64,000 nt of DNA, from contig LGRX02027082.1 of assembly GCA_001247695.2 (NCBI GenBank), positions 1-64,000 of the forward strand, read 5' to 3'. The notes below the pieces were generated by a model. That model was given only the letters and a program-made list of their open reading frames with translations, had not been told where the DNA came from and did not search any database. Below are positions 1-64,000 of this stretch, piece by piece. Made by a program: the position numbers and the translations under genes. Numbering within the stretch: the stretch's first letter is position 1; each line of letters begins with the position of its first letter. Source of the DNA: Cymbomonas tetramitiformis (lineage: Eukaryota; Chlorophyta; Pyramimonadophyceae; Pyramimonadales; Pyramimonadaceae).

Positions 1-332
1 CTTTCAAAACTGACCCGAGTTTTTCAAAACTATACGTAGTTTAATATTGCCACCACTGTGAAGGACCCATGAATACAATCAGTTAAAACGGCCTTAAATT
101 TTGCATGATTTTATTGTATACGTTTCTCGAAAAAAGTATTTTGTGACACACCCTTGATATTTTTTTCAGTTTGAGTATTTTATGACTTTCCTAGGTGAAA
201 GATACCACTTGTTTAAGGCAAACCGATGCCTGCACCATCAAGACTCTTAGTTACAACATACTAACAATGGACAAACCAAGTTTGGTAATTTCTGCACCTC
301 AATACTAACGCAGCAAAGCTGCCCTATTGGTA
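1..332. other. AT-rich non-coding sequence
   Basis: No open frame of note and no repeat unit. The sequence leads into the 272-bp array that starts near 333. Confidence 0.5.
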
Positions 333-1020
333 GTGAGTTTCAGGTAGAAATATTTGTTTATGAAATAGTGAGTAAAAATCATGTAGTAATAATTGTTCAT
401 AAAATAGGGAGTAAAAATTAGGCAGAAATAATTGTTTACAAAATAGTGAGTAAAAAAGTTGCTCTTCTTTCCGCTCTACAAATCGTTGAGAGACTTAGAA
501 AAAATAGCGAGTTTGAAGAGCGAAAAGAAGAGCAACCTTTTTACTCGCTATTTTATAAACAAATATATCTGCATGAATCGGGGAGAAATAATTGTTTATA
601 AATGGTGAGTTTCAGGTAGGAATATTTGTTTATAAAATAGTGAGTAAAAATCATGTAGTAATAATTGTTCATAAAATAGGGAGTAAAAATTAGGTAGAAA
701 TAATTGTTTACAAAACAGTGAGTAAAAAAGTTGCTCTTCTTTCCGCTCTACAAATCGTTGAGAGACTTAGAAAAAATAGCGAGTTTGAAGAGCGAAAAGA
801 AGAGCAACCTTTTTACTCGCTATTTTATAAACAAATATTTCTACATGAATCGGGGAGAAATAATTGTTTATAAATGGTGAGTTTCAGGTAGGAATATTTG
901 TTTATAAAATAGTGAGTAAAAATCATGTAGTAATAATTGTTCATAAAATAGGAGTAAAAATTAGGTAGAAATAATTGTTTACAAAACAGCGAGTAAAAAA
1001 GTTGCTCTTCTTAAGTCTCT
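333..1020. repeat. 272-bp tandem repeat containing a long hairpin
   Basis: The phrase GTGAGTTTCAGGTAG recurs at 333, 605 and 877, giving a 272-bp period with about two and a half copies. Each full unit holds an inverted pair about 20 bp long, GTTGCTCTTCTTTCCGCTCT and AGAGCGAAAAGAAGAGCAAC, with one mismatch and a loop of roughly 50 nt. The flanking TGAGTAAAAA and TTTTTACTC extend the pairing. The array is AT-rich and non-coding. Confidence 0.9.
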
Positions 1021-1079
1021 CAACTGCAAAGGCAAAGAAGTGCTTATTCTCGAGGAAAGCACGCATACTTTTTTGTGTC

Positions 1080-1800
1080 TGGCATTAATGTCAAAACTCA
1101 GCAAAAGCAGCGATCATTCTAGGAAAAAGAGTTGATCCCGCCTGTTTTGACATTAATGTCAAAACTCAGCAAAAGCAGCAATAATGCTAGGAAAAAGAGT
1201 TGATCCGGCCTGTTTTGACATTAATGTCAAAACTCAGCAAAAGCAGCAATAATGCTAGGAAAAAGAGTTGATCCGGCCCGTTTTGACATTAATGTCAAAA
1301 CTCAGCAAAAGCAGCAATAATGCTAGGAAAAAGAGTTGATCCCGCCTGTTTTGACATTAATGTCAAAACTCCGACGCAGAATCAGCAAAAATGCTAGGAA
1401 TAAGAGTTGATCCCGCCTGTTTTGACATTAATGTCATATGTCAAAACTCAGCAAAAGCAGCAATAATGCTAGGAAAAAGAGTTGATCCCGCCTGTTTTGA
1501 CATTAATGTCAAAACTCAGCAAAAGCAGCAATAATGCTAGGAAAAAGAGTTGATCCGGCCCGTTTTGACATTAATGTCAAAACTCAGCAAAAGCAGCAAT
1601 AATGCTAGGAAAAAGAGTTGATCCCGCCTGTTTTGACATTAATGTCAAAACTCAGCAAAAGCAGCAATAATGCTAGGAAAAAGAGTTGATCCCCCTGTTT
1701 TGACATTAATGTCAAAACTCAGCAAAAGCAGCAATAATGCTAGGAAAAAGAGATGATCAACCCTGTTTTGACATTAATGTCAAAACTCAGACTTCTGACA
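1080..1800. repeat. 68-bp tandem repeat with a 20-bp palindrome core
   Basis: About eleven units carry the perfect palindrome TTTTGACATTAATGTCAAAA. Its starts fall at 1145, 1213, 1281, 1349, 1420, 1495, 1563, 1631, 1698 and 1766, and a partial copy lies near 1080. The spacer (CTCAGCAAAAGCAGCAATAATG and onward) is nearly identical between units, so this is a satellite and not a CRISPR-like array with unique spacers. One unit carries a short internal duplication near 1430. Confidence 0.93.
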
Positions 1801-2640
1801 TTAATGTTAAAACATTCGCTCCAAAGATCTTTGCGAAAGCTTTGTCTTCTTTTCAATGCTTTCAGAGTTTGCATTTGCGCAAAGATCTCTGCTTCAAAGA
1901 TCTTCGCGCAAGCTCAACCCCTCTTTAATTTGTAAAGAAATATTTGCGCAAAGTCGAGTTAGCTCCAAAGATCTTTGCGCAAGCTTCGTCTGCTTTTCAA
2001 CGTTTGAGTTAGCAAATTTGCGCAAAGATCTTTGCTTCAAAGATCTTAGCGCAAGCTCTGAGAACCACTCTTTAATTTGTAAAGAAAACTTTGCGCAAGC
2101 TCCGTGTACTCATTAATTGCTAAAGTAAACTTTGCGCAAAGTCGAGTTAGCTTCAAGATCTTTGCGCCAGCTTCAAATGCTTTTTAATAATGTTTAAGGT
2201 AATATTTGCGCAAAGATCTTTGCTTCAAAGATCTTTGCGCAAGCTCGAACTACTCTTTAATTTGTAAAGAAAACCTTGCGCAAGCTCCGTGTACTCATTA
2301 ATTGCTAAAGTAAACTTTGCGCAATGTCTAGTTAGCTTCAAGATCTTTGCGCCAGCTTCAAATGCTTTTTAATAATGTTTAAGGTAATATTTGCGCAAAG
2401 ATCTTTGCTTCAAAGATCTTAGCGCAAGCTCGAGCTACTCTTTAAGATGTAAAGAAATCTTTGCGTAAGCTCCGTGTACTCATTAATTGCTAAAGTAAAC
2501 TTTGCGCAAAGTCGAGTTACTAGCTTCAAGATCTTTGCGCTTCAAATGCTTTTTAATGTTTAAGGTTATATTTGCGCAAAGATCTTTGGACCAAGATCTG
2601 TGCTTCAAAGATCTTTACGTAAAAACATCATACGAAAAAA
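1800..2640. repeat. Degenerate array of GCGCAAAGATCTTTGC palindromes, about 185-bp period
   Basis: The motif TTTGCGCAAAGATCTTTGC and its inverse AAAGATCTTTGCGCAA alternate through the region. A larger unit starting at TACTCATTAATTGC repeats near 2107, 2292 and 2478. Short ORFs in this stretch are repeat artefacts. Confidence 0.8.
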
Positions 2641-2739
2641 TACCGTTGTATTTTACCGACACTCAAACTCTCAAAGCGCATGTTTTTAACGCGTGTTTTT
2701 TAAGCAAGAGAAATCGCACACTTAAAACACCATAATTCA

Positions 2740-3130
2740 AACATACATAACTTACCCACTAAAACTACCACATTTAAGATGTCGGCACTTGGTTTGGCTA
2801 TGAAGCCTTGGCGACGTGTACCGTGTCCGCTTTTTTTGATTTCAAATCTAGATAATTATTTCACCAAGCAGCGAAGGTCAGTGGACACGCGTCAGCAAGT
2901 CTCCCTTTCTGCTAGTGGACACGGAGTACGGTGACAAAAATCATTAGTATTATTAGTATTATTACTATTATTACTATTAAAAAGATTAAAAAGATTAATA
3001 GTAGTGTTAGTATTGTTATCATAACATACAACATATTATAATATATACGATATATCATTATTATTATATCTTGACATTATTATTATTATATTATTATGAT
3101 ATTTAAAAGTTTTGCGCGAGTCGAGGAAGG
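2740..3130. other. AT-rich spacer with ATT/ACT microsatellite
   Basis: From about 2941 to 3105 the sequence is mostly ATTATT, ATTACT and related trinucleotides. No coding signal is seen. Confidence 0.7.
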
Positions 3131-3224
3131 GGCGACTCTAGACGTCTCGAGCCTGAGTACAGTACAAACAAGTTTTTGTTGTAGCACTAATTTCCCGGTA
3201 GCGGTTTTTGAATGGTGTGAATAT

Positions 3225-3490
3225 GGAACTCGTTAGGAAAGTCTTACGAGTCGAGAAGGGCAATTTTGACGCGTTCAAGTATTGAGGTCTAATAATCGCC
3301 TTAGGGCAGCTATGTCGCGTTAGCATTGCGGCGTAAGAATCGCCTTAGGAAAGTTTTGCGCGAGTCGAGAAGGGGCAACTCTGTTGCGTTAGTATTTAGG
3401 TGTTGGAATGCCCTTAGGAAAGTGTTGCGTGAGTCGAGAAGGGGCAGCTTTGCTGCTTTAGTATTGGGGTGCAGAAATTGCCGAGCTGGG
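3225..3490. repeat. Degenerate ~74-bp tandem repeat
   Basis: Three or four diverged copies contain AGTCGAGAAGGGGCA followed by GCGTTAGTATT and CGCCTTAGGAAAGT. A small plus-strand ORF at 3326-3559 simply follows the repeat and is not taken as a gene. Confidence 0.65.
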
Positions 3491-3499
3491 TTGGTCCAT

Positions 3500-4300
3500 T
3501 GTAATTATGTTGTAAGCCGGCTATTTTCCTTGACCACTTGTACCAACAGTCTCGGTTGAAGCCTAAAGCGTAAATAACCCACAATTTTTATGTGTTGTTT
3601 ATTAAAAAAAACTGAATGTACGGCTTGTATTAAAACGCAACAAACTGAGCACAAAATTTTGCTCTATTTTATGAATTCCTGACATCTACCCTTCCACAAA
3701 AAAAGCATGAATACAAAGGACAATTTCCCTCGTGAAACTGGACAAATCAACACGATATCAAGGAGTCGTTTTGACGGGTTCGTAGGAAAAAACGACGAAA
3801 TTCCGAAAATTTTACCTCGTAACCTCGTCAGATGTGTAAAATGAGATGTATTGGGGAAAACTGTAAATCATTTCGTCAGCTAGCTCGTTTGGGTCATTTG
3901 AGTGAATTATTATTTGCAAGGTGTCTGCAGGATTGTCGGTTTCTAGCGTTCTAACAATGCTCCACTTGTGGCCAAGATACAACTAAAAAATATGGAGTTC
4001 CCTCAGTACTTCAAATGTTTCTGCTGTCGCCATACTGAAATGAGAGAAATTGGCTGTCAACTGTGAAAGGGGTGTGTGTGAAGAAACTTTGAAAAAGTGA
4101 TGTAACTTTAGCAAAATTGTGTAAGTCATTTCTGGCGGCTGAAAATGACATGTCAAATATCGATGACAATTTCTTCCAAAAATGACATTTGCTGTCGCTT
4201 CCTGATTCGGTCTGTTCAGATCAAGGATATGATTTGAAGATATTCTGGTGTCATTTGCGCTGAAATCGAGAATCGATCGATTCAGTAAGATAGAAATTCT
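3500..4300. other. Non-coding sequence upstream of the DUF7869-like gene
   Basis: No convincing upstream exon was found. The AG at 4330-4331, after a short pyrimidine run (ATTTTCAG), could be the acceptor joining a missed 5' exon to the first recognised coding exon. Confidence 0.4.
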
Positions 4301-4357
4301 CCGTTGACTCGCAAGTCCATATCATTTTCAGAACGTAAAAAACGGCTTCATAAGCTA

Positions 4358-5020
4358 ATGACGGCTAATTTTGACGAAAATATGTTTTTTATTCCTTTTG
4401 ATGAGGGTTGCGAGATTATCTGCAAACCGTGTCCGGGAATAGTTATTGAAGACTCCATGGAATTAGAGGCTGACTTTTTTAATCTTGAGCCAATTCCAAG
4501 CACAGCCCCGAGCGCAAATACGCAATTGGTTCTTTGGAACGCGCCTTTGACGTCTAGATCGGAAGTTAGCTCTAATTCTTCACGCGTTTCCGGGACACGC
4601 GCTTTGCGCGAAATTGACTTACAAGAGATAAAAAGCAGACTTGAATCAGAATTTTCAGAGACAAGTTTAGACTTGCTTGAAGAAGACCCTCTTCGGTGCA
4701 TTAACGGTGAAGTAAACAAGCAGATTGTAACGCGCAAACCATACGAATCCGACATACGCAAAAAGAAATATACAGGCGTAATTAGTATCAAGCAGCGACG
4801 TTTGCAGGCTGACAGTATATCAATGGCAGAAACCATTAAGTGCAATTGCAAGTCGCACTGCTGTCTATCTTTCTCATCGGCAGATATTAAGTCTTTTCGC
4901 GAAAACATTTTCAGCATGTCGCAAAAAGATAGGAAGGAATACTTCGTGAAGGACTTGCTAAAAAACAGCTTTCGATCTGAAGATAAATTCGACTTCAGAT
5001 ACTTTTTGGGCAAGAAGCAG
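4358..5020 (+). CDS. DUF7869-family-like protein, exon 1 (N-terminal part)
   Basis: This open frame starts at the first ATG (4358). The frame stays open a little further upstream, so translation may begin in an earlier exon via the acceptor near 4331. The N-terminal half is acidic and of low complexity. The C-terminal half has a cysteine cluster (CNCKSHCC) followed by a helix-like stretch ending DRKEYFVKDLL. That pattern is the usual N-terminal signature of the large uncharacterised family with a C-terminal DUF7869 domain. The exon ends at CAAGAAGCAG|GTATGT, a good donor, in phase 0, and exon 2 begins in phase 0. Function is unknown. I infer a mobile-element-derived nuclease-like protein. The family call rests on motifs remembered from the family, not on a search. 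Confidence 0.6.
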
Positions 5021-5040
5021 GTATGTTTATTTTTGAACTC

Positions 5041-5640
5041 GTTCATTAGCTAATGAACGGCCTCTGGCCAAAGCGCGACTCACACATAGACACTTTGGCT
5101 GCGGGAACCGTTCATTAGCTAATGAACGGCCTCTGGCCAAAGCGCGACTCACACATAGACACTTTGGCTGCGGGAACCGTTCATTAGCTAATGAACGGCC
5201 TCTGGCCAAAGCGCGACTCACACATAGACACTTTGGCTGCGGGAACCGTTCATTAGCTAATGAACGGCCTCTGGCCAAAGCGCGACTCACACATAGACAC
5301 TTTGGCTGCGGGAACCGTTCATTAGCTAATGAACGGCCTCTGGCCAAAGCGCGACTCACACATAGACACTTTGGCTGCGGGAACCGTTCATTAGCTAATG
5401 AACGGCCTCTGGCCAAAGCGCGACTCACACATAGACACTTTGGCTGCGGGAACCGTTCATTAGCTAATGAACGGCCTCTGGCCAAAGCGCGACTCACAAT
5501 TAGACACTTTGGCTGCGGGAACCGTTCATTAGCTAATGAACGGCCTCTGGCCAAAGCGCGACTCACAATTAGACACTTTGGCTGCGGGAACCGTTCATTA
5601 GCTAATGAACGGCCTCTGGCCAAAGCGAAATTTTTCTTGG
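5041..5640. repeat. 69-bp minisatellite in intron 1
   Basis: Nine units start at 5041, 5110, 5179, 5248, 5317, 5386, 5455, 5524 and 5593, exactly 69 bp apart and nearly identical. Each begins with the perfect palindrome GTTCATTAGCTAATGAAC and continues with GGCCTCTGGCC. Because 69 is a multiple of three, a minus-strand ORF runs through the array. It is an artefact. Confidence 0.95.
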
Positions 5641-5730
5641 ACCTTGTGATAGATTGTGTAATGTTGTTCATCACAGGAATGTGGAATATTGTATCATAAA
5701 TTTCTAAATTTACGATGTGTACATATTCGC

Positions 5731-5930
5731 GACATTGGTCGAGTTGGTACGGCGCTAGGCTACGAACCTCGCACTCGTGGGTTCGATTCCCACTGAGGGT
5801 CTAGGTTGCGCAGATTTAAGGCGTGGTTTGGAGAGTGCTGACGAGCATGCGACGGCCGTCCCGCCTGCAGACGTGCAGTGTTGGGGGTGTCTCCCAAGCG
5901 TCTTAAATTGGCATGACCTACCAAAACCCT
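5731..5930 (+). mobile_element. tRNA-derived SINE-like sequence (tRNA-Arg(ACG)-like head)
   Basis: The part at 5731-5805 folds like a tRNA. An A-box-like stretch (TGGTCGAGTTGGTACGG) is followed by an anticodon arm with loop CTACGAA (anticodon ACG), then a perfect T arm GTGGG-TTCGATT-CCCAC containing a B box. The acceptor does not pair: the 3' side reads TGAGGGT, but the expected complement is missing at the 5' end. A non-tRNA body follows. This is what a tRNA-derived SINE looks like, and it sits in intron 1 of the DUF7869-like gene. A decayed tRNA pseudogene is the alternative. The right boundary is a guess. Confidence 0.45.
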
Positions 5931-5993
5931 TATGCTTTTTCTGGATAATGTGTTAATAATTTTTGAGTGACGGTGTCTTTTTTTTTGTAACAG

Positions 5994-6223
5994 GTGTGCT
6001 TTAAGTTCTACTATATGGCTTACGGCATCAGCTACGGGTATCTTCAAGACTGTCGAACACGCGTGCTCGAGGGCCGACACACGTTTGTTCATGGATTGAC
6101 GTACGAGGAGGACAACCGCAAGGTTTCCCTGAAACGCGAGTCGGTCGTCGCATGGCTCGAAAAATACGCGGACGAATACGGACAACCCCAACCTCACAAA
6201 CCCGAGAAGCACCTTTCAGCAAG
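5994..6223 (+). CDS. DUF7869-family-like protein, exon 2
   Basis: The acceptor is a T-rich tract and TTGTAACAG just before 5994. It joins in phase 0 to exon 1 and gives KKQ|VCFKFYYMAYGIS. The Cys-x-x-x-Phe followed by Gly-Ile-Ser is characteristic of this family. The exon continues with a basic, HG-containing stretch and then a helix WLEKYADEYGQPQP that resembles the family's AxxHGxPxP segment. The donor is not clear. A GC donor (CAAG|GC) at 6223 is possible but leaves phase 2, which does not match the best exon 3 start. The palindrome-rich sequence that begins just downstream may have damaged the original site. Confidence 0.6.
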
Positions 6224-6227
6224 GCAT

Positions 6228-6480
6228 GGAATCGATTGTTTGATATTCTGATACCATCGATATATCAGAATATCAGAATCAATTGATGCCTATTTGATAC
6301 ACAATCAAAATATTACAATCAATTGATACCCACCTCCGAGAATTACAATCGATTGATGCCTAATCCGTATTATCACCATCGATCGATTCTCGATTTGCAT
6401 TATCACAATCAATTGATCGTGACCGTGGGACATATCAGAATCGATTGATATTTGCGCGTGACACGCAATCACATATCGAT
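6228..6480. repeat. Cluster of ATCAATTGAT-type palindromes (left of the chromodomain ORF)
   Basis: Perfect ATCAATTGAT copies occur near 6271, 6320 and 6408, with variants ATCGATTGAT near 6349 and 6438. Spacing is roughly 30-50 bp. A second cluster lies to the right of the chromodomain ORF. Confidence 0.75.
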
Positions 6481-6486
6481 ATGCAG

Positions 6487-6493
6487 TATATAA
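6487..6493 (+). promoter_or_regulatory. TATA-box candidate for the chromodomain ORF
   Basis: TATATAA lies about 260 bp upstream of the ATG at 6750, just after the left palindrome cluster. The spacing would give a 5' leader of about 230 nt. Support is sequence match only. Confidence 0.3.
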
Positions 6494-6749
6494 CTCCCTA
6501 ACCGATCCTTCATTCTTGAATTCTAGGCTTTTCATTCGTCTCTAATTTGGGTTCGCTGAAGTGTGTTTGAGATGAACCAATAAACATGCAAATGACACCC
6601 ATCCTCAGATTGGAGGGGGCGTGTTGGAGGCTCTCGACTCGATTTGGTGGCATTCCAAAATCAATTTTTTGGGCCGCGAGGACCTCAATTTACAGTGTGA
6701 CGGAGTGTCACGACTATTGACGAACTATCGACTGCCTGTGTGAATCAAG

Positions 6750-7130
6750 ATGGGTAAACGTGGACGTGGAAGTAAGCCTAACCATGTGAAACTCGTCGCC
6801 CAAGGGAAAGGCCCTATCAAACGGACGCAGCAAACCCCTTTCGACCCTGCTGGCAGTGATGATATCGTTTACAGCGTGCGAGAGATTAAGGCAGAGCGGG
6901 TGGCAAAAGGCAACGCGCAATGGCTTGTTGGCTGGGAGAACTTTCCAGATGCGAAACACGACACTTGGGAGCCGGTAGAAAATCTAGCCGGCCTCGAGAC
7001 CTTGATCAGCGAATTCCGGCAGCGGTTCAAGGAAGAGCAAGAACTCCTTGAAACACAAGCTGCTGCTGCACGAGGTCTCTCCGGCCGAAACTTTGCATAC
7101 ATACAGCTCATTCATAGACGAACACAATGA
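6750..7130 (+). CDS. Small chromodomain protein
   Basis: A 126-residue ORF with an ATG in acceptable context (AATCAAGATGGG). Residues 1-30 are basic (MGKRGRGSKPNHVKL). Residues 38-90 form a recognisable chromodomain: VYSVREIKAERVAKGNAQWL, then VGWENFPDAKHDTWEPVENL, then a C-terminal helix ending LISEFRQRF. The aromatic positions of the methyl-lysine cage are kept in part (Y at the start, W in VGWE, W in DTWEP). A short coiled-coil-prone tail follows. It lies between exons 2 and 3 of the DUF7869-like gene, on the same strand, between two clusters of ATCAATTGAT repeats. It may be an accessory ORF of an inserted element, or a captured gene with its own TATA box. By family it would bind methylated histone H3 tails. 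Confidence 0.75.
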   Translation: MGKRGRGSKPNHVKLVAQGKGPIKRTQQTPFDPAGSDDIVYSVREIKAERVAKGNAQWLVGWENFPDAKHDTWEPVENLAGLETLISEFRQRFKEEQELLETQAAAARGLSGRNFAYIQLIHRRTQ

Positions 7131-7199
7131 TATATTGTTTGTTGTGATAGGATTGGTAAAACCCAAAATCTGATACCCATTAGGGCACAATTGGTTATC

Positions 7200-7512
7200 A
7201 TGAATGGTATCGATAGGTATCGTTATCGTTCTCAGTCGATAGGTTCGAAAAATTATCGTTATCGTTCGATCGATAACATTTGACTTATTCATCGTTATTT
7301 GATAAGTTCAAAAAATCACGATACCGAGCCTTGGTTGATATAGCCTCGGTAGAAATTTTGGGGTATCATATCAATTGATATTGCCTCGGTAGGAATCACT
7401 ATCAATTGATGTGCATTTGCTAGAATTGCAATCAATTGATAATATAATGTAAAAATCACAATCAATCGATAGCTGACTTCTTTTATCACAATTTATTGAT
7501 AGGACAATTTAG
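7200..7512. repeat. Cluster of ATCAATTGAT-type palindromes (right of the chromodomain ORF)
   Basis: Perfect ATCAATTGAT copies occur near 7370, 7404 and 7431, with variants near 7461 and 7490. Earlier, at 7200-7280, a run of GGTATCGATAGGTATCGTTATCG-like motifs occurs. Together with the left cluster this looks like subterminal repeats of an inserted unit. Confidence 0.7.
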
Positions 7513-7813
7513 GATATTACTATTAATCAATTGAAAATTTGGAATAATCAAAAACTATCGATACTGCTTGTTCCAACCGATTCCATGCCTTGCCTTTCAG
7601 ATGGATTGACCATCGAAGAGCTGTGGGACGAGTACCTTCAGAGCTTGGGTGAGAATGAGGAGAGCAAAAAACTCTCTCTCAGTTACTGGTACAAAATATT
7701 TGAAGAAGATTGCAGCAAGTGGCTAAAGATTCCATCGGTGAACCGATTTTCTCACTGCGATGTTTGCGCGTCCTTCAAGTTATTGAAGGAAGGCTTAACC
7801 AAATCTCAAAAAG
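7513..7813 (+). CDS. DUF7869-family-like protein, exon 3
   Basis: Coding is clear from LLVPTDSMPCLSDGLTIEEL to the donor AAAAAG|GTGAAT after 7813. The segment matches the family order: a short loop with LLP-like residues, a WDEYL helix, a SYWYKIFEEDC helix, then IPSVNRFSHCDVC with two cysteines. That Phe/His-Cys-x-x-Cys motif normally precedes the catalytic-like domain. The upstream acceptor is taken as TTTAG|GATATT, but it is uncertain because the preceding intron contains the inserted chromodomain region. The exon ends in phase 1, which matches exon 4. Confidence 0.6.
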
Positions 7814-7896
7814 GTGAATATTCATGAATAGCTTTGTGATGTGTTTATATGTTTATGTAATTTGTTCACTGACCCGATTTTGTGTATCATGCACAG

Positions 7897-9160
7897 GGCA
7901 ATACAACGGGCCTCTCAACAAACATCTGGCAATCGCACGAGCGGAGCGCCAGAAGTTCTACAAACATGGTCGTAAAGCGAATATGACCAAGAGCATTGCC
8001 ATGAACAAAACTTGGCATAAGTATGCCTCGGTGATCATCGATGGCATGACGCAGTGGACCACCCGACTGCCACACTTTCGACGTATCCCTAAACATCTGG
8101 ACTCTAAGGACTTCCTTGACGTGCACAACATGGGGAGCATGATCGAGAACGTGGGCCGCTTCATGGATTTCAACTACGCCAACTTCAAGGACGATGCGAA
8201 CTTCCTTGTCAACGTTTTGCACCGGGATATCCTCCGCATTCAAGAGCATCGACGCAACGGGGACGGGGAAAATTCATACCCGATGCCGGAAGTATTGTAT
8301 GTACAGCTTGACAATGTGAGCACCAACAAGAGCAAGTTGATGTTGGCATACGCAGCTTGGCTGGTGCACACGGACGTCTTTCGCAAGGTGAAACTCAACT
8401 TTCTGTTGGTGGGACATACGCACGAGAACATTGACCAGATGTTTTCACGCTTCTCCGTGCGTCTACGACGCAAGCAAGCTTGGACGCTCGACGAGATGAT
8501 AGAGGTCGCACAAGAATGCTTTACGGATGGTGTAATATGCGAGCACACCGAGAAGATCTTCGACTTCAGCTCTTGGTTTGATGGTCACGTCTTCGATTGC
8601 CACAATATTTTGGCACAGCAGGCTTTCAAGTTCAAGATGAACGAGCACGGCGAAGTGGGCATGCAGTACAAACAGTATTCCATTTCACCAAAATGGTTAC
8701 CCGAGACTCCATTGCCAAAGCTTGTTTCTACACCCCCTGTCGCGGGGCCTGGATACATCAAGCCGATTCCTTTTACCGAAGAAGGCATCGAAAAGCTTGA
8801 GCATACCTTACAGGCGTTGAAGGACATTTTGGGCACAAAGCTCACGGAGGTGCACGAAAAGTTTTGGCGCGAGGATGTCATCGAGAAACAGCGCCACCTA
8901 ACTGCTGGTGGAGAATGTCAAGCGCCCGCGATACCCTTCCAGCATCCCGAGAAAATCGCCATCGAGCGCAATGCCACCTTGGTTCGACTGATAGAGGCGC
9001 CCGCGTTGGCGATAGAAGCTGCCGGGGCTGCCGCCGTCCCCGCTATACCCGTGCGCATCCAACGCCGAATTGATCGAGCGCCGATAGAAGTGTACAACGG
9101 TAAACGGAAACACCAAGGTCGAGCCCAAAAGCGAGCAGCACTACTAAGAATCGAACCCTT
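7897..9160 (+). CDS. DUF7869-family-like protein, exon 4 (DUF7869 core)
   Basis: The acceptor CATGCACAG|GGCAAT joins in phase 1 to exon 3 and gives KGQYNGPLNKHLAIARAERQ. The exon then carries the DUF7869 core. It reads VIIDGMTQWTTRLPHF near the start, then YVQLDNVSTNKSKLM, then FLLVGHTHENIDQMFSRFSV. The D-x-x/QxDN/GHTHExIDQxFSR order is the hallmark of the family, and its acidic residues suggest an RNase H-like fold. The biochemical role is unknown. The tail (RAPIEVYNGKRK) is the usual start of the C-terminal linker. In the genome the frame then runs into the end of the 11-kb element (LLSVTVAYFWL, stop at 9194), so the last 12 residues are element-derived. The native C-terminus appears at 20167-20439. 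Confidence 0.7.
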
Positions 9161-9225
9161 ACTTTCGGTTACTGTCGCTTACTTTTGGTTATAGATGGTT
9201 ATCGTTTGGTTACTTTTCGCTTATA
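9156..9225. repeat. Left inverted end of the 11-kb element
   Basis: CCCTTACTTTCGGTTAC is followed by CTTACTTTTGGTTA and GTTTGGTTACTTTTCG. The same GGTTAC/CTTTTGG vocabulary is found inverted at 20105-20165. Confidence 0.65.
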
Positions 9226-9240
9226 AATGCCCACAGTGAA

Positions 9241-9250
9241 TATATAAAAG
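9241..9250 (+). promoter_or_regulatory. TATA-box candidate at the left end of the element
   Basis: TATATAAAAG lies just inside the left inverted end, pointing into the element on the plus strand. No plus-strand gene is evident downstream, so its role is unclear. Confidence 0.25.
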
Positions 9251-9251
9251 A

Positions 9252-9868
9252 TGGTAGTTGATTATTGGCCCGGAGAGTTATACGCCGGGTATAATTAAGG
9301 AAAAGTAACCAAACGGAGGTAGGAGGAAGCTTCCTACATGTTACGTGGGTAATATATGCCAGGGATGCGAACCTATAGAAAGTAAGTAAAAGTAAGGATT
9401 CTATATGAACGGAGGCTTGTGATTGGTTCTAAAGGTAAGGATACGCACACGTGTAAGCACGGGGTACAAGGTGTGATTTATAAATATTCCACATGCACAC
9501 ATGGGATTGGTTCGAAGTTTAAGCAACTGTCCACGTGTGGACACGACGATGCAGCCAAGTGTATAAAGATATTTACCAATGCTACGATGTGATTGGTCCG
9601 AGATTCAATGAGAGTTACTAGCCAGGCAGGTGGGTGCACGACTATAGTACTGTATCTACATATATACGTATATATTGGCGGTTTCCATCACTACGCACGG
9701 ACTAGATATATAGGGGCATCTGACAGCCCGCTTGTTTGCCTGCATGGTGTCGCTGATGATATGGATACATACAAGTAAGGCCACGATAAGTTGGCCTCCC
9801 AGTCGAGTGATGACATTGGCAGAGCATTTCCCTTGCCACAAGAAATGATGGAGTAGTCATATCGCGCT
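9252..9868. other. Element left-end non-coding region
   Basis: No supported gene. It contains several GATTGG (CCAAT-box type) motifs, repeated CACGTGT palindromes and a copy of the terminal motif AAAAGTAACCAAACG near 9301. It is probably promoter and subterminal sequence. Confidence 0.4.
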
Positions 9869-11098
9869 TCAGTAGCTGCCAGTACGTACCTCGCGCAGCA
9901 GGTGCACCACATGGTAGTGGTTACCATTACCATCGGTCGGTTCAAAAAACAACGCCTTCGGCCCGATGTACGTGCAAGGCAAAATCAGTTCCACGGAATC
10001 ATGCTTGTCGACGACTGTGATCCCCTGCTTCTTGTAATATGCGTCTTCCACCTCTCGGTAGGCCAGCATCCTGGCCAGGTGACATATGGGTACTTGGCTG
10101 GGGTCGGTGACCAGGTAATAGGCCATAACCTTGGCGTATGGGCGCCCAAAAGGCGCCTCCACCCCCGTGGGAAGGTCTCCCGACCCATGGTCCAAGATGG
10201 ACACGTGGTACGACACCCGTTTCACCGCTCGTGTGTACATGGCGGATGTGTACACCTCCCCACCCAGGGACATTCTCACAAACACGGCAGTACTGAAAGG
10301 GAGCGGCGTCTCACATTCGGAATGGGCGTCAGGCAGGGCATCCCCGCCCAGCGCAGCTGCCTGAGTCATCTCCACATCCACCGCACACGACGTCGGAGCC
10401 CCGGTGTGCATGGACATGAATTTCAGTAGCGTTGTGAACACACCGCCGGATCGAAGGGAGGGCGATACCATTGAACCGCGGGCCACCCACTTGCCGGCAC
10501 CCATGAAATAGCAGGCAACCGTCTTGTCCTCGGCACCTGGGTCCCTCAGGGAGTTGGCGCCGCGTGGAGCCAGGGAACGCAGAGCGTTGGCCAGCTCATG
10601 CATTTCGCGTCGGTTTGGGTACTTCCTAATGAACTCCTGCAGCGCCCTCTTCTCGCAGAGGGCGTTCATGATGGCCTGTACAGGCAAGTACTTCACGCCA
10701 GACGCCTTCACGATTCCCTTGGCCCGCTGTATTGCACGCTCCACCCACAACTCCAGGACGGCGCCTAAATCTCCCACGTATTGCTCCTGCCGGAACAGGT
10801 GCACCACTGCAAGCCGCATGTTGAACGTCAACATTTTGTCCGGTCCCGTGAGCTCCATAATTTTGGCATGCGCCCACAGATTGTCCTTCGCTGCCTTCTG
10901 GGCTTGCATGACAACTGCTTCGTTGTAGGCCTCCCCGGCTACCACACTGCCTCGCACATAATGCAGAACCGCCCGTCGAAGATGTTGCCACGCATCCTCC
11001 ATCTGGATGTTCCAGTTAAACAGAACCTTTCCGAACACCAGCGGGCTGTAGTACAGAATAAAATTCAAAAAAATCCTCCATTGTGTACATTCCTGCAC
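9869..11098 (-). CDS. Tnp2-like transposase, C-terminal part
   Basis: This ORF begins with WRIFLNFILYYSPLVF, which resembles the W..F.N..LxYx.PV segment that follows the catalytic core in Tnp2/Transposase_21 and KDZ proteins. It continues with a helical region and then KMLTFNMRLAVVHLFRQEQY, matching the family's conserved N-x-H-x(3)-H block. The last 200 residues include a beta-rich domain ending PTDGNGNHYHVVHLLRE. Directly after LLRE the DNA reads GAG|GTACGT, a strong donor, so the last eight codons to the stop may be intronic. The first codon in the open frame is GTG; the frame is probably entered by splicing (acceptor GTGCAG|GAATGT near 11092). A TATA box at 11107-11116 also allows a separate transcript starting at an internal ATG. 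No catalytic glutamate could be assigned with confidence. Confidence 0.55.
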   Translation of the reverse strand: MQECTQWRIFLNFILYYSPLVFGKVLFNWNIQMEDAWQHLRRAVLHYVRGSVVAGEAYNEAVVMQAQKAAKDNLWAHAKIMELTGPDKMLTFNMRLAVVHLFRQEQYVGDLGAVLELWVERAIQRAKGIVKASGVKYLPVQAIMNALCEKRALQEFIRKYPNRREMHELANALRSLAPRGANSLRDPGAEDKTVACYFMGAGKWVARGSMVSPSLRSGGVFTTLLKFMSMHTGAPTSCAVDVEMTQAAALGGDALPDAHSECETPLPFSTAVFVRMSLGGEVYTSAMYTRAVKRVSYHVSILDHGSGDLPTGVEAPFGRPYAKVMAYYLVTDPSQVPICHLARMLAYREVEDAYYKKQGITVVDKHDSVELILPCTYIGPKALFFEPTDGNGNHYHVVHLLREVRTGSY

Positions 11099-11106
11099 CC
11101 CCCCCG

Positions 11107-11116
11107 CTCTTATATA
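11107..11116 (-). promoter_or_regulatory. TATA-box candidate upstream of the transposase C-terminal ORF
   Basis: On the minus strand TATATAAGAG is followed by a run of eight G and then the ORF. It could drive a short transcript, or it may simply lie in the intron between the two transposase exons. Confidence 0.3.
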
Positions 11117-11250
11117 TTAGCACAGAACGTGGACGGATCCTAAACCCAAAATGAACGTTCAACAGGAAAGCATTGTGGCGGTCGGCGACGTTGTCTGCCC
11201 CCATACCCCCATGCTGTTCTTGCCTGATGTAGCAGGTACAACTTGTTATA

Positions 11251-12051
11251 TTATGACAACTTCATCGGCTGGTTACCCTTGCAGTGGTGATGGGGGGTGT
11301 CGAACGCACCGAAGTACTTCACCACGTCGTGGTATGGCCGACCAACGTCATGCGGTGGTTGAATGCGCGCGGCCCTCGATTGGAGGAGCTCAAGCAATTT
11401 TGCTGGCAAACATAAATGCGGATGGGTGTTGCTTGTCATCCTCCCCAGAAGTAGCTTCAGAAAAGCCTTCGCAATACCATAGAACACGCAGTGCCCAAAT
11501 GGGTGCGCAATTGCCCGCATTGGATCGTAGTACGGGAGGCGCTCCAATGCCCCTCGCCCATGCCTGCCTGTTGCGCATGGCTCCGCCTCGCCTGACTCTG
11601 TTTTCCTAACCAGCTCCTGGTGTTTCTTTTTGCTCAGCATCAGTTCTGGGTCGTCCGCAAAAACCTCGGGTTTCCCGTCATCCGTTTCCCACCCGTTGAG
11701 CTCCACCGCCTTCGCGTATCCCCGGAAATACATTCCTTTCCCACCAGGGCCCGGGGTTCCCTCAAAAAGGCTGTACGGATCGGCACGATAGCTACCAACT
11801 CCCATAAACCTGCCCATCGTGCACCTCATCATCGTGTCTGCGTACACCAATCCGAGCACCACCTTCAATGTGTACGACATCTTGAGGAAGGCATCGTACA
11901 CTACGAAAGGATTGGACGCATCCCGCTTCCCGTGCATCAAGTGCAACAACTCATCCTCGAATAGTGACCATAACACCAGCGGATTTTTCTCCTTCTGCCT
12001 GGGCCCTTTGGTCATCCACAGATTCTCATGATACTTATCACGCTGCCGCAC
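11251..12051 (-). CDS. Tnp2-like transposase, central part
   Basis: The 266-residue frame starts at an acceptor-like CACTAACAG|GTGCGG and has no ATG there. It contains a region VLWSLFEDELLHLMHGKRD typical of the EL..L..G block of Tnp2/KDZ transposases. Next come VYADTMMRC, corresponding to the D-containing strand, and a diverged region where the family has a CxxC. The block LERLPYYDPMRAIAHPFGHC and VFYGIAKAFLKLLL corresponds to the LPYFD...DPMH..FLG..K motif. The histidine of DPMH is replaced here by Arg (DPMR). The frame runs past a possible donor (AAGG|GTAACC at about 11272) before its stop. It lies upstream of the C-terminal ORF on the same strand with about 150 nt between them, consistent with one intron. 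The exact junction phases could not be reconciled by eye. Confidence 0.5.
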   Translation of the reverse strand: MRQRDKYHENLWMTKGPRQKEKNPLVLWSLFEDELLHLMHGKRDASNPFVVYDAFLKMSYTLKVVLGLVYADTMMRCTMGRFMGVGSYRADPYSLFEGTPGPGGKGMYFRGYAKAVELNGWETDDGKPEVFADDPELMLSKKKHQELVRKTESGEAEPCATGRHGRGALERLPYYDPMRAIAHPFGHCVFYGIAKAFLKLLLGRMTSNTHPHLCLPAKLLELLQSRAARIQPPHDVGRPYHDVVKYFGAFDTPHHHCKGNQPMKLS

Positions 12052-12235
12052 CTGTTAGTGCACAGCCCCACACAACCCCTGTCACACACTCATGCCTTTT
12101 AACAAAGGCATCAGCGGACATCATGCCCTGGACATCGCCTCCCTTTGCACCTTTCACCACGCGACTCGCTTCACGCACTCCTACGAACCTGCGCCTCTCA
12201 GAACACATGCGACTGGGAAACATTCGTAACATCAA
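12038..12235 (-). CDS. Possible upstream exon of the transposase gene
   Basis: A short frame (FVGVREASRVVKGAKGGDVQ and onward) ends just at the acceptor of the 11251-12051 exon. Codon content looks protein-like but there is no domain. It may be joined by a short intron or by a frameshift. Weak. Confidence 0.25.
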   Translation of the reverse strand: MMLRMFPSRMCSERRRFVGVREASRVVKGAKGGDVQGMMSADAFVKRHECVTGVVWGCALTGAAA

Positions 12236-12475
12236 TGTACCGATATGTGAAGGTCTTCGCTCTTTATCACAGCCACCCCCATAGAATAGCTCCTGCGCGC
12301 ACCGCCACCCGCCATACGCTTACTATCGTGGGGCGGCCCTTTCTCCCCCAGTAGACATCTTGGCACGTTCCCAATTCGACCTAGCGCATGATGATCCGTG
12401 CTGCAACGCGGTTATCACCCAAGCAAGCAACGCTGCCTGCAGAAGATGACGTGGAGGGGAGGTGGGGTGGAGAAG

Positions 12476-13075
12476 TTACCCGATATCTGAGTTCCAAACT
12501 TGACAATCGTCTGCCCCTGGAGAAATCACCATGCCACGATGCTCCGCGTCCAGTTCATCGTCGCTCTCGTCCTGAACTAACGCCAACTTGCCTAAATCGA
12601 ACCGTAGGTCCTTAGGTAGTTCGTCATCGCTGTCGTCGTGGACGCCCTGGTCGTCGTGAGGTGCTGCCGATAAGGGGGGTGGGGATGCTGGTTCACTCTC
12701 GCCGTCCTCATCGTTTTCAACTGCTTCCTCGTCAATGCACCAGCCTGCCGTAGCTGCTTCACCCTCGCCGTCCTCATCGCTTTCAACTGCTTCCTCGTCA
12801 ATGCAGCAGCCTGCCGTAGCAGGGTCAGGCTTCCTTCTTACCCGTCCTCTCTTATCCACCCGCCCTCCCGCCTTCCATATCCACAGCGCAATACTTCTCA
12901 CGTCAGCGCTCTCCGCCGGTGTTGATCGCCCGTCCCAGTCCTGGTGTCCTCTGTATCTGCGTAATGTCGCTCGCAGGCTGTTTTTCGTGCGAAAAGCCTC
13001 CATGGCGATTTTTTCCAGGCTCTCTGTAGGCAGCACACCGATCGTGCTCGTTCCCTGCGCCAGTACCAGCAACAC
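12476..13075 (-). CDS. Acidic hypothetical protein with an internal duplication
   Basis: This 199-residue frame has no family I recognise. The N-terminal 90 residues are basic and helical (SLRATLRRYRGHQDWDGRST). The C-terminal half is strongly acidic and holds two near-identical blocks, TAGCCIDEEAVESDEDGE and TAGWCIDEEAVENDEDGE, which are a DNA-level duplication. The listed first codon is GTG; the frame stays open about 50 nt further upstream without ATG, so it may start by splicing or at the internal ATG in KIAMEAF. It is a minus-strand ORF inside the 11-kb element, upstream of the transposase exons, and may be the N-terminal part of that protein or a separate accessory protein. Confidence 0.4.
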   Translation of the reverse strand: MLLVLAQGTSTIGVLPTESLEKIAMEAFRTKNSLRATLRRYRGHQDWDGRSTPAESADVRSIALWIWKAGGRVDKRGRVRRKPDPATAGCCIDEEAVESDEDGEGEAATAGWCIDEEAVENDEDGESEPASPPPLSAAPHDDQGVHDDSDDELPKDLRFDLGKLALVQDESDDELDAEHRGMVISPGADDCQVWNSDIG

Positions 13076-13359
13076 GTAGCGTTTGCTTACACACAGCGAA
13101 CGGGTTGCCCCGAACGGGGGATCACATATTCACAAAAAACAAACGTTTACCAGGCTGCTGATGCATGCACAAATGGCCACCCAGTACGGGTTGAGGTGAC
13201 TCGGTCGGGCGCGCACCTATTAACAAGCCAACCGTTATCCAGTCGGGAGATGCAGGCAGAAATGGCCAGCCCGCACATACAAGACTCTCACCGCACAAAT
13301 GCCAGGGCAAGGCGCGCGATAGTTACGCAGCCAGGAGGGGGATGCGTAGCCGATGACTA

Positions 13360-13720
13360 CGCCCCGTAGAGACACGATCATCGAAGAAGGTGGCGCCGTT
13401 CGAACATAATTGCACATTGCGTACTCACGTGTTCCATGCTACACGCCATGCTTTACTCGTTAACACGGTCCGTGCCACCTTCTACACGGCTTCAGTGCTA
13501 TTAAGTGAGCATGTGTTGCACGTGTGGCATCGGCTCTCACAACTGGCCGAGGAGTACGCCCCATAGAGACACGAACATCAAAGAAGGTGGGGCCGTTAGA
13601 ATATGATTACACGTTACGTGCTCAGGTGTTACACGCTACTCGTTATGCTTTACTGGTTTTGTCCGACAGGCTGTGCCACCTTCTACACGGATTCAGTGCT
13701 ATTACGTGAGCACGTGTTGT
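13360..13720. repeat. ~200-bp tandem duplication
   Basis: The stretch from GTAGAGACACGATCATCGAAG through TTCTACACGGCTTCAGTGC is repeated from about 13562 to 13720 with some 15% differences. It lies between the two groups of minus-strand ORFs of the element and probably holds promoter sequence for the left group. Confidence 0.7.
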
Positions 13721-13775
13721 TGCACGTGTGCCGTCGGCTATCGGAACTGCTGCTCTCTGCATCGTCTTCCGTCAA

Positions 13776-14339
13776 TCAGCGCTCCCAGAACGGAGTCCGG
13801 CGTAGCGGCTTTGGACGCGGATCATTGAAGTTGCCTCGGTACTCTTCTGGCTTCAATGCGACGTCATGTGCATTGGGCCCTGCTTTCCAGAACACCTGGT
13901 AGTCCTCCGTGATGGATAAATCCGGGAGGCGCACAAATTTCATGGCCACCAGGGTGTCAAAATCAAATGCCTCCACTGAGAAGTCACTGTGGAAAATTGA
14001 ATAATCCATAGCTGCACGCGCAGGCTGATCGTCGTAATCTTCGTCCACGCCAATGCAGTGGCAGCGCATAACCTCCGGGTGTCCCAGGGCGCGCCACTCA
14101 AGGGGGGTGTCGTGCTCAAAGCATTCCTTACCGATCATCACCACGAGCTCCCGCTCCGTGCCTCCCTCGTCCTCTTGTACGGCAGCGTACTCCTCGCCAA
14201 ATGCGTCATGCGACCACTCTTTGAGCTCTTCCACCCCGGCGGCGGTCAGCTCCGTCATCCGCTGCTTCTTGCGCATGGCAGCCGTGAGGTGAGTGCGGGC
14301 TGCGAGCGCCTTACGCCCGGCCTGCAGGACGTGGGTCAT
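13776..14339 (-). CDS. Hypothetical protein in the 11-kb element
   Basis: A frame of 187 residues from ATG (MTHVLQAGRKAL). The N-terminus is basic and helical. The rest is acidic with aromatic residues (HSDFSVEAFDFDTLVAMKFV) and ends PKPLRRTPFWER. I do not recognise the family. It is in the same reading frame as the ORF directly upstream (14352-14789); a single TAA at 14352-14354 and four codons separate them. The two may form one protein interrupted by a stop, or two adjacent ORFs. Confidence 0.45.
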   Translation of the reverse strand: MTHVLQAGRKALAARTHLTAAMRKKQRMTELTAAGVEELKEWSHDAFGEEYAAVQEDEGGTERELVVMIGKECFEHDTPLEWRALGHPEVMRCHCIGVDEDYDDQPARAAMDYSIFHSDFSVEAFDFDTLVAMKFVRLPDLSITEDYQVFWKAGPNAHDVALKPEEYRGNFNDPRPKPLRRTPFWER

Positions 14340-14351
14340 GTGCGGCAAAGG

Positions 14352-14789
14352 TTAGGCCATGCTCTTCTTCGTGCGTGTGGTGCGCCTGGCCCTCGGCTCC
14401 CGGGGTTCCTGATCCGCCGCCCCTGCTGCGGGGTATGTAGCTTTGAAAGCTGCTTTCACGGCTTTACTCCGCTCAGCTCGGTTTTTTATGTCCTTTGTCC
14501 ATCGATTCTTAAGGCGCTCCACGACGTTCACCTCGTCAGTAAATTTGTGCACAACGAAAACATTCTCAAACCCAGACAGGAGCACAGTTTCAAATATTTG
14601 ATGGTTCATGATGACCCGTGCACCCGTCTCCTTGTGTACTCGTGCAATGTGCTGGATGAGCACATTCTCTGGCAACTGCCGCACTTGCGGAAGTAGGCGT
14701 TGCACGGTGCGTTCCAAGTCCTCCAGGAAACAAGGCTGGCCTTTGGCGAACAGCTCGCACAATTTCCTCTTATTTGCTGCTCGGCCCAA
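14352..14789 (-). CDS. Hypothetical basic protein or exon in the 11-kb element
   Basis: The frame reads GRAANKRKLCELFAKGQPCF, then a helical region with FETVLLSGFENVFVVHKFTD, and ends with a very basic tail (PRARRTTRTKKSMA). There is no ATG before the first recognised residues: the open frame begins at a TGA around 14815 and the listed start is TTG. An acceptor CCGAGCAG|CAAATA is present, so this is probably an internal exon. No domain is recognised. Confidence 0.4.
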   Translation of the reverse strand: MGRAANKRKLCELFAKGQPCFLEDLERTVQRLLPQVRQLPENVLIQHIARVHKETGARVIMNHQIFETVLLSGFENVFVVHKFTDEVNVVERLKNRWTKDIKNRAERSKAVKAAFKATYPAAGAADQEPREPRARRTTRTKKSMA

Positions 14790-14856
14790 TGCCCAATCCC
14801 ATTTTGTATATCAGTGGCGCACTTCCGGGAACCACATGCAAGGAAAGTCCGGATCA

Positions 14857-15402
14857 TCAGGCATCCTTGCAGACCGGCAGAGGGCCCATCTGTGGTGTGA
14901 CCGCACCTTTCAAGAGTGCATCCCTTCGTCGTGCGTATGCTGCGTGGGCTCTGGTTGTAGGGCTGGTGACGGGGGTTTTTGTTCCCGGCACGGCTGCTGT
15001 GGGTGTCCCAGTGGTTGCATCCGCCGAGTCAGCCGCCGGAATGTGGGCCAGCTCAACGGTCTCCCTTGGAACCGGGGCCGAGAAGGTCCACTCCTGCCTG
15101 AGGGCGTGCGCCTGCTTCAGCCTGTCGGCTGCTCGCCGTCCCAGCACTCCTCCCGTCGGTACAGGGGTTGCATAGGTATAGACAACGAACCCTAGATCGG
15201 TTGCCAGCTGGATGCGCGCAGAAATACAAGCACTACAAGCAGCTACGCGTAGACCGTGCAATGAGTTTTGGATAGCCCGTACCTTGCTCGCTACCTGCAG
15301 CAGGCACAGGATGCCTCGGGCTTTTGCGCGTTGCCACCGCCGGCGCGGTTGGCCGTACTGGAGTGCAACATGCATGTACGGCGCAAACCGGCTGCTGCAC
15401 AC
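14857..15402 (-). CDS. Hypothetical alanine-rich ORF or exon in the 11-kb element
   Basis: The first 80 residues (RFAPYMHVALQYGQPRRRWQ and on) look like a folded, basic protein. The rest is low-complexity Ala/Thr/Pro. It overlaps the C-terminal part of the 15233-15949 ORF in another frame. One reading is that the upstream ORF splices or shifts into this frame near 15400. Function unknown. Confidence 0.3.
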   Translation of the reverse strand: MCSSRFAPYMHVALQYGQPRRRWQRAKARGILCLLQVASKVRAIQNSLHGLRVAACSACISARIQLATDLGFVVYTYATPVPTGGVLGRRAADRLKQAHALRQEWTFSAPVPRETVELAHIPAADSADATTGTPTAAVPGTKTPVTSPTTRAHAAYARRRDALLKGAVTPQMGPLPVCKDA

Positions 15403-15949
15403 GGCTGGCGGTGCCAGGCTTCCTCATTTGCAACATGCGGTGCCGCCTAGCTCGGGTGCGGGGCGTCATTTCCACAGCGGCTGTTGGCACGCCATTCGTT
15501 GCGGCTGCAGCCTCAGGCGTTGGGTGTACTGCCTGCCCCTGCGCGCCCGTATCGGTGGCCGCCGGCTCCCATACCGGAAGCGAACGGTCGCTCGTGGCGG
15601 ATGCCACCACAGGCGTTGGGTGTAAGTCTGCCTGCCCCTGCGCGCCCGTATCGGTGGCCGCCGGCTCCCATACCGGAAGCGAACGGTCGCTCGTGGCGGT
15701 TGCCACCACAGGCGTTGGTTGCACTGCCTGCCCCTGCGCGCTCGTGACGTTCAACGCCGGCTCACGTTCCGGAAGCGGCCTGTCGCTCGTAGTGTTGGGT
15801 TGAACCCTGGTCTGCTTCTGACGTTCCGCGTCTTCCGCGGTCAGTGGAATCACGAGGTGACATTTCTTGCTTAATATGACAGTCGCGTTGAACTCTTTAC
15901 ATGCCTGCAGGTCCTGAGCTTGAAAGATTGCCATGTTGTTGTCCGCCAT
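15233..15949 (-). CDS. Hypothetical protein with Pro/Ala-rich tandem repeats
   Basis: I chose the ATG at 15949 (context GAAGATGGCGG) over the longer non-ATG frame. Residues 1-50 (MADNNMAIFQAQDLQACKEF) are globular-looking. Then come three imperfect copies of a block of about 31 residues, SDRSLPVWEPAATDTGAQGQ, caused by a tandem DNA repeat at 15500-15780. After about residue 180 the frame becomes basic and less protein-like. It is probably the first ORF of the right-hand minus-strand group in the element. No domain is recognised. Confidence 0.4.
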   Translation of the reverse strand: MADNNMAIFQAQDLQACKEFNATVILSKKCHLVIPLTAEDAERQKQTRVQPNTTSDRPLPEREPALNVTSAQGQAVQPTPVVATATSDRSLPVWEPAATDTGAQGQADLHPTPVVASATSDRSLPVWEPAATDTGAQGQAVHPTPEAAAATNGVPTAAVEMTPRTRARRHRMLQMRKPGTASRVQQPVCAVHACCTPVRPTAPAVATRKSPRHPVPAAGSEQGTGYPKLIARSTRSCL

Positions 15950-16116
15950 CTTCAGCTCGGTCCGGCGTCCGCCATCTTCCAGCACGGACCACCAGGACCA
16001 GGGCGGCAACCGGAAAATACCCGTAGGTTCCGCCGGATTTTCAAAAACAATGGACAGCGCTTCCGCAGGAAATGCCACAGCCAGCACTGACTAGTCAACA
16101 GGAACGGTTGCGAAGG

Positions 16117-17600
16117 ACCGACCGAACCAAGGAGCGACATGACCTGGTTGGGGCGTCCAACCACGGCTCTGGGGGTGCGTCGAGACAAGGTGTTAACACG
16201 CCTTCCCGACACTTACATGAGGTAACATCCTCTCCGTCCAGGCTTCTGTCCGGAGATAACATACTCCCCCTTCAGGCTTGTTACACACTTTCAAGAAGGA
16301 CACCGGAAAGACCCACGTGTGCATTTCCAAAGAAGAAATAACATGCTGTAAGGGAATACAAACCAGGCAAGGGGAGACTCGATACTATTTACAGAATGTA
16401 CTTTTTACATCATGTTCAAACACATGTTGAAGAAACCGACAGTTGCGACACCGACAGTTGCGACACCGACAGTTGCGAAGAACCAAGGAACGACATGACC
16501 TGGTTTGGGCGTCCTACCACGGCTCTGGGGGCGCGTCGAGACAAGGTCTTAACACGCGTTCCCGATCCACTGGCCGACAGACATTCCCACGAATAAAGGT
16601 TCGCCGCGGCTCTGGGTGCGCGTCGAGCACAAGTCTTAACACGCGTTCCCGAGCCACCGGCCTCCAAACCCTCATCCACATACGACAACGTATATGTAAT
16701 ATGACAACAAAGAAGACTAAAACTACAACTTTGGAAGGGCGCGTGGTTGAGGAGCTATCCTCCCAACGCCGCCTACTGCCTCCGCAGACCCAGGTGCAAA
16801 GATACAAGGGACGTCTTGAGTAAACAACAAAACAGAGCCAGGGAAACCTCAGCTGGCGTACCCGCCCGGAGATATGATGCTGCAGCGGGCACTGACTACT
16901 CAACACCGACAGTTGCGAAGAACCAAGGAACAACATGACCTGGTTTGGGCGTCCTACCACGGCTCTGGGGGCGCGTCGAGACAAGGTCTTAACACGCGTT
17001 CCCGATCCACTGGCCGACAGACATTCCCACGAATAAAGGTTCGCCGCGGCTCTGGGTGCGCGTCGAGCACAAGTCTTAACACGCGTTCCCGAGCCACCGG
17101 CCTCCAAACCCTCATCCACATACGACAACGTATGTAATATGACAACAAAGAAGACTAAAACTACAACTTTGGAAGGGCGCGTGGTTGAGGAGCTATCCTC
17201 CCAACGCCGCCTACTGCCTCCGCAGACCCACGTTCAAAGATACAAGGGACGTCTTGAGTAAACAACAAAACAGAGCCAGGGAAACCTCAGCTGGCGTACC
17301 CGCCCGGAGATATGATGCTGCAGCGGGCACTGACTACTCAACACCGACAGTTGCGAAGAACCAAGGAACGACATGGCCTGGTTTGGGCGTCCTACCACGG
17401 CTCTGGGGGCGCGTCGAGACAAGGTCTTAACACGCGTTCCCGATCCACTGGCCGACAGACATTCCCACGAATAAAGGTTCGCCGCGGCTCTGGGTGCGCG
17501 TCGAGCACAAGTCTTAACACGCGTTCCCGAGCCACCGGCCTCCAAACCCTCATGCACATACGACAACGTCTGTAATATGACAACAAAGAAGACTAAAACT
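16117..17600. repeat. 438-bp tandem repeat (three full copies plus a diverged one)
   Basis: Units start with ACACCGACAGTTGCGAAG near 16470, 16903 and 17341 and are almost identical. A diverged partial copy begins near 16117. Each unit contains two related sub-blocks with CGAGACAAGGTCTTAACACG and CGAGCACAAGTCTTAACACG. ORFs here on both strands repeat with the array and are not genes. Confidence 0.93.
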
Positions 17601-17619
17601 ACAACTTGGGAAGGGCGCG

Positions 17620-19055
17620 TGGTTGAGGAGTTACATATCCTCCCACCGCACCCTTGCAAGCAAGCGCCGCACACCACAAAGACAGATCCGACTTGCCTGC
17701 GAGAACGGGGCGCGTGGTTGAGGAGCTATCCTCCCAACGCAGCCTACTGCCTCCGCAGACCCAAGTGCAAGGAAACAAGGGACGACTTGAATAAACAACA
17801 CAAACAGAGCCAGACAACCTGCTACCGGCGCGTGGTTGAGGAGCTATCCTCCCACCGCACCCATGCAAGCAAGCGCCGCACAACACAACTACAGATCCGA
17901 CTTGCCTGCGGGAACAGGGCGCGTGGTTGAGGAGCTATCCTCCCATCGCAGCCTGCTGCCTCCGCAGACCCAGGTGCAAGGAAACAAGGGACGTCTTGAA
18001 TAAACAACAAAAACAGAGCCAGGCAACCTGCTACCGGCGCGTGGTTGAGGAGCTATCCTCCCACCGCACCCATGCAAGCAAGCGCCGCACACCACAACTA
18101 CAGATCCGACTTGCCTGCGGGAACAGGGCGCGTGGTTGAGGAGCTATCCTCCCATCGCAGCCTACTGCCTCCGCAGACCCAAGTGCAAGGAAACAAGGGA
18201 CGACTTGACTAAACAACAAAAACAGAGCCAGGCAACCTGCTACCGGCGCGTGGTTGAGGAGCTATCCTCCCACCGCACCCATGCAAGCAAGCGCCGCACA
18301 ACACAACTACAGATCCGACTTGCCTGCGGGAACAGGGCGCGTGGTTGAGGAGCTATCCTCCCATCGCAGCCTACTGCCTCCGCAGACCCAGGTGCAAGGA
18401 AACAAGGGACGTCTTGAATAAACAACAAAAACAGAGCCAGGCAACCTGCTACCGGCGCGTGGTTGAGGAGCTATCCTCCCACCGCACCCATGCAAGCAAG
18501 CGCCGCACACCACACTGCGATCCGACTTGCCTGCGGGATCGCGTGGTTGAGGAGCTATGGTTGAGGAGCTATCCTCCCATCGCAGCCTGCTGCCTCCGCA
18601 GACCCAGGTGCAAGGAAACAAGGGACGTCTTGAATAAACAACAAAAACAGAGCCAGGCAACCTGCTACCGGCGCGTGGTTGAGGAGCTATCCTCCCACCG
18701 CACCCATGCAAGCAAGCGCCGCACAACACAACTACAGATCCGACTTGCCTGCGGGAACAGGGCGCGTGGTTGAGGAGCTATCCTCCCATCGCAGCCTACT
18801 GCCTCCGCAGACCCAGGTGCAAGGAAACAAGGGACGTCTTGAATAAACAACAAAAACAGAGCCAGGCAACCTACTACCGGCGCGTGGTTGAGGAGCTATC
18901 CTCCCACCGCACCCATGCAAGCAAGCGCCGCACACCACTACTACAGATCCGACTTGCCTGCGGGAACAGGGCGCGTGGTTGAGGAGCTATCCTCCCAACG
19001 CAGCCTGCTGCCTCCGCAGACCCAAGTGCAAGGAAACAAGGGACGTCTTGAAAAA
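17620..19055. repeat. 209-bp tandem repeat with GAGGAGCTATCCTC hairpins
   Basis: About seven copies of a 209-bp unit. Each has two half-units starting GCGCGTGGTTGAGGAGCTAT, and the sequence GAGGA-GCTA-TCCTC forms a short hairpin in each half. One copy near 18540 is shortened, with TGGTTGAGGAGCTA duplicated. The last copy is diverged near 19000. The unit is related to part of the 438-bp repeat. Confidence 0.93.
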
Positions 19056-19059
19056 AAAA

Positions 19060-20104
19060 CACCCCAAAATTGCGAGGGCGGGTACACTTACTCTGTTGGG
19101 GCGGGGGCACACTCCACTTCACTGGAACTAGGTCAAAATGGTGAATCCCAGGGGACGACCCTCACCTCAGGCTGCTCTGCCTCCGCGGCGGATGGCTCTT
19201 CTCCGCCGCCTTCTTCTGCTGCTCCGGCTGCCTCTTCGGCGCCGGGTTCCTTGTTCAAGTCAACCGCGGCGGGTTGACCTTGTTGTTGATGACCCCCAGT
19301 TGGGGGTCTCGCTCTTGGTCGCTTCGCAGGGCGACCTGCGAGCCGCTCAGCAGCACCCTGGAAACCACACCAATAAATTAGTCTTCCTTTCCAAACAGTC
19401 CTGCGCCGACCATAACCATTACCAGACCTATGCAGCCGAGGCTCCAAAAAATTCGCAGTTTCCCGATGAACAGAATCCGCACCGCTGGCCGGGCACCATT
19501 GTACTCCAAGGCACTCTGCCTCAACATCCCCCCACGGGCGAGTTGCCGACGGGGCGCAGAAGACATTGTCAAAATTTTAACGGACGGATAATAATTCTAA
19601 TAGTTAGTTGCGGCTTCAAGATAGAAGCCTTCAACCACTCTTCAACTTTTTATTTGAAATAGCTCCTCCTACCTATTTAGTATTCCTAGTATTCTTATTA
19701 CTACGTACGGTGCACGCCTACCACCTGCCTGCTTCTATAAATATTCAGGTCACGCTGTATCTCTGACAGAATTCGAAATACGCGCTGTAATTAATCCGAT
19801 TATAAAAACAACTCGAGCCCTTCGTGTTTTCTGATTGGCCTACGCGTTCACGCGACCTTGCGAGCCATGTCGCTTCGACGTATATAAAACTGAATGCTGC
19901 CTCACTTCACGACACTCGTCGGTTTATAAGTATTTTACTCCCCTTCAGTCCCTCACAAGCGTCCTGGTCACTGATCCCAGTGACTCGCTTGCGGTTTCGG
20001 TCTCGTGCGTCGTCCTCGTGACCTCTTGAATGAGCCCCGGGGCATTCTGAAGCCGGCTCGATGACCCTGCCAGTCATTTTCTGCCTGTCGGATATAAATC
20101 AAGC
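19060..20104. other. Right-end region of the 11-kb element, no supported gene
   Basis: Overlapping ORFs on both strands at 19130-19660 are low-complexity (Leu/Arg- or Glu/Ala-rich) and neither is convincing. A minus-strand first exon ending near 19380 is possible. The region contains AT-rich stretches and a GATTGG box near 19832. Confidence 0.35.
19881..19890 (+). promoter_or_regulatory. TATA-box candidate at the right end of the element
   Basis: TATATAAAAC follows a GATTGGCC box by about 45 bp, which is a plausible core promoter. It points outward toward the right end and the displaced last exon of the DUF7869-like gene. Confidence 0.35.
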
Positions 20105-20165
20105 GAAGGTAAGGAAACCTAACCAAAAGTACGCATTAATAACCAAAGGTAACCAGAAGTAAGGG
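20105..20165. repeat. Right inverted end of the 11-kb element
   Basis: It contains AACCAAAAGTACGC, AACCAAAGGTAACC and a terminal AGAAGTAAGGG. These are inverted counterparts of the left end at 9156-9225. Confidence 0.65.
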
Positions 20166-20166
20166 A

Positions 20167-20439
20167 ATACCTATTCCTAGTGCAGAGCAGTACGTGGACA
20201 ACGCCCAGTGGGAGGTCACCTACGGCCAGATGACAGTCGGCAGCTTTGCGGTGGCTTTCGCGGTGGAATCTGAAAACGACAAGTTCGCTTTCCGCGTACA
20301 ACTGAAGCGAAGCGAATGGTCGGATCCGTTGTACTTGGTGAAGGTGGAGGCGCGCTATCCGTCAACTCAGGAGCCACACCGGCTCGGCCAATCCGGCATG
20401 CGCCATCCCAAAGTGTTTGAAAGTCCTTGGTCAAGCTAA
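20167..20439 (+). CDS. DUF7869-family-like protein, displaced C-terminal segment
   Basis: The open frame reads IPIPSAEQYVDNAQWEVTYG, then MTVGSFAVAFAVESENDKFA, and ends in a stop at 20437-20439. Family members end with a small beta-barrel-like module of the pattern E...IEVGSFA.V......PF.V..V, and this segment fits it. It begins directly outside the right end of the 11-kb element and completes what is missing from exon 4. Simple removal of the element leaves the frame shifted by one base, so an original intron, a small deletion at the insertion, or a different duplication length must be assumed. An AG acceptor (CCTAGTGCAG|AGCAG) is present at 20184-20185. Confidence 0.45.
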   Translation: MPIPSAEQYVDNAQWEVTYGQMTVGSFAVAFAVESENDKFAFRVQLKRSEWSDPLYLVKVEARYPSTQEPHRLGQSGMRHPKVFESPWSS

Positions 20440-21560
20440 TCTAAAGAACTCAGGTCCCTCGAGAATCATCACACACCGTGCAGGCATGGAGAAGGGCCAA
20501 TGTTGAGTCGTGCTCTGCTGGCTAATCTTGCTGTGCCGCCGAGCAGGATGCCGTAGATGAACCCTGAAAAGCAGGGAAGAAGGCTTACCGCGAGAGGCCG
20601 GCCCGGGGCCGTTTGAAGTCAGCCCGGGCCGGTTGCGGGCCGCTCGATTGTTGGATGCGGGCCGTCTCTCAAGGGTCCCGATTATGAAAATTTTCGTGAA
20701 AATTGTGCGATTTTTATGATATTGCCATACTTAAAATTAAAATTTGAAGATTGGCCGGGCTGGCCGAAAGTGGGCCAGTAAAAAATTCCACATGCGGGCC
20801 GCTTCGAAAAAACAAAGCCTTCTTCTCTGCTGAAAAGGCGGGACCCACGGAACCGTGCGGAGAGCCGGCCAAGCGGTGCCAACGTCGTCGTCCACGGAGG
20901 TGTCGGGCATGGGCTCCGGCTCGGCACGATCGACCAAGGGGCGGAAAGGGAATTCAGCCGGGTCATCGTCGTCCACGGCCGCATGCTGTAGCGAAGGCGA
21001 GCCATGGCCCGCCGGGGCATTGGGGGTAGCCGCAGGCGGTACACCACCGGCGGGCCGAGCCCAGGCAGTAACCGTAGGGCGCACCGGCGCCGTCGGCGCG
21101 TCAGGCGGTGCCCTGGAAGGCGCAAATGATGCGGTGCATGAGAAAGGGCACACCCCCTTTGTGGTGCAGGTGGCCATCGGTGACGCCCCAAAGGCAGAAG
21201 CACGTGATGCAAGGGTGGCCGACCCCCTCCCACACCAAGTAGGGGACGCGGGGGTTCTGGGGCGGTTTCCAATCTCCAACGGGCTTGACGACGCCGCCGC
21301 GTGTGTGCACGGAGTTGAACGTGGCACCACCGGCTCCGCCTGCCCGCGCCCCGCCACCACCAGCGCCTGGGGATGGAGAAGAGGCAAGGCGGGAGAGATG
21401 CCCCTCGCTCTACTGCCACACCGTGGCAATGCGGAGGGCGAGGGTGGATAATGTGAACCTGTGGCCAGCGGAGAGCCGTTTTTCTGGTTCTTGTGCTTGC
21501 CTCCTAGCACACCCTGTACGTCTGATTATCACAAAGCAGCCGGGCAAATGAAGCCACATC
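20440..21560. other. GC-rich region with overlapping unassigned ORFs
   Basis: Long frames exist on both strands (plus 20855-21451; minus 20737-21510 and 20682-21419), all Pro/Ala/Gly/Arg-rich, as expected from GC-rich DNA. A minus-strand segment with HPCITCFCLWGVTDGHLHH (about 21160-21220) is the only protein-like part and might be a metal-binding exon. 20590-20660 holds several GGGCCGG motifs. I do not call a gene. Confidence 0.3.
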
Positions 21561-21821
21561 CATCGCATCATCTGAAATCGAATCCTCTCCGGAAGAACTC
21601 ATAACCCTGTATGTCACCATGCACGAAACACAAATTAAGCAAACATAAATCATGAATGATATAAATATAAAACGGCCCTGCTAAAGCCGCCCCGGAGGTT
21701 TAGCAGACTAACATATTCAAGGTTTGATATGAAATGATATCATATCATATACAACAACAAGACAAAATGATATACACAACAACAAAAAGAGATATTTCAT
21801 ATATGGTTACTGCCCAACGAT

Positions 21822-22853
21822 CCTTGTGACAGGACTGGAATCGCGTCCGGTCCTGTCACAAGGACCGACTTTTCGGGAATTTTTTAAGCCGTCCTCTTGG
21901 CGTTCCGAGTGCACCCCACCCGGAATGTTAGTTTCCAATGGACCTATAATATGTGCCTTCACGCGCTATTGGCAGCACATCGTCATGAAATGAGTATATC
22001 CAGTGCATTTGAATCATGTACCCTATCATTTTTCACTTGCAACTTTCGGAGGACGTTCAAACACACATCATGCCTTTAATAATTTTTATCCAATTGAATA
22101 TTAGGTCTCGCAAGCCCGCCAACCTTCCAAGATATAGCCTAACATCATACCCAATCATACGCAAAATATTATGCACGTTCTCAGTGTATATTGGGTCGTA
22201 TATCCACTCTCATATATCGAGTGCTCCTATATCCACTCGTATATCCACTCTTTTATGCAGCAAAGCTTTCTTGAAGGGTTGAAGAATTTTGTCGAATAGC
22301 ATCTGCATTATTCACTTATGGCTGCTAGCACATTGTAGTGTTCATATATACACATCAATTGATTTTTGAGCTATTAGCATCACCATAACTTGCAGTATTG
22401 TGCATTGCATGTACTCTAGAAATTATGGGTTGACATATTTTTTCAGATCCTAATATGCATATGATCCGAAATTCCGTGAGTGCATGCTATTGTGAGCCAT
22501 GACTGCGGAAGTATTATGACTATCTATGAGGTGGTGCATATTAGAGGGCACTATTGGGTCATGAATATGACAGGTTTAATTGCTAGATGCATTTGGAGGC
22601 CATCTAATAGGTGTACGCGGCTTCGGGCACTCCGGTTCTTGTGAAAGGACCGGCAATTTTATTTAATTTTCGTCGGCACTACCCCCGGGCTTCATTCCTC
22701 TCAAGCACATGCCCATATCGAGTATAGCACCCAAAAGAGGTTCGTAATAAATTGTTGGACACCCAAATATGATGTCAAAACACTCAAATATCAACTATAT
22801 CAAACGCGGCGGATAGCCCCAAATCACAATTTTCGGTCCTTGTGACAGGACCG
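21822..22853. mobile_element. ~1-kb AT-rich unit bounded by inverted CGGTCCTGTCACAAGGACCG
   Basis: CGGTCCTGTCACAAGGACCG is at 21848-21867, and its exact reverse complement but for the centre, CGGTCCTTGTGACAGGACCG, is at 22834-22853. A related copy (CCGGTTCTTGTGAAAGGACC) lies at 22632-22652, and an inverted half at 21822-21835 forms a 14-bp stem with the left copy. There is no coding capacity. It may be a small non-autonomous element or a cluster of the same dispersed palindrome. Confidence 0.4.
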
Positions 22854-22861
22854 TGATTTTG

Positions 22862-24735
22862 GGCAGGAGCCATATACACAACAAAATATCACAACAAATA
22901 AAAAGGAAAAAGGGTGAAAGCCCCACGCGTTTTGTGTCACCACTCCACGCTGTGTTTTGCTCCACGTTTTTCGTGTCACCGCTCCACGCATGTGACATAT
23001 GTCATATCACGGTCATTCGCGAAGGACCGTCGCGTCGTGCCGATGCCGTGTCCCGTGCGTGTGTCGCAGAACACTCCTCCCCTCCGCTCGAGGAGGAGGA
23101 ATGCATTGTCTCGCCCCGCTCGTGTCGTGCAGGCAGATGCAAGCGAAGGGCAAGGGCTGAGGATAGCGGCAGTTGCATATAGTTTAGGAGCATATGAAAA
23201 ATATTTTCGTTCAGAAATAGTTTTTATGTGCTTCTAGGCTCGCTTAGGTACTGATATCGCTGACGGGAAGGGCGGGTCGCAAGCATCTTTGAAGCATTCG
23301 CGTTTCAAAGATGCGTTTTGTATTTTGGGTGCGACTACCCAAATTACAAATCAGCCGAGCGCTTCCCGTTAGCGCGGGGTATTCAGCATCAAACTGTTGC
23401 ATATTCATAAGGTTGCGACTTAGGATCCAAGCGCACAAAGGCATCGGGCGAGTATCTTGGACACGAACAAGATTCTACAAGCCTTGTTTTGGGTTTGGGT
23501 TTGAATCTACCCAGACCCAAAACTGCCTAGCAGAATAGGAGTTCTCGTGCGTCTTAGCACGCAAAACGCCGCATAAATATTCACAACAGTAATATGAGTT
23601 GCGCTCCCGTCGTTCAAGGTCTAATGTTGAGAACTCGCGAGACGAGAGTATGTCAACATCGTGCGTTTTGGGTTTCGGTTTGAATCTACCCAAACCCAAA
23701 ACTGCCTAGCAGCATAGGGGTTCTCGTGCGTTTCAGCACGCAAAACTCCGCACAAATGTTCAAAACAGTAATATGAATTCCGCTCCCGATGCTCAAGGTC
23801 TGATGTTAAGAACTCGCGAGACGAGAGTATGTCAACACTCGCGAGACATGTTTTGGGTTTGGGTTGGACTGGCATGTCTCGTAGGATATCAAAGTTTTGG
23901 GTTTGGGTAGATTCAAACCCAAACCCAAAACGCAAGATGTTGACATACTCTCGTCTCGCGAGTTCTCAACATTAGACCTTGAACGACGGGATCGCAACTC
24001 ATATTACTGTTATGATTACTTATGCGGAGTTTCGCGTGCTGAAACGCACGAGAACTCCTATTCTACTAGGCAGTTTTGGGTTTGGGTAGATTCAAACCCA
24101 AACCCAAAACAAGGCTTGTAGAATCTTGTTCGTGTCCAAGATACTCGCCCGATGCCTTTGTGCGCTTGGATCCTAAGTCGCAACCTTATGAATATGCAAC
24201 AGTTTGATGCTGAATACCCCGCGCTAACGGGAAGCGCTCGGCTGATTTGTAATTTGGGTAGTCGCACCCAAAATACAAAACGCATCTTTGAAACGCGAAT
24301 GCTTCAAAGATGCTTGCGACCCGCCCTTCCCGTCAGCGGTCTTAGTATCTAAGCGATCCCAGAAGCACATAAAAACTATTTCTGAACGAAAATATTTTTC
24401 GTATGCTCCTAAACTATATGCAACTGCCGCTATCCTCAGCCCTTTCCCTTGCCTTTGCCCTTGCCCTCGCCCTTGCCCTCCGCTTGCCTTGCTTGCGCTC
24501 GCTACCATTTTTCAGGATCTGACCGATCTGACCGAGCGACAGATGACATCGCGACACGAGCGGGGCGAGAACATTCCTCCTCCTCTGTGTCACAGAAACG
24601 AAACGAAAAGCGACATGACATGAGATGACGCACGTGGAGTCGTGACACGAAAAATGTGGAGTAAAACACGGCGTGGAGTGCTTACACAAAACGCGTGGAG
24701 TTTTCACCGGTCACCCAAATAAAAATATACACAAC
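22862..24735. mobile_element. Foldback element 1 (arms ~0.9 kb, symmetric about 23798)
   Basis: The left half is repeated as reverse complement in the right half. Identical translated stretches occur at 23311-23538 (plus) and 24058-24285 (minus), and likewise at 23244-23444/24152-24352 and 23475-23699/23897-24121. All are symmetric about 23798. The outer parts (ACTCCACGC..., GTGACACGAAAAA) match with more changes. The inner parts carry several TTTGGGTTTGGGTTTGAATC / CCCAAACCCAAAAC pairs. Flanks share ATATACACAACAMAATAT (22871 and 24725) in direct orientation, a possible target duplication. There is no transposase. Confidence 0.85.
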
Positions 24736-24789
24736 ACAATATGGAGCAAAGAAATATCATGTATTAAAAAATGGTGTGCTATTCCTCTA

Positions 24790-26545
24790 AGTTATCTGAC
24801 TCATCCGCGGACGAGTCGCCCGCAGAAATAGACCGAGCTGAAGGGCGACTCATCCGCGGACGCCCGGTCGAGTCAGGCGACTCTAAACGAGTTGCCCGAA
24901 GGATAGGCCGGGAAGGGCGACTCATCCGCGGATGAGTCGCCCGAAGAATAGTCGAGGTGAAGGGCGACGCATCCGTGGACGAGTTGCCCGGAAGAATAGG
25001 CCGAGTGGCGAATCATCCGCGGATGAGTTGCCACAAGAATAGATCGAGGCCAAGGGCGACTCATCCAGATGAGTCGCCCGAAGGATCGGCCGAGCTAAAG
25101 GGCGACGCATCCGCGGATGAGTTGCCCGAAGGATAGGTCGAGCCGAAGGGCGACTTATCCGTGGATGAGTTGCCGGAAGGATAGGCCGGGGCGACTTATC
25201 CGCGGATGAGTCGCCCGAAGAAATAGACCTACCGAGCTGAAGGGCGACTCATCCGCGGACGAGTTGCCCGAAAAATATACCGAGCTGAAAGGCGAATCAT
25301 CCGCGGATGAGTTGCCACAAGAATAGATCGAGCTGAAGGGCGACGTTCATCCGCGGATGAGTTGCCCGAAGGATCGGCCGAGCTGAAGGGCGATGCATCC
25401 GCGGATGTGTTGCCCTAAGGATAGGCCGAGCTGAAGGGCGACTTATCCGTGGATAAGCTGCCCGAAGAAATAGACCGAGCTGAAGGGCGACTTATCCGCG
25501 GATGAGTCGCCCGAAGAATAGACCGAGCTGAAGGGCGACTCATCCGCGGATGAGTCGCCCGAAGAATAGGCCGAGGTGAAGGGCGACGCATCCGCGGATG
25601 AGTTGCCCGAATAATAGGCCGAGCTGAAGGGCGAATCATCCGCGGATGAGTTGCCACAAGAATAGATCGAGCTGAAGGGCGACTCATCCACGGATGAGTT
25701 GCCCGAAGGATCGGCCGAGCTAAAGGGCGACGCATCCGCGGATGAGTTGCCCGAAGGATAGGCCGAGCCGAAGGGCGACTTATCCGTGGATGAGCTGCCC
25801 GAAGGATAGACCGAGCTGAAGGGCGACTTATCCGCGGATGAGTCGCCCGAAGAATAGACCGAGCTGAAGGGCGACCCATCCGCGGATGAGTCGCCCGAAG
25901 AATAGGCCGAGGTGAAGGGCGACGCATCCGCGGATGAGTTGCCCGAAGAATAGGCCGAGCTGAAGGGCGACTTATCCGCGGATGAGCTGCCCGAAGGATA
26001 GGCCGAGCTGAAGGGCGACTTATCCGCGGATGAGTCGCCCGAAGAAATATACCTACGGAGCTGAAGGGCGACTCATCCGCGGATGAGTTGCCCGAATAAT
26101 AGGCCGAGCTGAAGGGCGAATCATCCGCGGATGAGTTGCCACAAGAATAGATCGAGCTGAAGGGCGACTCATCCGCGGATGAGTTGCCCGAAGGATCGGT
26201 CGAGCTAAAGGGCGACGCATCCGCGGATGAGTTGCCCGAAGGATAGGCCGAGCTGAAGGGCGACTTATCCGTGGATGAGCTGCCCGAAGGATAGACCGAG
26301 CTGAAGGGCGACTTATCCGCGGATGAGTCGCCCGAAGAATAGACCGAGCTGAAGGGCGACCCATCCGCGGATGAGTCGCCCGAAGAATAGGCCGAGGTGA
26401 AGGGCGACGCATCCGCGGATGAGTTGCCCGAAGAATAGGCCGAGCTGAAGGGCGAATCATCCGCGGATGAGTTGCCACAAGAATAGATCGAGCTGAAGGG
26501 CGACTCATCCGCGGATGAGTCGCCCGAAGAATAGGCAGAGCTGAT
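24790..26545. repeat. 48-bp satellite with a 28-bp palindrome core
   Basis: About 36 units of 48 bp contain a perfect palindrome whose half is GGGCGACTCATCCG, centred on CCGCGG and followed by AAGAATAGGCCGAGCTGAA. Higher-order blocks of several units are themselves duplicated, for example around 25480-25780 and 25840-26180. Two minus-strand frames are open for hundreds of codons only because 48 is divisible by three. Confidence 0.95.
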
Positions 26546-26579
26546 AGGCATATGCTCTTATTTCTTGGAACGGCCGAGC

Positions 26580-27260
26580 TGAAATAGCGTCAGGAAAGGC
26601 TTCCGCGGATTCAGTACCGCCCATGCGCGGAGAGGTAAAGCGTGAGTAATCCGCGGACAAGCACGAAGAAAACAGCTTGCCAAAGAAAGCAGCAAAGAGC
26701 GTCAAGATAAACAAAAGACTTCCTTCCGCGGACTCAGTATCGCAAATAGCACAATGCGCGGAGAGGTATAGCGTGAGTAATCCGCGGACACGCATGAAAG
26801 AAAATATCTTCCAAACAACAACAGCAAAGAGCGTCAAGATAAACAAAAGACTTCCTTCCGCGGACTCAGTATCGCAAAGTGCAAAATACGCGGAGAGGTA
26901 TAGCGTGAGTAATCCGCGGACAAGCACGAAGAAAGTAGCTTCTCAAGAAAAGCCGCAAAGAGCGTCAAGATAAACAAAAGACTTCCTTCCGCGGACTCAG
27001 TATCGCAAATAGCATAATGCGCGGAGAGGTATAGCGTGAGTAATCCGCGGACAAGCACGAAGAAAATAGCTTCTCAAGAAAAGCAGCAAAGAGCGTCAAG
27101 ATAAAGAACGACTTCCTTCCGCGGATTCAGTATCGCAAAGTGCACAATGCGCGGAGAGCTAAAGCGTGAGTAATCCGCGGACAAGCACGAAGAAAATAGC
27201 TTGCCAAAAAAACAGCAAAAAACATCAACATATAAAAAATAGCTACTGAAGCACAAGTAA
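26580..27260. repeat. ~130-bp tandem repeat with CCGCGGA motifs
   Basis: About five copies of AAGAGCGTCAAGATAAACAA, then CTTCCTTCCGCGGACTCAGT, then GTGAGTAATCCGCGGACAAG. The CCGCGGA motif links it to the neighbouring 48-bp satellite. Non-coding. Confidence 0.85.
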
Positions 27261-27299
27261 TCCGCGGGCAACCAAAGGCATATTACCTTCGCAGCCGCT

Positions 27300-27985
27300 A
27301 CTTTTCTTCGGTCAACGAAGAAAAGGGCCTTGCGAGTGAAATAAAGAAGGTATGTACTTTCGTTTTAGATCAAGATGACCGAATGACGATGACCGCAAAC
27401 TTGAATAATTTTAGACCAGTCATTACATCTCGATCGGATTCTGAATATCGGAAACATGATGACGCCGATGACCAGGAAATTTTGTCATGACTGCTTTCTA
27501 ATATTTTAGACCAATGAATATCGAGTATCTAATTATTGTAGGATCGAGCATCAGACTGCCTACTTGATTTATCATCGACAACTTCGTTCATGAATTCATT
27601 TCTTCAAAAATTTAGACGACGCATGCACCTCCAATTCAAATGATTATTCTTGATACAAGTATACGGAAATAATCTCAGATATCAAAAAATGGTACACAAG
27701 CTTGTGCAAATAGGCAATGCGGGGGAAACCACAATATCGCACAAATAGATACGAGCATAAAACAAACTTCATCCAGGCGTCCGTTCCAAGAGAGGAGTAA
27801 CACATTCGAATCTCTTGAAAGTCGTATCAGCTTAAAGCATCGTGATAATGAGGTGGTATCTGAAAGGAAGCGTAAAGAATATTTCCGCAGACCCATTTTG
27901 AACCGTCCAAGAAAATCAGGCTTCGTTGGTACTGTAAACAGGTATAACATCTCTGCTTATGCCTTGCTTTTGATATTCTGATATG
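27300..27985. other. AT-rich spacer, no gene seen
   Basis: A 91-codon minus-strand frame at 27675-27950 has no recognisable feature and no context. I do not call it. Confidence 0.4.
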
Positions 27986-28080
27986 CCTTCAGCTCGGCGA
28001 CTCCAGCGGGCGACTCATGATCCGCGGATGAGTCGCCCTTCAGCTCGGCGACTCCAGCGGCCGACTCATCTGCGGATTCG
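27985..28080. repeat. Outlying copies of the 48-bp palindromic unit
   Basis: Two copies of CTTCAGCTCGGCGACTCCAG, each followed by a GCGACTCATC/GATGAGTCGC palindrome, lie 1.4 kb away from the main array and in opposite orientation. Confidence 0.8.
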
Positions 28081-28129
28081 ATATGCATTCGATAACACTA
28101 GCCAGCATCAGTTTAATGCAAGTGTTGGT

Positions 28130-28171
28130 AATCTTACATTCTTTAGCATGTGCGTCAAAGAATGTAAGATT
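28130..28171. repeat. 15-bp perfect inverted repeat (hairpin)
   Basis: AATCTTACATTCTTT and AAAGAATGTAAGATT are separated by 12 nt. It could be a MITE core or a structured RNA. No T-run terminator context is seen. Confidence 0.7.
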
Positions 28172-28541
28172 AATGCACGAGTTAAGCTGTAACGTTAATC
28201 TCACGTGCGTGTTCTTATAATAACACCTTTTAATGCAAATCTAACAGTGTGCAAATTTCCGGATATGTGTGGTCGCGCGCTAAATGCACGCATCAAGTGT
28301 GTCAGCGTCCGGGCCGTTCATCCGCCTGATCCCAAGGACTTTCGTATAGTCGAGGTCGGCGATGTCCTCGCCACCAGGGCTACCATACCCTGCTCTGCTG
28401 CATACCCCTTTTTGCAAATCCGCGGCGGGCTCGGCGGCACCGATGTTGGTTTGCAGCTCCTGCGCTTCTCACCAGGAGAGGGCGGTTGACAAGATATCGA
28501 CGCTCGCTGAACGATGTCGCCGAAACTGCTGAAACTACTGA

Positions 28542-28859
28542 GTACTGACTGCTCCGCTGCAAGATGGCGGCGCAGCCTTACTGAAGCCTCTGGGTTACAA
28601 TGGCCCAGAGACGCTGCCAAATGTGAACTTGCCGCATGGTACCATGGCTGGCGTAAAGGAGGTGGTCATTAAAAAAACCCGTCGATGCAGGCGGATCTTT
28701 CCGCTCTCTTTAGCTAGTCCCCTCCCTTTCTGCCTTTGCGAGCTGCGCCGCCGCGTTCTGGCGCTAGGCCCCTGCGTGTGGGCGGCGCCTTGCGTAAATG
28801 GCGGAGGCGGAATCAAAGGTCGATGTAGTCGCCAAGCCAGTCGCAGTCTTGCTAGCTAG
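28542..28859 (+). CDS. Possible coding exon of unknown function
   Basis: The frame reads VLTAPLQDGGAALLKPLGYN, then GPETLPNVNLPHGTMAGVKE and VVIKKTRR before turning Leu/Cys-rich. The first 50 residues look like real protein, with balanced composition and no repeat. No start codon precedes it in frame, so it would be an internal exon or a fragment. No family is recognised. Confidence 0.3.
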   Translation, partial: VLTAPLQDGGAALLKPLGYNGPETLPNVNLPHGTMAGVKEVVIKKTRRCRRIFPLSLASPLPFCLCELRRRVLALGPCVWAAPCVNGGGGIKGRCSRQASRSLAS

Positions 28860-29328
28860 CCCGCTGAAATGCGGGAGCGGGAAATGCGGGACGAGTGGCG
28901 TGCAGAGCCAGGTGCATCAGGTTCTGCTGAGGCGTGAGCGCGATGGTCTCGTTGTCGCCGATGCACTCTGGCAGCGGCTCCCCTTGCCTTCGCGCAAACC
29001 TCTGGGCTCTACTACGCAGCCCGTGAGCCGTGCTGATGAGCAGCTCTAGCTAGGCTCATTTCCGTTGCTTCAGCCGGTTTGCCGATCCGCTTGATGCTTC
29101 CTCATGCCGTGAAAGCCCGCTTTAACACAAAATTCTCGTGTAAAATTTCAACAATATATTATCTTTATCAATTTTATCGCTTGAATTTCGATGAAAATTC
29201 CGTGCAGGCGTTGCGCCCCGTCCGTTCGCTCCTTTCGTTGTTTTCCCGTCATCGCATAATTATTACCGCAAGGTCGCGGCTTCCAGGGCTCAAAGGTACG
29301 CTAGGCATCTCACACTCTCTCGACGCTG

Positions 29329-29559
29329 TTGGGCCTGTGGCCTTCGCTCGAGGGAGTCCTATCACAGTCTCTCAATTCGTCAGTTCTCACGCTGCCTCTC
29401 TCGATGCTGGTGGGGCATTCGAAACGTCCGAGAAAGCTGTCAGCAAGAACGAAGCCAAAACAGAAGAGCGAACCGACGGCGAAGGGCAAGGAAGCGGCCA
29501 CTGCCGAATCTGAGGAAGACGCATTAGATGAAGATAACGCAGATGATAATGATGCATAA
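29329..29559 (+). CDS. Possible C-terminal exon with basic then acidic tail
   Basis: The last 55 residues run KRPRKLSARTKPKQKSEPTA and then GKEAATAESEEDALDEDN to a stop at 29557-29559. A Lys-rich segment followed by an Asp/Glu tail is typical of a nuclear protein C-terminus. The first part of the frame is less convincing and an upstream splice acceptor is likely. It may belong with the fragment at 28542-28859 on the same strand. Confidence 0.3.
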   Translation: MGLWPSLEGVLSQSLNSSVLTLPLSMLVGHSKRPRKLSARTKPKQKSEPTAKGKEAATAESEEDALDEDNADDNDA

Positions 29560-29599
29560 ATTAGTAGGATTTGTCGACCGCCCTGACTGATAGTATCAG

Positions 29600-32500
29600 T
29601 CATGCCTCGACGGTATAGGGTGAAAAGAACTCTACTCGTAAACATTTGAATAAAGAATGATACATGTATGCATATTTCGGTGTTTTCATTGTACGCATAC
29701 TGCACGTTTCTACCGTGTTGCCTTTATGTATCCCTATTTCGCGCATAAATATCACTAAACCCCGATTTTTTTGAAATATATATAAATCCAAAAATGACAT
29801 ATGATAATGTCATTTTCATCGAATAGTGTGTTTGACGCCGCATTCATTCATTTATAGAGAAAATATATGACCGACAGATTCAATCGTTTCTCATCTAATG
29901 GTATCAGGTTCGGACCATCCAACACTCTGATCTGCTGAGGTCATCATAGTTTTCGGGACCCCAAAACTCCATCCGGGTCGCTGTACGCTAGAGGAGCAGC
30001 GGTTACATGGCACGGTATGACTCCTGTCATCCACAACATCTCGATGTCGTGTTAGATGTCACGAGGGGGCGGGGGGTGAGGGGGTGATTTTACTATACCA
30101 ACAAATATACCCTAATATGCCCATTACCACCTCACCACTGTAAGCATCACATCCGAGTCGAGGAAGTGGTCATGCCATTCTGGGTACCTTTAGAAGTGTA
30201 AGACGTGGACACGAGATCGGAGATGAGAAAGCTGCGGAAAACAAATCGGGAAATTTTGCATCGTTAGATTGAAAACAACCGTAGGGCTCGAGATGTATTG
30301 ATGCATTTTCAGGTAGTAGATTTTTTCTCTCTCTCTCTCTCTCTCTTTTTGGGTTAGCGAATGGGAATCGCAGTCGATCGATCGACGATTTTCGTTGTCA
30401 AAATTAATTTGTCAAAAGGTGTCGTCGTTCCTGTAAAGTTCAAACACTTAATCCGAGCGTAAGGAATTCTCTTTCAAGCCTGACGACCCAACCACTGTCT
30501 AACGCGCAAGAATATTGCATGATGCCATGAGCAATCTCATGCTGTTCTTATGCTGTTTTATTTCTGCTATGGTGCAGTTTGCTCGCACGTTTTCACTTTC
30601 CTGTGCTTTTGCGTTCGTGCGTGCTGGCTGTTTACAGTCGCTGCGCGCCTTCGTGGTTTGCGCTATCTTGAGTTGTTGGATCTTGGAAAAGGTTTTTGCC
30701 ATTTTTGCATTTTGATAAATGGTGGGGCAGCAGAGCGTCTGGGGCATTCCCCTGGCGCGGGATAATTCCCGGTCTTAACTGGTCATGCTACCTCCGCTCT
30801 ATGCTGGGGCTGTGCGCGCAGCCATGACTGAGTGGTTCGCAGATATCACGGACACCAACAAACGGACCCGGATCTTTAATTTGTCGTTCCCTGCAACGTG
30901 CGCTCGTCACTGTTTAAACAGCGTGCTTGTCTGTGTTTTCCTACTTTTCCTAACCGACTGGCTGTTTCGTTTATTCGTTCCCAGGTTTTGCGGCGGTTAC
31001 CATTGAAGTTATGGGATCTCGCGGCGTTAGAATGAAGAGCCGTTCTTTGATGAACTTTAGATAACTGTTAACATTCGTGTCATTTCACTTTAGCGTGTTG
31101 CATATTTTGCCCAGGACATCTGGGTGTTGATGTGAAACAAGCTTTGAAGAAAGACCGCTGCGAGATTCTGTAAGCGGCTGCGTAGGCGGCTACGGTCGCA
31201 TTAGCTATTTTCTCACGATCTTGAAGCGAACACGCCGAATTGTCTAGCTCCTGTTATACTACATTTTGCACCTTTATTAAAGCTGGTTAAGCAGTAGTAA
31301 GACTTTTAAACCATTCACTGTAACGCACTTTGCTGCCAATGTTTGGCGAGTGCTCGAAATTTTAAAAATATGCTCTAACTGCCAACGATGCGAATACGTA
31401 GTCTAAACACTGTTACATGAAGTCAAGCATTTCAAATGTAGAGAAAAATGTAGACGGGTCATGGCGATTTTTTCTATTCAGCTAGATAACTTAATAGCAT
31501 TCCAAGGGATTTACATTGACTTGCTATGTGCACCCTAATGTCACTGGGTGGGAGGTACCACCTCATAACAGTTGAGAGTTAGTATACCTCCGAACTGTTG
31601 TGAGGTACTAAGACGATTGGTTTGCTATATGTACACTAATAATACAGCCATAACTTAAGATTTTTTTAACCTGTGTTTTTGCATGCAACTACTTTTATAT
31701 GCATAGGCCCCAGCCTACCGTGCAAACCGTGCATTCTACATACCAATCAAGATGCAAAATCCTCCTCGCCCCCCCTCCCCCCTTCCCGGGACAAGTAGCA
31801 TACATATCGTCAAACAAAGAAATGTTGCGAAGCTCAAATGTCCCTGGCCGCAAGATTCTCACGTCCAGGGGTTTGGCCCCCCGTGTTGGGCATCACGGGA
31901 TGGACACATGCACCATTCCGATGCTGTTTGCTGACAATAAACTTCGGATGATGTGAGTGAACATCCTTAACACTAAGCTGCTATGCCCTTTGAGGAGGCT
32001 ATACCTGCAGTATTTCGGCGCATATCGAACTTGCGACTTCAGTAGATAAAGGTGGTCGTTGGGTCGAATCAACGAACCTGTGACGGTGCATATACTGGAC
32101 AACACCTTGGATGTCCACGGGTAGCAGACGAAACGCGGTGACAAAAGGGAATGAATATGCATTGCCAGTGCATTCTACGTTTCTTTGTTATTTCAGTGGG
32201 ATCCCGGTCTTTATTAATACATAATTGCACCTTGTGTTGAGGAAGCGGGACACTTTGACTCTAATTGAGTACACTAAACATCGTAGCTAATATAATTCAG
32301 TTCCACCAATCACCAGGAAATTGCACAGCACGTTACGCAAATGGATGTTACTTTTCAGAACGAGTCATCATGGACTTTACCATGCCCACCTACATTACGT
32401 TTCCTTTTTCTTTTCAAATGCATTCTCATCTCACATTTGCTTCATTTCCTTGTTCGCCACTGAGAACTGAGAACCATACACACCTTAAATGCGTACTTTG

Positions 32501-33120
32501 TATTGCAATTATACAAGGTCTCCAAAAGTCTCTGTGCGCTGAGGCCCCACATCCCTAGCTGAAAGTGAGTACCTGCAGCTGAAGACAAAACTCTCCGCAA
32601 AAGACCGGTATTTTGCTTGGCCACTGCGGGTTTCCTAACTAAATGCCAGAAAGAGGTCTTGCCTTATTAATACTGACATCTATGCGCTTACACCACCTTA
32701 GCTCCCTCTTTATACTCTCCGATCATGGCACACCCTCGCACCAGCATTGATGGGGAATATCGGGCGGAAGAAGCACTGCTCACATCGTGGCATTGCTCGT
32801 GAAATCGACCAAACAAGGATATTGCGATGTGGGTGTGCGGTGGGGCAGAGGGAAGTGTGTAGCTTGACGGACCGAACTCGTTGTTCAATAAGTGGCAGCG
32901 TCATGCCATGATGCCCTCCATCTGGACCGTTTGATTTTCAAGGATGCGCGTCACTTGCCGTTTTTGTTGATGTGAGGGCTCATCGTTGCTGAGCGTGCTC
33001 TGTTTAAGACACACAGGGGAGAAAGCCCTCACTCTCAGTCTCACAATATCTAAATGAATTTGACCTGACTCATTCCCCAAAGCCAAAGGCATGTCCGCAT
33101 GCCAAAGATCAAAACTGCCA
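29600..33120. other. Mostly non-coding, AT-rich region
   Basis: It contains a (CT)n microsatellite near 30327-30346 and an imperfect inverted repeat GTACCACCTCATAACAGTT / AACTGTTGTGAGGTAC at 31555-31608. Short frames at 30500-31000 (for example MLPPLYAGAVRAAMTEWFAD from 30785) might include an exon, but no family or splice pattern supports it. Confidence 0.4.
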
Positions 33121-33140
33121 ATCTTTGAGTCGAGCAAAAT

Positions 33141-33365
33141 TACCTTCTTTACCAGGATGCCCTTCGATCATTACCTTCTTTAACAGGATGCCCTTTGATC
33201 ATTACCTTCATTACAGGATGCCCGTCGATCATTACCTTCATTACCAGGATGCCCTTCGATCATTACCTTCTTTACCAGGATGCCCGTCGATCATTACCTT
33301 CATTACAGGATGCCCGTCGATCATAACGTTCATTACAGGATGCCCTTCTATCATTACCTTCTTGA
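33141..33365. repeat. 30/31-bp minisatellite
   Basis: Seven or eight copies of TACCTTCTTTACCAGGATGC followed by CCTTCGATCAT. Variants with one base less (TTACAGGATGCC) occur in the later copies. Confidence 0.9.
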
Positions 33366-33717
33366 AAGGCTGTCGTTCCCCCCGGGAAATTCGTCGTGCC
33401 TCCTGGAGTTGCATCTCAATGTGGCACAAAGACTGATCCAATGGCTCATGGCGTATTCGTGTGGACACGTTCTCTGAGGCGCATGTCCCCACCAAAACCG
33501 ATAGGCACAACTGACCGTGAGGCGGGCGAGCAGACGGGCCTGACCGCTGCCCCAGAGGAGTGGAGGCCACGTGGCGCCACGTGGTGGGGCCGCGGAGCAG
33601 AATCTGGGCGATGCGTGGAAGGCCGGAAGACAGGGCAGCGCCGCGGCCCGAAGGCCGCCGCAGGAACGTTCAAAATCGGAATGCAAAGAACATTTCGTGG
33701 CTCCCGCTATCGAACAT

Positions 33718-33790
33718 GGCCGGTGACACCTGATGACAAAGTGCGGAAACATCGAGATGTGACAGTCGAGAGATGCCACCAACAGTTGCA
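33718..33790. repeat. Dispersed repeat copy A
   Basis: ACACCTGATGACA, then CGAGATGTGACAGTCGAGA and CAACAGTTGC. A diverged copy in the same orientation lies at 35595-35670. The stretch between them (33.8-35.6 kb) has no supported gene. Confidence 0.55.
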
Positions 33791-34704
33791 CTCCACGCTC
33801 CGCGGATTGCGCAGGGCACGGCGGCCATTGCCTGGAATGCGGAAACCTCGGACTGCTTCCTTCATTCACCTTCGAGCAGTGTCATCAAGGGGGTCCAATC
33901 CCAGTCTAGCGCCCGCACATTGAATGGGCATGATGATGTGCATTTCACCCGAAACATCTCAGGGCAGCCGGCGCTGTGCGATCCGAAGAAGAGCCCCACC
34001 TGCCCCGCGCCGTTCCTGTTGTCGCTGTGCTGTCACCTGTGACCCACACCATCAACATCTGCTGTGAGCGCCTGCAATGTGTCGGGCGTTCCATCATAGG
34101 AACATCATTCGTACCATCATAGGACGAGCGCCGCAACGTGCCATGAGAAGTGCAGCTTGCCCCGTGCAGCGCAGGCTAACTGTGATTGAGCACTTCATAT
34201 GCCGCACACGACGATCGTCATACTCAGCTGTGAGCCAGACCCTCTGTTGAGAGCGAGCCGTCGCACCGCGTCAAGACCTCGGGGGGGCTTTCCTGGAAGG
34301 CTGCGGGGGCCCACCTGCTGCTGTAGCTCCCGGTACTGCGCAGCGAAGGCCTCTTCCTCCTCATCTGTCAGCTTGGAGCTCTGGAGCAGGCACAGCAGCG
34401 TGCGCATCTCCTCCTCCAGCTCCAGCGCGTCTTCCTCACGGTCGAGGCCAGGCCCAGGGCCAGGGGCTGGAGTTCCCGCCTCAAAGCTGTGCCCGAGCCC
34501 GTCCCCGCCCCCGCTTCACATCCCCTTGCCCGGCACACTGCGGCGGTCCACACAGCCGGCAGCCTGCCACGCTGCCGGCGACCCAGGATACCATTATGAC
34601 GCGATGGGATGCTTATATGGAGCTAGGGATTTCCATGCCAACCTTGGACTTGGCTGTTCCCTGCGACGTGCACCAAAGGTAAGGTAAGGGCTGAGCTAGG
34701 GAAC

Positions 34705-34862
34705 CATCCAGACAGCGAGCTCGTGGTCACGGTCATGCAGGCAGCACGGGCCAAGTCATCCAGACAGCGAGCTCGTGGTCACGGTCATGCAGGCAGCACG
34801 GGCCAAGTCATCCAGACAGCGAGCTCGTGGTCGCGGGCATGCAGGCAGCCCGGGCCAAGTCA
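34705..34862. repeat. 52-bp minisatellite (three copies)
   Basis: CATCCAGACAGCGAGCTCGT starts at 34705, 34757 and 34809. A truncated fourth copy starts at 34861. Confidence 0.93.
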
Positions 34863-35215
34863 TCCCGAGGTAACCACCGGCCGGGAGTCCTCGTCTTCAT
34901 GCACTTTTGTGAGGCAAGGGCTTTGTTGCCAGCCACGGAGGGGGCAGTGCTCCTGCACACGGGGCTGCTGCTGTGGAGGGGAGCGGCGGCCGCGGGGAGC
35001 ATGAACCCCCACCTCTCGGCCATCACTAGCTACCACGCGGACCTTGGTTGCAGCGGGCCGGCCAAGGGTCGCGCTGACGTGGCTTGGGAGTGCTGCGCTT
35101 GGCAGTGGCCGGGGCCCCACCAGACACCGGGCTGAAGCAGGCCCTCGGGACAACGCCCTGCATACCGCCGGAGAAGGCACAGCACTCGGAAGGGTGCAGC
35201 TACTGGTGCGCGGGC

Positions 35216-35335
35216 CGTGGAAGCGCCCCTGGACAGGGTGTGCCACTTCGTTGGCCGTAGAAGCGCCCCTGGACAGGGTGTGCCACTTCGTTGGCCGTGG
35301 AAGCGCCCCTGGACAGGGTGTGCCACTTCGTTGGC
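35216..35335. repeat. 40-bp minisatellite (three exact copies)
   Basis: AAGCGCCCCTGGACAGGGTG starts at 35221, 35261 and 35301. The long minus-strand frame across this region (34860-35789) is Ser/Pro/Arg-rich and not accepted as a gene. Confidence 0.93.
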
Positions 35336-35594
35336 TGGGCACAGCTGTACTGCGGTGCACAGGTACAACGACCCGACGGCGATGGCAGATGAACACAACG
35401 GGAGGCAATTCAGCTGGCTGGACGGGATGCAGCAACCAGGACGATGAGGCCGGCCGGGCGCTCGCTTGCAGCGGCAGCCTCGGAGACTGTGCCACAGGAA
35501 ATTTCTGAGTCAGGGCCAGCGTGATTGTTCTTGGTGTAGACGATTTATTCAAATTGGAAAGTGGTAAATTGTAAGTGGTTTCCTCTAGAGAACA

Positions 35595-35670
35595 GAGCCG
35601 ACGACACCTGATGACACTGTAGCGGCAGATCCAGGCAGCATGACAGTCGAGATGTGACACAAACAGTATT
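35595..35670. repeat. Dispersed repeat copy B
   Basis: ACACCTGATGACACTG, then CATGACAGTCGAGATGTGAC and AAACAGTA. This is the counterpart of copy A at 33718-33790. Confidence 0.55.
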
Positions 35671-35999
35671 TGCTTTCGGAGCGTAGCTCTGTTTCTTTTG
35701 TGACCTACGCACGCGACCCAGTACACCTCTGTGACCTTTGTGACCTCTGTGACCCAAAAAGACTTGGAACGACTCAAATGGACTTCCAAGAAAACGATTA
35801 ACTCACCCAGCTTGGGGCAAGTGACCCATGCAGCAAGCGTGGAAATATTCTGGAAAGGAATTCGCTTGCAGTGTGCTTTGGCAAATGCGAATGTTCTTGG
35901 TTAAGAGAGATCAGAGATATGCAAATGGCGTCAAAATCAGATATTGGAATGGCCGTGGCTGTGGCTCCCCTAGCACCACCACCTGTCCTGACCGGTACG

Positions 36000-37230
36000 A
36001 GTCCCATCTAAATAAAACGTCGTCTGGTGCTGAGCCCTTCGGAGGGCCACCGACCATCACAACAACGCTTCCTCAGTGTCGAATCGCCATTTCATGCTGT
36101 CCAATAATTCTTAGGCGATAGCCCTCACCAGCCCTGGTTCCGAGGCTCGAATAATCACGGCGCACTCTCGCTTCCGAGCTTCCAGCACGTGCCCTGCAGC
36201 TGGAAAACCCCTGCAGTGATTCTCGAAGGTCGTGGGCGCGCACCTCGTCGAAACTTGCTGTGTTGGCAAAGTGGCACCTCGCCGAGGAATATCCTCGCTG
36301 GCTGGAGGAAAGCTGGAGCGTTTCGCAACGTCATCTGTAAGGCCCAAGTGCGCAGAGGGTCAGAGCTCTCTTCCCAGCACAACCAGCTGGGTGCATCGAG
36401 GCGGTCAGAGGCCTAATATTCCGAGAGTGCTCTACAATTGCAATTGCTTGAAGAGCTCGCGTGCTGCCTCGCCGGAGCGTTATTCTAATTTCCAGAAACA
36501 TTCCTCGAGGTTGAGTGATGCCATCTGACAGGTGGCCAAGTGTTCTTGCCCTCCGCATCATAATCAGTGGGCAGTTCATCGAAGCTCAATACCAGCGCTG
36601 ACGGGTAGATATGAAGAGCGTCGTGTCACAAAATCCTCTCGGGTTCCCTCTCTCGTGTCCGAGGAGTGCCGGATGATAGCTGCTGCAGTCCGCGCTTGAC
36701 TCGCCTCCTCGCGCATCCTGTGAATACCGCACCAACCCAGATCAAAACGTCCCGTCTTCAGAAAACTAGCACCGAGCACACTAAAACTTTCAATTTGGTC
36801 AGCTGGACCCGGTGCGTTCCATCAAGTCTACTTACACTTAGAGAATACGGGGGACAGAAACAGAGACCTCATCCGTTCTTGCTGCAAAGCGAGTTTCTTC
36901 ACGGAGAGCGCAGCTGCCGCAGCCTAAACAAAAAGATGCACAACTCGCCCACTTAACAAAAAGAACTTTCGCAAACGTCAGATTCTGTAAAGTTTTGCAG
37001 CCATACCGAAGACCGGGCACAAGCGAGTTGGGTTGGAGATCTTTTATAACGAATAGCTGGTTAGAGCTCCGCGCACCCTCTCGCTCGCTGGTTGCAGAAT
37101 TCCCAATTTCACCTTAACGGGTGGCATCTTTATGGGCCTGGGGACACCAGAGGGTCTTGGCCGATTCCTTATTATTTCGATGATGCGGGTTCGCGGACCT
37201 CGGCATTTGATATGGGACGCCGAGGACCCA
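36000..37230. other. Single-copy region with weak exon-like fragments
   Basis: No repeats are seen. A minus-strand fragment HVLEARKRECAVIIRASEPG near 36120-36200 and a plus-strand fragment around 37132-37326 look vaguely protein-like. Neither has splice support. Confidence 0.25.
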
Positions 37231-37235
37231 ACACA

Positions 37236-37430
37236 CTACTGGCTCCGAACTATGCGCTTTCGTAGATATACGCGGCTTATTGGGGAGGATCTGTGGAGGC
37301 ATGTGGGAGGCTTTATTACAGCTTGATGCGTATTCTGTTCCAGGTCTAGACTCAGCCGAGCCACTTCATCTCTGAGGGCGTCCTTCTCCATACTTGCAAT
37401 CTTGTACATCGACTTCAAACCTTCAATTTG
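37236..37430 (-). CDS. Possible exon of a coiled-coil protein
   Basis: On the minus strand GTTTTCACAG|CAAATT is a good acceptor. The frame then reads QIEGLKSMYKIASMEKDALR and DEVARLSLDLEQNTHQ, a classic heptad-rich coiled coil. The second half of the frame, to the stop at 37236, is less convincing, so the donor probably lies before it (for example CCGC|GTATAT). No partner exons were placed with confidence; 37666-37857 on the same strand is a candidate. Confidence 0.35.
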   Translation of the reverse strand, partial: QIEGLKSMYKIASMEKDALRDEVARLSLDLEQNTHQAVIKPPTCLHRSSPISRVYLRKRIVRSQ

Positions 37431-37859
37431 CTGTGAAAACCCAGCACAGTGTGAACGAGTTCATCGGTGCAGTCCTCAAAAACCGAGCAGTGGTACATAT
37501 ACTTTTAAAATAGTATACATGCAAACAACCTTTTCCTTGGCTCACATCCGCGACTTGAGAAAACGATAACGAGATCCAGTGGCCGTTACTGCCTACTTCG
37601 AAAGCGATCCAGTCTGCTCGTATCACTTTCGACAGATACCCAAGGAGCGCCGTAACTCGAGAAACTCACTTCATTTCAGTTCTAACAATCTCCGAGGCAA
37701 AGCAGAAAGGGATGACCTTAAGAAGGGCCTCATCGTACGAATGTTCAACTTGGAGTTGGCCGTCATCGTATGAGTGTTTAACTTGAACTTGGCCGTCTTT
37801 AACGGGTCTCAACTTTCGCTGCTGCTGAGATACAGCGTGCAGATATGGTGAGAGCATAG

Positions 37860-38680
37860 AAAGGAAGATGATGACGCCAATTTATGTGAAATGTGCACCG
37901 ATGCTGAACTTGCTACTGTGAAGTCGCCCTGGAAGTGAAACGGCGCATTGGGCGCACGCGCGAAGTTCGAGTTTAGAGGAAGAAGTTCACTTTCAGAGGT
38001 AGTTTTGTGACATAGATAGCACTTTTAACCCCCACATCAAACACTACGACGTGTTCTATTAATTTATTACGTACAAGTGCTGAAGGCACATCACGTCTAG
38101 CAAAACTGCTGTATTTTTCAAATCCGATATCACATGTTTGTGTCGAGACCATACCTGGCACAGACGCGCGCATGCACGGAACAGCAAGCAACCCGCACAA
38201 GCAGCGAGCGCAACCACTTTCGGAGAGCCGTTCATATGTGGCTTACACGTGCTGATGCTGGCTGTCAAGGTCCCTATTTCTTGACAACTCTTTACATCAC
38301 AATTTCGGTACTGTAAACAAAAAATTATTTGTTAATCCTCAGGATCTCGTCATTCGGAGCAAGAAAATCAACAGACAGCACCTCTCCAATATAAGAATAT
38401 ATAGGCAAAACAAATAGTTAGCCAGCGCTATGCCAATGCCATGGCACTAGGACTAGATAAATCTTAAAAGTGAAAAGTATCTTAGGTTGTTTTCCACGGC
38501 GTGTATATTTTCCAACATCTAATATAATATCTAATACATTATATCCAGCAATATAATGATATAAGCATTATATCCATCAATATAATGACATTAACGTTAT
38601 ATCCATCAACATCCAATATACTTTTACTTGAGACAAACGTAGCCAAAGATTTGCAAAGATTTGCAAAGATTTGCGCCATT
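37860..38680. other. Non-coding spacer
   Basis: AT-rich towards the right, with short direct repeats of TATATCCATCAATATAATGA near 38540-38620 and GATTTGCAAA near 38648-38672. No gene is seen. Confidence 0.45.
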
Positions 38681-38689
38681 TCGCATTTT

Positions 38690-41190
38690 CAGATTGGGAA
38701 GGGTTATACGCGCTGGAACTGGAACGTGGTTTCCGTCTCAGTCCCGGAAAAATTCTGAACCAGCGTGACGGTCATATCGTCTCGCATCGTCTCGCGTGTC
38801 ATCGTGAATTTAATTTCCAGGATTATTAAAACATATCATCTATTTATCTTCCATCGATATCGCGGATACGATTGCCGTTGGCGTTGACTCGCTCAAGGAT
38901 AAAGAGCTGCGCACCAACATTTGCTGCTCATAATTTTCTCAACGGTCCTTCGCCTCATGGGCGGAACGATGTCGTGGCTGCTGTGTTATGCGCAGGGATA
39001 TCGGAAGTGTTTGACTGCTTTTTATTTTTCAGTTTGTTTATGCATATGTGCCGACTCACGATACTCGTTTTGTGCAGCTTGTGTCGCAGGTTTTCCGATG
39101 GCGAGGAGGGGCGCGCTTTCTTGAGGTGTGGAAGTCTAGGGCAACCTAGCTTGGGATCACACCCAACCACATCGGACCCACCTTGTTCTCACGTTTTATT
39201 CAACTCACTTTGAATATGCATACAAAGTTTGAGCAGCATCGGGTTGGGATAAGCTATAGACTGATTTTGTTTTTGGGTTTATGGCGTCTTCTTCGCGACC
39301 TCTTGGGGTGTGGAAGTCAAGGTTGGGCATGCCAACCTTGCTTGGGTTCGAACCCAACCACATCAAAGGCATCTCATTTGCATATATTCATGCACTTGTC
39401 TTCGATATTCATGCAAAATTATAGGATCATTGAGTTAGGATAAGCCTTAGGCAGATTTATCTTTGTGGGTTATGGCGCATTGTTTCCTTCTTGAGGTCGA
39501 CACAAAGCATGAAAAGCTTTGCAGCCGAGGGCTTTTCGTGCGTACTAGCGCACCAAAGTTGGCACTAATATTGCTGACAGTAATATTAGTGCACCCTCTT
39601 AAGCGCAAAGACTTTCAATGAGTGTACACGGAATGGTCGCCTCTTGATAAAGAGTAATTTGGGTTTGGGTTTAACGTACCCAAACCCAAAGATGCCAATC
39701 AGCCGAGGGCTTCCCGTAAGTTCTAGATCACGAAACATGGCATAAATACTTCCAACGTATGTACCGTCAAGTTACGTGAAGCTCAAGGCTTCAAGTTACT
39801 TGTGCGCGAAACGAGCAATTTATTTCTAAGGCAGATTTATTGGGTTTGGGTTCGAACGTACCCAAACCCAAAGATGCCAAAAAGCCGAGGGCTTCCCGTG
39901 CGTTTTAGCGCATGAAACTTGGCACAAATACTGTCAACATATATACCTTTGAGTTACCTGAAGCTCAATGCTTTAAGTCACTTGTGCGCAAAACGAGCAA
40001 TTTATTTCTAAGGCAGATTTATTTGCTTTGGGTTTGGGTTCGAACGTACCCAAACCCAAAGATGCCAAACAGCCGAGGGCTTCCCGTGCGTTCTAGCGTA
40101 CGAAACTTGGCACAAATACTGCCAACGTATATATATTTGCGTGACCTGAAGCTCAAGGCTTCAAGTTACTTGTGCGCGAAACGAGCAATTGATTTCTAAG
40201 GCAGATTTATTTGCTTTGGGTTTGGGTTCGCCATGAACCCATAAGCCTATGACAAGTCCTAACGTCATTAAACGCAAATATGGATAACTATTGAAGTTAC
40301 ACAAAAGATAATAGTACGATACCGACGCGGTTGGGTTTGATTCCAAGCGAAGTTGGTAAACGCCAACTTTGACTTCCACACCTCAAGAAGGAAACAATGC
40401 GCCATAACCCACAAAGATAAATCTGCCTAAGGCTTATCCTAACTCAAAGATCCTAAAACTTTGCATGAATATCGAAGACAAGTGCATGAATATATGCAAA
40501 TGAGATGCCTTTGATGTGGTTGGGTTCGAACCCAAGCAAGGTTGGCATGCCCAACCTTGACTTCCACACCCCAAGAGGTCGCGAAGAAGACGCCATAAAC
40601 CCAAAAACAAAATCAGTCTATAGCTTATCCCAACCCGATGCTGCTCAAACTTTGTATGCATATTCAAAGTGAGTTGAATAAAACGTGAGAACAAGGTGGG
40701 TCCGATGTGGTTGGGTGTGATCCCAAGCTAGGTTGCCCTAGACTTCCACACCTCAAGAAAGCGCGCCCCTCCTCGCCATCGGAAAACCTGCGACACAAGC
40801 TGCACAAAACGAGTATCGTGAGTCGGCACATATGCATAAACAAACTGAAAAATAAAAAGCAGTCAAACACTTCCGAAATCCCTGCGCATAACACAGCAGC
40901 CACGACATCGTTCCGCCCATGAGGCGAAGCGAAGGACCGTTGAGAAAATTATGAGCAGTGAATGTTGGTGCGCAGCTCTTTATCCTTGAGCGAGTCAACG
41001 CCAACGGCAATCGTATCCGCGATATCGATGGAAGATAAATAGATGATATGTTTTAATAATCCTGGAAATTAAATTCACGATGACACGCGAGACGATGCGA
41101 GACGATATGACCGTCACGCTGGTTCAGAATTTTTTCGGGACTGAGACGGAAACCACGTTCCAGTTCCAGCGCGTATAACCCTTCCCTTTC
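38690..41190. mobile_element. Foldback element 2 (arms ~0.8 kb, symmetric about 39938)
   Basis: The arms at 38690-39480 and 40390-41190 are near-perfect inverted copies. Matching translated stretches lie at 39183-39443/40434-40694 and 38955-39170/40707-40922, all summing to 79877. One arm carries a short difference near 40945-40960. The centre is a 183-bp tandem repeat. The arms include GAAGTCAAGGTTGGGCATGC-type sequence but no transposase frame. Confidence 0.9.
39500..40240. repeat. ~183-bp tandem repeat inside foldback 2, with TTTGGG inverted motif
   Basis: About four copies contain TTTGGGTTCGAACGTACCCA-type inverted motifs, followed by AGCCGAGGGCTTCCCGTGCG and an ACTTGTGCGCGAAACGAGCA segment. 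The G-rich inverted motif is shared with foldback 1. Confidence 0.85.
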
Positions 41191-41199
41191 AGATTTTGT

Positions 41200-43660
41200 C
41201 CATAATCTAACGATCAGCAGGGATCTCGCGCGCAAGTTTTGCCAAATAAACTTTTGTCCTAGGAAGCTGGGATGGCATGGCATGGCATTGGCATGGCATG
41301 GTATGGTATGTATATGCAAATCTATTTAACACATGTCGTATAAACATAATATATTTATGAAAGTTATAGTCACGATGTTTGTATTTATGTGCACAATATA
41401 TATTATGTGGTATGGTATTACATTAATATACGATCTGAGAATAAAATTGGTGATTGAGGTTGATCCATAACGATCGGAAGTTATTAGGAACATAGGTTTA
41501 GGATCCAACTCGACGGATGTGCGTCGATCACGATGGCACCACTTTATATGTAGTTATATTGTATATATAATATTATATAGCAGAAAACCAATGAAAATGT
41601 AAATATAAATACACATTTATGTATAAATATATATCGATGTATTTATATAGAATATGACCCTTCGCTAGTGATTTGTACATTGCGGCAAATTCATCCATTA
41701 GACTGTTCGAATCGGAACTGGCGATGGCGAAGCATAAAAATATAAAATCAAAATAAATATTTTCCCCATTTTCATTGATGAACATAAATCCGAATAGTTT
41801 ATATCCATATTATATCATCATTATATCATATACGTTCCTCCTACGTTATACAATTTCTTTAATTATTATTATTAAACTGTATGATTACTATTATTATTAT
41901 TATTATTAGTATAATCGTGCATTATGTGTACAATTAATAATAGAATACGTACAATATGGCTACTATGCATTCATATAAATATATATACACAGTTGTACAC
42001 ACTGCATGTATGACACTATAGATAATTATCTTCACATCTATCTATGCATCTATCTATTTTATGAACAGGTGTTCAGTGACTTGGCGCCGAATCCTATGAC
42101 ACCTGTTCATAAATGATATGAACGCGAACACATTCGTTAGAACTGCGATTAACGCGCGGTGACATGTCGACAGCTGTACATAACGTCGACGGCTCGCGAG
42201 CGAATTGAGCATTTCAGCAGCCGATCCCACGTGGACTGACGTGTCCCCAAAAATACGAAATATTAGAGAGGTTCCGATTTTCGATTACAGGGTACAGTGT
42301 CACAGTACGGATTTTAGACCGGGTTTTTGAAATAACATATGCCGGGTTTTTGGAGACCCGATTTTTTCGACCTTGCTGCCGACGAGAGGGGGACTTGCGA
42401 CCTGCGGTACCGATCGAAGGTGGGGGGTGGGGGGCTTGGACTTCGTTCGCGGATCCAAGGTCCCCCCATTGGGTGCAGTATTTAGCCTTCGGGTCTGGAG
42501 ATAACTCCATCCAGCCCTTCAGCATGGTGTCTTATCCTGTTTACCATACTATCACCATCGCTTGACATCCAGCTCGCACATGTGTTAGCTGGATGGTACT
42601 ATGTATCATGTGTTAATATGATATTTGAACACTACACTTTCGAGACAGTGTGTTGTCAGCTTACATAGTAGTGTCAGTGATTTGATTATTAAACTTGTGA
42701 ATCAGTGCAATGTCATTATACTTAATGATATCAGTATTACATCAATACATAAGTTGCAGTGACTTGTGTATGCAATGACTTATGTACGGTACTTTCTGAT
42801 TTAGTACACTATGCGTTTGTGTGAGATTTATGCTACTACACACACTTGTATATAGGTAATTGCTAATTCATTACACTATACCAAGTTGATCTATCACATA
42901 AGATGATCTGTATACCACTAACAGCATGTATCTAACATGATATATATCAACTCGGTTAGTGACTGTAATCCTGCATATCTCATCGGCAGTGATGAGTTGC
43001 TTGGGTATATTTCACACATGGTTCCGGTGAATATTCCTTTCAGTGATCCACAATAGAACGATATGTGGTCCGGAGAGTATCTCGACTCCACCGGGACATA
43101 ACGAGCTAATTATTGTGTTACCAACCACTGAATAGGCACCTTACACCATATGGGTTCAAATATAGTTAACATGCACAGCAGGATGTTTTTGTGCATGTCT
43201 GATGCATTGTGATATGATGCCATATATTCCAGTTGCTACCGTGATCAAACTGGTTTATACATAATATCTGCTAACATGATGCATGCACTACTTACAATAT
43301 TGCAGTCACTCAGTATAGAACGTGCATATACTCAGATGCTGCATGTTAGTGTGTGCCACATGTACTGTGAGTTCAGATAAACATCGCTTGCACACTATAT
43401 TGCAGATGAGCATGAAATGCTGACAATTTGAATATTTCTGCAGTCATCAATATATGGTGTGAAATGTTGTAGTATAATAATCAGATGTTCATCATGCATC
43501 CATTCAAAATATGCCTGCGAGTATACAGTTGTTTTGCAGAGTATTTTGACACGAGTGTATATTGTACAGTCGATCATAGCATCATCTTGACATTGTCATC
43601 GTCATCAATTGAAATCATTCATATCGTGCTGCAAGTAACTTATACATTAGGGCACGCTGA
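41200..43660. other. AT-rich non-coding region
   Basis: 41270-41310 is a GGCAT/GGTAT microsatellite. 41560-42050 is TA/TTA-rich. 42415-42440 is a G-run cluster (GGTGGGGGGTGGGGGG) with quadruplex potential. A 103-codon minus frame at 42214-42525 is not supported by any feature. Confidence 0.5.
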
Positions 43661-43664
43661 TGAT

Positions 43665-43815
43665 TGCGAACGGTGCGACGCGCTGATGATTGCAAACAGT
43701 GCATCGCGCTGATGATTGCGAACAGTGCATCGCGCTGATGATTGCGAACAGTGCATCGCGCTGATGATTGCGAACAGTGCATCGCGCTGATGATTACGAA
43801 CAGTGTAACGCTGAG
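43665..43815. repeat. 26-bp minisatellite
   Basis: Six copies of GCGCTGATGATTGCGAACAG followed by TGCATC. Confidence 0.93.
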
Positions 43816-44333
43816 ATGCATGTTGAAAGCTGCGATCCATTTCTGGGAAAACATGCGATCATCGCGTATACTGCCAAATGAGAATTAATCCATCGCGCAT
43901 CACATGTATGCATACAGCGCCGATGACATTCTGCGCGGATAATTATTCCGCTGATGATTGCGCTTTCGCGTCGCTTCTACGAACATATGTAAACCTGCGA
44001 ATCATGTATGCGAGTTCATCATTATTGCTGCGCGCATATGTGCCATTTGCACACCTTCGCGCGCTGTTATCTCTGACGGTGTATATGTGAACAATTGTGA
44101 TTCTGACGATGTCTCCTCGCGCACTATTTTCGCTTATGCAGCGATCAGCATATGCAGTATATCAATATTCGAGCGGATGTGACGCCAATTATTATTCGCT
44201 CTCCTCAACCTGCATATACAAAATTTTTGATATCTACGCTGCGCTCACACTAGAGTTCTCGTATCGTGCTTGGACGATCAGAATACCACTGATACGGGCT
44301 GTAGATACAAGCGCCGTGATTATATTATCAATA

Positions 44334-44942
44334 CAGTTCCCGCTCGTTCATAAGAAACCTTTTTTTAAGAAACCAGCCGCTGGGATTTAGAATAATAAGA
44401 AATTTCCAGCGAATACGAAAAGCGCTGGAATTTGACGATCAGAAATAAGAAAATCCAGCGTACTAGGTGCCGATAATTAAGAAATAGCTGGCGCTAATTA
44501 GCGACGTGGTTTAATTAGCTATTCGTGTGTAGTTGGAGGCTGTACCAGAACTGCGAGTAGCTTGCTCCTCTCAGAATCATACTCATCACTGTTGATGATG
44601 TCCCTGTCAAGTAATTCCTTGAGTTTCTTTAGCGCGTCGAAAGCAAAATTTGACATGATGAAGTGATTTAAAAAAATGGAAAGTTTTCAAAAAAAACATT
44701 GTATTTGAGTTTAAAAAAAACATTGTCAGTGGTCCTTCGCATTCTGGAAATGGCTTCACATCGGATTAAGAAAATCATTGGCTGGGATAAGAAAGTCTGT
44801 CGCTGCGGAAGTCCAAGAGTTAAGAAATTTCTTTTGAGCCCTATTCGCTGGGCGCTGGAAAATCCGGATCGGCGCGATAAGAAAGGGGGCCCGCTGGTCG
44901 CTGGATCGAAATGACCCGTTTCTTATGAACGAGCGGGCACTG
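44334..44942. mobile_element. pogo/Tc1-type MITE with TA target duplication
   Basis: The 609-bp unit starts CAGTTCCCGCTCGTTCATAA and ends with the inverted copy (TTATGAACGAGCGGGCACTG). It is flanked by TA on both sides (44332-44333 and 44943-44944). Termini CAGT...ACTG and a TA duplication are the standard signature of Tc1/mariner/pogo elements. The interior contains AAGAAA-rich sub-repeats and a short coding-like stretch on the minus strand but no DDE transposase, so it is non-autonomous. Confidence 0.8.
44519..44657 (-). pseudogene. Short SHOCT-like coding remnant inside the MITE
   Basis: On the minus strand a frame reads FDALKKLKELLDRDIINSDE and then YDSERSKLLAVLVQPPTTHE before a TAG at 44519-44521. 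The pattern L-x-x-L-K-E-L-x-D-x-x-I-x-x-x-E-[YF]-[DE]...K-x-LL is that of SHOCT (short C-terminal) domains. The ATG at 44657 (MSNFAF) is in a different frame: a TTTT run gives a one-base offset. It is therefore a remnant, or is translated another way. Confidence 0.4.
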
Positions 44943-45049
44943 TATACAAAGAAACACTGCAAAGTTGGACAGCAATGCGAGTGTACGGATGTGCGGATTT
45001 GTGAGTGCAGATTTTGTGAGAAGAGCTGCTGAAGCACAACGCTTCCTCA

Positions 45050-45530
45050 CTTAAGTACCTACGTCTCCCATCATCTTAGATGGTACCGCCATTGGGTTGT
45101 GAACCCGAGACGTAGGTTGAACGACCAGCATTGTATAAACGACTAGTTCGTTCATGCTGCGCATGCATGTTCCGCGCATGCTAAAGCGAAGATGGTTCTT
45201 GAAGAATCGACAAGATGTATCTTTGCTTTGTCATCTTCGAGTTCGGAGTACGAACTCTCAATGACAAGATCATTCAAGTATTTCCTTGAATAATTACAGA
45301 TGATGTGACGTATCATCTGGCGACCTGTACAGTCATCGTCGACTGTAATGACTACTGTCATAATGATGTATGACGCGACTCGACGTGTACAGTCGTGATC
45401 GATCGTACTGTTGACTGTCATATTAATATATGACACGACATGACATGACATGACATGACATGACATGTCTGACAGGTATGACACGTATGACATGTATGAC
45501 ACATATGTCATCGGTCATGACCCTGACAGA
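45050..45530. other. Non-coding, with palindromes and a TGACA microsatellite
   Basis: ACCTACGTCTC at about 45058 pairs with GAGACGTAGGT at about 45108. A (TGACA)n-type run lies at 45430-45510. It may include the 3' LTR of the minus-strand chromovirus, since a purine tract lies at its right edge, but no second LTR copy was found for comparison. Confidence 0.35.
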
Positions 45531-45541
45531 TCTCCCCTCTT
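45531..45541 (-). promoter_or_regulatory. Polypurine-tract candidate of the chromovirus
   Basis: On the minus strand AAGAGGGGAGA is followed by TCTGTCAGGG, which could be the start of a 3' LTR (TGTC...). It lies about 1 kb downstream of the pol stop. Not verified by an LTR pair. Confidence 0.25.
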
Positions 45542-46515
45542 AAAATAGTTGTGACCTCACAATGGGCATACCTTTGTATATGTCGATAATGTCTTTGTTG
45601 TTGTTGCTTCTTGCTGGTACCAGTCTTCTTACACCGATTTGAGGCGTCCCTCATGGTGTTTTTAGGTTATTGGGGGGAACTGAGTCCACTTTAGTCCCTC
45701 ACCTTACAGTTCTTAGGATGTAGCCCACCTTTCTGCAAATCGTATCGTATTTCAGAGTGACGTTTGAAGGTATCCGAGGTTTACGTTACGGATTTTTGCG
45801 CTCGCCGTCGTCGAATTTGCGAACGATGATCGACGTTTTAACGAACGATTCTCGGCCTTATATATACAACTGATCGACGAAAGCCCAAGGGCACATGTTT
45901 CCACAGTTATATATAGTGCACCCAACCCTTCCTCCCCTCCTGAAGCTACTATGGAGGTTCACAGGCGGCAACGGGGAGCCCGTGTTTGTTTCCGGAGTTA
46001 TTTCACCGGGGGCTTGTTTTAATGCAAACGGAGTGGCCCTGCTTAACGGGATTGGACTTATAATCCTTCACCCGGTCTGCTCATCTCCTTAATATTTGGT
46101 CCGGTACGCGCGCTTTGACGAACATCTATCGCGATGAGTGAGAGTGGATTCGCCACGTACTAATGTGAAATTTCTTTAGTTATGTTTGTCAAGCATAACA
46201 AAGGATCACAACTCCGTCTACCTCAGTCGATGTCTCCGGTAGCTCGGATGACTGGCCAAAAGTCCGATGACAAACCACGGCTGGCAAAGGTAGCATTAGC
46301 AGTTTTTATTATCCACAGATATGATATCTCGCATGTATGCGTATCTGTGCAAGGGTATGATTTTGAACAAGGCTCACTACACCTTTAGCAAGGAAGGATC
46401 AATTTCCTGCTTCTATGCAACATAATGATACAACATTAAGAGCAAGGTTTATATAGATGATCGACATGTATTAGTATATATTACAAGAAGTAAGGGCATA
46501 AGGCTTAATAAATGT

Positions 46516-47245
46516 TTAGCCTTCATAGGCAGCTATTATGTCTGCTGCATTGGTCAGCTCTGTGGCTTTGACCCAGGTGTCATGCTCAGGGCCGTAGCCT
46601 GCATATCGTACTAAGTAGTATTTGACACCTCTAGTGAACTTATCTGAGAGTATATGTGATATCTCAAATAGTGGTTGCCCTTCTTCGGTGATCATCTGTG
46701 GCAGAGGCAAAGGTGCTTGAATCGAGTCATTGTACAGCTCTAATCTGGAAACAGGCTGTACCGGATGGATACGGATATCAAGATCTCCGAAATCTAGCTC
46801 GTATGCACGTCCATGGCTAAGCACTTTGGAAATGGTGAATGGCCCAATATATGGCTGCTTAAAGTGTCTGCCTGCCTCTGTCAAACCAGTCCATTGAATA
46901 AACTCGGTCCGTAAAAGAACTTTCTGCCCAACTGCAAACTGCTTAGGCATGTGAGTCTTATTGAATCTGGCTTGGCTAATTTCTGCTGCACGGGAAATGT
47001 TGTCTACCGCGTTGGCGTGAACAGCCGAATACTGGTCAAAATGATCTCGAATAGCTCTTTGTATTGGCACCGGAGCTTCTGGCGGAATAGTGATTACCAG
47101 ATCGTGAGGCGAAAGTGGCTGCGCCATCGAGTCGAGATAAAATGGTGAATAACCAGTAGATGCAGAAACTGTGTTGTTAATTGCAAACTCCACCAGAGGC
47201 AACTTGTCCTCCCACGAATTGGCTGAAGTATCATTGCAACAACAC
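46516..47245 (-). CDS. pol: Chromovirus pol, exon 2: integrase C-terminus and chromodomain
   Basis: It begins directly after the acceptor TTCTTCCTCAG with the continuation of the integrase core, NSWEDKLPLVEFAINNTVSA, where the family has W...LP..EFA.N. A GPF/Y-like module follows (KVLLRTEFIQWTGL to YIGPFTISKVLSHG). The last 50 residues are a chromodomain: FEISHILSDKFTRGVKYYLV and RYAGYGPEHDTWVKATELTN. The cage aromatics are partly kept (F, Y, W). In chromoviruses this domain steers integration to heterochromatin marks. The upstream ORF start at 47307 lies in the intron and is not real. Confidence 0.85.
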
Positions 47246-47329
47246 CTGAGGAAGAAAAAATACCATCTAATCAGTTCATAAACAAGAGGATGGTGAAATC
47301 GAATCATGAATCAACAATTTGAAAATTAC
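47246..47329 (-). other. 84-nt spliceosomal intron within the integrase coding region
   Basis: On the minus strand the donor is CCTCAG|GTAATT and the acceptor TTTTTTCTTCCTCAG|GTG. Splicing joins ATC CTC AG|G TGT and restores one continuous integrase frame (FIEDILR|CCCND...). Without splicing, the frame stops two codons after the donor. The octamer CCTCAGGT occurs at both junctions. Confidence 0.75.
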
Positions 47330-50136
47330 CTGAGGATGTCCTCAATGAAGGCATGGCTCCTCTCATTGGCAGCATTCGACTGTGGATGGTGTGAAGATGT
47401 CATGGACAATCTCGTACCAGTAGACTTCCACAGTGTCTGCCAGAATGTAGAGGTGAATCTGGGGTCTCGATCTGAGATGATGTTCCTCGGAAGACCATGG
47501 AGCTTGAAGATATGCTGCATATAGATAGAAGCAGTATGCTGAGCTGTCCAGGTCATGCTGAAGGGAATGAGATGACAGCGATGAGAGAATTGGCACATTA
47601 CCACAAATATACTGTCGTGCCCATTAGTGGTGATAGGCAAGTCAGTGATCCAATCAAGAGATACATCTAGCCATTTTGTCTTAGGCACGGAATATCGTAT
47701 ATGTGCCTGACCATAAGGCTTGTGTCGCCTCGTTTTCTGGCGCTGACAAACGGGGCACTCCCGAATGTAGTTGATAGCTGCCGTTGTCATTCCTGGCCAA
47801 TAATACCGGCTACGCAGAAGATGAAGCATGCGATTTTTGCCTACATGACCAGAAATAGTGGCTGAGTGGCACTCGTGAAGGAGAATATGGCGGAGCTGTG
47901 TGATCTCACCGTCATCTGTGGGAACTTTAGCTGTTGGTGGTATGTACAGCTGTCTGCCATATATGGTCTTACGATAGATCAGTCCCTGAACAAACTCGAA
48001 GCTGTAGCTGCTGACTGACTGAGATGAAGTCGATGATGTCAGCTTAGCCAAGATAGTCTGTGCAAATGTGTCACGATCATATTCAGATATAATGATGTCG
48101 TGAAGCTGGTGAGCTGATGAAGAGGATATACGAGCAATGAATGAAGAATCTGCAGACGGAATGTCGATGACTGGAACCTCGATGATGCCTCTATGTTTCA
48201 GACAATCAAGGAGTTCTAGGAGTGTAGAAATGCGAGTGAGCGCATCTGCAACCTTGTTCTTTTCGCCAGCGATATGCTCAATATGGAAGTTGTACTCGGA
48301 GAGCTCATCCAACCACCGTGCCTGTTTGGGGCTCAGTGTGGATTTAGTCTGGAAATAAACCAGAGGCTGATGATCTGAGCGTACTATGGTCTCAGGAGCT
48401 CCCAACAAGATATGGCGAAAGAACCGGAAGCCCTCCACAATGGCAAATAACTCGATCTCAGGAATAGGCCAACGTCTCTGTGTATCGGATAGAGTGACGC
48501 TGTGATAGCCACATGGCTTCAAACCCTTTCCTTGATCCTGAAGTATTACTTGACCAACGTGTGTGCCTGATCCATCGACCTCCATAATAGATGGCAGTTT
48601 CTGATCTGGGAGCTGCAATACTGGAGCGTTACAGATGGCACTTTTGAGATTGTCAAATGCCTGCTGCTGCTCTGTTTCCCAGACAAACTCTGCATTATCT
48701 TTAAGGAGACGATTGAGCGGCTCGGCAACTTTGGAGAATTTTGGTATGAATCTCCTAAATTGACCGACCATGCCCAAGAATGACCGAAGGGATGACTTGC
48801 CATCTTTAGCCATACGGCGTAGAGGCTGCTTTCCAACGGTGGGACCATAAGACATTGGAGGCTGAATTGCCATGACTGCTCGGATTCTGTCTTCGATGAT
48901 GGATAGACCTGCTTCAGAGATGTTATGTCCGATGAAGTCTATAGATCTGACGAACAACTCCACCTTGGAAGGCCTGATGAAGAACTGATGATCTCTGCAA
49001 CGCTGAAGAAACTGTCGAACATGTGTCACGTGGCTGTCAAAATCTGGACTGTATACGATAGTGTCGTCCATGAATATGACAAGAAACTGATCGATGAAGT
49101 CGAAGAATGCTCGGTTCCCTACACGAAGTGCTGTTGCAGGAGCATTGGTCAATCCGAAAGGCATAACTGTCCATTCATAAGACCCGTATCTGGTACGAAT
49201 AGCAGTTTTATGAATGTCGTCTGGATGGATGGGAATCTGGTTGAAATCAAATCTGCTGAACCAGTGTGCTCCTCTCAATTGCTCAAGTAGGGTGGCATGT
49301 GGTGGCAGTGGATAAGTGTCCTTTATGGTAATGTTATTCAGGGCACGATAATCACAACACATCCTCCACTTTCCCCCTGGCTTAGGAGCGAAAATGATTG
49401 GACACCCATATGGCGATGAAGAAGGACGAAGGATACCCAACTCGACATACTTGATGATTTGCCGTTTGAGCTCCTCCATCATGGGAACAGGGATTGTGCG
49501 AACTGGCTGAGATGGTGGTTTATGCCCAGGTTCAATGTTGATTCGATGATACCCACCTTCAAACCGTTCTGGCCTATGACCAGCTGGAAGATCCTCCTGG
49601 AAAATGTCTGAAAAGTCTTCTCTCACTTGGTCACGTGCTGCTGTGACCTCTGGGTTTTCCATTGTGGTGTCTGAGTCTGATGCTGTGAAGACCAGTTCAC
49701 CATCGACCTCGGAGAGGAAAAAGAGATATGCAACGGCTTCTTCAGCCGAACCACTGGATCGAATGCGACGGAGATGTTTCCTCATAGTGGTGGCACTGAC
49801 CAATTCCATTTCAGGAAGGCCATCTGAGTCTGAGTCTGCAGTCTGCTCAACTCTGGATAGAACTGTACGAACACTGGAACCTGATGAGTGTGTCTTGGTG
49901 ATCGTCATGTTCTTCGACTGAAAGTCTATGTGTGGGTTCCTTCTCTCCAACCAATCCTGTCCCAGGATGACTGTGAAGGGCCTCATATCAATAACATAGA
50001 GGTTTTGAATCCTTATACTTGCCCAGCGTGAATGTAGCATTGGGAAGATAGGATGTACAGGGTAATTGGCTTCCTCCAGCCAACCCCACTGAGAATGACG
50101 ACGAGTCTGATGGTGATATACCAAGCTGAGAAGCAA
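47330..50136 (-). CDS. pol: Chromovirus pol, exon 1: RT, RNase H and integrase core
   Basis: The frame first reads the end of the protease (VIDMRPFTVILGQDWLERRN). RT follows with KWRMCCDYRALNN, WFSRFDFNQIPIHP, the SYEWTVMPFGLTNAPAT block and the catalytic FMDD at about 49064-49075. RNase H follows with ILQDQGKGLKPCGYHSVTLS and a DHQPL motif. The integrase H2C2 finger is at about 47890-47740 (HECHSATISGH to CPVCQRQ), then the core with DWITDLPITTNGHDSIFVVM, a DRDPRFTS aspartate and the glutamate in NAANER. Two departures are seen: the usual FQRLM after NAPAT is replaced by ALRVG, and there is an 18-residue insertion before SFLGMVGQFRRFI. The listed start at 50136 is only the first in-frame start codon. 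Pol is probably expressed from gag by frame change. Confidence 0.88.
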
Positions 50137-50382
50137 ATTGTCTGTCGATAAAAGATGATGTGGCTCCTGGATCTACCAAAATGTGAGTATTCTGTCCAAA
50201 TACTTTCCCCTTGTACAACAACAGCTTCTTCTGTGATTTCAGCTGTGCTGTCTGAGACTGCATCTGTGCGATGTGCTCTGAGGGATTATCTGTTTGCTGG
50301 AACTGCAATGTCAGATTGGATAGGACTTCTTCTGAGATACTCTCAACCTGGCCACTTGCTTCAGTGGCGTCTGCAGGCTGAT
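49988..50382 (-). CDS. Chromovirus protease (frame offset from gag and RT)
   Basis: The frame contains KVFGQNTHILVDPGATSSFI followed by DRQFASQLGIS, a retropepsin with DPGA in place of the usual D[ST]G[AS]. It also contains the spacer upstream (SEEVLSNLTLQFQQ). It ends at a stop a few codons after FTLGKYKDSK, where the RT frame takes over. The open frame begins at 50848, but that upstream part overlaps gag and is the wrong frame. This segment is in a different phase from gag and RT, which share one phase. Confidence 0.75.
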
Positions 50383-51825
50383 CTATCCCCTCTGGGGTGC
50401 TCTGAACAGTGGTACCTGTGCAGTACCCTGAGAGTTTCCCTGAGGAGATGGAGCTGAAGCTGGAGCTGGAGATGGAGCTGGAGTTGAAACTGCAGCATTG
50501 AGGCTCTGCTGATTCTTCAAGGAATTGACCAAGGTGTTGATCGTGTTGATAAGTTTGCCAGACCCATCCTTGGCACCCTGATTCTGCTGCTGTTGCTGCT
50601 GCCTCCGATTCTGAAAATAGGGATTTGGATTTGGAGCTGGTGGCTTTCCCTTGATCTCCTTTCCATCTGGGGTTCTGGTGGAGAAACAATCCTTTGTGGC
50701 GTGATTGGTACGACCACATCGTTGGCAAGGCTGAGGAGGATTTGGTGCTGCTCCTTTTCCTTTTCCTTTTCCACCTTTTCCCTTGCCTTTTCCACCTTTT
50801 CCCTTTGTCCGATTCTGTGGAAAATTCTGGCTGCCATTCTGATTCCAACTCCTATTTCTGTTGGATCTGTCATATGGCTTTTGGCCACGTCCTTTGTTCT
50901 GTTCCTTTCTGACTGGACCTCCAGATGACTGTTCCTTCTGACCCCGATAGTGCAGGGTTTCCGATTGCTTGGAATGAATGACGTAGTTCAGATCAAGCAA
51001 TATCTGTGTGGTTTCTGGCCACGACAGATTGTTCCTCTGCTCTTCTGTCAGATATCTGAGCTGAAACTGTCTTCTGAGATCTGGATCCATACAGGAGACG
51101 AATCTGTCCTTTATCAGCACATCATTCAAATCAACTGCTGCCAGAGAAGCCAGTGATGTGAATGTGCGCAAATAATCTGCAAAGGTTTGGGTTCCTTGAG
51201 TCAGTGCCATAAGATGTTTCTTGGCTACTGATCTCTTATGAGGATTACCAAATTGTCTGAGAAAAGTCTGTCTGATCATTTCATAGGTGGAATGTGGCTG
51301 TTGTGCCTGAACCTGAAAATAGTGTCTGTCATTGTTCTGTATAAGAGTCAAAAATACTGTAATCAAGTCCTTATCAATGACACCTGGATAGGTGAACTGG
51401 AAATATCTGTCCATGGTATCCAACCAGACCTCTGCGTCCTGTCCTGTTTTGAATTCCCTTGGTGGTGTCATTTTCACCTTGGGGACCAAACTAGGTGGTG
51501 CTAATGGTGGCAATGGTGCTGGTACTGAATCTGCATCTGGATCTAAAAAGACCAAAGGAGGATTGTCTTCTGAATATTCTGCTTCTGGTGCCTGTGGCTC
51601 ATTAGCAGGATCCTTGTACCGACTCATATCTGGTTTCATGCGACTGACGTTGTCATAATAGCCAATGTGGTCATATCTGGTTAGTGTATCTGCATAACCA
51701 GCGATCCACTTCGGAACCTTAAACCGACTGTATGCATCATAGGAACCAAGAATGTCGAAAAACCAAGTCGAATGATCTGGGTTGATATCTGGAACCTCAT
51801 GCTCTTCCTCTTCGATAGTAACCAT
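50383..51825 (-). CDS. gag: Chromovirus Gag
   Basis: 480 residues from ATG at 51825, preceded by TGTTTTTAG, which could also be a leader-intron acceptor. The middle holds a Ty3-type capsid (retrotransposon gag) pattern: VWLDTMDRYFQFTYPG, then HYFQVQAQQPHSTYEMIRQT, then the FADYLRTFTSLAS helix and MDPDLRRQFQLRY. A basic Gly/Lys/Asn-rich linker follows, then a zinc knuckle CQRCGRTNHATKDC (CX2CX4HX4C). The tail is Gln/Pro/Ser-rich. It packages element RNA into particles. Confidence 0.88.
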   Translation of the reverse strand: MVTIEEEEHEVPDINPDHSTWFFDILGSYDAYSRFKVPKWIAGYADTLTRYDHIGYYDNVSRMKPDMSRYKDPANEPQAPEAEYSEDNPPLVFLDPDADSVPAPLPPLAPPSLVPKVKMTPPREFKTGQDAEVWLDTMDRYFQFTYPGVIDKDLITVFLTLIQNNDRHYFQVQAQQPHSTYEMIRQTFLRQFGNPHKRSVAKKHLMALTQGTQTFADYLRTFTSLASLAAVDLNDVLIKDRFVSCMDPDLRRQFQLRYLTEEQRNNLSWPETTQILLDLNYVIHSKQSETLHYRGQKEQSSGGPVRKEQNKGRGQKPYDRSNRNRSWNQNGSQNFPQNRTKGKGGKGKGKGGKGKGKGAAPNPPQPCQRCGRTNHATKDCFSTRTPDGKEIKGKPPAPNPNPYFQNRRQQQQQQNQGAKDGSGKLINTINTLVNSLKNQQSLNAAVSTPAPSPAPASAPSPQGNSQGTAQVPLFRAPQRG

Positions 51826-51829
51826 CTAA

Positions 51830-52920
51830 AAACAAAACACCACACAAAAATACCTTCAGCTAATTGCCTAACTGAGTGTGTGTGATTTATATGTTATATA
51901 TGGTATATCAGTATGTTTACATACATATAGTACATTAGTACATAATAATGAGGTAAGTATATATATATATATATCCACCTTCTTCCCCCCTCAAGGAAGT
52001 GTGTGATACAGTGGCAGTTGTCAATTGCCAATACCTCATAATCAGCATGCATCCTTTAAGGAAGCATCTGTCACAGTTCTTGGGTTGTTGCCCATCATAT
52101 AATCATGTCTGTGATGAAACAGTCTCATGATATATCAACGCCAAACACGAAGTTTTATCGAATTACAGTGGCAGTTTAGGGCATATCACGTTACAGTGGC
52201 CCAAACACCCAATAGTGTGATTAGGGTGTTACATGGTATCAGTAACCCCAATATAGGTAAAAAATATGCAGTATAATGTTTTTGCAAAGATTTTTAAGCA
52301 AAACTGCATTTAGTACCTACATGAACGTTAAGTGGTTTTCAGGAGGTGTGTTACACCCCCTGTCACACATATTTAATTTTAGGGTTGTTATAGGGTGTTA
52401 CACATGCTTGTGTGCTCAGGGATTATTTATCAATAGCTGAATAATTAGATCAGCAAAAAAAAATCGACCCGAATTTTTCATTTTGCAATCAAACGTGGAA
52501 CTTTTTCACGCATTTCGTTACAGCCAAAATGTACATCCCTATATATTCAACACCTAATATCTAGGGTGTTACACGAGATATGACCATGGTCATTGTGATT
52601 TGCATATACCTCAATAGGTATAAAATCATAATTTGAAATAAAATAAGGTCGAAATTTCAGTTTTGAAATTTATCGCCAACGTTTTTCACCGATTTTACAG
52701 CCTTTTTCAGCCATGTTTCGGGTAATATATATATCATATCTCGGTGTGTGTGTGGAATATAAAGTACAGAATCGCTGTAATGACTTCACCTTTGCATATG
52801 ACGAATTTCATAGCAAATAAGTGAGTTGTGCTTTATATCAACATTCATGGTTGATAGCATTCTGGGTTTTACTGACTCAAACCCATGTACAGCAAATGTA
52901 CCTTCCCTACAAATTTAGAA
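51830..52920. other. Non-coding region upstream of the chromovirus, with repeated GGTGTTACA motifs
   Basis: GGTGTTACA or a near copy occurs at about 52227, 52391 and 52565, with GTGTTACAC at 52339. These resemble LTR ends (TGTAACACC on the other strand). A (TA)n run lies near 51960. No paired LTR could be shown. Confidence 0.4.
52235..52243 (+). promoter_or_regulatory. Primer-binding-site-like motif after an LTR-like end
   Basis: GGGTGTTACA is followed directly by TGGTATCAG, the start of the initiator-Met-tRNA primer site of many LTR elements. It is in plus orientation, opposite to the chromovirus, so it would belong to a different, truncated element. Nine matching bases only. Confidence 0.3.
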
Positions 52921-53149
52921 CCTTGTGTTTACCTTGTGTTTACCTTGTGTTTCGAGCCAAGTAGGGCCCTACTTGGGCAATGTCGGCAGTAAAATGGCAA
53001 AACCGGCCCAAATCGGGTGAAATGAAGTTTCCGATAGTTTGTTTTTTATTGTAGATATCGATGGTTTGGGTCGATGTAAGACATAGTACGGAGCGAAGTT
53101 TTGGGTGGAATGGCTTTGGTAACCTCACTTTTTGAGGCCTCAAAGTTGT

Positions 53150-53740
53150 GCTACTCGGTACCTGCCCTGTACTTGGGGCTGTACCTGGGCTGTACTTGAA
53201 AACATTGGAAAAAAATATTTTCAGAATCTGTTTTTTTTGGGCTATTACGCTTATTTAGTCCTTACTATGGACAGTCTCCAAAGATTTAACTGAAAAACCA
53301 TTTTACACTTCCTGCTACAGCACCTCAAAGTTAGGTCAGTATGGGCATTGGGTAGGTAAGGGGTAAGTAGGGGGCAATACCTACCCTGTACCTGGGCTGT
53401 ACCTGGGTTGTACCTGGGCTGTACCTGGGCTGTACTTGGAAACATTGGAAAAAAATATTTTCAGAATCTGTTTTTTGGGGCTATTACGCTTATTTAGTCC
53501 TTACTATGGACAATCTCCAAAGATTTAACTGAAAAAACATTTTACACTTCCTGTTACCGCACCTCAAAGTTAGGTCAGTATGGGCATTGGGTAGGTAGGG
53601 GGTAAGTAGGGGGCAATACCTACCCTGTACCTGGGCTGTACCTGGGCTGTACTTGAAAACATTGGGGAAAATATTTTTAGAATCTGTTTTTTTTTGGGCT
53701 ATTACGCTTATTTAGTCCTTACTATGGACAGTCTCCAAAG
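53150..53740. repeat. ~235-bp tandem repeat with GTACCTGGGCT sub-repeats
   Basis: ATTTTCAGAATCTGTTTTTT-type sequence recurs near 53217, 53457 and 53685, with CACCTCAAAGTTAGGTCAGT in between. An 11-bp sub-repeat TGTACCTGGGC expands near 53388-53440. Confidence 0.88.
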
Positions 53741-53759
53741 ATGTACATGGCAATGTCTG

Positions 53760-54195
53760 ATCCTCAGTACTTGAGTATAGATGCATGATAGGTAGGGCCC
53801 TACTTACCCTTGTTTATGTCTAAACATGGCCATACTTACCCTGTACTTGAGTATAGATACATGATAGGTAGGGCCCTACTTACCCTTGTTTATGTATAAA
53901 CATGGCCATACCAGACTAGTACTTGAGTATAGATACATGATAGGTAGGGCCCTACTTACCCTTGTTTATGTATAAGCATGGCCTTACCTGACTAGTACTT
54001 GAGTATAGATACATGATAGGTAGGGCCCTACTTACCCTTGTTTATGTATAAACATGGCCTTACCTGACTAGTACCTGAGTATAGATACATGATAGGTAGG
54101 GCCCTACTTACCCTTGTTTATGTATAAACATGGCCATTTCCGATCAGTACCTGAGCATAGATACATGATAGGTAGGGCCATACTTACCCTTGTTT
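53760..54195. repeat. 76-bp tandem repeat (six copies)
   Basis: GATAGGTAGGGCCCTACTTA recurs at about 53787, 53863, 53939, 54014, 54091 and 54167. The GTAGGGCCCTAC part is a 12-bp palindrome. Confidence 0.93.
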
Positions 54196-54229
54196 ATGTA
54201 TATACACAAACTGATGCTATCTATTTACA

Positions 54230-54442
54230 CTACACAAATGCCATGTCGTACTGCAGGCCTAAGTACGTAGCAAGCTCGTCCTCGCTAGGATTTTCATCCT
54301 GGACATTCTGCTTGAAGAAATCTGCTCGAGGGTCAAGAACCACCGCAGTTTGCATGCAAGGATGCTTCACAATTACTACTTGCGACGCGATCTGATCTGC
54401 GAGCATGAATGGCTCTTTGGTATCGATGTCACAAACCGCGGC
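54230..54442 (-). pseudogene. DUF4216-like C-terminal remnant (CACTA-associated)
   Basis: A 70-residue terminal exon-like frame starts after an acceptor (ACGATAG|GCC). It reads DTKEPFMLADQIASQVVIVK, then HPCMQTAVVLDPRADFF and a Glu/Asp-rich end. In DUF4216 domains, which accompany Tnp2 in CACTA elements, the pattern is EPF.LA.QA.QV.Y..DP....W.VVL...PR. The match is suggestive but short. No other exon was found upstream on the minus strand. Confidence 0.35.
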
Positions 54443-54903
54443 CTATCGTGTATCTTGGCCGGGTTGTGACACTCGTCGTAGCAGTCCCTGTGACGAACAT
54501 ATGACACGCGCAGTACGAGGCGCGCGAGCAATTATGACAAGTGAAGAGATACGGAAAGTCAAGCGGGTGTTACACTGGTTTGGAGATAGTGAGAATAAGT
54601 AGGGCGGCGCAGCAGGGTGAGGCAGACGCTCATTTTTGTTTTGCCTTCGTAACAGCGATTCCGAAGATAGGAAAGACTCGCTCAGACCGCGAAAACAGCA
54701 GTGTTATGATATGAGAATTAATGAGATATGACATTCTTTTGCTTGCAAAGAGATACTTTGGTGGAGATTGTTCCTGTGTGATAGCGTCAGAACTGTAATC
54801 TACAGTCTTTTACAAAACAAAAATGTGCCTTATTACAGACATGTCGTCTGTAATTCTGAGAGCGTAGCACAGTCCTGAAGAACGAGACTTCTGAACGGTG
54901 AAG

Positions 54904-54928
54904 CCAGGGACGGAGTCATCCGTACTGG
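54904..54928 (+). ncRNA. Leader hairpin 1
   Basis: CCAG-GG-ACGGA-GTCA-TCCGT-A-CTGG: two stacked stems (CCAG/CTGG and ACGGA/TCCGT) around a four-base loop. Part of a set of three. Confidence 0.5.
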
Positions 54929-55120
54929 TAAACCTTTGAAGAGGTCGAGGGAAACAGACTGTTGTGACACTCGAAGTTCAGCAGTCTTGCGAAAAGCTCA
55001 GCGGCATAATTAGTACGAAACTGGTTGCCTATCGTTCACTACGACTGCAGCGTTGAGAATGGCATGCTGGGCTATTTTTGGAAGTGACATCCTTCTGGAA
55101 CTAAGCACCAGACGGTAAAG

Positions 55121-55145
55121 CCAGGGACGGATTCATCCGTACTGG
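55121..55145 (+). ncRNA. Leader hairpin 2
   Basis: Same stems as hairpin 1, with loop TTCA. The preceding phrase GGTAAAGCCAGGG is also conserved. Confidence 0.5.
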
Positions 55146-55292
55146 TACGCCAGAAGGCGTGGAGTGAAAGAGGATTGCCAGTGTTCACTATCACGACAGC
55201 GTTCTTTGCGACAATTTAACCCATTCTGGCATCTATGAGTGAGACCATCCTTACGGTGATTGCTACTTAGAGCGAAGCACTGAAAGGTGAGG

Positions 55293-55317
55293 CCAGGGAC
55301 GGATCCATCCGTACTGG
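55293..55317 (+). ncRNA. Leader hairpin 3
   Basis: Same stems, with loop TCCA. It ends about 125 nt upstream of the ORF 1 region. Confidence 0.5.
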
Positions 55318-55444
55318 TAAGCTCGAAAGTGTGGAGTGAAAAGAGCCTTCACATTGGCAACTCCTCACCACCGGGAAATTAGCAACGGAGTCCAGCACTA
55401 ACCTGCAGAAACGGCAAAGGGCTGAGAGGCGTAACCAGAGAGCA

Positions 55445-58400
55445 GTGCGGGTGAGCCAGCATTTTACAGAGCTGGAAGAAGAGGAAGAGACTGCCAGAGG
55501 CCAGACTGAGGGCCAGGCCCCAGTACAACCTCTAGTCCAAGCCCCAGCGCAACCCTTGGTGCAAGCACAAGGGCCAGTAGTGATATTCGAAGAGGAGATG
55601 GAGTACACTGACTCCACACGCCTCGCCCTTGGTACCATACCCATTTACACGGGCACCAAGGAGGAGGACCGCCCCAAGTTCCTGAGGGAATTCGCCAACA
55701 TGTGCGAGAACTTTGTGCGTCAGCACAACGCCAACATCAGGAAGAAGCTCAGGTCCGTGGCTGGCACGCTCACAGAAGCGCAGATCAAGATCCTGAGAGA
55801 GACACCTCCTGACTTTGAGACATTGTGGGACATTATCCCCGCATGTCTGGCTGGCGAGAGTTCGCAGACCCTCAGCTGGTGGCGTGAGAATTATGAGAAA
55901 GGGGGTGTGGTGGCCTCCAACATGGACAGAGTCCTCAAAGACACTAGTGAACATGGCCCACTTGAGGGTTCTATCCCATGTGCCAGGCCCCCTTTCAGTG
56001 AGATGAATGCCGGTGCCACGTGGGTGATAGCAAGGCCAGCGGCTAACAATGACGCCGAAGGGGAAGTTTCCGACGAATATCTGACTGACGGGACTTCGTT
56101 GAAGGGCTTGACGGGACATGACGGTACCCGTGACATGCAATACTTCTATGCGCTCAGGGGTTTCATCGCTGCGCTTGACAAGAAGTTCATGATGAAGGGG
56201 ACTCAGGAGAAAGTTGACCTGTTGACCCAGAAGCCGCAAGAGGTGGGGCAGGATGGGCTAACGTACATGAAGATGTGCCAACGCAGGGAGATGCAGCTCA
56301 GCACTGGTAAACAGCTGAGCGACGCAGAGCTGCGTACCTACATCGAGGACTGCGTGGAGAACCTGCGCATCAGGATCTTCCAGACACGGGTGAAGGAGCA
56401 GCTGAGGGCACAGTTCCCGCCGCCCAATCGGGTGACCTGGAAGGACCTGGAGTCCATCGTCGAGGTACAGGACAAGCTCAAGAACGACGCGGAGTCCTGG
56501 ATCCTCATCTTCCTGCAGGAGATCACCAGGCGATGTGGCTGCCAGTATTCTACCTGGGAAGCTCGTCAACATGGCCTTGACCTCAAGGCCATAAAGAACT
56601 CGATCAGGAAGATCGAGGCAGCCCAGGGAGGACAGTCAGGCGACCTGGAGGACAGCAAGAAGGCGGAGACACCGCCCTCTAAGAAAATGAAGAAAGAGGT
56701 GAACGTGGCCGAGAGAACCAAGAAGCCCTCCTACAACAAGACGCCGCCGCCAGCAGAGGGCACCCGCACAAACGACAAGCCCAAGTGCTTACGCTGTTTC
56801 GGAGGGGGCTGGCACGAGTCCGAGCCTGAGCAGTGCAGGAGTGGCTACAAGCACGTCAAGATGCCTGCGGGGTACCACGAGGACAGGCTTGGTTCCAGCA
56901 AGTGGTGGGACGCGGAGAATGCCGCCCTGCGCATGTACAACTTGAAGAACCGCTTCAAGAGCTCCGACTGGGGCATTCTGGTCACGGACTGGCAGCAACT
57001 GTCCAACGGCGAGAAGGACAAGTACAGGGCACCAGTAAAGAAGCTACCAGCGGACAATCAGAAGGGCACAGCCAGCAACTCTGAGGCGTTGAAGGCTGAG
57101 TACCAGGGCATGGTGGCTGCCCGAAAGACTGCCAGTCGTGCTGGTAGTGTGAGGTCGCAGGTACTGTCTGAAGACGAGGGTTCCGACGAGGAGCCAGTCG
57201 CAGCGAGTGTCGCGGAGAGGGAGACGTACAGCGTCAACATACACGAGACGCATAACCATAGCCACGCAGAAGCAGGAGCGCTGTCTGGTTCCCCTACCAA
57301 TCTACTCGCAGCACTGGCCGAGGAGATGGGTGAAGACGTGCTCTCGAACGCACTCGACACTTTGGGCTTGGGGGAGCTCCCTGAGACACCAGGCAAGAGT
57401 GCTGACCCCGAGTATGCAGCAGCACCGGCTGTAGCACTGGGCAGCACCCAACGCATGAGGGGCTTTCCAGTAAAGACACCTGAGGAGTACGAGGCCGACG
57501 CGCAGGTGCCCATGGCGCCTGCGGCGGACGAGATGCAGAGAAAGGTGCAGCTCATGGCTTCAGTGATCAAGAGCCTAGGAGCGGCCTTCCGTAAGCTATC
57601 TGCTGGACTCGTGGCAGAGGGTCGGATAACAGCCCCCAGGGGTGTTGAAACCTTGGTGGAGCTAGCGGAGACCGACCAGCTCCCCATGCCGACAGCCTTG
57701 GCAGCAGACTGTCAGGGCAGAGGCGAAGAGAATTGTGATGACAGCAACGAAGACGACGACTGCCCAGGCATGGAATCGGGCGGCGACAGCGACGAGGAAG
57801 AGATTCCCCTGGACGAGATGCCGGAGGACATGGTGGAACAGCCCAAGAAGGGGAGAACTACGGTGCGCATCATCGCTGCAGCGGGCTCAATCCAGGAGAG
57901 CTTCGGGGTTAAGGACTTCAGTGAGAGGGGCGAGCTACACGCAGGGACCATGGAGGCCAAAGCATACGAGCACCTAAAGAAGAAGATGCTCAGTGGCCTC
58001 ACAGAGGAGCAGCTCACTGCCATGGCGCAGGTCCAGCCTGTGTGCAAGCTTCTTAACGAGGCTCTGGCACAAGGGATGGCGTTGGTGGCCTCTGGGGGTC
58101 TTCTCATGCTGTACAAGGCTCTCCTTCTAGACACCGGAGCCAACTGCAACATCATCCCCATCAGAACGGTCAACCGGCTCGGCTTGACCGTCTTCGACGC
58201 GGAGACAGGGGCCAGAGTGGCCAGGGGTGACGGCAGCCCTGCAGAGTTCACCAAGTACTGCTACGTGGACGTGGTCCTCGCCGCGGGCACCCCATACATG
58301 ACTCTGCATCGACTCCATGCCTTTGTCACATACACCAACGACACCACGTGGGACTTCTTGGTAGGCACGGGACCCTTGAAGAACGCGCTCAAGCTGACCA

Positions 58401-61400
58401 TCGACCTCTACAGAGGCATCGCCACCTCTGAGGCCGCGGTGTCACTGGGCATGAGGGAGAAGGTCACGCTGCCGCTGATCGAGCTGACACCGCCCGCTGA
58501 TACGAGGAGCAAGCGAAACGAAGACCCCAGGGTGTGTTTGGCGACTGAGATCTTCGACGACGGTGCCACACCAGCGCGCACTCTTACTCCCGCCTTCAAG
58601 GACTGTGCTCCACCTCCAAGTGAGGCGGTGTCTCCGGACACAAGGGGAGAGGAACGCCTGGCCCTCTCAGGAGAAAGGTGTGCACCTGCACCATTTGGGA
58701 CATTCCTACTAAACAACCCCGAGCTGGCGGAGAGCCTGGCAGGGTGGCTAGGAGATATGGAGCTGAGAAGGTTCAACCAGGAAGAGAAGGACATGCTGGA
58801 GGCACGCTGCCAGTCCATGGTGGAAGCGGGCATCCTGCGACCCAGCGCGCTTATGCAGATAGAGGTCACGGGACGGGTCAGCCTGCGGGCCGAGAACTCA
58901 TTATTCGAACCACCCACCCCTGGCACGTCCATAACGAACCGAATGTTGGGCCTGCTGCAAGCAACTTCATGCAGCCAGCACGAGGCCAACGTCGCAACCA
59001 GAGGCGAATGGTCCAGTGTTGAAGAGCCAACCGAGGTGGAGCCCGCCACTCCAGCCAGCCTGGCCACGACCCAGGCAGACCCTCTCTATCCAGACCTTAC
59101 GCAGGAGCAGGAGGCTGAGAGTGAAGCCGACTACATGTTGGCCAGTGCACAGCCTTGGGCGGGCTTGGCGGTGAATCCGTGGGATTGGCAGGACAAGGAG
59201 AGCAGCTGGTCTCAGCAGCGCCTGTACATCGACCGCACGGGCTTCGCTCGCTTGTGCACACTCTGTGAAGATGACGATGGAGGTGAACTGGAAGCAGGAT
59301 TCCTGCGGGTCAAGTTCCCGCGCTGTGGAGAATGGAAGATCATCTTGGAGACAGAGCTACTGTGGCCCGACTTTACACTGGTGGACCAGAAGGTCGACAA
59401 GGAGACGAAGGTACCCTCAGAGACCTGGGCCAAACGGGCGAGTTACAAGAAGGACAACGAGCATGTCCCGCGTCCTGACTGTGGTGCCCATCGAGAAGCT
59501 GGGAGGCACACCATGGCGGATGTTCAGGAGGCCCTCAACGCTCAGCAGATCTACCCCACAGGGGTCGTGACGGGCAAATTTATGTGGGACAAGGTGGCAC
59601 GCCAGTTTTGCGTGCTCAGCGAGCACACTCGCGCTCAGTGGGAGCTCATGGAGCACATGGTGCGTCACACCATGTATGGTGCCACCTGCGTGAGCCCTAT
59701 GGGAAAGGTGACTGGTGAGTTCCAGCTGCCTTTCTATTACGAGAAGGACCAGCATTGGCGATACCAGCACCTGAAGTACGTGCAGCGGGTGGACATCAAT
59801 GACCTCCGAGCTCGTCTGAAGGTGAGGTATGATCGGGAGGCGGCTGGTGCGAAGGTGGTCCCGCAGCTCACGCTGTCGGATGCAGCTGGCAAGGTGGGGA
59901 AGTTCTACCCAGTGACCGATGGGGCAGGAGGAGACGGGGAGGTGTTCAGCACGAACGCCGCCGCCGTGGAGTACCTACACTTGGGGGACAATGTCAGAGA
60001 AATGCTTGGTGCGTGCAAGACAGAGGAACAGGCACGTGACGCACTGGACACCTACGGGGCCAGGCGCGCCCCTCCAGCACGCACGCGCAGGACTCCCAGT
60101 ACACGGAAGACGGTCGGAGGGAGTGGAGCAGGTCCATCTGGCTCTGCTCCGCCGCCACCCTCAGCTCCGCCACGCCTGAGGAATCCGACCTGGCCCGAAG
60201 GAGTTTTCAACCCAAAGCAGTCAGAGTATAACCCGGCGATGTTCCAGGGCACCTACGAGCCGGATTCACCCACCCGCAGCGAGAACCCTACTCAAGGGGC
60301 CGAGTGGCTGGATCCGAAGGGGATCATTGAGTTCGCAGTGTTAAACGGGCAGACGGTCTTCCTCATCCAGTACCGCTGCTTCAAAGGCAAAGTTGAGTTC
60401 CAGCTTGGAAAGCCCTATGCGGAGCGAGGGAAGGGGTTGCACACGTGCCAACTCAGCCACAAGACGCTGCACCAGTACTCCTCCTCCGCAAAAGTGGGTC
60501 AGCGAGGAGAGTGTTTGCCTCTGGGTGGGCAGTCGAAAGGCTGCACGGGTGGGCTCCTGGGCACCATACAGAAGCACGTAGAGCACCTTGGCGCGAGCAC
60601 ACAGCTGGTAGAGATAGCCAAGAGCCACTTGGGCGATGGTCCACCGCGAGGCACTCTACGGGTGTGCAAGACACGAGCCAACCCCCAGGCCAAGGCCGTC
60701 TACTACCTCTTTGAAGATCAGCGCTACTACCAAGACCGGGGATGCGACGAGCTATGGTTCACGGTGGAGTACCTTTCCTCTGAGACACGCAAGTTCGACT
60801 CCTGCTGCTGGGAGACCTGGAACAGGGTGGCCGTCATGCACCAGGAGCCACTAAGTGAGTTCGCGTCCCGGGTAGGGCCCACGTTGCTGACTGAAGCACG
60901 CCAGCGGGAGGAGATGCAGGAGCACCTGCGCAACGACTTCATGCGGTGCTTGGACCCATCAGAGGATGGTTCCCATCATGAACATGCAGGAGATGAGGAA
61001 GAAGTCAGCGAGGCCTCGCACTGGACGCCTACGTCGCCACAAACAGAGAGTTCCTCCGAGGACGAGGAAGTGGAGATCACTGGTGAGAACGTTGCTGGTC
61101 TGGCCGCTGAGCTAGCGCGAGCACGCGCCGAGGGCGTGGAGCGTGCAATCCAAATAGCAGCACTTGAAGAATCCATACGAGCCCGCACGGAGATCATCAG
61201 GGAGCACGTAGAGCGACCTCGCGCTGCCCTCGTAACTGCAAGGATCAGCGCGCTCGGGGCCGACTGCCCTGGGCTTGATGGTCATGGTGGTGCGAGAGCG
61301 ACGCCTACGAGGGAATGTTACACTGGCCAATCTCCCAGTGGGGCACGAGCCGGAGCCTTAGAGGTCAACATGGCTCAGCGATCCGAGCACCAGTCAATAG

Positions 61401-61855
61401 ACGACATTCTGAGCTCCCCGACGCACACTAATTGCACGCAGCAGACTGAAGCAATGCTTCCAGCTGCGCAGGAGCAGGAGGCCACTTTGCTGGTGCCATC
61501 GCCGAGCCGGGGCTCTGCGGCGCCCAGCAGCCCAGAATGGTCCAGTGGCCTCATTGCGCAAACCGACACTCGACGTGAGGACCACCTTACGACAAGACCG
61601 CATTGTCCGACCGAGAGGCTCATGCAGCAACGCTCGCCGCGGGCTGGCCATCGCAGGAGAAGATCTCCAAGCCCCGGGAGGGCAGGCCGACATCATGGAG
61701 CCGCTCGCAGTCAGCATACAGGCAGGAGTGCGTCGCGTGCTTCGCGTGAACGCCAGAGTTATGAAGAGATTTGGGAACAGAGAAGAAGGGACAGCGCGCT
61801 GGGACCTTTTGTAGGGGGCACCGGGCCAGCTGCAGCCCGGCGCGCCCGGTACTGA
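55445..61855 (+). CDS. Retroelement ORF 1: Gag-like polyprotein with aspartic protease
   Basis: 2136 residues. The first listed codon is GTG; the frame is open back to a TAA near 55395, and the first ATG is at 55598, so the true start is uncertain. Residues 60-400 resemble a Gag capsid (IPIYTGTKEEDRPKFLREFA). An atypical zinc knuckle CLRCFGGGWHESEPEQC lies near residue 447. Residues about 484-533 (WQQLSNGEKDKYRAPVKK) look HMG-box-like. Acidic regions follow. A retropepsin LLLDTGANCNIIPIRTVNRL has its catalytic Asp near residue 896. Residues 1200-1750 are unassigned but protein-like. Near residues 1880-1930 is a coiled coil, and at 2060-2105 an Arg/Ser-rich tail. At twice the size of an ordinary Gag-protease, it is unusually long. 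It ends at TGA 61853, overlapping ORF 2. Confidence 0.75.
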   Translation: MRVSQHFTELEEEEETARGQTEGQAPVQPLVQAPAQPLVQAQGPVVIFEEEMEYTDSTRLALGTIPIYTGTKEEDRPKFLREFANMCENFVRQHNANIRKKLRSVAGTLTEAQIKILRETPPDFETLWDIIPACLAGESSQTLSWWRENYEKGGVVASNMDRVLKDTSEHGPLEGSIPCARPPFSEMNAGATWVIARPAANNDAEGEVSDEYLTDGTSLKGLTGHDGTRDMQYFYALRGFIAALDKKFMMKGTQEKVDLLTQKPQEVGQDGLTYMKMCQRREMQLSTGKQLSDAELRTYIEDCVENLRIRIFQTRVKEQLRAQFPPPNRVTWKDLESIVEVQDKLKNDAESWILIFLQEITRRCGCQYSTWEARQHGLDLKAIKNSIRKIEAAQGGQSGDLEDSKKAETPPSKKMKKEVNVAERTKKPSYNKTPPPAEGTRTNDKPKCLRCFGGGWHESEPEQCRSGYKHVKMPAGYHEDRLGSSKWWDAENAALRMYNLKNRFKSSDWGILVTDWQQLSNGEKDKYRAPVKKLPADNQKGTASNSEALKAEYQGMVAARKTASRAGSVRSQVLSEDEGSDEEPVAASVAERETYSVNIHETHNHSHAEAGALSGSPTNLLAALAEEMGEDVLSNALDTLGLGELPETPGKSADPEYAAAPAVALGSTQRMRGFPVKTPEEYEADAQVPMAPAADEMQRKVQLMASVIKSLGAAFRKLSAGLVAEGRITAPRGVETLVELAETDQLPMPTALAADCQGRGEENCDDSNEDDDCPGMESGGDSDEEEIPLDEMPEDMVEQPKKGRTTVRIIAAAGSIQESFGVKDFSERGELHAGTMEAKAYEHLKKKMLSGLTEEQLTAMAQVQPVCKLLNEALAQGMALVASGGLLMLYKALLLDTGANCNIIPIRTVNRLGLTVFDAETGARVARGDGSPAEFTKYCYVDVVLAAGTPYMTLHRLHAFVTYTNDTTWDFLVGTGPLKNALKLTIDLYRGIATSEAAVSLGMREKVTLPLIELTPPADTRSKRNEDPRVCLATEIFDDGATPARTLTPAFKDCAPPPSEAVSPDTRGEERLALSGERCAPAPFGTFLLNNPELAESLAGWLGDMELRRFNQEEKDMLEARCQSMVEAGILRPSALMQIEVTGRVSLRAENSLFEPPTPGTSITNRMLGLLQATSCSQHEANVATRGEWSSVEEPTEVEPATPASLATTQADPLYPDLTQEQEAESEADYMLASAQPWAGLAVNPWDWQDKESSWSQQRLYIDRTGFARLCTLCEDDDGGELEAGFLRVKFPRCGEWKIILETELLWPDFTLVDQKVDKETKVPSETWAKRASYKKDNEHVPRPDCGAHREAGRHTMADVQEALNAQQIYPTGVVTGKFMWDKVARQFCVLSEHTRAQWELMEHMVRHTMYGATCVSPMGKVTGEFQLPFYYEKDQHWRYQHLKYVQRVDINDLRARLKVRYDREAAGAKVVPQLTLSDAAGKVGKFYPVTDGAGGDGEVFSTNAAAVEYLHLGDNVREMLGACKTEEQARDALDTYGARRAPPARTRRTPSTRKTVGGSGAGPSGSAPPPPSAPPRLRNPTWPEGVFNPKQSEYNPAMFQGTYEPDSPTRSENPTQGAEWLDPKGIIEFAVLNGQTVFLIQYRCFKGKVEFQLGKPYAERGKGLHTCQLSHKTLHQYSSSAKVGQRGECLPLGGQSKGCTGGLLGTIQKHVEHLGASTQLVEIAKSHLGDGPPRGTLRVCKTRANPQAKAVYYLFEDQRYYQDRGCDELWFTVEYLSSETRKFDSCCWETWNRVAVMHQEPLSEFASRVGPTLLTEARQREEMQEHLRNDFMRCLDPSEDGSHHEHAGDEEEVSEASHWTPTSPQTESSSEDEEVEITGENVAGLAAELARARAEGVERAIQIAALEESIRARTEIIREHVERPRAALVTARISALGADCPGLDGHGGARATPTRECYTGQSPSGARAGALEVNMAQRSEHQSIDDILSSPTHTNCTQQTEAMLPAAQEQEATLLVPSPSRGSAAPSSPEWSSGLIAQTDTRREDHLTTRPHCPTERLMQQRSPRAGHRRRRSPSPGRAGRHHGAARSQHTGRSASRASRERQSYEEIWEQRRRDSALGPFVGGTGPAAARRARY

Positions 61856-64000
61856 GAAGCAGCCCCGGCGCACAGCCGGGCACAGAGCCCGCCAACGGAT
61901 GGTGGGCGAGGCGCACTCAGGTGTGCTTCCTATTGGTGGGGGTGTTCACGCGCTCACATTGGCCGCAGCTACCTCACTTTGCAGTCGCGGTCGTGTGGAT
62001 GGCCATGGAGATATTAAGATACCTTTGGGAAGAGGGCGCTGGCTGGGCATGCCGCGATGGTGTGTGCCACAAGGTTTGGGCGCGCACGTCGTGGGTCGTG
62101 CGTACCGCCTCGCTCCGGCCATGGTCACATCGTCGAGTGCATCTGCATGTTCTGACGGAACTGGCTAGGCACATGCTGCTGCTGGTCGTGGAGGCCTTCC
62201 GCGTGACAGGGCTCCACCATGTCCTGCACGGCCTGTGGTACGTGCCGTTGTTGCGGATTGGGCTCGCCATGATCGCCGTGCACTTCGTACGCATGGTCAT
62301 CGCTCTGGGGTGCATCCTGATGGCTGTCGCCCACGTTGCGAACCATGGGTTTCCAGGCTCCTGCTTGGTTTACAATGAAAGCGCACTCGCCGCGCTTAGA
62401 GAGCGAGTGAACCGCGCGCTGATAGTGGTACAGCGGATCTCCGCAGCGGGTCCTGCCGCGCTGGCAGCTGTCCCTCGACGCATGCAGAAGCCGCGTTTCG
62501 CCGCCCGCCTGCGGCGCTTACAGCTCACCGCCGCCTGCTACCGGGTGGCTCATTACATCTACATGACGTCAGTCTTGGCGTTGGTGATCTACGTGTCTTC
62601 AGGAGGGTGCTTGGGTCGTATACAAGGGGGGTGGAAGATGCTGACTTGCATACTGACCCTTCACCCTCCAGCCAAACCAATGGGGATCAGCAGAATTTTG
62701 AAACTTTTGCTATTGCTTGTAGTTGCTGCTTGGGTGGCCGCTGTGACCCCTGGTGAGTTCCCAAGCGTGCCTTCAGTGGGCTCGTGCTCGACCTCGCCAC
62801 GCAGGTCTTTCAGGACCACATGGGAGGACCAGAGGTCCTCACGCCAATGGGACACTGGATGGGAGGCCATGGTGGCAGAACAAGATGAGGTGCTTCCACA
62901 CACAGTGCTGGACACGTTACAGCCAGGGGGCACGACCAGAGTCACCAAGGACGAGGCCGCGTGGCTGGACACCGAGCTCAATGCCACCTTTGGAGGACAT
63001 CCCGAATTCACTGAGGAGAACTGGGAGGAGATGCGCAACGTGGTGAGGAGATGCAGCTATTGCTTCGCCAACAAACCGCAGGACATCCAAGGCTACCATG
63101 GAGGAGCGGCGCATGCGACCTTCGCCATCCCGTTCAAGGACGAGACTAAGGTGGCCTACCAGCGACCAAGGAAGTACAGCCCAGGGGAACAGGAGATCAT
63201 CAACCTGCACTGCAATGAGCTGTTGGAGTATGGCTTCATCGAGCCGGCTTCGCAGCACTGCAGACACGCCAGCAACGTGGTGGTCGCAGGGAAGAAGGAC
63301 CACGACACCGGACAGTGGACCTCGACGAGGTTCTGCGTTGACCTTCGCGCAACCAACAGGTTGTCGCTGAAGGACAACACGCTGCCTCACCGGCCAGAAG
63401 AGCTCTACCAGCGCGTGGCCAAAGCCAAGTTCAAGACTACTCTGGACGCGACCAAGGCGTTCCACCAGATCCCTATGACCACCGAGGAGGACAGGGACAA
63501 GACAGCGTTCTGGTGGGGCAACCAGCTTTATCGTTACACTTCCATGCCATTTGGAGCAGCTGGAGCGACCGCTGCCTTCATCAGGATCATGGACTACGAG
63601 CTGCGTCACCTGCAGCATTGTACGGTGGCGTACGTCGATGACGTGTGCATATACTCTGACACCGCTGAGCAGCACATCAAGGACGTAGAAGCTGTGCTTC
63701 GCACCTTGGGGGATGCAGGGATTCGCCTGCATTCGGGCAAGTCGACCTTCGGGTCAGCCACCGTGGACTTCTTGGGCTACCGCATTGGTCACAACACCAT
63801 TGGTGCGCAGGACATCAAGTGCAAGGCCATCCAAGAGCTGCCCAAGCCCCAGGACAAGACTGGAGTACGCTCCATCCTTGGACTCATGAACTACTACAAG
63901 GGCTTGGTGGGGGAGCCCATGGGACCCAACTACTCAGAGATGGCACGACCACTGAACGACCTGCTCAGAAAGGATGTGTTGGATATCAAGGAAGCGTGGG
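61765..64000 (+). CDS. Retroelement ORF 2: hydrophobic region followed by reverse transcriptase (partial)
   Basis: The frame is open from a TGA at 61762 to the window end, at least 745 codons, overlapping ORF 1 by 91 nt in the -1 frame. About 300 residues precede the RT. They include hydrophobic stretches at about 62244-62342 (PLLRIGLAMIAVHFVRMVIA and on), 62554-62600 (YIYMTSVLALVIYVSS) and 62692-62745 (ILKLLLLLVVAAWVAAV). An acidic linker follows, then a Ty3-like RT: YSPGEQEIINLHCNELLEYG, RFCVDLRATNR, KTTLDATKAFHQIPM with catalytic Asp at 63445, YRYTSMPFGAAGATAAF, and YVDD at 63631-63642. The thumb region LPKPQDKTGVRSILGLMNYY follows. RNase H and integrase are outside the window. No ATG lies near the start of the overlap, so frameshifting or an internal start (62173 or 62680) is needed. 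Confidence 0.8.

Follow-up and report, generated by a model that had tools for sequence, protein, structure and literature searches.

Organization of the element

The window, by which we mean the whole 64,000-nucleotide stretch of Cymbomonas tetramitiformis DNA analysed here, ends within a retroelement whose features are collected in Table 1. Counted from the preceding stop, the ORF2 frame begins at 61765 and stays open for 745 codons up to the window end; the Pfam RT match occupies its residues 526–674. Similarity between the window copy and the copy on contig C11922 (L033) begins at 54427, and a search 3′ of ORF2 in C11922 found no counterpart of 54427–54814; the LTR-like repeat was seen between different copies rather than as a pair within one copy. 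Two Rfam matches were obtained for 51000–64000, both under their gathering scores.

Table 1 Features of the element in the window
Feature	Position	Strand	Remarks
Probable 5′ LTR	54427..54814	+	84% match to a 388-base stretch 3′ of ORF2 in L032 (contig C225); ends approximate
Leader containing a 41-base hairpin motif in three copies	54891..55320	+	Fold z-scores -2.1, -1.9, -1.0
ORF1, Gag/protease side, stop to stop, 2171 residues	55340..61855	+	
ORF1/ORF2 overlap, ORF2 in -1 frame	61765..61855	+	Kept in relatives
Candidate frameshift stretch A CCT TTT GTA GGG GGC (ORF1 frame), then GC-rich inverted repeat	61804..61819	+	
Membrane-like domain, ORF2 residues 49–332	61909..62760	+	Hydropathy, dN/dS, alignment
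Putative membrane segment 1	61921..61971	+	Weak in window copy, strong in L039 and L040
Putative membrane segment 2	61978..62031	+	
Putative membrane segment 3	62155..62211	+	
Putative membrane segment 4	62236..62337	+	Long, perhaps two
Basic segment with nearly invariant PRFA.R	62476..62526	+	
Putative membrane segment 5	62545..62613	+	
Putative membrane segment 6	62695..62757	+	Strongest
Hydrophilic linker, strongly conserved	62761..62949	+	dN/dS 0–0.23, 12 pairs
Reverse transcriptase part, Pfam RVT_1 at 63340–63786	62950..63999	+	Runs beyond window

In its protease-like motif, RT-RH-INT order and LTR-like repeat, the element resembles Ty3-type (Metaviridae-like) LTR retrotransposons. Matches to RVT_1 and RT_RNaseH are followed downstream by Integrase_H2C2 above its cut-off, with rve present but below its own, and the best PDB match for the Pol part in L031 is Ty3 Gag-Pol (7q5b, E 1.2e-50). 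Unlike Ty3-type elements, however, this one has a membrane-like domain of about 280 residues plus a linker before RT, an ORF1 of the length given in Table 1, and a Pol that matches both a C5 methyltransferase and a PHD finger. The methyltransferase is shared with KnitGypsy-Dnmt3 of Klebsormidium nitens, a Gypsy-type Pol with a cytosine DNA methyltransferase (PMC5890265), in the main text of which neither ‘transmembrane’ nor ‘Cymbomonas’ occurs.

The only protease match is a weak aspartyl protease match at ORF1 residues 928–970 (~58121–58249; E 0.012). A DTGANCNII motif is present, and the Pfam matches (E 0.012 and 0.05) fall below the cut-off. A protease directly before RT is the usual Ty3 order, which we did not take as a defining feature; here the protease-like match is separated from RT by the remaining ~1200 residues of ORF1 and then by the membrane-like domain. 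The preliminary description had proposed an unusual architecture, in which a multi-pass segment is placed after Gag-protease and before RT. As described below, this is supported by the open frames, by purifying selection and by the conservation of the segment across divergent subfamilies. The protease-like match does not lie immediately upstream of it. In the titles and abstract openings of the searchable literature, which covers few subscription papers, we found no report of a membrane domain before RT; the predicted order in this LTR retrotransposon thus appears to be one without a description there.

The region before RT is hydrophobic and basic

We scored as strong any 19-residue stretch reaching a Kyte-Doolittle value of 1.6; all membrane segments are putative and were assigned by hydropathy. 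The window copy has four strong segments, at ORF2 residues 170–188, 218–236, 265–283 and 311–329. Residues 49–332 have a mean hydropathy of +0.60; the corresponding values are -0.64 in ORF1 and -0.60 in residues 333–745. We drew 2000 stretches of the same length from ORF1 and another 2000 from the rest of ORF2, and none had four strong segments. The domain carries 32 K+R and 9 D+E. The uninterrupted hydrophobic frame previously described before RT, open across 61765–64000, is thus confirmed, although its layout differs in one detail: its start overlaps the last 91 bases of ORF1 (61765–61855) in the -1 frame.

Segments 1–3, at residues ~53–69, 72–89 and 131–149, are weak in the window copy (0.97, 1.51 and 1.46) and hydrophobic in most relatives. 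The segment at 218–236 is less hydrophobic across the family as a whole and may be no membrane helix. We estimate from hydropathy that the domain has about six membrane segments; L039, L040 and P0008 have a weak segment 2, and P0007 a weak segment 4. Loops 2–3 and 4–5 are basic (mean K+R vs D+E of 5.0 vs 1.1 and 11.2 vs 2.3, respectively). Loop 5–6 is basic too (4.1 K+R, 0.1 D+E), which is inconsistent with a simple six-segment positive-inside topology.

Shuffling the domain's own residues yielded at least four strong segments in 526 of 2000 cases, indicating that the hydrophobic signal is one of composition, not residue order. This is what would be expected if the domain were hydrophobic by composition only, with its helices buried in a soluble capsid-like or connection domain. 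Two AlphaFold models of the domain, both of low confidence (mean pLDDT 57 and 62), are all-helical, with long helices, and soluble coiled proteins appear in the non-significant Foldseek list obtained with the second model, for which nothing in the PDB reached E 0.001 (best E 0.72). However, segments 5 and 6 score 1.69–2.85 in all 17 aligned sequences, which have their hydropathy peaks in common, and two loops are basic as described above. We consider a soluble domain improbable.

Searches with the domain gave nothing significant in Pfam (best E 0.18) and no match up to E 1 in NCBIfam or among PDB sequences. A word-based protein search with ORF2 residues 1–340 placed none of 7994 scored candidates at E 0.001, a null result that means little, since relatives (P0002, P0008 and others) are present in the same database. 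No relative was found among viral contigs, where records of this genome may be absent. None of the sequence and structure databases searched yielded a homologue of the domain outside the element's clade. The domain may be of host origin.

The domain is maintained as protein in many copies

Copies were sought in the 852 Mb assembly, and 60 places, including the window, were scored out of 11000 first-look candidates. The matched frame is stop-free in 53 of these, and 15 of the 60 have frames of 2394–2402 residues; ORF1 is broken in part of the scored copies, for example C11922. Among rows matching a divergent domain copy, counted as domain matches whether or not they lie inside an element, 118 of 129 are stop-free. 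The dN/dS of the domain is 0.21–0.53 in 12 chosen pairs, and all 18 bootstrap intervals are below 1. Third codon positions were the most changed in each of five comparisons, for which the other two frames gave dN/dS of 0.80–3.0 and 4–21 stop-bearing codons. The reading as protein, which the preliminary description had exposed to stops in other copies or a lack of purifying selection, stands on both counts.

These data also bear on the suggestion that the hydrophobic stretch lies outside the RT protein, as an intron, a translated leader or the region ahead of an internal ATG start for RT. The GTGAGT at 62752, noted earlier as a possible intron donor, is indeed present and is kept in 18 of 30 copies; however, GT is replaced by GG in the other 12, and the frame is open upstream and downstream of the site, with dN/dS staying under 1 in both parts of that single frame. 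Similarly, Met codons at residues 79 and 81 occur in 8 of 17 aligned sequences but are absent from 9 (one a gap at 79), and no Met of residues 49–334 is common to all 17, which argues against an internal start as a common mechanism. We regard a stretch outside the RT protein as highly unlikely; neither the intron nor the internal start is supported as a mechanism common to the copies.

Relatives only 26–31% identical in the domain retain strong segments 5 and 6 together with the PRF motif, which is basic, and still have the domain fused to RT. We conclude from these sequence comparisons that this is a genuine protein domain, basic, multi-pass and predicted to be helical, with which Pol begins in a clade of Ty3-type LTR retrotransposons from C. 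tetramitiformis; as to anatomy, it is very probable that this is a conserved membrane-like domain of Pol.

The domain protein evolves much faster than RT (dN 0.178 vs 0.014 in the comparison of L001 with L030). Envelopes usually diverge faster than RT, and the known membrane proteins of LTR retrotransposon relatives are envelopes encoded after integrase. Divergence and hydrophobicity would therefore suit an envelope or cell-entry protein relocated from after integrase to before RT, and envelope-bearing Ty3 elements and retroviruses likewise encode a membrane protein. In these, however, the gene follows integrase and specifies a glycoprotein with one anchor, whereas the domain precedes RT and, being basic and made of several segments, does not have the form of a long ectodomain with a single anchor. 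In 12 of 17 aligned sequences there is no glycosylation sequon; the NES of the window copy (residue 204) recurs only in L018, and other sequons lie elsewhere. Together with the lack of a significant domain match in Pfam, NCBIfam, PDB sequences or PDB folds, this makes an envelope origin very improbable.

ORF2 is likely reached by -1 frameshifting

We fetched 12 divergent copies, of which 10 have a readable overlap; the -1 overlap of ORF2 with ORF1 is kept in all 10, and NNT TTT occurs within it in all 10. Most copies have near-heptamers, mostly non-canonical, with G GGG GGC in L009–L012. Among closer copies that have the stretch, T TTT is missing in 2 of 27 (L022 and L025). In fold strength, the hairpin in the overlap does not exceed shuffled sequences (z -0.52). 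The conserved overlap suggests that ORF2 is likely to be reached by -1 frameshifting.

A possible membrane anchor for Gag-Pol

On balance, we favour a model in which a multi-pass N-terminus of Pol, made by -1 frameshifting, anchors Gag-Pol to a membrane. Ribosomes would slip -1 in the 91-base overlap, passing from the ORF1 to the ORF2 frame, and only then would the domain be translated; the product would be a Gag-PR-membrane domain-RT-RNase H-methyltransferase-integrase polyprotein. If the number of segments is even, Gag and RT would both face the cytosol, in which case the domain would anchor the polyprotein. Through such an anchor, an internal membrane could become the site of particle assembly or of reverse transcription. 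That the domain functions as a membrane anchor is, taken by itself, a proposal that we hold tentatively.

Alternatively, the element's protease might free the domain to act alone as a small membrane protein, such as a viroporin-like pore or a membrane remodeller. This would suit a hydrophobic multi-pass domain rich in basic residues, with a conserved hydrophilic linker behind it, and also the rate difference between the domain and RT. However, the frame is fused without a break, there is no known cleavage site, and anchoring requires no release. We therefore consider a freed domain unlikely, and retain anchoring of Gag-Pol as the preferred reading.

The replication of LTR retrotransposons is generally placed in cytoplasmic particles. 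Yeast Ty1 belongs to another superfamily than the element described here. By proposed analogy, the anchor would build into the element itself something comparable to the ER dependence of Ty1, which uses the ER in particle assembly: without ER translocation, Ty1 Gag is degraded and retrosomes fail to form (PMC3945221). In Ty1, unlike in our model, Gag itself is translocated (PMC3945221). If the model is correct, a retroelement ties its replication machinery to a membrane via a multi-pass domain at the start of Pol, a strategy familiar from the replicases of positive-strand RNA viruses. It is plausible, though somewhat less likely than not, that the polymerase of an abundant element is an integral membrane protein, with assembly and reverse transcription on an organelle membrane and perhaps membrane-wrapped particles. 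The many copies and diverged subfamilies in one genome constitute a natural data set on the role of the domain.

L052 represents a family of this genome that is more distantly related (41% RT identity across 148 residues). No segment before its RT reaches 1.6, indicating that the domain is dispensable for some relatives. In the metagenomic relative P0021, whose RT is 40% identical, three strong hydrophobic segments lie at the same place, a likeness of position only, as a profile detected no homology between them and the domain. Anchoring of Pol in a membrane may extend beyond C. tetramitiformis, whether retained or gained anew.

A hydrophobic region precedes the reverse transcriptase in its reading frame

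The reverse transcriptase (RT) of the Ty3-type LTR retrotransposon lies in ORF2, the Pol-side frame (Pfam RVT_1, E = 3e-22, residues 526–674). ORF2 residues 49–332, hereafter the domain, lie ahead of it and have a mean hydropathy of +0.60, compared with −0.64 for ORF1, the Gag/protease-side frame, and −0.60 for ORF2 residues 333–745. The domain contains four 19-residue segments at 1.6 or more, a number that never arose in two sets of 2000 length-matched draws, one taken from ORF1 and the other from ORF2 outside the domain. Shuffling the domain's own residues gave four segments in 526 of 2000 cases, indicating that its unusual feature is composition; its charges comprise 32 K+R and 9 D+E. When this stretch of DNA was translated, stops removed, in its five remaining frames (two forward, three reverse), no segment reached 1.6. 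The open frame, the hydropathy and the background draws uphold a preliminary description, made from sequence alone, of a hydrophobic region in the RT frame.

Main features of the element
Feature	Position	Strand	Remark
ORF1	55340–61855	+	Stop to stop, 2171 residues
ORF2 frame	61765 to window end	+	Open; RT inside
Membrane-like domain	61909–62760	+	Before RT
RNase H	Residues ~745–874, counted from ORF2 start		Pol
C5 DNA methyltransferase match	Residues ~1151–1219, counted from ORF2 start		After RNase H, before integrase
Integrase zinc finger and core	Residues ~1620–1787, counted from ORF2 start		Core match below cut-off
PHD finger	Residues ~1996–2040, counted from ORF2 start		Near C-terminus

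The domain is under purifying selection

The window covers bases 1–64000 of a 64127-base contig, C18053, in an assembly whose 25745 contigs total 851.7 Mb; for the published long-read assembly, PMC10675990 gives 914.3 Mb in 35945 scaffolds, so the two are not identical. We searched this genome with the 745-residue ORF2 frame, and scored 60 places out of 11000 first-look candidates. The matched frame was stop-free in 53 of these places, the window included, and 15 of the 60 sit within frames of 2394–2402 residues. For pairwise comparisons, 30 loci were cut out of the scored places, L001 being the window copy. Across 12 chosen pairs, dN/dS was 0.21–0.53 for residues 49–332 and 0.03–0.14 for the RT part. 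Bootstrap intervals for six pairs and three divisions of the domain all lay below 1, the highest upper limits being 0.62 for the whole domain, 0.82 for residues 49–225 and 0.63 for residues 226–332. In five comparisons, the other two frames gave dN/dS of 0.80–3.0 with 4–21 stop-bearing codons, and the third codon position was the most changed in all five. Given the ratios below 1, the values in the other frames and the third-position changes, we conclude that the domain is a selected coding region in the RT frame, under weaker constraint than the RT. The main reading of the preliminary description, an unusual gene order with a multi-pass segment ahead of the RT, withstands scrutiny both for stops in other copies and for purifying selection.

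Between L001 and L030, dN was 0.178 in the domain and 0.014 in the RT. The end of ORF1 evolves at about the domain's rate (last 310–510 codons: dN 0.134–0.252, dN/dS 0.34–0.52, four pairs). Between L001 and L019, dS was 0.395 in the domain versus 0.114 in the RT, that is, 3.5 times as high, which suggests recombination between subfamilies. In database proteins of the P0003 and P0002 type, domains 26–28% identical stand ahead of RTs 84–85% identical. The domain seems to be exchanged or to evolve very fast.

The domain is retained in divergent members of the clade

All RT relatives bearing an organism name are from Cymbomonas tetramitiformis (70–95% identity); the four with a query coverage of at least 90% are 72–85% identical. 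This prasinophyte green alga is very probably the source of the window. A search with the domain of the divergent copy P0002, in which 120 of 2289 candidates were scored, returned 129 matches, some places giving two; 118 were stop-free and 125 were 29–47% identical. We fetched 12 divergent places from the genome, and aligned 17 sequences: the window, eight divergent places, five closer loci, and P0003, P0007 and P0008. Domain identity to the window was 26–31% in eight of the other 16. Mean hydropathy across the 17 peaks at about residues 54–60, 79–84, 134–140, 164–189, 264–279 and 314–324. Every sequence has strong putative membrane segments 5 and 6 (1.69–2.85 over 17 residues). Segments 1–4 are more variable: L039, L040 and P0008 have a weak segment 2, P0007 has a weak segment 4, and three sequences do not cover segment 1. 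PRF within a basic stretch is invariant (L039 and L040 have PRFT in place of PRFA), and the GW that follows has a nearly invariant W. None of the Met residues in the window's domain occurs in all 17 sequences, which argues against a shared internal start, an option that the preliminary description had entertained. Further clade members carrying the domain are L046 (by eye), L050 and L053. Judged from these alignments, the domain has a long history within the clade.

Searching 5.8 billion proteins with a profile, with 7996 candidates scored, gave 54 matches: Cymbomonas-named proteins, EukProt proteins without an organism, the metagenome-type P0003 and P0051, and six others (P0062–P0067). Scored against a profile of the domain plus the hydrophilic linker that joins it to the RT, 36 of 70 collected proteins matched, some via the linker only; the P0002-like copies, P0003, P0007 and P0008 are in this profile or close to it. 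Among the same 70, P0021, P0022, P0028 and P0062–P0067 did not match, P0022 and P0028 starting at or inside the RT, so that their upstream part is not represented. P0021, a jgi protein with an RT 40% identical, has three segments (2.57, 1.80 and 1.99) in the domain's position, and the profile detected no similarity between this part and the domain. In nine other RT proteins we looked for segments reaching 1.6; P0063 has two, both isolated, and the remaining eight have none. Within the same genome, L052, from a distant family (RT 41% identical over 148 residues), lacks any segment of 1.6 ahead of its RT in both open pieces, and no domain match was found before the RT of L051; these two loci count against a general rule among relatives. 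The proposed novelty of a membrane-like domain before the RT rests on literature and protein searches, which may have missed a report in a subscription journal. In P0028 (EukProt, RT 39% identical), a stretch that by eye resembles a methyltransferase follows RT and RNase H, which matches the order in the element.

Predicted topology and possible function

Two low-confidence AlphaFold models of the domain are all-helical (mean pLDDT 57 and 62). Foldseek found no match in the PDB for the second model (best E 0.72), and the domain sequence matched no PDB sequence up to E 1. The charges favour placing loops 2–3 and 4–5 on the cytosolic side; loop 5–6 is basic too and does not fit a plain positive-inside topology of six segments. 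An even number of segments would leave Gag-PR and RT both cytosolic, an arrangement that would suit a Gag-Pol fusion anchored in a membrane. Yeast Ty1 is an example of an LTR retrotransposon with ER-dependent assembly (PMC3945221). An envelope protein is unlikely, and release of the domain as a pore-like or remodelling protein is our second choice; on the even-segment topology and the analogy with Ty1, our first choice is that the domain would act as a membrane anchor of Gag-Pol.

ORF2 is likely expressed by frameshifting

The ORF1/ORF2 overlap (61765–61855) is readable in 10 of the 12 divergent places, L036 and L042 being the exceptions. In all 10, as in the window, ORF2 lies in the −1 frame and the overlap contains NNT TTT (ORF1 frame); the domain frame is broken further on in L041 and L044. 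Of the 30 closer loci, 27 carry CCTTTT..AGGGGGC and, after it, a GC-rich inverted repeat, almost unchanged in form; T TTT is missing from L022 and L025, L014 contains an additional base at the stretch, and L009–L012 have G GGG GGC. Within the overlap, ORF2-frame dN/dS exceeded 1 in seven of 12 pairs, was zero in one and undefined in four; values above 1 are what constraint on the ORF1 frame would produce. Folding of the overlap was not stronger than that of shuffles (z −0.52). We consider −1 frameshifting from ORF1 into ORF2 likely, with a candidate signal in the overlap. The preliminary description had also allowed that part of the region is intronic, with a donor at 62752, but this site is not common to the copies, 18 of 30 reading GGTGAG and 12 GGGGAG.

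Other features of the element and the window

In the C11922 copy (L033), ORF2 ends at residue 2399 and ORF1 is interrupted by a stop. The methyltransferase and PHD finger can also be read downstream of the RT in copies L031:3-5264 and L032:1-5286. Pol contains PCQ and ENV, which we take to be C5 cytosine DNA methyltransferase motifs. To the eye, the last part of Pol, with DPWAGTG...TSPWF, looks like a further methyltransferase, and Pfam gave no match for it. A 41-base motif occurs three times in the leader before ORF1 (54891–54931, 55108–55148 and 55280–55320), each copy folding to the same core hairpin, and the core is also present three times in L033; the motif may act as a signal for packaging or translation.

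The 2015 genome paper (PMC5741210) reports matches to chromodomain, RNase H and cytosine methyltransferase on three scaffolds of >10000-fold coverage, and sequences in the transcriptome for 19 of 23 scaffolds of >5000-fold coverage. If they belong to the present family, these scaffolds would fit an abundant, perhaps expressed element.

Elsewhere in the window, no Pfam match was found for the minus-strand ORFs at 9872–11116 (415 residues) and 11254–12054 (267 residues), and an ORF at 7818–9194 has a strong DUF7869 match (E 3e-48). Long open frames on the minus strand at 5027–5800 and 25415–26557 are built from short tandem repeats and are probably minisatellites, not genes. Tandem repeats of 76 and ~239 bases lie directly ahead of the element (53176–54278). 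A chromovirus-type Ty3 element occupies 46516–51825 on the minus strand, with Gag, protease, RT, RNase H, integrase and chromodomain in several overlapping frames.
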